DNA of 29,328 nt from a virus. The notes beneath the pieces were generated by a model. It was not told the DNA's origin and did no database searches. It was given only the letters and a program-made list of their open reading frames with translations. The stretch lies in the IMG/VR virus record IMGVR_UViG_3300043444_000093, positions 1-29,328 of that record; one strand, 5' to 3'. Numbering within the stretch: the stretch's first letter is position 1; the number at the start of each line of letters is the position of its first letter. The position numbers and the translations under genes are program-made. Below, piece by piece: positions 1-29,328 of the stretch.

Positions 1-200
1 GGGGTGGTTGCTTTGTAGAACTTTTGTGGGAGCCTCTTAAGTACACAAAAAAGAGGAATTAAGAAAAGACTAAATAGAACTAAAAAGTCTAATAAAATCA
101 AAGAAGTTAACTAATTAATTGGGGACAGGTTAGATCATGGGAGATAATCTGTTAGCGAAAGCGTACACAGGAGGGCTTGCATAGACCCCTTGAGGTCTAG

Positions 201-220
201 GAAGTGGACACAAGAGGTCT
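201..220 (+). repeat. Iteron-like motif, copy 1
   Basis: The sequence GAAGTGGACACAAGAGGTCT is the reference copy. Its core TGGACACAAGAGGT (205-218) recurs exactly at 426-439. The 12-mer GACACAAGAGGT recurs at 580-591 over the start of the small terminase gene. An 18 of 20 match lies at 1001-1020 inside the large terminase gene. A second overlapping repeat, GAGGTCTA-N-GAAGT, occurs at 192-205 and 214-227, which is a 22-base period. Confidence 0.6.
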
Positions 221-286
221 ATGAAGTAAGGAATTAGAGTGTAGACTCTAAAGATAGAAGACAATACAAATAAATACAAATAATGC

Positions 287-314
287 TTGACATCTTAGAA
301 AAGTACAGTATAAT
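287..314 (+). promoter_or_regulatory. Consensus sigma70-type promoter before terminase genes
   Basis: A perfect -35 TTGACA (287-292), a 16-base spacer and a perfect -10 TATAAT (309-314) predict a start near 321. That gives a leader of about 257 bases before the first gene at 578. This is the strongest promoter match in the window. Confidence 0.85.
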
Positions 315-321
315 TCTCTAT

Positions 322-335
322 GAAGGTAATCCTTC
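322..335 (+). other. Hairpin at the predicted 5' end of the leader
   Basis: GAAGG (322-326) and CCTTC (331-335) form a 5-bp stem with a TAAT loop, right at the predicted transcription start. A 5'-terminal stem-loop can stabilise an mRNA; that role is inferred. Confidence 0.4.
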
Positions 336-352
336 CAAGAACTCAAATGAAG

Positions 353-375
353 ACTAAGTAGACAGGCTACTTAGT
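353..375 (+). other. Perfect 9-bp hairpin in the terminase leader
   Basis: ACTAAGTAG (353-361) pairs fully with CTACTTAGT (367-375) around a 5-base loop, about 30 bases into the predicted transcript. No U-run follows, so it is not a standard terminator. The right arm CTACTTA (367-373) can instead pair with TAAGTAG at 439-445, so two exclusive folds are possible. Confidence 0.55.
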
Positions 376-425
376 TAATACAGGAAGTTTCTAAGTGAGT
401 TACTTCTTTGTCTAGCTTCCTAAGT

Positions 426-439
426 TGGACACAAGAGGT
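426..439 (+). repeat. Iteron-like motif, copy 2
   Basis: This is an exact 14-base repeat of 205-218. It lies in the transcribed leader of the terminase genes. The bases just after it (TAAGTAG, 439-445) could also pair with the right arm of the hairpin at 353-375. Confidence 0.6.
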
Positions 440-577
440 AAGTAGTAGTTAATACAATAATTAATATACTTCATTTAGATTCTTGCTTTAATGTTAAATG
501 CCATAGTATCTCTAGAGTACTCATAGTAGTGGGTATCCCTATTGTTATTTATTCTATCATCTCCTCAAAGGACAAAG

Positions 578-982
578 ATGACACAAGAGGTTACAGAGCT
601 GAAGGTTAGAGGACGAGGTAGGCCCAAGAAGGGTGAGATAGTAGCTAAGAAATCCAAGAACAGAGGTACCTTAGGTCGTCCTAAGGGAGACAAGGCTATT
701 ATCGACGAGTACAAAGCTAGGATGCTTAACTCACCTAAGTCAGCCAAAGTCTTAGAGACTATCCTCAATGCTGCCTTGAATGATGACCATAAGAACCAAG
801 CAGCAGCGTGGAAGCTAGTCGTAGATAGGATAATGCCAGTCAGTGCTTTCGAACAAACAAAACAAGGATCTGGTACTCCTTCTATTAGCATTAATATCAC
901 TGGGCTTACTCAAGCTAGTACTGTTATTGAGCAAGACGATGTCGAAGTTGACATCCAAGACGTAGAGTCCAAGTATGACTAG
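578..982 (+). CDS. Putative terminase small subunit (AT-hook-like DNA-binding protein)
   Basis: The role is assigned mainly from context: this 134-aa protein lies directly before the large terminase and overlaps it by 8 bases. It is strongly basic at the N-terminus, with two AT-hook-like cores, RGRGRPKKG (residues 11-19) and LGRPKG (32-37). The C-terminus is acidic. The middle (about residues 50-85) reads as a helical region. Small terminases bind the packaging site and hand DNA to the large subunit. The start was chosen at 578 because AAAGGA lies at 568-573, just upstream; an in-frame TTG at 542 has no such site. It could instead be a general DNA-binding protein. The protein family is not recognised from sequence alone. 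Confidence 0.65.
   Translation: MTQEVTELKVRGRGRPKKGEIVAKKSKNRGTLGRPKGDKAIIDEYKARMLNSPKSAKVLETILNAALNDDHKNQAAAWKLVVDRIMPVSAFEQTKQGSGTPSISINITGLTQASTVIEQDDVEVDIQDVESKYD
580..591 (+). repeat. Iteron-like motif, copy 3, at a start codon
   Basis: GACACAAGAGGT is shared with copies 1 and 2. Here the first G is the last base of the ATG of the small terminase candidate, so the motif also encodes the protein's N-terminus. Confidence 0.45.
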
Positions 983-2234
983 CCTTAACTTTGAGCTACT
1001 GAAGTGGCAACAAGAGGTCTTCAAGGACACTCATCGCTTCAAGGTCGTAGCTGCTGGACGTCGTTGTGGTAAGTCTAGGCTCTCAGCTGTGACCTTGCTC
1101 ATAGAGGCTCTAAACTGTCCTGAAGGGTCAGCTGTGATGTACATAGCTCCTACCCTAGGACAAGCTAGAACTATTATGTGGGACTTGTTGAATGATCTTG
1201 GTCGTCCTGTTATTAAGTCTTCCCACGTTAATAACCTTGAGATTACCCTTGTCAACGGTAGGAAGATTCTCGTTAGAGGTGCTGATAACCCTGATTCTCT
1301 ACGGGGTGTGTCTCTCACCTACGTAGTGCTAGACGAGTGCGCCTTTATCAAAGAAGACACATGGCAAAAGATCATTCGAGCTTCCTTGTCTGACAAAAAA
1401 GGTAGAGCACTGTTTATCAGTACCCCTAGTGGACGTAACTGGTTCTACGATGTCTTCAACCTAGGACAAGAAGGCAAAGACGAGGAGTGGCAGAGCTGGC
1501 ACTTCACAACCAAGGATAACGAGACTATCGACCCTAAGGAAATTGAAGCTGCTGAGAGGACTCTAAGCTCCTTTGCCTTCAAACAGGAGTATCTCTCCAG
1601 TTTTGATACAGCTGGTTCTGACTTGTTCAAAGAAGAATGGCTGAAGTACGAAGAGGAGCCTGACTACGGTGAGTACGTCATAGCTATCGACTTAGCTGGT
1701 TTCGAGGATGTAGCTAAGAACGCAGGGGCTGCTAAGAAGAGACTAGATGAGTCAGCTATCACTATCTGTAAGATCTTAGACAACGGTGATTGGTGGGTTA
1801 AGGACATCATCCACGGACGATGGGACATCAAAGAGACTGCTCTGAAGATCCTCTTAGCTGTCAAGGAACACAGACCTATCTCCGTAGGTATCGAAAGAGG
1901 TGCTCTAAAGAATGCTGTGATGCACTACCTCGAAGACTTGATGAGAAAGAACAATGTCTACTGTCACATCCAAGACCTAACTCATGGGAACAAAAAGAAG
2001 GTAGATAGGGTTGTCTGGGCATTACAAGGTCGCTTTGAACACGGTCGTATCACCTTGAATGAGGACGGTAACTGGAAAGAGTTTCAAGACCAGTACATCA
2101 TGTTCCCTGCCACAGGTGTTCACGATGACTTGATTGACTCTCTAGCTTACGTGGATCAGTTAGCTGTCACCTCTTACCAGCAAGACTACGAGGAAGATGA
2201 TTGGGAACCACTTGACTCAGTGTCAGGATTTTAA
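975..2234 (+). CDS. terL: Terminase large subunit
   Basis: This is the motor ATPase and nuclease that cuts the concatemer and pumps DNA into the prohead through the portal. The 419-aa length is normal for the family. Visible motifs are Walker A AGRRCGKS (27-34), Walker B VVLDE (117-121), the coupling motif STPSG (149-153), and an RNase H-like nuclease domain starting at AIDLAG with D239 and ending in HDDLIDSLAY near residue 390. All key residues are present, so it should be active. ATG 975 overlaps the end of the preceding gene; no strong ribosome site is seen, so translational coupling is likely. The iteron-like copy at 1001-1020 lies inside this gene. Confidence 0.95.
   Translation: MTSLNFELLKWQQEVFKDTHRFKVVAAGRRCGKSRLSAVTLLIEALNCPEGSAVMYIAPTLGQARTIMWDLLNDLGRPVIKSSHVNNLEITLVNGRKILVRGADNPDSLRGVSLTYVVLDECAFIKEDTWQKIIRASLSDKKGRALFISTPSGRNWFYDVFNLGQEGKDEEWQSWHFTTKDNETIDPKEIEAAERTLSSFAFKQEYLSSFDTAGSDLFKEEWLKYEEEPDYGEYVIAIDLAGFEDVAKNAGAAKKRLDESAITICKILDNGDWWVKDIIHGRWDIKETALKILLAVKEHRPISVGIERGALKNAVMHYLEDLMRKNNVYCHIQDLTHGNKKKVDRVVWALQGRFEHGRITLNEDGNWKEFQDQYIMFPATGVHDDLIDSLAYVDQLAVTSYQQDYEEDDWEPLDSVSGF
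1001..1020 (+). repeat. Iteron-like motif, copy 4, inside the large terminase gene
   Basis: It matches 18 of 20 bases of copy 1; only AC is swapped to CA at the eighth and ninth positions. It encodes the segment KWQQEV near the terminase N-terminus, so protein constraint could explain part of the match. Confidence 0.4.
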
Positions 2235-2249
2235 AGTAATAAATAACTA

Positions 2250-2278
2250 TTGACAAATTAACACTTTTAGTGTATATT
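2250..2278 (+). promoter_or_regulatory. Sigma70-type promoter before portal
   Basis: TTGACA (2250-2255), a 17-base spacer and TATATT (2273-2278) lie in the 75-base gap between terminase and portal. The predicted start is near 2285, about 25 bases before the portal ATG. Confidence 0.75.
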
Positions 2279-2309
2279 GCCGCTAACTAATTAGAGAACC
2301 CTAATACTT

Positions 2310-4370
2310 ATGGAAAACATGGACAATAACGAAGGTACGAAGTGGGAAGAACCAACGGAGTCCGACAAAGAACTCACCGACTTCGTTGTTGAGCACTGCG
2401 ACCGTTGGCGTGATTACCGTGATACTAACTTCCTAGATGCTTGGGAGGAATACGAGCGTATCTTCCGTGGTCAGTGGGCAGCTAACGATAAGACTCGTGA
2501 ATCAGAGCGTTCTAAGCTGGTGTCCCCTGCTACTCAGCAGGCTGTTGAAACACGCCATGCTGAAATTCTTGAAGCTATCTTCGGTCAAGGTGACTTCTTC
2601 GATATTGAGGATAATCTCCAAGATGTGAATGGTAACGACATTGACGTAGAGTTGCTCAAGGCTCAGTTGATGGAAGACTTCTCCAAGGATAAGATCCGTA
2701 AGAGTATCGACCAGATTGAACTCATGGCTGAGATCTACGGTACAGGTATCGGTGAAATCGTTGTTAAAGAGGAAGTTGAGTACGTACCGGCTACTCAAGC
2801 AATCCCCGGCGTACAAGGTCAAGCAGCCATTGGCGTACAGGAAAAGCCTCGTACAGCTGTAAAGATTGTCCCTGTTAACCCTAAGAACTTCTTGTTTGAC
2901 CCTAACGGTACTTCGATTGAGGAGTGCATGGGCGTGGCTATCGAGAAGTACGTCTCTATGCACAAGATTGTCAAGGGCATGGAAGATGGTATCTACCGTA
3001 AGGTTAACGTAGGCCCTATGTACTCAGAGGATAGCTTGGAAGCTACTCAAGAGCCCACTCAGTTCAAGGATGACAAGGTTAAGCTCTTGACTTACTACGG
3101 TCTAGTGCCTCGTGAGTACTTGGAGCAACTGGAGAACAACGAAGCTGAAGTGGTTGACTTGTTCCCTGAGGACTCAAGTGCTGATGACTACGCTGATTTG
3201 GTTGAGGCAATTATTGTTATCGCTAATGACTCTTTGTTGCTCAAGGCAGAGCCTAACCCTTACATGATGAAGGATCGTCCTGTTATCTTGTATCAAGACG
3301 ACACAGTTCCTAATCGTTTGTTAGGTCGTGGTACTGTTGAGAAGGCTTACAACATGCAAAAGGCTATTGACGCTCAGGTGCGTAGCCATTTGGACTCTCT
3401 AGCTCTCACAAGTGCTCCTATGATCGCTATGGACGCTACTCGTCTCCCACGTGGTGCTAAGTTCGAGGTTAAGCCCGGTAAAGCTATCTTGACCAACGGT
3501 GCTCCACAGGAGATCTTGTACCCATTCACATTCGGTCAGACAGGTACTAGCAACTTAGCTACCTCTAAAGAGTTCGAGCGTATGCTCTTACAGGCTACTG
3601 GTACTCTTGACTCACAAGGCATGGTGTCTTCAGTGTCTCGTGACGCTGGTCAAGGCGGTATTTCGATGGCTGTTGCCTCGATTATCAAGAAGTACAAGCG
3701 TACCTTGACTAACTTCCAAGAAGATTTCCTGATGCCTTTCATCAAGAAGGCTGCTTTCCGTTACATGCAGTTCGATCCTGAGCGTTATCCTTCAGTTGAT
3801 ATGAACTTCTTGCCGACAGCTACCTTGGGTATCATGGCTCGTGAGTACGAACAACAGCAGTTCATCGCTCTCTTACAGACTCTTGGCCCTAACACACCAG
3901 TGCTACCAGTGATCTTGAAGGGTATCGTACAGAACAGCTCTCTAAGTAACCGCTACGAGATGATCGCAGAGCTTGAGAAGATGAGTCAACCTGACCCACA
4001 ACAGCAACAGATGCAGCAAATGCAGGCTCAGTTGGCTATTGAGGCTGCTCAGGCACAGATTGCAGTCAATACTACTCAAGCTAAACGCAACGAAGCTGAA
4101 GCTATCAATACGATGGTGGAGACTCAGTTGAAACCTAAGGAGGTAGAGGCTAAGATTATCGCTTCCACGACTCAGAATTTGCCTAATAATGACCAATTAG
4201 CTTCACAAGAGTTCGAGAAACGAGTCAAAATTGCTGACTTAATGCTCAAAGAAGCAGACATCAAGAACAAAGCGAAGATCGTTGAGTTGCAGATGAGCAA
4301 GCACAAGCAGGAACAGTCTAATTCTGATGCTGAGTTCTTGAAAAGCTTGACTGAAGGTTTGAATAAATGA
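2310..4370 (+). CDS. Portal (head-tail connector) protein
   Basis: It forms the ring at the unique capsid vertex through which DNA enters and leaves. The 686-aa length and the position right after the large terminase fit large portals of short-tailed phages. The N-terminus has acidic and aromatic helices (DRWRDYRDTNFLDAWEEY), followed by a basic patch and a long mixed body. The C-terminal 110 residues are rich in Gln, Ala and Lys and look like a long helix or coiled coil, typical of portal barrel regions. A promoter lies just upstream. ATG 2310 has only a weak ribosome site; ATG 2319 is a possible alternative. The next gene starts inside the stop region (4-base overlap). Confidence 0.85.
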   Translation: MENMDNNEGTKWEEPTESDKELTDFVVEHCDRWRDYRDTNFLDAWEEYERIFRGQWAANDKTRESERSKLVSPATQQAVETRHAEILEAIFGQGDFFDIEDNLQDVNGNDIDVELLKAQLMEDFSKDKIRKSIDQIELMAEIYGTGIGEIVVKEEVEYVPATQAIPGVQGQAAIGVQEKPRTAVKIVPVNPKNFLFDPNGTSIEECMGVAIEKYVSMHKIVKGMEDGIYRKVNVGPMYSEDSLEATQEPTQFKDDKVKLLTYYGLVPREYLEQLENNEAEVVDLFPEDSSADDYADLVEAIIVIANDSLLLKAEPNPYMMKDRPVILYQDDTVPNRLLGRGTVEKAYNMQKAIDAQVRSHLDSLALTSAPMIAMDATRLPRGAKFEVKPGKAILTNGAPQEILYPFTFGQTGTSNLATSKEFERMLLQATGTLDSQGMVSSVSRDAGQGGISMAVASIIKKYKRTLTNFQEDFLMPFIKKAAFRYMQFDPERYPSVDMNFLPTATLGIMAREYEQQQFIALLQTLGPNTPVLPVILKGIVQNSSLSNRYEMIAELEKMSQPDPQQQQMQQMQAQLAIEAAQAQIAVNTTQAKRNEAEAINTMVETQLKPKEVEAKIIASTTQNLPNNDQLASQEFEKRVKIADLMLKEADIKNKAKIVELQMSKHKQEQSNSDAEFLKSLTEGLNK

Positions 4371-5494
4371 AACTAGAAGACTTGGAAACTAAATTAGGTA
4401 TCTCAGGTCTTTCTGAGGAAGGTAAACTCGCCCTAGTAAAGGACATCCAAGCTAATCTCCCATCGTTGAAGGCTGAGCAGATGAAACTTGAGTCTCAAAC
4501 TCAGGCTCAGATGGTCATTGCAGCGGTTAAGAAGATTCAAGAGAACGTAGAGAACCGTTTTAATGAGCTTTCAGGCTTCATTGAGAACAAAGCAGCTAAG
4601 ATCACCTCAGGTAAGGACGGTATTCAAGGCCCTAAAGGTGAAAAAGGCGATAAAGGCGATCGAGGCGCTGATGGCTACCAAGGTCGTGACGGTAAAGACG
4701 GTAAAGATGGTGAAAAAGGGGATCAAGGCGTAGGCGTAGCTGACGCTAGAGTTGACTTCGATGGATCTCTGGTCATCACTTTGACCGATGGCACTGAGAT
4801 TGACGCCGGTGAAGTTCTCCCATTAGACACCACTGAGAAGCTAAAGGTTTACTTTAATAACCCTGCACCCACTGGCGGTGGAGGCGCTGTAGATTCGGTT
4901 AACGGTCAAACAGGGGAAGTTGTTTTAACAGCCTCTGATGTAGGTGCTGCTACAACTGCTCAAGGGACTAAGGCAGACACTGCTTACGGATGGGGTAATC
5001 ACGCCTCAGCTGGCTATCTAACTACCTTTACTGAAACAGACCCTGTATTTGTTGCTCACGCAGCCTATAACGTAACTAACACTAAGATCTCTAACTGGGA
5101 TAGCGCCTACTCTTGGGGCAACCATGCCTCTGCTGGTTACGCTGTCCTTACAACGGCTCAATCGTACACAGCAGCTCAAAGAGGCGCTGTATCTGCGCTT
5201 ACTGATGGTGCAACTATCACGCCTAACTTTGCCGCAGCTAACAACTTTAGCGTCACTTTAGGCGGCAGCCGTACTTTAGCTAATCCTACTAATCTTACGG
5301 CTGGTCAATCGGGGATTATAAAGATTACACAGGATGCTACAGGTTCTCGAACACTAGCTTTCGGTTCTTATTGGAAGTTCTCTAACGGAACTGCTCCTAC
5401 CTTAACTACAACAGCGAACGCAGTTGATGTATTAGCTTACTACGTTGATAGCTCAACCACGATCACAGCTAAATTGATTACAGACCGTAAATAA
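4367..5494 (+). CDS. Collagen-like tail fibre / virion appendage protein
   Basis: This 375-aa protein is probably a trimeric fibre on the virion. Order of parts: a helical N-terminus (1-80), about 14 uninterrupted collagen Gly-X-Y triplets (residues 82-123) rich in GKD, GEK and GDK, and a Gly-rich linker. Then come two copies of a fibre motif containing WGNHASAGY and a C-terminal domain (270-375). That last domain is about 88% identical to the C-terminus of the fibre gene at 11121-11729. Charged GKD/GEK triplets are typical of bacterial and phage collagens, which trimerise without hydroxyproline. It overlaps the portal stop by 4 bases (ATGA), so it is co-translated with portal. Its position between portal and scaffold is unusual for a fibre. 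Confidence 0.75.
   Translation: MKLEDLETKLGISGLSEEGKLALVKDIQANLPSLKAEQMKLESQTQAQMVIAAVKKIQENVENRFNELSGFIENKAAKITSGKDGIQGPKGEKGDKGDRGADGYQGRDGKDGKDGEKGDQGVGVADARVDFDGSLVITLTDGTEIDAGEVLPLDTTEKLKVYFNNPAPTGGGGAVDSVNGQTGEVVLTASDVGAATTAQGTKADTAYGWGNHASAGYLTTFTETDPVFVAHAAYNVTNTKISNWDSAYSWGNHASAGYAVLTTAQSYTAAQRGAVSALTDGATITPNFAAANNFSVTLGGSRTLANPTNLTAGQSGIIKITQDATGSRTLAFGSYWKFSNGTAPTLTTTANAVDVLAYYVDSSTTITAKLITDRK
5174..5491 (+). repeat. Duplicated fibre C-terminal domain, copy A
   Basis: It encodes the 106 residues from AQRGAVSALTDG to the C-terminus. Copy B is at 11409-11726. By eye, 93 of 106 residues are identical with no gaps, but many synonymous bases differ. Confidence 0.9.
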
Positions 5495-5527
5495 ATAAAA
5501 GATGTGTAAAAAGTACTCAAAAAGTGC

Positions 5528-5556
5528 TTGACAAGACATAAAAAATAGTATACATT
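5528..5556 (+). promoter_or_regulatory. Sigma70-type promoter before the capsid-assembly genes
   Basis: TTGACA (5528-5533), a 17-base spacer and TACATT (5551-5556) sit in the 94-base gap after the collagen-like gene. They should drive the genes from 5589 through scaffold and capsid. Confidence 0.7.
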
Positions 5557-5588
5557 ACGTATTTATTAATTACAAGGTTCTCCTTTAT

Positions 5589-5828
5589 ATGGACAAAGAA
5601 CTTATCAGATTTTACGAGGATGCTTTCTCAATGATGTCCACTCAAGGGTGGAAAGATTTGATGGAAGACATCGAGCGTGTAAAGAATAGCTACGACAAAC
5701 TATCTGCTGTCACGGAAACACACCCATTAGACTTTCGTCGTGGACAGCTTGATATTTTGAACTGGTTATACGGCCTGAAAGGGTCGTACGAGAAGACGTA
5801 TGAGGAACTCACACAGGAGGCATTATGA
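5589..5828 (+). CDS. Small helical protein of unknown function
   Basis: I do not recognise this 79-aa protein. It appears all helical, with many charged and aromatic residues (FYEDAF, WKDLMEDIERVKNSYDKL, RRGQLDILNWLYGLKGSYEKTYEEL) and no cysteines or membrane segment. It is the first gene after the promoter at 5528-5556 and overlaps the next gene by 4 bases (ATGA), so the two are probably made together. Its place before scaffold and capsid suggests a virion or assembly role, which is inference only. Confidence 0.75.
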   Translation: MDKELIRFYEDAFSMMSTQGWKDLMEDIERVKNSYDKLSAVTETHPLDFRRGQLDILNWLYGLKGSYEKTYEELTQEAL

Positions 5829-6061
5829 GCCTACGCATGTTTGAGTTTGTTTGTACTAATTCTCACCGCACTGAAGCTTTGGTAGATACGGAAGTCCACG
5901 CAACTCCTTGTAAGGAATGTGGCTCTGAGGCAACTAGAGTGATAAGCGCACCTACCATGAAGTTAGAGGGCTTTACAGGCTCTTTTCCTACAGCCTATGA
6001 CTCATGGGAACGCAAGCGATCTGAAAAGCTCGCCCAAGAAAAAAAAGCTAACGCAAGTTAG
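5825..6061 (+). CDS. FmdB-like zinc-ribbon protein
   Basis: The 78-aa protein starts with MFEFVC and carries CKECG about 25 residues later, a pattern like the FmdB-type putative regulatory zinc ribbons. The expected first CxxC is degenerate here (only one Cys at VCTNSH, possibly with the His as ligand), so metal binding may be altered. The C-terminal half (PTMKLEGFTGSFPTAYDSW, then a basic tail) is typical of the phage version found near capsid genes. A strong ribosome site (GGAGG) precedes the ATG, which overlaps the previous stop. Function is unknown. Confidence 0.7.
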   Translation: MSLRMFEFVCTNSHRTEALVDTEVHATPCKECGSEATRVISAPTMKLEGFTGSFPTAYDSWERKRSEKLAQEKKANAS

Positions 6062-6155
6062 TGTAGTAGGACTCATAAGTAGAAATACCGAGTTCATTTT
6101 AAAAATATCCTAGAACCACATTATTTTACTAGATAGTGGCAGGAAAGAGGGCAAT

Positions 6156-6932
6156 ATGTTAATTGATGACGAAGAGACGCAGGATAAGTTTGACCAAGTA
6201 GAAGATACTGATAACCAAACTAATACTGAGCAAGTTGAAGCAGCTAAAGAGGAAAGTAAACCTATCATTCCTGAGAAATATCAGGGTAAAAGTGTAGACG
6301 AAATCATCAAGATGCACCAAGAGGCTGAGAAGCTCATTGGTAAGCAAGCTCAAGAGGTAGGTGAAGTAAGGAAACTTGCTGATGACCTTATCAAGCAGAA
6401 CCTCCAATCAACAAATAAACCTGTTGTAGAAGAGCCTGAAGTGGATTTCTTTGAAGATCCTCAGAAAGCAATTCGTAAGACAGTTGAACAGCATCCTGAT
6501 GTCTTGGCAGCTAAACAAGCTTCCCAAGAGTTCAAACGGATGAATATTCAACAGAAGCTGGCACAGACACATCCTGACTTCCAACAAGTCGTTCAAGATG
6601 CAGGCTTCGCTGAGTGGGTTAAAGCCTCTCCAGTGCGCTTGAGTCTGTACGCTAAGGCCGATGGTGAATATGATTTCGACAGTGCTAATGAATTGTTGTC
6701 TACCTATAAACAACTGAAGACTATTCAGACTAAGCAAGTCGCTGCTGTGGACAATACGGCGCGTCAGCAGTCTCTAAAGGCAGCTAGTGTGGATGTAGGT
6801 GGAACTGGTGAATCATCTAAGAAAGTCTATAGGCGCACCGACCTTATTCGGCTGAAAATGACTGACCCTGACCGTTACGAAGCACTCCAACCAGAGATTA
6901 TGCTCGCGTACAGTGAAGGTCGGATCAAGTAA
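6156..6932 (+). CDS. Capsid scaffolding protein
   Basis: It guides assembly of the prohead and is then expelled. The evidence is its position directly before the major capsid gene, its 258-aa length and its composition: a very acidic N-terminus (DDEETQDKFDQVEDTD), long helical charged segments, almost no cysteine, and a basic C-terminus (KVYRRTDLIRLKM, then SEGRIK) of the kind that binds coat protein. A good ribosome site, AGGAAAGAGG, lies just upstream. The sequence itself shows no catalytic motif. The 94-base gap before it holds no gene and no clear promoter. Confidence 0.8.
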   Translation: MLIDDEETQDKFDQVEDTDNQTNTEQVEAAKEESKPIIPEKYQGKSVDEIIKMHQEAEKLIGKQAQEVGEVRKLADDLIKQNLQSTNKPVVEEPEVDFFEDPQKAIRKTVEQHPDVLAAKQASQEFKRMNIQQKLAQTHPDFQQVVQDAGFAEWVKASPVRLSLYAKADGEYDFDSANELLSTYKQLKTIQTKQVAAVDNTARQQSLKAASVDVGGTGESSKKVYRRTDLIRLKMTDPDRYEALQPEIMLAYSEGRIK

Positions 6933-6966
6933 TTTAATAACTTAATCTTATCAAGGATACTTTAAA

Positions 6967-7899
6967 ATGGCACTCGGTACTAACCACGTAACCACCACCA
7001 CAGCAGCTAACTTTATTCCAGAAATTTGGAGTGATGAAATTGTTGCTGCTTACAAGAAAAACCTCGTTTGCGCGAACCTCGTCAAGAAGATGTCGTTCAA
7101 AGGCAAAAAAGGTGATACAGTTCACATCCCTAGCCCAACTCGTGGCTCTGCTTCCGCTAAGGCTGCTTCGACTCAAGTTACATTGATCGCTGCTACTGAA
7201 GGCGTTGTGGACGTGTCTATCAACAAGCACTACGAATACAGCCGTTTGATCGAAGACATCGTCGAAGCTCAAGCTCTGTCTAGCCTGCGTTCTTTCTACA
7301 CTGAAGACGCTGGTTACGCTCTTGCTAAACAAGTGGACACTGACTTGATCCGTTTGGGTCGTCTGTCTCAAGGTGGCGCTGGTGCTCGTTACGCTGGTGC
7401 TTTCATCGGCTCTGACGGTACTACCGCTTATGACTACACCACTGACAACCAAGCTGCTTTGACTGACGCTGCAATTCGTCGTTCTATTCAGCGCTTGGAT
7501 GACGCTGATGTGCCTATGGACGGTCGTTTCTTTATCGTTCCTCCAGCAAGCCGTAACACGCTGATGGGCTTGGCTCGTTTCACTGAACAAGCTTTCGTTG
7601 GCGAACAAGGTGGTTCTAACACCATCCGTAACGGTGAAATTGGTGACGTGTACGGCGTTAAAGTGTACGTGTCTACTAACTGTGACACAGCTAATGACGC
7701 TAACGACGGTTCTGGTACAGCTCAAGCTGCTCGTATCGCTCTGATGGCTCATAAAGACGCTTTCGTGTTGGTTGAGCAAGTCGGCATCCGTTCACAGACT
7801 CAGTACAAACAAGAATACCTCGGTACTCTGTTCACTGCTGACACTCTGTACGGTGTTGCTGAGTTGCGTGACTACTCCAGCGTTGCTTTGGCTGTTTAA
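6967..7899 (+). CDS. Major capsid protein
   Basis: This 310-aa protein follows the scaffold and is taken as the HK97-fold coat subunit that forms the icosahedral shell. Supporting features are the N-terminal region with ANFIPEIWSDEIV, typical of phage coats of this size, a charged extended-loop region (KKMSFKGKKGDTVHIP), and a long helix after YEYSRLIEDIVEAQ. Codon use is strongly skewed to GCT, CGT, GGT and CTG, which fits very high expression. That same bias creates a long spurious open frame on the opposite strand. AAGGATA lies upstream of the ATG, and a hairpin follows the stop (7911-7938). Confidence 0.9.
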   Translation: MALGTNHVTTTTAANFIPEIWSDEIVAAYKKNLVCANLVKKMSFKGKKGDTVHIPSPTRGSASAKAASTQVTLIAATEGVVDVSINKHYEYSRLIEDIVEAQALSSLRSFYTEDAGYALAKQVDTDLIRLGRLSQGGAGARYAGAFIGSDGTTAYDYTTDNQAALTDAAIRRSIQRLDDADVPMDGRFFIVPPASRNTLMGLARFTEQAFVGEQGGSNTIRNGEIGDVYGVKVYVSTNCDTANDANDGSGTAQAARIALMAHKDAFVLVEQVGIRSQTQYKQEYLGTLFTADTLYGVAELRDYSSVALAV

Positions 7900-7910
7900 T
7901 AGCTAGACTG

Positions 7911-7938
7911 AAGGGAATCCTCAAAAGGGGTTCCCTTT
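7911..7938 (+). terminator. Stem-loop after the major capsid gene (attenuator-like terminator)
   Basis: AAGGGAATCC (7911-7920) pairs with GGGTTCCCTT (7928-7937) over 10 bp with one G-U pair and a 7-base loop. Only a short T run follows (TTT, then GG), so termination is probably partial, lowering expression of downstream genes relative to capsid. Confidence 0.6.
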
Positions 7939-7968
7939 GGTGTATCTATTACAGAGAGATTACTCTTT

Positions 7969-8169
7969 ATGTTATCAGCAACATTCAAATACGTACTCAC
8001 AGGCGCTACTGTGACATTCACGAATCAGTTAGACATTGACTCCATGAAGGGTCATCCTGAGTACGTTCGTGTTGACGATACCCCCGAAGTCACCCCTCAA
8101 GTTACCCCCGAAGTCAAGAAAGCCGGTCGTCCACGTAAGACTGAAACACCTACAGCTGAGGCGGCTTAA
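7969..8169 (+). CDS. Small capsid-adjacent protein with TPEV repeats and AT-hook-like tail
   Basis: I do not recognise the family of this 66-aa protein. Residues 1-35 look like a small beta structure (TFKYVLTGATVTFTNQLDI). Then comes a Pro-rich repeat (TPEVTPQVTPEV) and a basic AGRPRK motif like an AT hook, ending in an Ala/Glu tail. Position just after the capsid suggests a capsid-associated or DNA-contacting protein. It lies downstream of the hairpin at 7911-7938 and is followed at 2 bases by the next gene. Confidence 0.65.
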   Translation: MLSATFKYVLTGATVTFTNQLDIDSMKGHPEYVRVDDTPEVTPQVTPEVKKAGRPRKTETPTAEAA

Positions 8170-8171
8170 TT

Positions 8172-8375
8172 ATGGATGAAGTATCAGCGCGTGAGTTTGG
8201 TCGTTTAGAAGCTCAGGTGGAAGCTCTTCAAAATGAAGTACATACCCTTAGCAAAGACGTTAAATGCCTTCTAGAGTTAGCCAATAAGTCTAAAGGTGGT
8301 TTCTGGATGGGTATGACCATTGCCTCTTTAGTTGGTGGCGGTATCACATTCTTCATGGACAGAGTATTTAAATAG
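8172..8375 (+). CDS. Coiled-coil protein with C-terminal membrane segment
   Basis: The 67-aa protein has an N-terminal helix with heptad pattern (FGRLEAQVEALQNEVHTLSKDVKCLLEL) and one hydrophobic C-terminal segment (FWMGMTIASLVGGGITFFM), followed by a short basic end. This is the layout of small phage membrane proteins sometimes annotated as holin-like or Rz-like. The real lysis cassette lies 11 kb downstream, so its role here is open: it could be a second holin or a virion-associated membrane peptide. It sits tightly between two small structural-region genes. Confidence 0.65.
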   Translation: MDEVSAREFGRLEAQVEALQNEVHTLSKDVKCLLELANKSKGGFWMGMTIASLVGGGITFFMDRVFK

Positions 8376-8388
8376 TAAAGGACACAAG

Positions 8389-8577
8389 ATGGCAACTAAA
8401 AAACAAAACAAGAAGGTTGGTAAGGTTATGGGCGAGTACAAAGAAGGTACTCTTCATAGCGGCAAAGGTGGCCCTGTTGTCACAGACCGTAAACAAGCTA
8501 TCGCTATCGGCATGTCTGAAGCTAAGATGCCCATGCGTGGTCAGCGTACAGCCAAGAACAAAGCTAAGAAGAAGTAA
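8389..8577 (+). CDS. Small basic DUF6496-like protein
   Basis: The 62-aa protein is very rich in Lys and Arg. Its core, GKVMGEYKEGTLHSGKGG followed by DRKQAIAIGMSEA, resembles the DUF6496 family found in phage structural regions and bacteria, where the function is unknown. The start at 8389 was chosen because AAAGGA lies at 8378-8383; a longer in-frame GTG start at 8332 would run through the previous gene. A DNA-binding or capsid-packaged role is plausible from the charge but not shown. Confidence 0.7.
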   Translation: MATKKQNKKVGKVMGEYKEGTLHSGKGGPVVTDRKQAIAIGMSEAKMPMRGQRTAKNKAKKK

Positions 8578-8580
8578 GTA

Positions 8581-8919
8581 ATGGCTCGTCCTGTAACGGT
8601 AGGTTTAAACCTTACTGCTAATACTCTGACAACTGTCTACACTGTTCCTACTGGCTACTACGCTAAATGGAACTTAATGTATTTGTTCAACGGTACAGGC
8701 AGCACTAAGAGCATGACTGTTTACTGGACGGATACAAGCGCATCAGCTGACATTTACGTATTGAATCAGAATAATATTTCCTCTAAAGAGTACCTACGTA
8801 TTGATGGCGGAGCTTATGTCGTAATGGAAGAAGGCGACAAAGTGATGATGCAAAGTGAGACAGGAAGCTCGTTCAGTACTATCTGCACATTTGAGCTATT
8901 TAAGAAAGACGGTGTTTAA
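8581..8919 (+). CDS. Small beta-rich virion protein
   Basis: This 112-aa protein is rich in Thr, Tyr, Val and Ser, with alternating hydrophobic patterns (TLTTVYTVPTGYYAKWNLMYLFN) suggesting a beta sandwich. No catalytic motif is seen. Gene order (capsid, small proteins, then neck) suggests a head decoration or head-tail completion protein. The ATG directly follows the previous stop (3 bases). The assignment is contextual. Confidence 0.7.
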   Translation: MARPVTVGLNLTANTLTTVYTVPTGYYAKWNLMYLFNGTGSTKSMTVYWTDTSASADIYVLNQNNISSKEYLRIDGGAYVVMEEGDKVMMQSETGSSFSTICTFELFKKDGV

Positions 8920-8922
8920 TCC

Positions 8923-9573
8923 ATGGCAACATATCTCGATTTAGTTAACGATGTGCTTATCAGGCTTCGTGAACCTGAGGTAGCTAACGTCTCTGATACT
9001 ACGTACTCTAAACTTATCGGTAAGTTCGTCAACGATGCTAAACGTCAGGTTGAGAACGCTTACGATTGGAATGACATCTCCGAGACATTCACGTTTAACA
9101 CCTCAGCAAGCACTTATCAGTACGCTCTGACTGGTGTGAATAGTCGTTACAAGATTCTTCAGGTAATTGACAATACTAAGAACATTGAACTGAATCCTTG
9201 CACAGTAGCTTGGTTCAATCGTCAAATTACTCAAGACAATCCTACAAACAACGACCCTTATATGTACGTTGTCGATGGTGTTAACGCTTCTCGTAAGCCT
9301 TATCTCAACTTGTGGCCTATTCCATCAGGTACTAACAGTATCAATGTGTACTTGGTTAATCCACAGAATGATCTCTCAGATGACACTGATGTTCTATATG
9401 TTCCTTACGAGCCTGTGGTACTTGGTGCTTACGCCCGTGCTTTAGTGGAGCGCGGTGAGGATGGTGGTTTGAATAGCTCAGAAGCTTACCAGTTGTTTAG
9501 GACTTCTCTCTCAGATCAGATTGCCTTAGAGTCCTCTCGCTCAGTTGAAGGTGCTAACTGGAGTCCAGTGTAA
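8923..9573 (+). CDS. Head-to-tail adaptor (neck / tail tubular A-like) protein
   Basis: The 216-aa protein begins MATYLDLVNDVLIRLREPEV and continues into a helical pattern with YSKLIGKFVNDAKRQVENAYDWN. This matches the helical ring adaptors of short-tailed phages (T7 gp11 / P22 gp4-type) that sit under the portal. The C-terminal half is mixed, with a final helix. Together with the nozzle-like protein next to it, it would form the short tail tube. The next ATG shares the last A of this stop codon (TAATG), implying coupled translation. Confidence 0.75.
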   Translation: MATYLDLVNDVLIRLREPEVANVSDTTYSKLIGKFVNDAKRQVENAYDWNDISETFTFNTSASTYQYALTGVNSRYKILQVIDNTKNIELNPCTVAWFNRQITQDNPTNNDPYMYVVDGVNASRKPYLNLWPIPSGTNSINVYLVNPQNDLSDDTDVLYVPYEPVVLGAYARALVERGEDGGLNSSEAYQLFRTSLSDQIALESSRSVEGANWSPV

Positions 9574-11105
9574 TGGCTCAACAAGTACAAGCGTTTGCGA
9601 TCTCTGCTCCGGGCTTCTACGGCCTCAATAAGCAGGATAGTAGCCTTGATTTGTCTACTAACTACGCTCTTACAGCAACCAATGCAGTTATCGACAAGTT
9701 CGGACGTATCGGTGCTCGTAAGGGCTGGACACCTATTAACTCTACACCTGTGACAGGTGACGTAGAAGTTATCGGTGAGCTTATCTCCAATTCAGGAACT
9801 TCGTACATCCTCTGTGCAGCTGGTTCTAAGCTGTTTAAACTGGATGGAAGCTCTCTTGTTGAATTGACTTACGGTGGTGGCGGATCAGCCCCTACTATCT
9901 CAGATGCTAACTGGCAGATTGCAACGCTGAACGGTATTGCTTATTTTTATCAGCGTGGTTATGATCCTTTAATATTCGATCCTGCCGTTAGCTCTACTAC
10001 ATTCCGACGAGTCTCTGAGAAGTCAGGATACGCTGGTACTGCACAGCAAGGTAACTGTGTTATTAGTGCTTACGGTCGTATCTGGTCAGCTGATACATCG
10101 ACAGATAAGAACACTGTAGCCTTTAGTGACTTACAAGCTGGACACGTATGGACAACAGGTAGCGCAGGTACTTTGGATGTCTCTGAGGTATGGCCTGCGG
10201 GTGCTGATGAGATTGTAGCCTTAGGTGCTTTCAATAACTTCCTGATTATCTTCGGTCGTCGTCAGATCCTTATCTACTCTAACGCTACTGATCCTACGTC
10301 TATCACGTTAAATGACACTATCGTAGGTTACGGTTGTATCGCTCGTGACTCAGTAGCTAACACTGGTACTGACTTGTTGTTCTTGTCTGATAGCGGTGTA
10401 CGTTCTCTGTTACGTACAGTTCAGGAAAAGTCTAACCCTCTGCGTGAAGCATCTAAGAATGTACGCGATGACTTGATGACTTACTTAAACAGTGAGACAT
10501 TGGCTGACATCAAGGGTGTGTACTCAGGTATTGAAGCTTTCTACTTGCTTAATTTACCCTTTGCAGGTGTTACTTACTGTTTCGATACACGACAGGCCCT
10601 GCAAGACGGTTCAGCTCGTGTGACTGAATGGACGAATATTAATCCATCAGCTATGTTCGCAGCTAAGAATCGTACTTTGTACCTAGGTCAAGACGGTTAC
10701 TTAGCTCAGTACTCAGGGTACAACGACAACACAGGTACTTATCGTTTTTCTTACTACAGCACATACGTTGACTTAGGCAGTCCTACCGTATCGTCTATCT
10801 TGAAGCGAATTCAAGTTACTTGCGTTGGTGGCTCAGGTCTTGACTTAGTAATGAAGTGGGACTTTGATTATCTCTACGCTTACAGATCTGAGACAAAAAC
10901 AATTCAAGATCAGACCGTAGCTGAATATGGCTCAGGTGAGTACGGAATATCTCAGTATTCCTCAGGTGTTGTCTTAGATATTCTCAGTGCGAATGCTTCA
11001 GGCGCTGGCAAAGTAGTTCAGTTAGGTTTTGAAGCTGAGATAGATGGTGAGCAATTATCTATTCAAAAGGTTGACATTTTAGCTAAACAAGGTAAAATTG
11101 TTTAA
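9573..11105 (+). CDS. Tail nozzle / stabilisation protein (P22 gp10-like)
   Basis: This 510-aa protein is dominated by short beta strands, as in the propeller-like nozzle proteins that close the tail of short-tailed phages. The N-terminal motif FGRIGARKGWTPIN and repeated aromatic strand pairs are typical. Position directly after the adaptor and before the fibres supports this. Start and adaptor stop overlap by one base. Near its 3' end lies a promoter (11071-11098) for the fibre genes. The exact family cannot be confirmed without a profile search. Confidence 0.75.
   Translation: MAQQVQAFAISAPGFYGLNKQDSSLDLSTNYALTATNAVIDKFGRIGARKGWTPINSTPVTGDVEVIGELISNSGTSYILCAAGSKLFKLDGSSLVELTYGGGGSAPTISDANWQIATLNGIAYFYQRGYDPLIFDPAVSSTTFRRVSEKSGYAGTAQQGNCVISAYGRIWSADTSTDKNTVAFSDLQAGHVWTTGSAGTLDVSEVWPAGADEIVALGAFNNFLIIFGRRQILIYSNATDPTSITLNDTIVGYGCIARDSVANTGTDLLFLSDSGVRSLLRTVQEKSNPLREASKNVRDDLMTYLNSETLADIKGVYSGIEAFYLLNLPFAGVTYCFDTRQALQDGSARVTEWTNINPSAMFAAKNRTLYLGQDGYLAQYSGYNDNTGTYRFSYYSTYVDLGSPTVSSILKRIQVTCVGGSGLDLVMKWDFDYLYAYRSETKTIQDQTVAEYGSGEYGISQYSSGVVLDILSANASGAGKVVQLGFEAEIDGEQLSIQKVDILAKQGKIV
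11071..11098 (+). promoter_or_regulatory. Sigma70-type promoter before tail-fibre genes
   Basis: TTGACA (11071-11076), a 16-base spacer and TAAAAT (11093-11098, 5 of 6) lie at the end of the nozzle gene. A start near 11105 would fall just before the fibre gene at 11121. Confidence 0.6.
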
Positions 11106-11120
11106 GGATATAGGAATAAT

Positions 11121-11729
11121 ATGAGTAATTACACAAAAAGTACGGACTTCGCTAGTAAGGATACCCTTCCTTCTGGTGATTCAGCTAAGATTGTACGTGG
11201 TACTGAGATTGACGCTGAGTTTGAAGCTTTAGAGACAGCTGTTAACTCTAAATACGATAGTTCATCCACTATTGCTGTCGCTAACGGTGGCACAGGAGCT
11301 ACGACAGCCTCAGGTGCTCGTACTAACTTAGGTCTCGTTATCGGCACTGATGTCCAAGCCTACGATGCTGATACAGCTAAGACTGATGTTGCTCAGACAT
11401 TCACTGCTGCACAACGAGGCACTGTATCTGCTCTGACAGACGGCGCTAGCATCACACCTAACTTTGCCACTGCTAACAACTTCAGCGTAACATTGGGTGG
11501 TAGTCGTACATTGGAGAACCCCACTAACATTACCGCCGGTCAATCAGGCATCATCGTCATCACTCAAGACGGTACAGGCTCACGCACATTGGCGTATGGT
11601 AGTTATTGGAAGTTCTCTAACGGTACAGCGCCTACATTGACCACAACAGCTTCTGCCGTGGATGTGTTGGCTTACTACGTTGAGTCTTCTACACGAATCA
11701 CTGCAAAACTCGTAACGGATGTGAAGTAA
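11121..11729 (+). CDS. Tail fibre protein
   Basis: The 202-aa protein has an N-terminal region with DAEFEALETAVNSKYD, then the classic fibre motif IAVANGGTGATTASGARTNLGL. Its C-terminal 106-residue domain (97-202) nearly duplicates that of the collagen-like gene at 4367-5494. The short length suggests a fibre base or a shaft carrying a small head domain. A promoter lies at 11071-11098. The stop shares a base with the next start (TAATG). The shared C-terminal domain may be a trimerisation or receptor-binding module; that is inference. Confidence 0.8.
   Translation: MSNYTKSTDFASKDTLPSGDSAKIVRGTEIDAEFEALETAVNSKYDSSSTIAVANGGTGATTASGARTNLGLVIGTDVQAYDADTAKTDVAQTFTAAQRGTVSALTDGASITPNFATANNFSVTLGGSRTLENPTNITAGQSGIIVITQDGTGSRTLAYGSYWKFSNGTAPTLTTTASAVDVLAYYVESSTRITAKLVTDVK
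11409..11726 (+). repeat. Duplicated fibre C-terminal domain, copy B
   Basis: It encodes residues 97-202 of the fibre, starting AQRGTVSALTDG. It is the counterpart of 5174-5491, with 13 amino-acid differences in 106 and many silent base differences. Confidence 0.9.
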
Positions 11730-13354
11730 TGAGCGTCATAACTAACAATCTGTTGTTGGGAGAGGACGGCTACAACATTAGTCGTTCTGTGCGTCTGCGC
11801 TCAAGTGCGAGTGCATATTTCAATAGGACACCTGCTGGTGCTGGCAACCGTAAGACTTGGACTTGGAGTGCTTGGGTTAAGCGCGGTTCGCTTGGTGTTC
11901 TTACAACGCTGTTTGGCACAAACGTAGTCAACAACGATTCCCAAGCGTTTGCCATATATTTCGGCAGTGACGATAAACTGGGCGTTGTCCCTTGGTCAAA
12001 CAGTGTGTTTGTAACTAACGCTGTATTCCGCGACCCTTCTGCTTGGTATCACATAGTAGTTGCGTTTGATTCCACGCAAGCGACCGCAGCCAATCGCGTC
12101 AAGGTTTATATCAATGGTGTCAACCAGTCTGGCACTTACCCCTTGGCTGTCACTTTGAATACTGACTACGCCATCAACCAAGCTGGTTCACATCGCCTTG
12201 GTGATTTCCCTGCCGCTGGTTTTGGAACATTCGACGGCTACCTGACCGAAATCAACTTCATTGACGGACAAGCCCTGACACCATCGAGCTTCGGCGAAAC
12301 AGGCAGCATCACAGGCGTGTGGAAGCCAAAGAAGTACGCTGGCACATACGGCACTAACGGCTTCTTCCTGAACTTCTCAGACAACAGCAACAACACAGCA
12401 GCCACCATTGGCAAGGACAGCTCAGGTAACGGCAACAACTGGACACCCAACAACATCTCGGTGACTGCTGGTGCGACCTACGACTCAATGCTTGATGTGC
12501 CTACGATGTGGGCTGATGGCGGGAATGGGCGTGGTAACTACGCTGTTATCAACCCGTTGGCTACTGGCGCTGACGCAACAATCTCAAATGCAAACCTGAG
12601 TGTTGCATACGGTACGAGCGCAACTATCAGCACAACGCTTGGCACATTCGGAATGTCGTCTGGGCAATGGTATTGGGAAAACACAATCACCGCTTCTAGC
12701 CTTTCAGGGGCAACAAGTTATATTGGTATGGTCAACCAATCAAACCCAACAGCAGCTGGCGCATATCCTGGCGCAACTTCGGGCGGTTGGAGTTATTACG
12801 GCAACCTTGGGACATTCCTGAACAATGGGAGCAATGTTCAGTCTGGTTTGGCTACTTATGGCGCTAACGATGTAATTGGCATTGCGTTTGATGCAGACGC
12901 TGGCACGCTCAAGTTCTACAAAAATAACACCCAGATTGGTACGACAATCACAGGCATCGCGGCTGGAACATATTTCCCTGCTTGGTCTGATGGCTCGGTT
13001 GGCAACACATTTACTATTGCCGCCAACTTCGGTCAACGCCCATTCGCCTACACCCCACCCACAGGCTTCAAAGCACTGAACACTCAGAACTTGCCAGCGG
13101 GTAGCATCACGACAAGCGGTTCGTTCACGGGTAACGCTAGCGCAGATGGGCCTTTTGTTTACCTTAACGGTGTACCAACTGCAATGACGATCAATGGAAA
13201 CGCTGTGACATTTGCAACTCATGCAGACAAAACCGCAAACGGCTTCAAAGTCAGATCATCCTCAAGCAGCTACAACGCTTCAGGCTCAAACACATATAGC
13301 ATCACAACAACTGGTGCTAAATTTAAATACGCAAACGCACAGGGGAACCCATGA
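11729..13354 (+). CDS. LamG- and SPRY-like receptor-binding tail protein
   Basis: This 541-aa protein is probably a host-recognition tail protein. Residues about 20-190 resemble a LamG/concanavalin-like carbohydrate-binding fold (SAYFNRTPAGAGNRKTWTWS, WYHIVVAFDS, VKVYINGV, GYLTEINFIDG). Residues about 290-440 resemble a SPRY-type sandwich (GQWYWENTI, DVIGIAFDADAGTLKFYKN). Base use differs from its neighbours: GGC, GCA, AAC and ACA are common, and the CTA/TTA-rich style of flanking genes is scarce. That suggests recent acquisition or exchange. It starts in the stop of the previous fibre and ends overlapping the next gene by 4 bases. Confidence 0.8.
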   Translation: MSVITNNLLLGEDGYNISRSVRLRSSASAYFNRTPAGAGNRKTWTWSAWVKRGSLGVLTTLFGTNVVNNDSQAFAIYFGSDDKLGVVPWSNSVFVTNAVFRDPSAWYHIVVAFDSTQATAANRVKVYINGVNQSGTYPLAVTLNTDYAINQAGSHRLGDFPAAGFGTFDGYLTEINFIDGQALTPSSFGETGSITGVWKPKKYAGTYGTNGFFLNFSDNSNNTAATIGKDSSGNGNNWTPNNISVTAGATYDSMLDVPTMWADGGNGRGNYAVINPLATGADATISNANLSVAYGTSATISTTLGTFGMSSGQWYWENTITASSLSGATSYIGMVNQSNPTAAGAYPGATSGGWSYYGNLGTFLNNGSNVQSGLATYGANDVIGIAFDADAGTLKFYKNNTQIGTTITGIAAGTYFPAWSDGSVGNTFTIAANFGQRPFAYTPPTGFKALNTQNLPAGSITTSGSFTGNASADGPFVYLNGVPTAMTINGNAVTFATHADKTANGFKVRSSSSSYNASGSNTYSITTTGAKFKYANAQGNP

Positions 13355-13860
13355 AATACAAATTAGCAAACAATCAATTGGTTGGTGAGTATCAAGCATT
13401 CACCTATAACGAAGTTCAATACCCCGAGAATTGGATTGCTTTGTCAACTTTACAAGAACGTCAAGCGCTTGGAATTCAAGAATTTGAAGAACAGCAACGT
13501 CCAGATGATCGTTTTTATTTTGTGACTGACAATGGTGATGGCACGTATTCGGCTGTCGCCAAAGACTTAAACGATGGTGATGAATATGTTGATTTGCGCG
13601 GTGTCACTCGTTGTGTGCAGGGCTTGAAGTCAACTTGGTCTGCTCAGATCAAAGACACAACCAACAAGCTCTTGGCTGCAACCGATTGGATGGTTATTCG
13701 CAAGGCTGAACGTGATGTAGCTATTCCTGCTGAGACTGTTACCTATCGTGCTGCTGTGTTGGCTGAGTGTGATCGTCTCTTGGTTGCTATCTCTGGAGCT
13801 ACTGATGTTGATGCTTTGGCTGCTGTGGTGGGTGCTCAACAATGGCCTGAATCAGCTTAA
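13351..13860 (+). CDS. Tail fibre assembly-like protein (DUF4376-like C-terminus)
   Basis: The 169-aa protein has an N-terminal beta-rich part and a C-terminal helical region, TNKLLAATDWMVIRKAERDV followed by AIPAETVTYRAAVLAE. This pattern is common in fibre assembly / DUF4376-type proteins placed next to tail fibres, where they help fold the fibre or cap it. Overlap with the preceding gene (ATGA) fits a chaperone made with its client. If the neighbour was acquired by transfer, the pair may have moved together. Confidence 0.7.
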   Translation: MKYKLANNQLVGEYQAFTYNEVQYPENWIALSTLQERQALGIQEFEEQQRPDDRFYFVTDNGDGTYSAVAKDLNDGDEYVDLRGVTRCVQGLKSTWSAQIKDTTNKLLAATDWMVIRKAERDVAIPAETVTYRAAVLAECDRLLVAISGATDVDALAAVVGAQQWPESA

Positions 13861-13877
13861 ATAAAGCTTGACAAAAA

Positions 13878-14165
13878 ATGAAAACTCCTGTAGTCTTACG
13901 TACTAATTACGTCATGTATTTAGAACTATATGACAACTTACTTTGGTTCCATACTGACATATTTAAGTGGACAGCTAAGGTAAAGCAGGAATTCATTAAA
14001 GATCTTAAAACATTGCAAAGTCTGTTACCTTTACCGTTGATGGCTTTGGTGATAGAAGAAGATAAGAAATTAGCTAAGTTTGGAACCGCACTAGGTTGGA
14101 TAAAAGGAAATAAAGTTATGTTAAACAACGGAGCTTCTGCTCACATTTATACTTGGAGTAAATAA
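13878..14165 (+). CDS. Hypothetical protein, 95 aa
   Basis: I do not recognise this protein. It is a soluble mixed sequence with a Trp/Phe-rich middle (LLWFHTDIFKWTAKVKQEFIKDL), then a short alpha/beta part (LMALVIEEDKKLAKFGTALGWI). No ribosome site is clear before ATG 13878; an in-frame ATG at 13914 is a possible later start. It directly precedes the first ejection-type gene (1-base gap), suggesting a structural or assembly partner. Confidence 0.65.
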   Translation: MKTPVVLRTNYVMYLELYDNLLWFHTDIFKWTAKVKQEFIKDLKTLQSLLPLPLMALVIEEDKKLAKFGTALGWIKGNKVMLNNGASAHIYTWSK

Positions 14166-14166
14166 T

Positions 14167-15129
14167 ATGGGCAGTCTTGTTTCAGACATCCTTCCTATTG
14201 CCACAACTGGGTTTGGTATTGCCACAGGTAATCCTGCTTTGATTGCCTCTGGTGTCGGTATGCTTGGTTCGCAGCAGGCAGGCCAATCCACTCAACAAGC
14301 TAATCAGCAAGTAGCTCAGGCAGGTCAGTTCCGTCCCATTGGTACAACTACTCGCTTCGGTGCTTCTAACTTCCAGTTTGATCCTTCAGGTCGCTTGAGT
14401 GGCGCAGGTTATACCTTGTCTCCTGAGGCTCTAGCTGCTCAGAACCAGTTAGCTGGCATGACAAGTCAAGGCTTAATGCAAGGACAACAACTCCAAGGTT
14501 TAGCTTCTCAGTACCTTGGTGAGTCTCCTGAGGCTGTCCGTCAACGCTACGTACAACAACAAACTGCTTTGTTGGCTCCTCAGCAAGAACAACAACTGGC
14601 TAACCTGCGTAATCAAGAATTCCAGCGAGGTCGTAGTGGTTTGGCTACAGGTGCTACTCAAGCAGGCGGTTTGATGGCTACTAACCCTGAGATGGCTGCT
14701 TACTACAACGCAGTAGCTAAACAACAAGCTCAGATCGCAGCAGGTGCTGATACAGCAGCTCAGAATCAGATTAAGTTTGGTCAAGGTTTGGCTGCTGGTG
14801 CTTACGAGCCATTTAAAGCTGGCTTTGGTACTATGGGGCAAGTTGAACAAGCTGGACAACAAGCTCTCGGTTTAGGTTCTGAGTTGGGCGGTCAAGCATC
14901 CTCAGCAGCTCGTGCCGTAGCTCCATATCAATATCAAGCGTCTGCGTATAATCCAGTGTCTAACATGCTTGCTAACCCGACACTTCAAAATACTATTGGT
15001 GGATTATTAGGAGGCCCTTCTTTGAATCAAGCAGCAAGTGATTGGATGTCTGCAAACAGAGATATTACTCCTGCTTCCACGTTCTCAGGATCAGGTGATG
15101 CTGCGTGGATGTCTGATTGGTGGATGTAA
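14167..15129 (+). CDS. Internal virion (ejection) protein A
   Basis: This 320-aa protein is rich in Gln, Ala and Gly. Its N-terminal hydrophobic, Gly-rich segment (DILPIATTGFGIATGNPALI) could contact membrane, and long Gln/Ala helices follow. It is the first of three consecutive proteins in the position and style of T7 gp14-gp15-gp16. Those are stored in the head and ejected to form a channel across the envelope. A GGAG site lies upstream of the ATG. The specific role is inferred from order and composition. Confidence 0.7.
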   Translation: MGSLVSDILPIATTGFGIATGNPALIASGVGMLGSQQAGQSTQQANQQVAQAGQFRPIGTTTRFGASNFQFDPSGRLSGAGYTLSPEALAAQNQLAGMTSQGLMQGQQLQGLASQYLGESPEAVRQRYVQQQTALLAPQQEQQLANLRNQEFQRGRSGLATGATQAGGLMATNPEMAAYYNAVAKQQAQIAAGADTAAQNQIKFGQGLAAGAYEPFKAGFGTMGQVEQAGQQALGLGSELGGQASSAARAVAPYQYQASAYNPVSNMLANPTLQNTIGGLLGGPSLNQAASDWMSANRDITPASTFSGSGDAAWMSDWWM

Positions 15130-15148
15130 GATAATTAAGGAATAAGAC

Positions 15149-16240
15149 ATGGCTACAGATTCTATTATGGGGTTATTCCAGACTCCTGAACAATATCAAC
15201 TTGCTCAACAGCAAGCTCAGATGGAGCAAGCGAGAGCCTTTGCAGCTCAAGACCCTATGCAACGTGCTGTTGCTTCTCAGTACTTCGCTGGTGGTCAACT
15301 AGGTCGTGCCTTAGGTGGTGAAGATCCTATGTTGAAACTTCAAAGTATGCGTCAACAACTGGCACAAGGTAAAGACTTGTCTTCCTATGAGGGCTGGGCT
15401 AAGTACGCTCAAGAGTTGAGTCAGAACAATGACATTCAAGGGGCTGTGGCTGCCGCTGAAAAAGCTAAAGGTTTCCAAAAGACAGGTCAACTTCAATCAC
15501 GTGTACAGGCCTTGATTAACAAAGGTGTCGCAGCTAATCAAACTGAAGCTGAAGCTATTGCCTCTGATGATGCAGCTTTCCGTGAAGCTATGGGTCTTAC
15601 TCGTACTACTCCTGCACAACAGCTGGAAAAACAATTACAAGACCAAGCTGCTAAACTTTATCCCGGTGATACAGCATCTCAAGTGTCTTGGATTAATCAA
15701 CAAAAGGAACGTGGCAAAGCCCCTACTGATGCTGAAGTTCAAGATATTGCAGAGACAACTCAAGCTAACACATTGATTAAATCCCGTGTTGCTGAGACAG
15801 ATAAATATCTTGCTATGGTGAGCGGCCCTAAACCTCAAGTTACTTTTGGCCCTCTAGCTAACATCACAGCTGCTGCTGAAGCTACTGGTTTCCTTGGTGA
15901 ACCTGGTAAGAATACTCAAGAACAGGACAATATTCGTGCTTATTTAACTGAAGGTGTTAACTCTGTTTTGAATGCTGCTAAAGGTGTTCAAGCTAAAGAT
16001 GACGCATTACGTGCTCAGAAACAAATTGAAGGTTTCTTGAAGCTAAATACCAATGCAGGTGCTAAACAAGCTCTTGAACGCCTGAAAAAAGCACAAGAAG
16101 ATGTGTTAAAATCTAATGAGATTTACTTACAGACACGTGCTCGTCGTACTGCTCTTCCTGCTTCGGGTGGTGGTATTTCTCGTCGTGATGAACTCCTACA
16201 ACGTGCTTCTCCAGAGCAACGTAAAGCCCTCGGTCTTTAA
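15149..16240 (+). CDS. Internal virion (ejection) protein B
   Basis: The 363-aa protein is almost entirely helical and rich in Gln, Ala and Lys (YQLAQQQAQMEQARAFAAQD, then TPAQQLEKQLQDQAAKLYPG), with no cysteine or membrane segment. It is the middle member of the three-gene ejection set, comparable in position to T7 gp15 though much shorter. The start has a clear AAGGAAT site. Nothing catalytic is visible. Confidence 0.7.
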   Translation: MATDSIMGLFQTPEQYQLAQQQAQMEQARAFAAQDPMQRAVASQYFAGGQLGRALGGEDPMLKLQSMRQQLAQGKDLSSYEGWAKYAQELSQNNDIQGAVAAAEKAKGFQKTGQLQSRVQALINKGVAANQTEAEAIASDDAAFREAMGLTRTTPAQQLEKQLQDQAAKLYPGDTASQVSWINQQKERGKAPTDAEVQDIAETTQANTLIKSRVAETDKYLAMVSGPKPQVTFGPLANITAAAEATGFLGEPGKNTQEQDNIRAYLTEGVNSVLNAAKGVQAKDDALRAQKQIEGFLKLNTNAGAKQALERLKKAQEDVLKSNEIYLQTRARRTALPASGGGISRRDELLQRASPEQRKALGL

Positions 16241-16252
16241 TTAAGGAATAAT

Positions 16253-18907
16253 ATGGCTCTTAGTGAACAAGAGTTTGCAGAACTGCAAGCGCTCGTGGGC
16301 GGTTCCACACCTACAAAACCTTCTACTCCTTTGTCTACCGTTGGTGGCGGACGAGGTGTTGCTCAATTAGGCACTACATCTCCTAATCAGCAAATTGCTG
16401 CTCAACGACAGTATCAACAAGAACAACAATTAGCGGCTCAAAAGAAAGCATTAGAAGAAAAGGGTTGGTTAGGCTACACGGCAGGAAATGCACTTGATGT
16501 CTTGACAGGCCGGGGTGAAGGTAATATTGCCTCTAATCTTATCACAGGCGGTCTTACACGGGCTGCTGCTGCCTTAGGTAGTCAACCTTCTCAGCAAGAA
16601 CTTGCCCAAGCTGAGATGAACGCTCGTCGTGAGAAGCAATTACAAGAAGACTTGTATGGCCCTCAAACCTTTGCTGAAAAAGTAGGCACAGGTCTTACTA
16701 ATGTGGCTCGTTACGCTACTCAGGAACCCGGTTTGTTTACATCTCAGATGGCGTCTGGTTTAGCTGATCCTACTGCTTTGGCTTTGGGTGGCCTCGGTGC
16801 CCCTATTAGAGGTGCTGGAACAGCTGTTAACTTAGCTAGAGCTGTTGGCGGAGGCGCTGCTGCCACAGGTGCTGAGTCTCTTGCTCGTTCCTTTGGTCAA
16901 GGTGCTGCCGACGTCGAACAAGCTGCACAAGAAGCAGCCATTGGTGGAGTTCTTTCAGGTATTCCAACTGCATTAGGCGGAATTATTTCTGCACCCGGTA
17001 AGGCTATTCCTCGTACAACAGGTCAAGATCTATTTACTCTTCCTGAACGTATGGCAGCTCAAAAAGTATTGGCTGAAGGTGGCGGTACTCTTACAGCTGA
17101 ACAAGCAGGCGGAGTTGCTGCAAAAATAGGTACAAAAGTAGCCGCTGCTGGCGCAGGAACATTTCCTTTGATGTCTGTACGTGAGAATGCAGGTAAAGCC
17201 ATTATCTCAGCTCGTGACAAAATCATTGATAGTATTGCTAAAGATGCTCCGGATGCTTTGACTACAGGGACATCTATCAATCAGATTATCAACGCTGGTG
17301 CTAAAGCTTTAAAGACAGAAGTTAGACCTTTCTTTGATAATTTAGATACAAACTCTAAGGGTATTACCGTCAGAACACAAGATGTCTGGCAGCCTGCTCG
17401 TGAAGCTATTGATAACGCTACAGCTCTTACTAAATCAGGTAAGGCTGTTGGTATTGGCGCTGAAACTCTTTCTGAATTACAGAGTATTGCAGACTTAAAG
17501 AATAACCTTACATTTGGTCAAGCACATGAGTTTGCCTCTAATTTGAAGGCACGTATTCGTGAACTGTCTGATGAAACAGGGGCTACAAGTGTAACAGTCG
17601 GTAAACTTCGTAAAGCTCTCGGTTCGTTAGAAGGAGCTATGGATGAAGCAGCTAACAAATTAAATCCTGAGTTTAAGAATAAATACGATGCTGTCATTGG
17701 CGAATACCGTAAGGGTATGTCATCGCTATATCCTGAAACCTTAGCTACATTGGTTAAACGTGATCCTGAGAAGATTGGGCAAGCAATTACTCAGACAGGT
17801 AATGAAACTAAGATTAACGCTGTGTTTCAAGCTTTAAATTACGCTAAACAAAAAGATAGTAATGTCAATACAGAAGCTGTTAAAGCTGGTCTCCGTAAAG
17901 GCTACTTGGAAGGTTTATTAGCTAAAAAATTAGACACTCCTACATCAGTGGAAGAGGCAACAAGTATTCTCGGTAAGTTTAAAAACATTGCCAACAGTCT
18001 TGAACAAGAAAAAGTACGTAGAACCTTTGACGCTCTCTTTGAAAGCCCTGAGCATAAAAAGATGATCGAAGACTTATTGACAGCAGCTAAGGTGGCTTCG
18101 TCAGGTACAAAACCTAGCATGTTGAACTTAGGATCTGCTGCTGGTCTTACAGGTATTTATGGTGGCTCTGTTGCTGGCGGTGTTGGTTTGGCAGGTCTAG
18201 CAGCTATTGCCGGAACTCAGTTAGGTTTGGGGTATATCCTTTCTCGCCCTTCCACAACTCGTCTGTTATTGTCTATTGAGCGTATGACTCAAAAAGGTCA
18301 ACAAAGTCAGGCTAATAAACTGGCTAATAAACTCTTGACACAGTTGGAAACTGCTGGAGTAGCTAACGCTATTCAGAATGCTCAACAGCAACAAGGAGAA
18401 CCCACTCAAGTGGCTCCTATGCCTGAGACAACAACTCAGCCTGCTCAACAGACACAGCAGCCTGCCTCTCAAGGTTTGTCTGATGCTGAATTTGAAGAGC
18501 TGAAGCGAGAGATCCAGAAGTCTAGCAAGCCACAGAAGCAACAAGTATCGTCTATTATCGAAGATGAGGCTGCTCGTTTAGGTATCCCTGAACATACTGC
18601 TTTGTTGACTAAACTGGCTAATCAAGAATCAGGTTTCAAGCAATCGGCAGTGTCTCCTAAAGGCGCTATCGGCGTGATGCAGCTCATGCCAGCAACTGCT
18701 CAGGAACTTGGTGTTGATCCTGCTGACTTAGAGCAGAATGTACGTGGCGGTGTTCGCTACTGGGCTAAACAGTTGAAGTTCTTTAACGGCGATACAAAAC
18801 TAGCTACAGCAGCCTATAACGCTGGCGCTGGTAATGTTATCAAAGCTGGTAATCAAGTGCCTAACTTTAAAGAAACTCAGAATTACGTGGCTGCTATCGT
18901 AGGTTAA
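16253..18907 (+). CDS. Internal virion protein with C-terminal lytic transglycosylase domain
   Basis: This 884-aa protein is ejected with the DNA and should open peptidoglycan locally during entry. Residues 1-150 are Gln-rich and helical. Residues 170-250 are Gly/Ala-rich and may be membrane-active. A long helical body follows, then a hydrophobic Gly/Ala stretch near 625-655. A Gln/Pro-rich linker (about 700-765) leads to an SLT domain (766-884) with catalytic Glu in NQESGF (E792), then KGAIGVMQLMPATA and AAYNAGAGNV, all family hallmarks. T7 gp16 has the same enzyme at its N-terminus, so the C-terminal placement is different. AAGGAAT precedes the ATG. Confidence 0.85.
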   Translation: MALSEQEFAELQALVGGSTPTKPSTPLSTVGGGRGVAQLGTTSPNQQIAAQRQYQQEQQLAAQKKALEEKGWLGYTAGNALDVLTGRGEGNIASNLITGGLTRAAAALGSQPSQQELAQAEMNARREKQLQEDLYGPQTFAEKVGTGLTNVARYATQEPGLFTSQMASGLADPTALALGGLGAPIRGAGTAVNLARAVGGGAAATGAESLARSFGQGAADVEQAAQEAAIGGVLSGIPTALGGIISAPGKAIPRTTGQDLFTLPERMAAQKVLAEGGGTLTAEQAGGVAAKIGTKVAAAGAGTFPLMSVRENAGKAIISARDKIIDSIAKDAPDALTTGTSINQIINAGAKALKTEVRPFFDNLDTNSKGITVRTQDVWQPAREAIDNATALTKSGKAVGIGAETLSELQSIADLKNNLTFGQAHEFASNLKARIRELSDETGATSVTVGKLRKALGSLEGAMDEAANKLNPEFKNKYDAVIGEYRKGMSSLYPETLATLVKRDPEKIGQAITQTGNETKINAVFQALNYAKQKDSNVNTEAVKAGLRKGYLEGLLAKKLDTPTSVEEATSILGKFKNIANSLEQEKVRRTFDALFESPEHKKMIEDLLTAAKVASSGTKPSMLNLGSAAGLTGIYGGSVAGGVGLAGLAAIAGTQLGLGYILSRPSTTRLLLSIERMTQKGQQSQANKLANKLLTQLETAGVANAIQNAQQQQGEPTQVAPMPETTTQPAQQTQQPASQGLSDAEFEELKREIQKSSKPQKQQVSSIIEDEAARLGIPEHTALLTKLANQESGFKQSAVSPKGAIGVMQLMPATAQELGVDPADLEQNVRGGVRYWAKQLKFFNGDTKLATAAYNAGAGNVIKAGNQVPNFKETQNYVAAIVG

Positions 18908-18908
18908 T

Positions 18909-19640
18909 ATGCCTCTAATCCTCCTTGCTGGTGCTCTCAAGGCTGTTGAGGCTATCCAGCAGGGATGTGAGCTTTACAAAGAATACAAAGGTGTAGTCCT
19001 TAAAGCTAAGGAAACCTTTGATGAAGCTAAAGAGCACGTAGAGGAAGTAGTAGGTCTATGGGAGTTCATTAAGTCTCGTTTGTTTCCGTCACCGGAGCCT
19101 CCTAAGCCTGTTACGCCGGAAACACCTAAGGTAAACACTGAGGTGAATAAGAAGGTTAATCGACGCAAGGTATTAGAGTCTCATAATGAACAAGACATAA
19201 AGGCTGATCTAGTCAAGAACCTTAAAGTCTTCTTCAAAGCGATGATAGCTATCGACAAGAAGATAGCACAGCAGCAACTGAGGATAGACACTGAGTACAT
19301 TGAGCCTGATGAGTTACTTGATGTCTCCTTAGACTTAGTTATAGCTAAGAAGGAGATGGAGAAGGCTCAGAAGGAGATCAGAGAGGTGATGATCTACCAA
19401 AGCCCTGCTGAGTTAGGGGCGCTCTACAGTGACGTTATCGAGATGTTTGGGATAGTACAAGAGAAACAAGAGATAACTCATCTAAGAGCGATAAAAGAGA
19501 GAAAAGAAGAAGTACTTAGAAAGAATAGATTAGTCAATAAGCTACGTAAGCGTGTAGCACTGGTTGTTGTAATGATTATATTGGTATTGGAAACATGGGG
19601 ACTAACAGCAGCGATTCTTCTAGCGAGACAGTCTACGTAA
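18909..19640 (+). CDS. Coiled-coil, C-terminally membrane-anchored protein of unknown function
   Basis: I do not recognise the family of this 243-aa protein. It has a hydrophobic N-terminal stretch (MPLILLAGALKAVEAI), charged helices, a Pro-rich linker (SPEPPKPVTPETPKV), further coiled-coil-like helices and one strong C-terminal membrane segment (RVALVVVMIILVLETWGLTA). Arg codons AGA/AGG are more common near its 3' end than in the ejection genes. It starts one base after the transglycosylase gene ends and overlaps the small TM gene at 19595. It could be virion-associated or the first lysis-region gene. Confidence 0.7.
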   Translation: MPLILLAGALKAVEAIQQGCELYKEYKGVVLKAKETFDEAKEHVEEVVGLWEFIKSRLFPSPEPPKPVTPETPKVNTEVNKKVNRRKVLESHNEQDIKADLVKNLKVFFKAMIAIDKKIAQQQLRIDTEYIEPDELLDVSLDLVIAKKEMEKAQKEIREVMIYQSPAELGALYSDVIEMFGIVQEKQEITHLRAIKERKEEVLRKNRLVNKLRKRVALVVVMIILVLETWGLTAAILLARQST

Positions 19641-19747
19641 GCTTCCTTGTCTTACTTACCCTGTTATTTTTTATTATCTTACCTTTTGAGTTGTATCTTT
19701 ACATTGTTGTTAAAGATGCTGTAGAGTTTTGTTATAGGAGTAAATAA
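19595..19747 (+). CDS. Small single-TM protein in the lysis region (50 aa)
   Basis: This 50-codon frame starts inside the preceding gene, in another frame, and ends 2 bases before the holin start. The polar N-terminus MGTNSSDSSSETVYV is followed by one hydrophobic segment (SFLVLLTLLFFIILPFELYL) and a short charged tail. That layout fits a small holin, antiholin or pinholin-like protein. The upstream ribosome site is weak. Its frame fills what would otherwise be a 109-base gap, and the 3' part overlaps the holin's ribosome site (AGGAG, 19736-19740). Function is inferred from position only. Confidence 0.55.
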   Translation: MGTNSSDSSSETVYVSFLVLLTLLFFIILPFELYLYIVVKDAVEFCYRSK

Positions 19748-19749
19748 GA

Positions 19750-20004
19750 ATGGATGAAAACCATAAACAAAAATGGACATATCTGATGGGCCTAACCTAC
19801 ATGATTGTCAACATTGCTGACTTTGTCGTCTTTCCAATTATGTACACAATCGTACAGTTTTGGGAAGTACAAGCTGCTAACGATGCCTTCCGTCAGTGGG
19901 TTCCTTTGACCTTGACTAACGGTGGTTTCATCCATATTGCCTTTGCAGCCATCTTAGGTATCTCTGCCTTCAATAAGGAAGAGAAGAAGCCAGATGCTTC
20001 GTAA
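19750..20004 (+). CDS. Putative holin
   Basis: The 84-aa protein has a charged N-terminus, two likely membrane segments (about 14-38, LMGLTYMIVNIADFVVFPIM; and about 55-73, LTNGGFIHIAFAAILGISA) and a short charged C-terminus (NKEEKKPDAS). This is the layout of two-segment holins, which form the membrane lesion that releases endolysin. It sits immediately before the spanin pair and endolysin and has a clear AGGAG site. It overlaps the Rz-like gene by 11 bases. The holin class cannot be fixed by eye. Confidence 0.75.
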   Translation: MDENHKQKWTYLMGLTYMIVNIADFVVFPIMYTIVQFWEVQAANDAFRQWVPLTLTNGGFIHIAFAAILGISAFNKEEKKPDAS

Positions 20005-20389
20005 CATAGCAACTCTCGTTATCTGCCTCTGCTTGGCCTTCTTTGCTGGTAAATACAAAGCCAGACAGGAGATTCAAGCTGAGGTTAGCCGTATAGAAAC
20101 TCAAATGGAAGAAACTACGGCTAAAGCTAACGAACAGTTAAAGAAAGAAAAGCAAGATGCTCAAAATAAGATCAATTCTCTTAAATCTGCTGTTGCTGAT
20201 GGCAATCTCAGGCTGTATGTCCGTACCAACCAAGATTCCTGCTCTGCCAGCGGAGTTTCAGAAAATGGAGCCGAACTTGACAGACAGACTGCTCAAGATC
20301 TTATCTCCATCTCAGGAGACGGCGACAAAGCAATCCTCCAATTAAATTCTTGTATTGATCTCTACAACAACCTAAGGAACATTGAATAA
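19994..20389 (+). CDS. Rz: Inner-membrane spanin (Rz-like)
   Basis: The 131-aa protein has an N-terminal membrane anchor (IATLVICLCLAFFAGKYKA) followed by a periplasmic coiled coil (EIQAEVSRIETQMEETTAKA, then EQLKKEKQDAQNKINSLKSA) and a C-terminal region with two cysteines. This is the classic i-spanin layout: it pairs with an outer-membrane lipoprotein and fuses the membranes in the last step of lysis. A second gene with a lipobox lies fully inside it in another frame (20157-20345), which strongly supports the call. Its start overlaps the holin stop. Confidence 0.85.
   Translation: MLRNIATLVICLCLAFFAGKYKARQEIQAEVSRIETQMEETTAKANEQLKKEKQDAQNKINSLKSAVADGNLRLYVRTNQDSCSASGVSENGAELDRQTAQDLISISGDGDKAILQLNSCIDLYNNLRNIE
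20157..20345 (+). CDS. Rz1: Outer-membrane spanin lipoprotein nested inside Rz
   Basis: This 62-aa protein is read in a different frame entirely within the Rz-like gene, as in phage lambda. It has a basic start (MLKIRS), a hydrophobic signal (ILLNLLLLMAI) and a lipobox ISGC with the lipidated Cys at residue 20. The mature part has 43 residues with Pro near its start (SVPTKIPALPAEF), like known o-spanins. The purine-rich AAAGAAAAGCAAG before ATG 20157 may serve as ribosome site. Expected location: lipid-anchored to the inner face of the outer membrane. Confidence 0.88.
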   Translation: MLKIRSILLNLLLLMAISGCMSVPTKIPALPAEFQKMEPNLTDRLLKILSPSQETATKQSSN

Positions 20390-20391
20390 TT

Positions 20392-20844
20392 ATGAATCTC
20401 TCCGAACACTTTACACTTGAAGAAGCGACCTACAGTGAGACTGCTGTACGTCAAGGTATCGACAATCAACCTTCTACGCTCCAACTGGAGAACATGAAGA
20501 TTGCAGCTCAGAAGCTAGAGCAACTACGTGCTGTCACAGGCCCTCTGAAGATCAACTCTTGGTTGCGTCTACCAGCTGTTAACGTGGCTGTTGGAGGCTC
20601 TAAAGTATCCTCTCACATGGATGGTTGGGCTATTGATGTCTCTAGCTCTAAGTTGACTCCTTTGCAGCTCTGCCAAGAAGTACAAAAAGCTGGTATCAAG
20701 TTCGATCAGATGATCCATGAGTTTGGTCGTTGGATGCACATCAGCTTCGCTCCTGAGATGCGACAACAAGAGCTAACTATCTTCCGTCCTGAGAACAAGT
20801 ACAAACCCGGTATCTTGACTGAAGAACAATACCATAAAGCATAA
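20392..20844 (+). CDS. Endolysin, M15-type peptidase
   Basis: The 150-aa enzyme should cut peptide cross-links of the cell wall. It is a Peptidase M15A-like zinc enzyme: INSWLRLPAVNVAVGG, then SSHMDGWAIDV with zinc ligands H75 and D82, then HEFGRWMHISF with H116 as third ligand and E110 nearby as a likely catalytic or supporting residue. There is no signal peptide, so it needs the holin for release. It is the last gene of the + strand operon and is followed 7 bases later by a strong terminator. The ribosome site is weak, which suggests coupling to the Rz gene that ends 3 bases before. Confidence 0.88.
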   Translation: MNLSEHFTLEEATYSETAVRQGIDNQPSTLQLENMKIAAQKLEQLRAVTGPLKINSWLRLPAVNVAVGGSKVSSHMDGWAIDVSSSKLTPLQLCQEVQKAGIKFDQMIHEFGRWMHISFAPEMRQQELTIFRPENKYKPGILTEEQYHKA

Positions 20845-20850
20845 ACAAAG

Positions 20851-20873
20851 AAGCCCTCATTAGAGGGCTTTTT
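20851..20873. terminator. Bidirectional intrinsic terminator between the two convergent operons
   Basis: AAGCCCTC (20851-20858) pairs perfectly with GAGGGCTT (20863-20870) around a 4-base ATTA loop, followed by a T run on the + strand. Read on the - strand, the same stem is followed by TTCTTT, so it can also stop leftward transcription. It sits exactly where the structural/lysis block meets the replication block. Confidence 0.92.
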
Positions 20874-20969
20874 AGTATCTGGTGAGAGGCTACTGATGTC
20901 TCACTCTAGTGGGTGTCCCGCATGAACTTAATCACTTGGGCTGGGCAGTCCACATAGCCTCTCATAACC
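20874..20969. other. Short intergenic stretch in the convergence zone
   Basis: It holds an inverted repeat GTGAGA (20882-20887) / TCTCAC (20899-20904) with an 11-base loop, and a possible 19-codon frame on the - strand (20906-20965). Otherwise nothing is seen. Confidence 0.4.
20906..20965 (-). CDS. Possible 19-aa microprotein
   Basis: This short frame, MRGYVDCPAQVIKFMRDTH, starts 4 bases after the stop of the 50-aa gene in the same direction. No strong ribosome site is visible. It looks protein-like in composition but is too short to prove from sequence alone. It may be a real last cistron of the - strand operon or a chance frame. Confidence 0.25.
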   Translation of the reverse strand: MRGYVDCPAQVIKFMRDTH

Positions 20970-21122
20970 TTACACGAAAAGGATTGCTATATTGAAAAAT
21001 CCTAAATGAATGATGATAGCTTGACAGAACTCGTACTCATCTTCATCAGTCTCGATAATAGCCTCATCCGTGTGGACAATACCTAGCACGAGACCTCCTG
21101 ACCAGTTAAAATCTACTACCAT
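20970..21122 (-). CDS. Small conserved-looking phage protein, 50 aa
   Basis: The protein starts MVVDFNWSGGLVLGIVHTDE, has an acidic middle (ETDEDEYEF) and ends in a hydrophobic HLGFFNIAILFV. Short proteins of this pattern are familiar from tailed phages, but no function is known to me. It has an excellent ribosome site (AAAGGA, 6 bases before ATG) and overlaps the end of the glutaredoxin gene by 7 bases, so it is very likely translated. The hydrophobic tail could associate with a membrane. Confidence 0.7.
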   Translation of the reverse strand: MVVDFNWSGGLVLGIVHTDEAIIETDEDEYEFCQAIIIHLGFFNIAILFV

Positions 21123-21307
21123 ACTTCATCCTTTACATCTACTACGTGGGGAACTGAGCGCACAGTAGGGAATTTATCCTTAAAGGCTTCAATGGTCATA
21201 TCCATACCGAGGTGAACCTCAACAAAGTCAACCCCTTCCGAGGCCAACTTCGTCTTCAGTTGCACACACGCTGGACAGTTTGGTTTAGAATATAAAATTG
21301 TTTTCAT
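21116..21307 (-). CDS. Glutaredoxin-like protein
   Basis: The 63-aa protein is a minimal thioredoxin-fold redox protein with active site C11-P-A-C14 and the typical cis-proline segment SVPHVV near residue 53. It probably returns electrons to the C-terminal cysteine pair of the class II ribonucleotide reductase encoded 540 bases upstream. It is shorter than free glutaredoxins (about 80-85 aa), ending soon after the cis-Pro region, so the C-terminal helix is reduced. Its ATG overlaps the stop of the HNH gene (ATGA), which now separates it from the reductase. Confidence 0.85.
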   Translation of the reverse strand: MKTILYSKPNCPACVQLKTKLASEGVDFVEVHLGMDMTIEAFKDKFPTVRSVPHVVDVKDEVW

Positions 21308-21762
21308 GGTGTGTAAAAAGTATGTAATTCTTGTTTTGCTTTAAGATAAGCAGCATATGCTTCTTCCTCTGTTTTAAAATATCCTAGATGTGTTACTTTT
21401 CCATCCTTTTGAATCCGTGAACAATATAATTTTGAAGCTTTATGCCAATAAGCTCCTTTAAGATTGTTTCTGTTTTGAGCGTTTTCTTTGACAGATACTT
21501 CACGCAAATTGTCAATTCTATTATTTGCTTTGTTTCTATCAATATGGTCTAAATGACCTACAGGGAAAGCGCCATATACATAAGCCCATGCAAGGCGATG
21601 CGCTAATACTTTCTTTCCTTGAATGTTTAATCTCACATATCCTTGAGGTGTTATCTGACCAGCTACAGTCCCTTTGCATTGATTTTTTACGGTTTCGTTC
21701 CATTTAAAAACCCCTGTTTTTGTACAGTAGGAAAGACGTTCTTTAAGTTGTTCAATATCCAT
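21304..21762 (-). CDS. HNH homing-type endonuclease with AP2-like domain
   Basis: The 152-aa protein has an N-terminal recognition part, an HNH nuclease core (LAHRLAWAYVYG with H55; HLDHIDRNKANNRIDNLREV with D72, H73 and N81) and a C-terminal AP2-like DNA-binding region (GAYWHKASKLYCSRIQKDGK, about 102-145). This is the standard layout of free-standing phage HNH homing endonucleases. It has its own ribosome site (AAAGGA) and its own promoter (21784-21812). It lies between the reductase and glutaredoxin genes, consistent with insertion of a selfish gene into the reductase operon. Confidence 0.88.
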   Translation of the reverse strand: MDIEQLKERLSYCTKTGVFKWNETVKNQCKGTVAGQITPQGYVRLNIQGKKVLAHRLAWAYVYGAFPVGHLDHIDRNKANNRIDNLREVSVKENAQNRNNLKGAYWHKASKLYCSRIQKDGKVTHLGYFKTEEEAYAAYLKAKQELHTFYTP

Positions 21763-21783
21763 TGATTTCCTTTCAAAACATCA

Positions 21784-21812
21784 ATCCTACCATAGCGAGG
21801 TACTTTTGTCAA
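21784..21812 (-). promoter_or_regulatory. Sigma70-type promoter for the HNH gene
   Basis: On the - strand, TTGACA (21807-21812) is followed by a 17-base spacer and TAGGAT (21784-21789), preceded by TGG, an extended -10 element. It lies in the 88-base gap between reductase and HNH genes and would drive HNH, glutaredoxin and the 50-aa gene. Confidence 0.65.
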
Positions 21813-21850
21813 GAACTTTGTATACTTATTTTGTGTATACGATCTTCATA

Positions 21851-23758
21851 TTAGATCTCACAACCACCCGCAGTACATGAAAGGGTCTGAGCACCTTCCA
21901 CGTTATCAGTGACTTCCTTCATGTTTTCCCAATCAATAGATGTAGGCATTGCCACAAGGAGCGAATCATACGTTGCTTCGTCGATAGCCTCATAGGGAGC
22001 CTGTCGATACGTACCGCCATCCATAGGCAAATACGATACGCCAGTGATCTCATCGAAGTTCTCCCATGTCCAAGCTCCTACTTTAGGCCACTCATTCTCA
22101 TTGACTGAGATTGTAACAGATGGTTTATGTTCACACCAGTGGCGCTGGAATGTCAACCACAAGTCCAAGTGCTCAATAGCGTTCAAGTCCTCACGCAGAC
22201 GAGCACCTTCAGGTGTCTTCATAGGGAAGGAGAAGACAACAGTTGACTCAGGTTTCATCACACAAGGCTCCCAAGGGAATCCAGAGTCCTTCAAGAAAGA
22301 AGTAAGCGGATCTTTGGCGTCAGAGCGTACACGACGAATGAAATAAGAACTATGTTGAGGATGAATGCCGCTAGCAGTACCAGTGAGTTGACTAACAGTT
22401 CCCTCAGGCTTGACACACGTGATCGCAGCAGAAGGATTGATGCCCAATTCAGCAGCAAGATGCTTATTAGTATCCACAGCGACATTCTTCAACTCCTCTA
22501 ATCGTGCTGGCAGGTCTTTGTCGTAGGCGTTGTTGAGCAACGTATTGTCCAAGATACCTGTCATGGAGACACCCAACAAACGTTCTTCCTCTGTATTAGT
22601 CTGCCACACCTTACGAAGGTACGGGAAGCTAGTCAAGGTCGATTGGAAGGTTCCCAAGATTGTCGCAATAGTGACTTTTTCTTTAAGAGACTCCAATGTA
22701 TCCCCCGCACGAACAATAACTGAGCTGAGGTTGCAAAATTGGTAAGGGCGGAGAATGATTTCAGAACAAGGGTTAGTGCCCCATTCTTTACCGAGTACAC
22801 GGCGACCATTCTTAGATGCTTGAATTTCCGAAGCATAGCGGTTAAAGATTCCACGTTCACCTGAGTGACTTTCATAAATGTTGCTCCATTCACGCATAAA
22901 CTGACCTACGTCAGGCTTGACATCGTACACTGCTGAGTTGTTAGCCAAGGCTCGTTGACCGTTACCGTCCCACCAGTTACCTGCTTTAGCGTGAGCCATA
23001 CGATCATCATCCAAGTCAGACAGAGAGATCATAGCTGATCGACGAACTCCACCGACAACCACAACTTCTCCAATCTTACAGAGAATATCATGAGCTTCAA
23101 TCGAGAAGAGCTTGCGGCCTTGGGCAGTTTTAAACTTAGTGACCACGTACTTAAAGAGTTCGACCAACGGCTCTGGGCCACTCGCACGTCCCCCGAACGT
23201 CTTGAGGCGTGTGCCAGCAGGACGCACAGAAGAGACATCCCACTTAGGGACTTCTCCAGCCCATAGGAGTGCCATGACCTGTCGTAGCGCCTTTGCCCAT
23301 CCTTCTTTGGAGTCTTTAACGTGAACCACAGTATTAGACTCGTAAAGCTTCTCAGGAATTTCAGGTAAACGGTTGACATACTTACGCTCCACAGAGAAAC
23401 CTACACCTGTACCACACAGGAGGATGTACATAGCCTCATCGAAGGCTTTAGGGTCATCAATAGGTAGGAAAGAACAGTTATAACCAGCCACGTTCTGACG
23501 TTCCAAGGCATCACCAGCGGTCATCAAAGAGCGCATAGAGGGCATAACGTCTAGATTCAATACAGCATCTTCAAGACGTGTACGAAGCTCAGGTGTCAAG
23601 GTGTAGCTATGTTTGTCACTTAGGTGACTCTCCATGAAGTCAAAGTAACGTGATACTGTCTCATTCCAGTGTTCACGACGACCTTTATCGTCCAAGTAAC
23701 GTGAATAACGGCTCTTGGCTATATAAGTTTGAAAAGGATTCATTTCAGTGTGCTTCAT
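21851..23758 (-). CDS. nrdJ: Class II (adenosylcobalamin-dependent) ribonucleotide reductase
   Basis: The enzyme converts ribonucleotides to deoxyribonucleotides, feeding phage DNA synthesis with or without oxygen, using coenzyme B12 taken from the host. At 635 aa it resembles the monomeric type (Lactobacillus leichmannii form, about 740 aa). Visible are the first active-site Cys in GYNCSFLP (C95), NPCSEI with radical C331 and E333, C342 in QFCNLSS, the substrate loop region KPEGTVSQLTG, and the C-terminal redox pair in SCTAGGCEI. All catalytic residues are present. It overlaps the GIY-YIG gene upstream by 14 bases and has only a weak ribosome site, so coupling is likely. Confidence 0.93.
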   Translation of the reverse strand: MKHTEMNPFQTYIAKSRYSRYLDDKGRREHWNETVSRYFDFMESHLSDKHSYTLTPELRTRLEDAVLNLDVMPSMRSLMTAGDALERQNVAGYNCSFLPIDDPKAFDEAMYILLCGTGVGFSVERKYVNRLPEIPEKLYESNTVVHVKDSKEGWAKALRQVMALLWAGEVPKWDVSSVRPAGTRLKTFGGRASGPEPLVELFKYVVTKFKTAQGRKLFSIEAHDILCKIGEVVVVGGVRRSAMISLSDLDDDRMAHAKAGNWWDGNGQRALANNSAVYDVKPDVGQFMREWSNIYESHSGERGIFNRYASEIQASKNGRRVLGKEWGTNPCSEIILRPYQFCNLSSVIVRAGDTLESLKEKVTIATILGTFQSTLTSFPYLRKVWQTNTEEERLLGVSMTGILDNTLLNNAYDKDLPARLEELKNVAVDTNKHLAAELGINPSAAITCVKPEGTVSQLTGTASGIHPQHSSYFIRRVRSDAKDPLTSFLKDSGFPWEPCVMKPESTVVFSFPMKTPEGARLREDLNAIEHLDLWLTFQRHWCEHKPSVTISVNENEWPKVGAWTWENFDEITGVSYLPMDGGTYRQAPYEAIDEATYDSLLVAMPTSIDWENMKEVTDNVEGAQTLSCTAGGCEI

Positions 23759-24188
23759 TTTTTACCATTCGTTTAAAAGTCATGTGATTTTTTCCCTCTG
23801 CTCCCATCAAATGAGAGATACGAGTGTATCCGTAACTCATCTTGTGTAAATTTTTAGCAAACTCTTCCAGCTCTTTTGTCCAAGTGCGTCCTCGATTCCA
23901 ATGATTAGGATTACCTAACTCGTTAAACCTAGGACGTTCTGTCTTGATTACTACGGACTCTAAGTCCAAAGCTTCTTGCTTTGTAAGCCTGTTGTGCTCA
24001 ATACGGACAATGTCTGCTAGTGTGTAGCCTTCTTCGTAAAGCTCCTCAAGCCATGCAACATGAGCTTCTTTACGTTGGTTTCTACGAGTACACCAAGCCC
24101 TATCATATTGCCCAATTCCAATATAAGGTCTAGAGTTATCCCTAGGGTCTATATGGGAATAAACATAGAAGGTCTTTTTGCTATCCAT
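23745..24188 (-). CDS. GIY-YIG endonuclease
   Basis: The 147-aa protein has an N-terminal GIY-YIG-type core: FYVYSHIDP, then PYIGIGQYDRAW, an Arg-rich helix, and the catalytic Glu in EALDLESVVIK, followed by FNELGNPNHW. The C-terminal part (MSYGYTRISHLMGAEGKNHM) reads as a small helix-turn-helix DNA-binding element. Such free-standing enzymes are homing endonucleases. It sits directly upstream of the reductase gene and overlaps its start, so with the HNH gene the reductase is flanked by two mobile nucleases. A promoter candidate lies at 24216-24244. Confidence 0.85.
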   Translation of the reverse strand: MDSKKTFYVYSHIDPRDNSRPYIGIGQYDRAWCTRRNQRKEAHVAWLEELYEEGYTLADIVRIEHNRLTKQEALDLESVVIKTERPRFNELGNPNHWNRGRTWTKELEEFAKNLHKMSYGYTRISHLMGAEGKNHMTFKRMVKNEAH

Positions 24189-24215
24189 CTTTACACTTTC
24201 TTGAAGAGGGCACGT

Positions 24216-24244
24216 ATCTTAATATGCTTCGATCATCTTGTCAA
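24216..24244 (-). promoter_or_regulatory. Sigma70-type promoter before GIY-YIG and reductase genes
   Basis: On the - strand, TTGACA (24239-24244), a 17-base spacer and TAAGAT (24216-24221, 4 of 6) overlap the end of the DUF3310 gene. The predicted start is near 24209, about 20 bases before the GIY-YIG ATG. Confidence 0.5.
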
Positions 24245-24581
24245 GATACCAACGAGCCTTTTTGAGGTCTTCTACACCATTTTTGTCCATGAAGCGCATT
24301 AAGTACTGCATAAGTTGTACATAGTCTGAAGTAAAAAGATTACTTTTAGGTGTAGGGTAGTTATTTTCTAGTTTATCTACTAGTTTTTCAATGACATCAC
24401 GAACTTCAATGCCTTCCTTCTCAAAGAGCATGTAATGCTTTGGTTTACTAATTATATCGTAACTAGCAGTACCGTTTAAGCTTGCCTCAGGGAAGACACC
24501 TTTAGGCAGCACAGGAGAACCCATATTGTACCCTGCCATATACTCCTCAATTTCCTTGATTGTCGGCTTGCTTGTTGCCAT
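24219..24581 (-). CDS. DUF3310 family protein
   Basis: The 120-aa protein carries the DUF3310 pattern: PKHYMLFEKEGIEVRDVIEK and then QLMQYLMRFMDKNGVEDLKK, ARWYLDKMIEAY. The family is common in phage replication regions and sometimes named nucleotide kinase-like, but its function is unproven. The start at 24581 (MATSKPTIKEIEEY) was chosen because GGAGA lies just upstream; a longer TTG start at 24623 lacks one. The gene begins inside the metallophosphoesterase gene (35-base overlap). Confidence 0.85.
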   Translation of the reverse strand: MATSKPTIKEIEEYMAGYNMGSPVLPKGVFPEASLNGTASYDIISKPKHYMLFEKEGIEVRDVIEKLVDKLENNYPTPKSNLFTSDYVQLMQYLMRFMDKNGVEDLKKARWYLDKMIEAY

Positions 24582-25332
24582 ACTTTCTCTCCAAGTATTC
24601 GATTGATAAGAACATCTCGTCAAAGTGTCCGTCTTCTACCTCATTCATGACCAGTAAGCCTCGCCAATGACGGTTACTTAGCTGATCCATATAGTCTTCG
24701 TCGTGAAGATAATAAGAGCCAGCCACAATAGCGCAAATAGGCTTTCCATCAGCACGTTTTCCATAGGCGATTTGTTTACCTTGCTGATGACCGGCGACAC
24801 AAGACATATGAAGCTTACTAATGATAGCGGCAGGAGAAGCAGCTGGGCGTCCCATGGCGCCAACAGGCCAGTAGTGGTTGAAACCCACACCATTAATAAA
24901 AACAGGATGTAAGAATTCATGTACTTCCCAATCTTTCAAGTTAAGGTCATCATAGGTCAGTAGCCCTTCGAGCATAGGATTGTTGTTAACAGCCCTTGTG
25001 AGTCGATTCTCATGGTTGCCCTTCAAGAACACCATACGAGGCTTGTAGACCTTCTGTTTGTTCTCTTTCTGACTCTTTTGGAGTGCGTGTAGAGGGTTTA
25101 GTAAGGTCAACATACCTGTGTTACCAGCTGCTACGTCAGCGAGATAGCGTTTACCTTCGAAGTACTTGCTACCTGCTTTGTCGTGGCTTGAGAGACTAGG
25201 GAAGTCCCAATGATCGCCTAAGTGAACTACGACATCAGGACGGTACTCACAGATTGCTTTCCCTGCCCATGTTAGATGCTCCTGAGCTGCCTCAGGTTTG
25301 CACTGTGTGTCTGGTATGCACAGGATCCTCAT
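24547..25332 (-). CDS. Metallophosphoesterase
   Basis: The 261-aa protein is a calcineurin-like phosphoesterase with the two-metal motifs in order: PDTQ (D8), GDHWDF (D40), GNHE (N106, H107, E108) and AGHQQGK near 180, with a later His region expected. Phages often encode this type next to replication genes. Substrates may be nucleotides, a nucleic acid end or a signalling molecule; the sequence does not decide. It starts in the stop of the previous gene (ATGA), so translation is coupled. Confidence 0.85.
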   Translation of the reverse strand: MRILCIPDTQCKPEAAQEHLTWAGKAICEYRPDVVVHLGDHWDFPSLSSHDKAGSKYFEGKRYLADVAAGNTGMLTLLNPLHALQKSQKENKQKVYKPRMVFLKGNHENRLTRAVNNNPMLEGLLTYDDLNLKDWEVHEFLHPVFINGVGFNHYWPVGAMGRPAASPAAIISKLHMSCVAGHQQGKQIAYGKRADGKPICAIVAGSYYLHDEDYMDQLSNRHWRGLLVMNEVEDGHFDEMFLSIEYLERKYGNKQADNQGN

Positions 25333-25766
25333 GCGAAGAGATCCTTAGTTGGCTCACCGAACATCTGTGATTCATAGACCTCAGGATGAGCTAAGAGGAG
25401 TTGCTGTAACAGATTGTCATTCAAGCATCGTCCGTAGCCTGCAAAGGGCTTACCAGTGCGTTCATTAATCTCATTCAAAGGATATTCAACTGAGTAGTAC
25501 ACTTGCTCTTTGATGTCGTATCCGTAATGAAGACTCATGACATCTAAGATCTGATCCAAGACCTCCATCCAAGTACCTTCATGTGGTTCAAGGAGTGTCG
25601 TGTGCTTTACAGGGAAGTACTCACCATCGCTAGTGAACGCAGGTGTGTAGATCTCAAAACCCCAGTAACCATCTTCGTAATCAAGGACATCATCGCTGTT
25701 ATTGTCTACGAATGTAGTTGGTTTAGTCCATAAGGACATGAAATGTGCTTTCAAAGTTTCAAACAT
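25329..25766 (-). CDS. Hypothetical protein, 145 aa (two possible in-frame starts)
   Basis: I do not recognise this family. It is acidic, with many aromatic residues (DYEDGYWGFEIYTPAF, DVMSLHYGYDIKEQVYYSVE) and a C-terminal helix-rich part. ATG 25766 has an excellent AAGGAG site six bases upstream. An in-frame ATG at 25823 also has a GGAG site and would add 19 residues (MTLNEYFHLIVNKQQKELT). Both could be used, giving long and short forms. The 3' end overlaps the metallophosphoesterase start. Confidence 0.7.
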   Translation of the reverse strand: MFETLKAHFMSLWTKPTTFVDNNSDDVLDYEDGYWGFEIYTPAFTSDGEYFPVKHTTLLEPHEGTWMEVLDQILDVMSLHYGYDIKEQVYYSVEYPLNEINERTGKPFAGYGRCLNDNLLQQLLLAHPEVYESQMFGEPTKDLFA

Positions 25767-25812
25767 AGTTAACTCCTTCTGTTGTTTGTTTACAATCAAG
25801 TGGAAATACTCG

Positions 25813-26016
25813 TTAAGTGTCATAGAACTCTCCGTCCATAGGATGATACACGACATAAGCAGTCTCAAAGATTCCGTTACCGTAGTCCTTAACAACTGGA
25901 GATGTCTCTATCATTCTACACCCTAATCGAGGATGATCTATGACGTACACTTTGTACCCCTTAGTCCAATCAGGGATGAACATGGGAGGCTTATAGTGAA
26001 CTATCAACTTCGCCAT
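25813..26016 (-). CDS. Hypothetical protein, 67 aa
   Basis: This small protein is unknown to me. It begins MAKLIVHYKPPMFIPDWTKG and is mostly beta-like with a Tyr/Val-rich end (FETAYVVYHPMDGEFYDT). ATG 26016 was chosen because GGGGAGAA lies just before it; the longer TTG start at 26037 has none. It begins inside the 55-aa gene and its stop overlaps the longer start of the next gene, typical of this compact operon. Confidence 0.65.
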   Translation of the reverse strand: MAKLIVHYKPPMFIPDWTKGYKVYVIDHPRLGCRMIETSPVVKDYGNGIFETAYVVYHPMDGEFYDT

Positions 26017-26158
26017 GATACTTCTCCCCTTCTTCAATGCCTTGTTTCAAGGCTGTGATGATACCTAAGTGCAGAAGAGCTAGGCGTTCCTCATCGCTCA
26101 TATCGAACGTGTAAGTAGCGCTACCGTCTTCGTGCTCCTTAACCAATTTTAGATCCAT
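25991..26158 (-). CDS. Small hypothetical protein, 55 aa
   Basis: This frame encodes MDLKLVKEHEDGSATYTFDM, then SDEERLALLHLGIITALKQG and an acidic end. The pattern (a beta hairpin, then DMSDEER and a helix) is one I have seen in small phage proteins of unknown function. It overlaps endonuclease I upstream by 20 bases and the 67-aa gene downstream by 26 bases, filling what would otherwise be a gap. Without it about 120 bases would be unexplained. Confidence 0.7.
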   Translation of the reverse strand: MDLKLVKEHEDGSATYTFDMSDEERLALLHLGIITALKQGIEEGEKYHGEVDSSL

Positions 26159-26594
26159 CTAGCACCCTCTTTCTTCGTTCCTTAATCCAGTCGTCAGGAA
26201 TCATTTTATCAGCGTACATGAAACCGTTTTTAACACACCACTGAGCATACGTTGTATATGAACCCTTGTTTAGCTTTTGTTTGCTATTAGAGAATACGAA
26301 ACGTATATCCAAGTGTGGTTGTTGTCTCTTAATGAGCATGTGTTTCTTACGGTCAGCGATCAGGAAGCGTCCCTTAGTCTCTACGATGATTCCATTATCG
26401 AGTACAAAGTCAGGAGTATATTGATGTTCACTCGCTGGCTTGATGTACTTGATCTTAGTCTCTTCGTATGTAAAAGGAACACCTGCCTCTGTGAGAGCTT
26501 TAGCGACATCTTCCTCTAAGCCGCTACGCCACCCGTGCTTCATTGCGTTAGCTCGTTTAGAGCTTGTTGTCTTACGAGTTACCATCACGTACAT
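26139..26594 (-). CDS. Endonuclease I, Holliday-junction resolvase (T7 gp3-like)
   Basis: The 151-aa enzyme cuts branched DNA so that replication intermediates can be packaged; in T7 it also degrades host DNA. Active-site residues line up with T7 (E20, E35, D55, E65, K67) at a constant offset of about 7-10: E27 in SGLEED, E44/E45 in YEET, D62 in YTPDF, E72 and K74 in IVETKG. The length matches T7 (149 aa). The start may be ATG 26594 or ATG 26585 (MVTRKTTSS); the latter is three codons later and gives a similar protein. It overlaps the Lar-like gene. Confidence 0.9.
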   Translation of the reverse strand: MYVMVTRKTTSSKRANAMKHGWRSGLEEDVAKALTEAGVPFTYEETKIKYIKPASEHQYTPDFVLDNGIIVETKGRFLIADRKKHMLIKRQQPHLDIRFVFSNSKQKLNKGSYTTYAQWCVKNGFMYADKMIPDDWIKERRKRVLDGSKIG

Positions 26595-26772
26595 TCCATT
26601 GTTTTACTGCTTCCTCATGCCATTTACCTTCATCAGGATATTCTCGCCTTGTTTCACCTGCGGATGCACCACAACTGTTACAACACGCAATTCCCCATCT
26701 GTAGGTATCTCCGTCATAAAAAGATAGTCCTTCAGCCTTACCACAAAAAGGACAAGGTTTAGCCTCAATCAC
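26572..26772 (-). CDS. Lar-like zinc-finger protein
   Basis: The 66-aa protein resembles the restriction alleviation protein Lar family: CPFCG (C7, C10), a WGIACCNSCGASA segment (C31, C34) and a conserved C-terminal EEAVKQWNVR. Family founder Lar of the Rac prophage modulates type I restriction; many phage homologues are untested. It starts with GTG overlapping the TGA of the upstream peptidase (GTGA), with AAGGA just before, so it is coupled to that gene. A role against host restriction is plausible, not shown. Confidence 0.8.
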   Translation of the reverse strand: MIEAKPCPFCGKAEGLSFYDGDTYRWGIACCNSCGASAGETRREYPDEGKWHEEAVKQWNVRDGNS

Positions 26773-27053
26773 AACTTAGTCCTTTCATACTGATGTAGAA
26801 GAGCACCGAAGGCATCTACGAAGACCTCATCGTGGTTAGTATGTCCCATAGCGAACATAATAGCGTGGACGAGTTCATGGAAGAATGTTTGTTCGGTGAA
26901 GTTCTTGTTCATACCTGTTCGTAAGTAGATAACCTGAGTAGCACAGTCACACTTACCGTACTCGCTCAAGTCCTCTACGTACTTGACTGTCCACTGACAC
27001 CCAACGAGGTAGAAACTAGAGGGCACGTTTGGTTTGGTGTTCTTCGAAGCCAT
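26769..27053 (-). CDS. Small HExxH metallopeptidase-like protein
   Basis: The 94-aa protein contains FFHELVHAIMFAMGH, giving zinc ligands H59 and H63 and catalytic E60, with a possible third ligand E76 in HDEVFVD. The fold pattern (beta strands with YLRTGMNKNFTEQTF, then the HELVH helix) fits small phage ImmA- or SprT-like putative peptidases. There is no signal peptide, so it acts in the cytoplasm. It starts inside the exonuclease gene (79-base overlap) without a clear ribosome site. Substrate unknown; a host regulator or defence protein is one possibility. Confidence 0.75.
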   Translation of the reverse strand: MASKNTKPNVPSSFYLVGCQWTVKYVEDLSEYGKCDCATQVIYLRTGMNKNFTEQTFFHELVHAIMFAMGHTNHDEVFVDAFGALLHQYERTKL

Positions 27054-27703
27054 AGCAACATCAAGTTTTCATCGACACGAAGTTGATTACCATCGTAAGC
27101 TTTGAGACAAGCGTCATAGTATTCCTTTTCAGTTTTACAATCCTTTAAAAGCTTCTCAGCCTTCTTAGGCCCTATGCCCTTCAAGCCAATGATGTTGTCA
27201 ATACGATCCCCTGTGAGCACCTGAGTGAATAAGTTACGAAGACCTTGCTCCTCAGTAACGTAGTATTCCTCGTGCTTCACGAAGTTGTAATGCCAACCAG
27301 CGACTTGATCTAGGTCTTTGTCAATGGAGACAATCCATCCACCTGTCTTAGTTGCCTCGATAGCCACTGCATCGTCTGCCTCTTGACCCTCTACCAGTTC
27401 TGCCCCTAGGCGCTGGAGATGGTGTCTGATAGCTTCGTAATGCTGTGGTTTCTTAGCATCTTTCCTGTTCCCTTTGTAAGGCTCAGTGACTGCTATCTCA
27501 TTGCGAAAGTTACCACGACCTGTGATGTAAGCTTTGTAGTCATCACACTTCAAATCATCGAACACAATCTCATGAACTAACTGAGTCACACGAGCCAAAC
27601 AAGTAGCCTCCTCAACGTCTTCACTAGCGAAACCTACTCGGTAGCAAATGATGTCAGCGTCGAGGATAGCTAACTTAGGACGTTCCTTAGAGGGCGTCGT
27701 CAT
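26975..27703 (-). CDS. 5'-3' exonuclease (FEN-like)
   Basis: This 242-aa PIN/FEN-type nuclease probably removes RNA primers and supplies nucleotides, like T7 gp6. Metal-binding residues are visible: LDAD (D15, D17), EADD (108-111), SIDKDLDQ (D128, D130) and TGDRIDN (D166, D169). The helix-hairpin-helix motif GLKGIGPKKAEKLL (173-186) follows. The last 25 residues (PNQTCPLVSTSLGVSGQ) look unlike the family and coincide with the overlapping peptidase gene. Its start overlaps the end of the SSB gene by 17 bases. Confidence 0.88.
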   Translation of the reverse strand: MTTPSKERPKLAILDADIICYRVGFASEDVEEATCLARVTQLVHEIVFDDLKCDDYKAYITGRGNFRNEIAVTEPYKGNRKDAKKPQHYEAIRHHLQRLGAELVEGQEADDAVAIEATKTGGWIVSIDKDLDQVAGWHYNFVKHEEYYVTEEQGLRNLFTQVLTGDRIDNIIGLKGIGPKKAEKLLKDCKTEKEYYDACLKAYDGNQLRVDENLMLLWLRRTPNQTCPLVSTSLGVSGQSST

Positions 27704-28103
27704 CAGCCGTTGCTGGTTCAGGCACGTAAGTCTTGACTTCAGTGACCATGATTGTCTTCAGCGATGGAGCATTACCGTGTTTAGCTGACATACGGTGTGT
27801 ATACGAACCTACGATAGCTACGCACTTAGAGCCGTTACCGAGAGCTTCGATAGGAACTTCTTGGAGTTTATCGTCAGTAGGTTTAAACAAGTACTTGCTC
27901 TTAGCTACGATGAAGTTACCCATTGAATCCTTGTGCTTGACTTTGATACCCAAGCTTGTGAGCTTCGCTGCATCGTCATCGGAGATGTTACCGATGGTGC
28001 ATTCGTAGCGATCATTGTCCGTGTTGAATGCTTTGTTGAACTCTGCCATCCACTTTGACCAGAACAACTCACCGTTAATTTTTACTGCTTTCAAATCTGA
28101 CAT
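27687..28103 (-). CDS. ssb: Single-stranded DNA-binding protein (T7 gp2.5-like)
   Basis: The 138-aa protein reads as one OB fold (LFWSKWMAEFNKAFN, YECTIGNISDDDAAKL, VAKSKYLFKP, SKCVAIVGSY) and ends in an acidic tail, ATADDDAL. Such a tail is how phage SSBs contact the polymerase and helicase. It is shorter than T7 gp2.5 (232 aa) but in the range of related phages. A purine-rich site (AAGGAAAAGAAAG) precedes the ATG. Position between the polymerase and exonuclease supports the call. Confidence 0.8.
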   Translation of the reverse strand: MSDLKAVKINGELFWSKWMAEFNKAFNTDNDRYECTIGNISDDDAAKLTSLGIKVKHKDSMGNFIVAKSKYLFKPTDDKLQEVPIEALGNGSKCVAIVGSYTHRMSAKHGNAPSLKTIMVTEVKTYVPEPATADDDAL

Positions 28104-28159
28104 ACTTTCTTTTCCTTTTCTAGGATTGGGCTTTCGCCTGTTACGTGCAACATCGCACT

Positions 28160-28354
28160 TTATTGTAGATAGCTACCCTCTTTGCGGGAGAGAGCCTCTG
28201 CTTCATTCTCAATGTAGTCAAGGGCTGCTGAGAGCACCAAGTATACATCGAGAATATCCATGTCGTCAGAGTGGAGAATCATAAATGTTTCATCACTTAT
28301 GTTCAGCATGATCTGACTTTTAATCTTGTCTGTTTTATCAATCAAAATGTACAC
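28160..28354 (-). CDS. Small acidic hypothetical protein, about 64 aa
   Basis: I do not recognise it. The sequence is acidic (DETFMILHSDDMDILDVYLV, then ALDYIENEAEALSRKEG) with a helical C-terminus. The start is uncertain: GTG 28354 overlaps the end of the upstream gene and lacks a strong ribosome site; TTG 28345 and ATG 28309 are alternatives. The frame fills the gap between the PP-loop protein and SSB, which supports it being real. Confidence 0.5.
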   Translation of the reverse strand: MYILIDKTDKIKSQIMLNISDETFMILHSDDMDILDVYLVLSAALDYIENEAEALSRKEGSYLQ

Positions 28355-29175
28355 TCACAAGGTTTATCTACGTTTTCATCTTCGTAGGTTGAGATAATCT
28401 TACGAACACGAGCGAAGAAAGTTCTAGCGTCTTCATGTTCACTTGCTTCAATACCTGCTTCTTTCATTTTGTAGAATTGTAACTCAAGATCCTCAAGATA
28501 GTCATTACGCATGATCGAATAACCAATCTTTTCCTCAGCTGCCTTAGCCTTCTCCCAGATGTCAGGACGAGTGCAATAGACAATGTACCAATGCTGCTTA
28601 CCTGCCTTCAAACAACCTGTGCAGTTAGCATGTTTAAAGCTAGTGTAAGCCAATGGACGTTCAATACCTACTTCCTTGGTCGTAGTGTACTTCAGTTCAG
28701 GCCAGAGAGCTAAAGGATAGTCTGATTTGTATCCTTGTCCTGCCAAGATAGAAGCTCTGCGTTGAACACGGTGCATCTCATTCTTGTCAAAACCGTAGTA
28801 AATCACACAGTTCTTATCGTCAAAGTTAGCTTTGAGATAATCGTTGAATGGTTTGGTCTTCAGTAACGATGTACAGATCGCCATGCCTGTAGCCCCTTTG
28901 AAGGATTTGGTATTGACGCTCACATCGAACTGATCCATTGTTTCCCACTTAGGATGGTTAGCATACGTGATTGGTAATCCTAAGTAGTCAGCTACTTCGT
29001 TCTTAAAACGCTTGATGTCCTCATGTTCCACGAATGGATTGATGTCATGATTGAGAAGAATAACATTCTTTGGGCCATACTTAGCCACTACGTTTAAAGC
29101 AACCACAGCACTGCTATGACCACCTGAGTAACACACAATGTGAGTCACTGGTTTAAATAGTTCAAGTTGTGTCAA
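28342..29175 (-). CDS. PP-loop ATPase, PAPS reductase-like
   Basis: The 277-aa protein has the PP-loop YSGGHSSA (16-23) of the adenine-nucleotide alpha hydrolase superfamily, as in PAPS reductases and sulfurtransferase-type ligases, then LLNHDINPFVEHEDIKRF. Several cysteine pairs (NCTGCLKAG, and C-terminal CECTF) suggest an iron-sulfur or zinc site. Phage members of this family are common in replication regions but their substrate is unproven; nucleic-acid thiolation or modification is an open option. The start codon is TTG at 29175, overlapping the polymerase stop (ATTGA), so it is probably coupled. Confidence 0.8.
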   Translation of the reverse strand: MTQLELFKPVTHIVCYSGGHSSAVVALNVVAKYGPKNVILLNHDINPFVEHEDIKRFKNEVADYLGLPITYANHPKWETMDQFDVSVNTKSFKGATGMAICTSLLKTKPFNDYLKANFDDKNCVIYYGFDKNEMHRVQRRASILAGQGYKSDYPLALWPELKYTTTKEVGIERPLAYTSFKHANCTGCLKAGKQHWYIVYCTRPDIWEKAKAAEEKIGYSIMRNDYLEDLELQFYKMKEAGIEASEHEDARTFFARVRKIISTYEDENVDKPCECTF

Positions 29176-29328
29176 TGGGTTTCCTTCCAGTTCTTACCAA
29201 CCTTGTATTCCCCATCTAGAGGACATCGTAGATTATACGCTAACCCAGCTTCCTTGATTGATTGTACAGCAGCTTTGCCAACTGTGTCAGCTATGTCTGC
29301 GCTACATTCTATCTGAAATTCATCGTGG
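29172..29328 (-). CDS. DNA polymerase, family A, C-terminal end (partial)
   Basis: The visible 51 codons begin with HDEFQIE, the palm motif C of family A polymerases (T7 gp5 and Pol I type), whose acidic residues bind catalytic metal. The last residues (RCPLDGEYKVGKNWKETH) match the usual C-terminal end of T7-like polymerases. The rest lies beyond the right edge. It is the phage replicase and probably belongs to the same operon as the genes to its left. Confidence 0.85.
   Translation of the reverse strand, partial: HDEFQIECSADIADTVGKAAVQSIKEAGLAYNLRCPLDGEYKVGKNWKETH

Follow-up and report, generated by a model that had tools for sequence, protein, structure and literature searches.

The similar-looking repeats clustered upstream of the terminase genes of this uncultured phage lineage are, judging from comparison with its relatives, not one packaging site: two copies (sites A and B) appear to be DNA sites, a third (site C) is part of a predicted folded RNA, and two others, within terS and terL, are most probably accidents of protein coding. 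As to the role of the conserved copies, we tentatively favour the reading that they mark a region which controls the late operon (packaging and structural genes), beside a likely replication origin. One compact region would then combine a likely late promoter, an undescribed leader RNA and, in the relatives, an origin-like cluster of DnaA boxes. How late genes are activated thereby becomes directly testable in phages of this kind, for which neither a phage RNA polymerase nor an antiterminator was recognised. The case also illustrates that repeats of similar appearance can be sorted, from comparative data, into those acting as DNA, one acting as RNA and those due to protein coding.

The window, i.e., the whole stretch of DNA analysed, is an entire IMG/VR record of 29,328 bases, class linear (Table 1). 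Its metabolic arm includes a ribonucleotide reductase gene and a phosphoadenosine phosphosulfate reductase-type gene, within 21851-23758 and 28342-29175 (- strand). Relatives were retrieved via TerL (80 contigs of uncultured phages from IMG/VR, with 79-99% identity in TerL), and ten contigs of 36-39 kb made up the near-complete genome set. The latter show the part that is absent from the record, namely the DNA polymerase, the primase-helicase and an early operon on the - strand, which diverges from terS across a gap of ~1.1 kb. The exact end overlaps of 121-127 bases, seen in six of these ten contigs, equal the assembler k-mer size, so the contigs look like circular assemblies with arbitrary cut points; since most of the end overlaps are of this size, genome ends in the form of direct terminal repeats were rejected. 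TerL, capsid and portal proteins reveal only distant kinship to named phages, and a blastn search of the region against named phages gave no matches.

Table 1. Predicted features of the window and the basis of their assignment.
Feature	Position	Strand	Basis and remarks
Deeply conserved block GGGAGCCTCTTAAGTACACAAAAAAG (GGGAGCCTC..ACACAAAAAAG)	28..53	+	aligned in nearly all relatives, including divergent clades
Conserved block GGGGACAGGTTAG, upstream of site A	121..133	+	alignment; spacing to B 68-72, 80-83 or 93
Site A, TACACAGGAGG, probable DNA-level copy	164..174	+	kept as CACAGGAG, 41-45 (twice 55) bp upstream of B
Dyad CATAG..CTTGAG..CTAG beside site B	180..200		in relatives CATAG-CTCWTGAG-CTATG
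Site B, GAAGTGGACACAAGAGGTCTATGAAGT, probable DNA-level copy	201..227	+	conserved; helically phased to promoter -35
Predicted sigma-70 late promoter TTGACA-16-TATAAT	287..314	+	12/12 consensus; conserved in relatives
Predicted structured leader RNA	317..486	+	covariation on 38 sequences; covariance model; not in Rfam
Leader parts: 5' hairpin; outer stem; hairpin	322-335; 336-352/469-485; 354-374	+	
Inner leader hairpin, 3' arm = site C	400..441	+	arm-pair stability, fold
Site C, TGGACACAAGAGGT, in predicted leader RNA	426..439	+	spacing to -35 and B unphased
Small hairpin CATCTCC..GGACAAAGATG over terS ribosome site and start codon	558..580	+	24 distinct variants
terS, 134 aa, putative small terminase	578..982	+	synteny; overlaps terL; repeat copy 580-591
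terL	975..2234	+	PHROG 2 and Terminase_6N; coding repeat copy 1001-1020 (WQQEVF)
Late genes: terS, terL, portal, capsid, tail, lysis	578-20844	+	
Metabolic arm, mostly nuclease and nucleotide-metabolism genes	21304-29175	-	

The first-pass annotation of this DNA had described a cluster of iteron-like repeats, and the copies it listed were found where it had placed them: TGGACACAAGAGGT occurs exactly at 205-218 and 426-439, directly upstream of terS, its 12-base part GACACAAGAGGT at 580-591, just within the start of terS (ATG at 578-580), a match of 18 of 20 bases at 1001-1020 in terL, and a 22-bp near-repeat at 192-205 and 214-227. The coordinates of a degenerate copy at 39-58 are also right; however, it belongs to a separate, deeply conserved block, which persists in genomes that have lost conservation of A, B and C and occurs twice in the upstream region of one relative (L247). 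One more copy, site A, had been overlooked. Three occurrences of the 11-mer in 1020 bp were reached in none of 500 dinucleotide shuffles, and the 14-base repeat by itself appeared in 7 of 500, which makes it moderately unlikely. Beyond these statistics, it is conservation that decides in favour of the repeats being real: related phages have the core again at roughly -810, -770 and -550 from terL. In the record, GACACAAGAGG with up to two mismatches was counted 16 times, the expectation being 8.9 +/- 2.7. The copies are not spread evenly through the near-complete genomes, and in eight of these ten the best match to the site profile lies in the early/late gap, on the + strand. In some divergent genomes the copies shift in step, B and C both reading CAAGGGGCTAT in L065 and TGAACACAAGAGG in L230, and A and C sharing CACTACGG in L253. 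Neutral repeats, common by descent and having no function of their own, would agree with the shuffle result for the 14-base repeat and with the absence of site C from some relatives; this reading, already disfavoured, is most improbable in view of the fixed-place conservation across relatives with 79-99% identity in TerL, the concerted shifts of type at A, B and C in divergent genomes, and the phasing and covariation described below.

The copies inside the terminase genes are a different matter. The codons of the terL copy vary freely between synonyms (among 81 genes, Gln is CAA in 54 and CAG in 27, Phe is TTT in 42 and TTC in 39), so this copy was ruled out as a functional site and is best regarded as a coding accident. 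The terS copy, which encodes MTQEV, is present in only about five relatives, and this lack of conservation excludes it from the array, which in the ~80 IMG/VR relatives comprises sites A, B (with its dyad) and C, located in the intergenic gap from which the early and late operons diverge. The small hairpin over the terS start shows a compensatory swap from CATCT/AGATG to CATGT/ACATG in relatives. As for the product of terS, it gave no matches against PHROG and Pfam, and its predicted structure was poor, below use for a fold search; RGRPKK/GRPKG and a helical core are conserved in it.

Sites A and B probably act at the DNA level. In the relatives B has the form AAGTGGACACAAGAGGTCTATGAAG and is preceded by the dyad, the halves of which co-vary weakly (41 of 5000 permutations were equally good). 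The arms flanking B showed no hairpin co-evolution (z=+0.3), and B as an RNA hairpin, or as a cruciform pairing with the motif, was rejected for lack of co-evolution. In four loci (L006, L049, L050 and L051) the distance of B from terL exceeds the usual one by 450-700 bp, perhaps owing to a gene inserted near terS. The distance from B to the -35 hexamer of the predicted promoter falls into clusters of 64-66, 72-75, 82-86, 90-95 or 104 bp, that is, a periodicity of ~10 bp (R=0.74, n=42); for the 16 distinct spacings such a concentration was matched in ~0.00015 of random draws, a value to be taken as indicative, since the relatives are not independent, which the use of distinct spacings limits. 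This would place B on the same helical face as the predicted promoter. For site C no phasing was seen, whether measured from -35 or from B (R<=0.28), and DNA looping between B and C was discarded on this ground. Given the constant helical phase between B and the promoter, control of transcription is at least as likely a role as packaging.

Directly after the predicted promoter, near +1, starts the leader, which we consider, from comparison of the relatives, to be a folded RNA not described before and expected to be transcribed from this promoter. The predicted fold of 318-480 is well below that of shuffled sequences (z=-4.8). Across 38 diverse sequences pairing extends to 89.8% of the cells (97-99% in the outer stem); the covariation score reaches 0.275, compared with 0.114 +/- 0.009 in shuffled and at most 0.126 in slid controls. 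Both counts are favoured by derivation of the structure from the same sequences. The outer stem occurs as CAAGAA/TTCTTG, CAGGAA/TTCCTG and GCAGAA/TTCTGC, and compensatory base changes in the leader exceed the controls, as in structured RNAs. The covariance model also located leaders outside its training set (L069, L072 and L076), and in nine of the ten near-complete genomes it pointed to one strong locus, upstream of terS; the tenth genome (G007/L059) has a different leader. The leader is present at most once per complete genome. The outer stem, used as a search pattern, matched 58 stretches in IMG/VR and nothing in GTDB genomes, hence no prophage or host copies of the leader were found there. 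None of the Rfam 15 covariance models matched the region (a single chance miRNA match, E 3.4, lay elsewhere), none of the titles listed by searches of open-licence papers fitted a terminase leader RNA, and the + strand of the leader contains no intrinsic terminator or attenuator. Site C pairs with a 5' arm of variable sequence, the native pairs reaching -631 kcal/mol vs -483 +/- 18 kcal/mol for permuted ones (0 of 5000), which suggests that C is constrained as RNA and B is not. In addition, the loop element ACRRG and a second ACRRG downstream are identical to each other in all 51 leaders that have both, the types being ACAGG, ACAAG or ACGGG depending on the genome (AG, GG or AA types); in the window the pair is ACAGG, at 362-366 and 380-384, and no partner was found for it.

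We suppose that these elements could work together in the following way. Sites A and B with the dyad would be double-stranded DNA recognition sites for a putative protein upstream of the late promoter, predicted to be a strong one; bound there on the helical face of the promoter, this protein would activate or repress transcription by sigma-70 polymerase, and the transcript would begin with the structured leader, ahead of terS. The leader, with site C in one arm of a hairpin, would probably act on the ~20 kb late operon, at the level of either elongation or expression, much as put RNA and other phage leader elements do; put RNA antiterminates with no protein factor. Control of the late operon is favoured by the phasing of B to the promoter and by the contrast between B, constrained as DNA, and C, constrained as RNA; it is further supported by the conserved consensus promoter, the covariation of the leader and its single locus per genome, as well as by A, B and C changing type together and by the divergent gene layout. 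Two observations count against it: no gene for a regulator or antiterminator was recognised in the early arm, and four relatives (L016, L045, L059 and L010) keep A, B and the promoter and have other leader sequences, without site C. Two of these (L059 and L010) carry an additional half copy of B ~44 bp downstream. In a more specific and rather doubtful version, one phage factor would read the same sequence twice, as double-stranded DNA at A and B and then as C in the nascent leader RNA (or in the template), load onto the transcription complex and switch on the late operon, the two ACRRG elements being further contacts. If true, late genes would be switched on by a novel type of mechanism, with need of neither a phage RNA polymerase nor a site within the promoter like that of the lambda Q regulator.

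The first-pass annotation had taken the repeats for a candidate packaging site, and part of this claim stands, as the copies are conserved in related phages and unevenly spread through near-complete genomes, two points on which the claim could have failed; treating them as one set does not, given the coding copies, the location of C in RNA and the promoter phasing of B. A packaging initiation site of the pac or cosB/cosN type would imply binding of the small terminase to A, B and perhaps C and cleavage by the large terminase in or close to the dyad, the promoter and leader being merely co-located. A, B and C lie 140-415 bp upstream of terS, where pac and cos sites are found, with a single array per genome, and the dyad is flanked by direct repeats at a fixed A-B spacing of ~44 bp. 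In phage SPP1 the direct repeats of pac span promoters and the start of terS (PMC4737164), and in lambda cosB the TerS sites lie beside cosN, in the cos region next to terS (PMC4669245); owing to these precedents a packaging role for A and B keeps substantial weight. The likeness to the pac of SPP1 and SF6 consists in direct repeats that extend across promoters and the start of the small terminase gene; in our case, however, a covarying leader RNA contains one of the copies, the remaining ones keep phase with -35 and the sequence is unrelated. For SPP1/SF6 it turned out that the repeats do not determine binding by the TerS DNA-binding domain (PMC4737164). With lambda cosB/cosN the region shares a short site in several copies, together with a dyad, next to terS, but here all copies have the same orientation, with no known IHF site or cohesive ends and no pile-up of contig ends. 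These ends are scattered, with no clustering at the array, and the assemblies look circular, with arbitrary cuts; moreover, the phasing reaches -35 and C behaves as RNA. On the whole we find packaging a serious though less likely explanation, and one that is compatible with late-operon control.

As to replication, we counted DnaA-box-like sequences in the relatives, in the 450 bp upstream of the G-run that corresponds to the left end of the window. There were 94 TTATNCACA boxes in 68 loci vs 1.8 expected from mononucleotide shuffles (~50-fold), with at least one box in 37 of the 68 loci, and the GC-skew minimum of the complete genomes is nearby. This suggests a DnaA-linked phage origin next to the array. 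The boxes are a feature of the relatives (8494-9030 in L042, for example), the equivalent stretch being outside the window, just left of position 1. It is conceivable that A and B are themselves origin elements, binding an initiator or accessory protein, and that the leader transcript opens or primes the origin; the boxes, the skew minimum and the divergent intergenic position speak for this. We consider it improbable: instead of an iteron array with several tandem initiator sites in helical register, there are two DNA-level copies ~44 bp apart and one in RNA, A and B differ from DnaA boxes, the GC skew also follows gene direction, and a search for a plasmid-type initiator found none.

Late-operon control, our preferred reading, has its closest counterparts in two other systems. 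The late genes of lambda are expressed from a single sigma-70 promoter; a leader precedes their very long operon, and the Q regulator binds DNA at this promoter, between the hexamers. The predicted promoter and leader before the late operon follow the same plan; in contrast to lambda, no Q homologue was recognised, and the sites are 64-104 bp upstream of -35. The put RNA of HK022 (putL), ~70 nt long with two stem-loops, immediately follows a phage sigma-70 promoter and opens a long operon (PMC9378689). The leader described here is likewise a structured RNA directly 3' of a (predicted) sigma-70 promoter and heads a long operon; nevertheless, it is ~170 nt long, has a long closing stem and precedes the late operon, whereas put belongs to the early one, and because of these differences in size and shape we do not class it as a put RNA despite the similar position.

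Follow-up and report, generated by a model that had tools for sequence, protein, structure and literature searches.

In T-even phages, a separate adhesin, gp38, is encoded by a gene adjoining the fibre gene and caps the end of the gp37 fibre. To our knowledge, the gp37-gp38 protein families differ from those of the pair treated here, and the arrangement is not common to two stalks. In CBA120, domains of the tailspike TSP4 (residues 1-335 region) bind other tailspikes (PMC8825819). The head spike fibre and the tail fibre of one RcGTA particle bind the same polysaccharide (PMC10218006). For marine phages, parts of one study place variable recognition-type genes (lectin-like, C1q) adjoining or near the tail fibre gene (PMC3909814).

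The window analysed here is the whole 29,328-base IMG/VR virus record IMGVR_UViG_3300043444_000093, which contains exactly two copies of a 106-residue terminal domain. Copy A (5174..5491, + strand) ends a collagen-like stalk protein of 375 aa (4367..5494, +; Pfam Collagen E 2e-7, residues 82-121), encoded between the portal and the scaffold/capsid genes. Copy B (11409..11726, +) ends a short tail-fibre protein of 202 aa (11121..11729, +; PHROG tail fibre matches), encoded after the tail genes and having no match in Pfam. The last 106 residues of the two products are identical at 93 positions without gaps (shuffled maximum 22), and identity drops off beyond about 120 residues (99/120). The original prediction had described this match at the same coordinates, on two different stalks and with many silent DNA differences, and on all these points it was right. 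The copies agree at 230 of 318 nucleotides and differ by 13/10/65 at the three codon positions; 57 of the changed codons are silent and 13 cause a replacement. The dN is about 0.10 and the dS is saturated (NG86 undefined, LWL85 2.3), so that the dN/dS of about 0.05 or less is a bound only. Elsewhere the window appears to encode a large ribonucleotide-reductase-like protein (21851-23758, -) and a phosphoadenosine-phosphosulfate-reductase-type protein (28342-29175, -); a long internal virion-type protein has an SLT transglycosylase domain at its end (16253-18907, +; Pfam E 3e-21).

The terminal domain is very common in aquatic phages. Searches of IMG/VR returned at least 544 relatives for copy A and 261 for copy B, and recognisable copies occur in phages of Synechococcus, Caulobacter, Roseobacter, and Methylophilales. 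The domain ends very different stalks, including collagen and Mtd-N types, in full proteins of about 131-1315 aa, and its mean column identity is 81% across phages with differing stalks and backbones. Both window proteins match PHROG 4757 over the C-terminal domain (E 1e-16 for the copy A protein and 2e-18 for the copy B protein), a family that itself carries no assigned function, and the alignment profile found no sequence relatives in the PDB at E<=1. In a set of 98 full-length copies, mean identity between copies of different phages is 81%, and 13.6% of such pairs equal or exceed the 87.7% of window A and B; A is closer to L082 (88.7%) and B to L081 (94%) than A is to B. With so high a background, the likeness of A and B mainly reflects constraint acting on the family at large. 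The predicted conservation of the protein sequence by selection thus stands as purifying selection on each copy and falls as a bond between the two: the whole family is equally constrained, and no selection tying A to B specifically is needed.

Copy B leads directly into the gene of a LamG/SPRY putative tip protein of 541 aa (11729..13354, +; Pfam SPRY PF00622, E 1e-15), the ATG of which overlaps the stop codon of the fibre gene (TAATG). The putative tip gene thus comes directly after the fibre gene, the position expected in phage systems composed of a fibre and a separate tip protein. Across the family, a LamG/SPRY-type gene lies directly after 92 of the 94 domain copies that have a downstream ORF, the exceptions being L029, whose neighbour begins MSIFGTTLLLGAS, and L031. 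The stop and the start of the downstream gene overlap in 84/97 copies (-4 in 71, -1 in 13). Three copies have no following ORF, namely the two collagen-borne ones and L030; the latter is an exception in appearance only, because the locus simply ends there. When LamG N-termini were used as the query in a reverse search, the domain was found just upstream in 75 of the 79 loci whose upstream sequence was long enough, and 2 further LamG loci have a different terminal domain in this place. These loci were selected by similarity and not all of them are independent. In 18 cultured or complete phage records, all 12 fibres ended by the domain (PSS2, S2B, S-CBP2, CRP-811, MEP301, JY42, SS120-1, ctXG6705, CRP-406, MedDCM-S37C6, S-B68, and S-CRES3) are followed by a separate protein. 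Adjacency of the two genes could by itself result from co-transfer.

The putative tip of the window starts with a hydrophobic segment, MSVITNNLLLGEDGY (11729..11773, +), which is proposed to anchor it to the terminal domain. LamG proteins encoded behind the domain carry an N-terminal extension in the cultured records sampled, and in six domain-less pelagiphages (five with a ..GGGQFN fibre end, and HTVC011P) the LamG protein starts about 25 residues later, without the extension. The non-LamG downstream proteins of L029, S-CBP2, and JY42 have a short hydrophobic N-terminus too. In Mantel comparisons, domain distance correlates more with tip residues 1-57 (r ~0.37) than with later parts (~0.20), a gradient that could be plain linkage decay. 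Neither the IMG/VR copies, in which the domain is C-terminal, nor the cultured records examined include a natural fusion of domain and tip. The pelagiphage fibres L327, L329, L330, L334, and L335 have a different conserved end in common (..TTATTYNFTIRATDAE..GGGQFN), upstream of a LamG/SPRY gene; this end is possibly a second adaptor type.

The AF2 single-chain model of the domain is all beta (pLDDT 85.5, pTM 0.77). Its best match among solved structures is the Pa223 capsid spike (PDB 9ny6; E 2e-4, TM 0.51 over the query, 11% identity), and CBA120 TSP4 residues 1-335 match weakly (E 0.04-0.15, TM 0.43-0.47 by query length); overall, the resemblance to docking-domain folds is weak (TM 0.43-0.51). 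In BFVD, 207 viral proteins match the model at E<=0.001, several of them labelled tail fibre or collagen repeat. The model of the tip protein is of moderate confidence (pLDDT 66.5), with low confidence for residues 1-15 as a single chain, and it matches SPRY structures (Foldseek E 5e-13); profile and model agree in predicting a SPRY, or concanavalin-like, fold.

The reading preferred here, to which we give about even chances, is that the domain is a fibre-end adaptor docking the neighbouring LamG/SPRY tip, and that both stalks of the window phage are capped by the same tip. The conserved beta-rich domain ends the stalk and would, probably as a trimer, hold a separate LamG/SPRY tip protein by its N-terminal segment; the gene for this protein comes next and overlaps the fibre gene translationally. 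In the window phage and its sister, the domain is found at the end of two stalks, the tail fibre and a collagen stalk whose gene lies among the head genes, and a single tip protein would cap both stalk types. The family, the two-way linkage, the conservation, the separate lineages, and the lack of a second detected tip gene are results of the analysis. The gene linkage argues for docking, as weakly does the fold; the trimer, the docking, and the sharing we infer from established fibre biology. The 'trimerisation or binding domain' of the original prediction is hereby narrowed to an adaptor for a separate tip protein, on account of the near-universal LamG/SPRY neighbour gene.

Such a domain could also be nothing but a trimerisation or folding cap, as any trimeric stalk needs, with the LamG/SPRY protein attaching elsewhere or being an independent neighbour. 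The compact beta structure at the end of such diverse stalks and the conservation of copies without a tip gene agree with this, but neither the two-way linkage to one type of neighbour nor the co-occurrence of the domain with the tip extension is explained, and we consider a mere cap unlikely. Direct binding of a host surface receptor by the domain, with both stalks recognising the same receptor, would suit its terminal place on fibres and has a parallel in RcGTA, where head spike and tail fibre both bind capsule (PMC10218006). It is improbable, as very high conservation across differing stalks and backbones is unusual for a receptor-binding surface and the variable part is the neighbouring protein, not the domain. 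The main mechanistic rival for the role of the tip gene is a chaperone of the kind found in Alteromonas phages V22/A5, since pairs of a fibre and a downstream chaperone are known in marine phages (PMC10579305); the LamG/SPRY protein would then be a folding aid or transient fibre cap, absent from the virion, which the collagen stalk needs or borrows. Against it speak the large size of LamG/SPRY proteins (often 500-1600 aa), their lectin-type folds and variable C-terminal part, the annotation of homologues as virion structural proteins (labels that are not proof), and the presence after the tip gene of a separate, weakly tail-fibre-assembly-like gene (13351..13860, +; PHROG 4912, E 2e-4), and a chaperone role for the tip is accordingly held to be quite improbable.

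An accidental origin of the collagen-borne copy by recombination, with no functional connection to the fibre copy, would agree with the other ends borne by the same collagen gene in close relatives (L337-L340) and with the lack of the domain in L158. Within the collagen slot, however, this copy is under strong purifying selection: between window A and the corresponding copy of the sister record L001 there are 51 silent and 13 replacement codons, and of the 68 positions that are conserved in >=90% of copies, both collagen-borne ones retain 67, while the stalk diverges (44% identical with 171 gap columns, vs 88% and gap-free for the domain). An accident is therefore highly improbable. No tip gene follows the collagen-borne copy in the window or in L001, and this copy might act without any tip. 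The position of the collagen gene between portal and scaffold makes a head- or neck-side fibre possible. A small CxxC zinc-ribbon-like (FmdB-like) protein is encoded between the collagen gene and the scaffold gene (window 5825-6061, +) and is kept in nearly all relatives having the region.

Gene order in the sister record (L001/L141) is the same as in the window, with one copy each in the collagen and the tail-fibre gene; identity is 94% in the capsid, 89% in the portal, and 84% in terL. In the DNA tree (318 nucleotides), window A groups with the collagen-borne L001 A (100/98) and window B with L081 (100/99); in the protein tree the pair of A and L001 A is not resolved. The AU test on DNA rejected a clade of window A and B (p=0.0009) and one of L001 A and B (p=0.012); on protein the window clade was left standing (p=0.117), with the same trend as DNA. 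That A and B arose by recent duplication, or were made alike by gene conversion, is ruled out by the DNA test together with the nearest neighbours, though not by protein alone, and the prediction that this is not a very recent copy is borne out by the DNA tree and the saturated silent sites. As A pairs with L001 A and the sister has both copies, the paired state most likely predates the split of the window and L001 phages. Different lineages for the two domains had been named as evidence against the prediction; such origins are largely what is seen with regard to duplication, but they do not count against joint display, as the sister phage, too, has one copy in each of these genes. Nor was the pair passed down vertically throughout the phage group, since some relatives lack this domain subtype: L158 (capsid 93%) gave no domain copy in a whole-record search, and in L337/L338 (capsid 92-93% and collagen N-terminus 84% identical) the collagen protein ends in a domain relative that has diverged far (E ~1e-7, search of 12 proteins), with another putative tip gene behind it. 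In the collagen or fibre gene of L158 (5324-8496), L216 (5397-8477), L219 (4104-8491), and L221 (11171-13519), stalk ends of further types (..IVSNGTP, ..VPSGSRWVIL) occur, each followed by at least one putative tip gene, some ending in an S74-like chaperone sequence. The collagen slot appears empty in L161, L177, L184, L188, and L195.

Whole-record searches found two domain copies also in G001 (L001), G022, G026, G037, and G038, and the L028 locus (record G061) holds two as well. Each of these six other two-copy records has one detected LamG N-terminus. They form two phage groups, i.e., two cases and not six independent ones. In the second group (L028, L074, L077, and L143) the tip-less copy ends a short stalk of 165 aa, Mtd-N-like as read from its sequence, and is followed by unrelated genes. 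No second tip gene was detected in the window. With a single tip gene present and both stalks ending in the adaptor, both are most likely capped by the same tip, and the two stalks of the window phage probably share one tip protein, a sharing that we infer; an unrelated kind of tip might have its gene elsewhere. The wider proposal, in which one tip gene serves two structurally different fibres, that of the tail and a collagen fibre on the head or neck side, through a common adaptor, and which arose at least twice (window/L001 and the Mtd-N-type-stalk group), is put forward tentatively, as a possibility we would not bet on.

If the adaptor reading is true, an unnamed domain that is very common at fibre ends in aquatic phages gains a function, a constant junction explains how lectin-like tip genes move among podo-, sipho-, and myoviruses, and one tip gene would set the specificity of two fibre types together. 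Modular fibres themselves are of a known kind; the new points are the adaptor-tip linkage and the arrangement of two stalks with one tip. No earlier description was found in the open-licence literature, and this absence is not proof of novelty.

Among described systems, CBA120 TSP4 XD and T4 gp10 likewise have beta domains in fibre proteins, theirs being trimeric and holding other receptor-binding trimers, and the fold match to them is weak (PMC8825819). The XD domains belong to the N-terminal part of a tailspike, whereas the window domain is the C-terminal end of stalks, and the alignment profile run against the PDB (E<=1) shows no sequence relationship to gp10 or TSP4 XD docking domains. The best fold match, Pa223 (PDB 9ny6), is a capsid spike with low identity. 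The tail-fibre chaperones of V22/A5 are comparable to the tip gene by neighbour position only (PMC10579305). The marine fibre neighbours are treated in PMC3909814, in the parts concerned with them, without the domain, the N-terminal extension, or a two-stalk/one-tip arrangement. The two fibre proteins of RcGTA have no detectable homology to each other, whereas the two stalk ends of the window phage are 88% identical.
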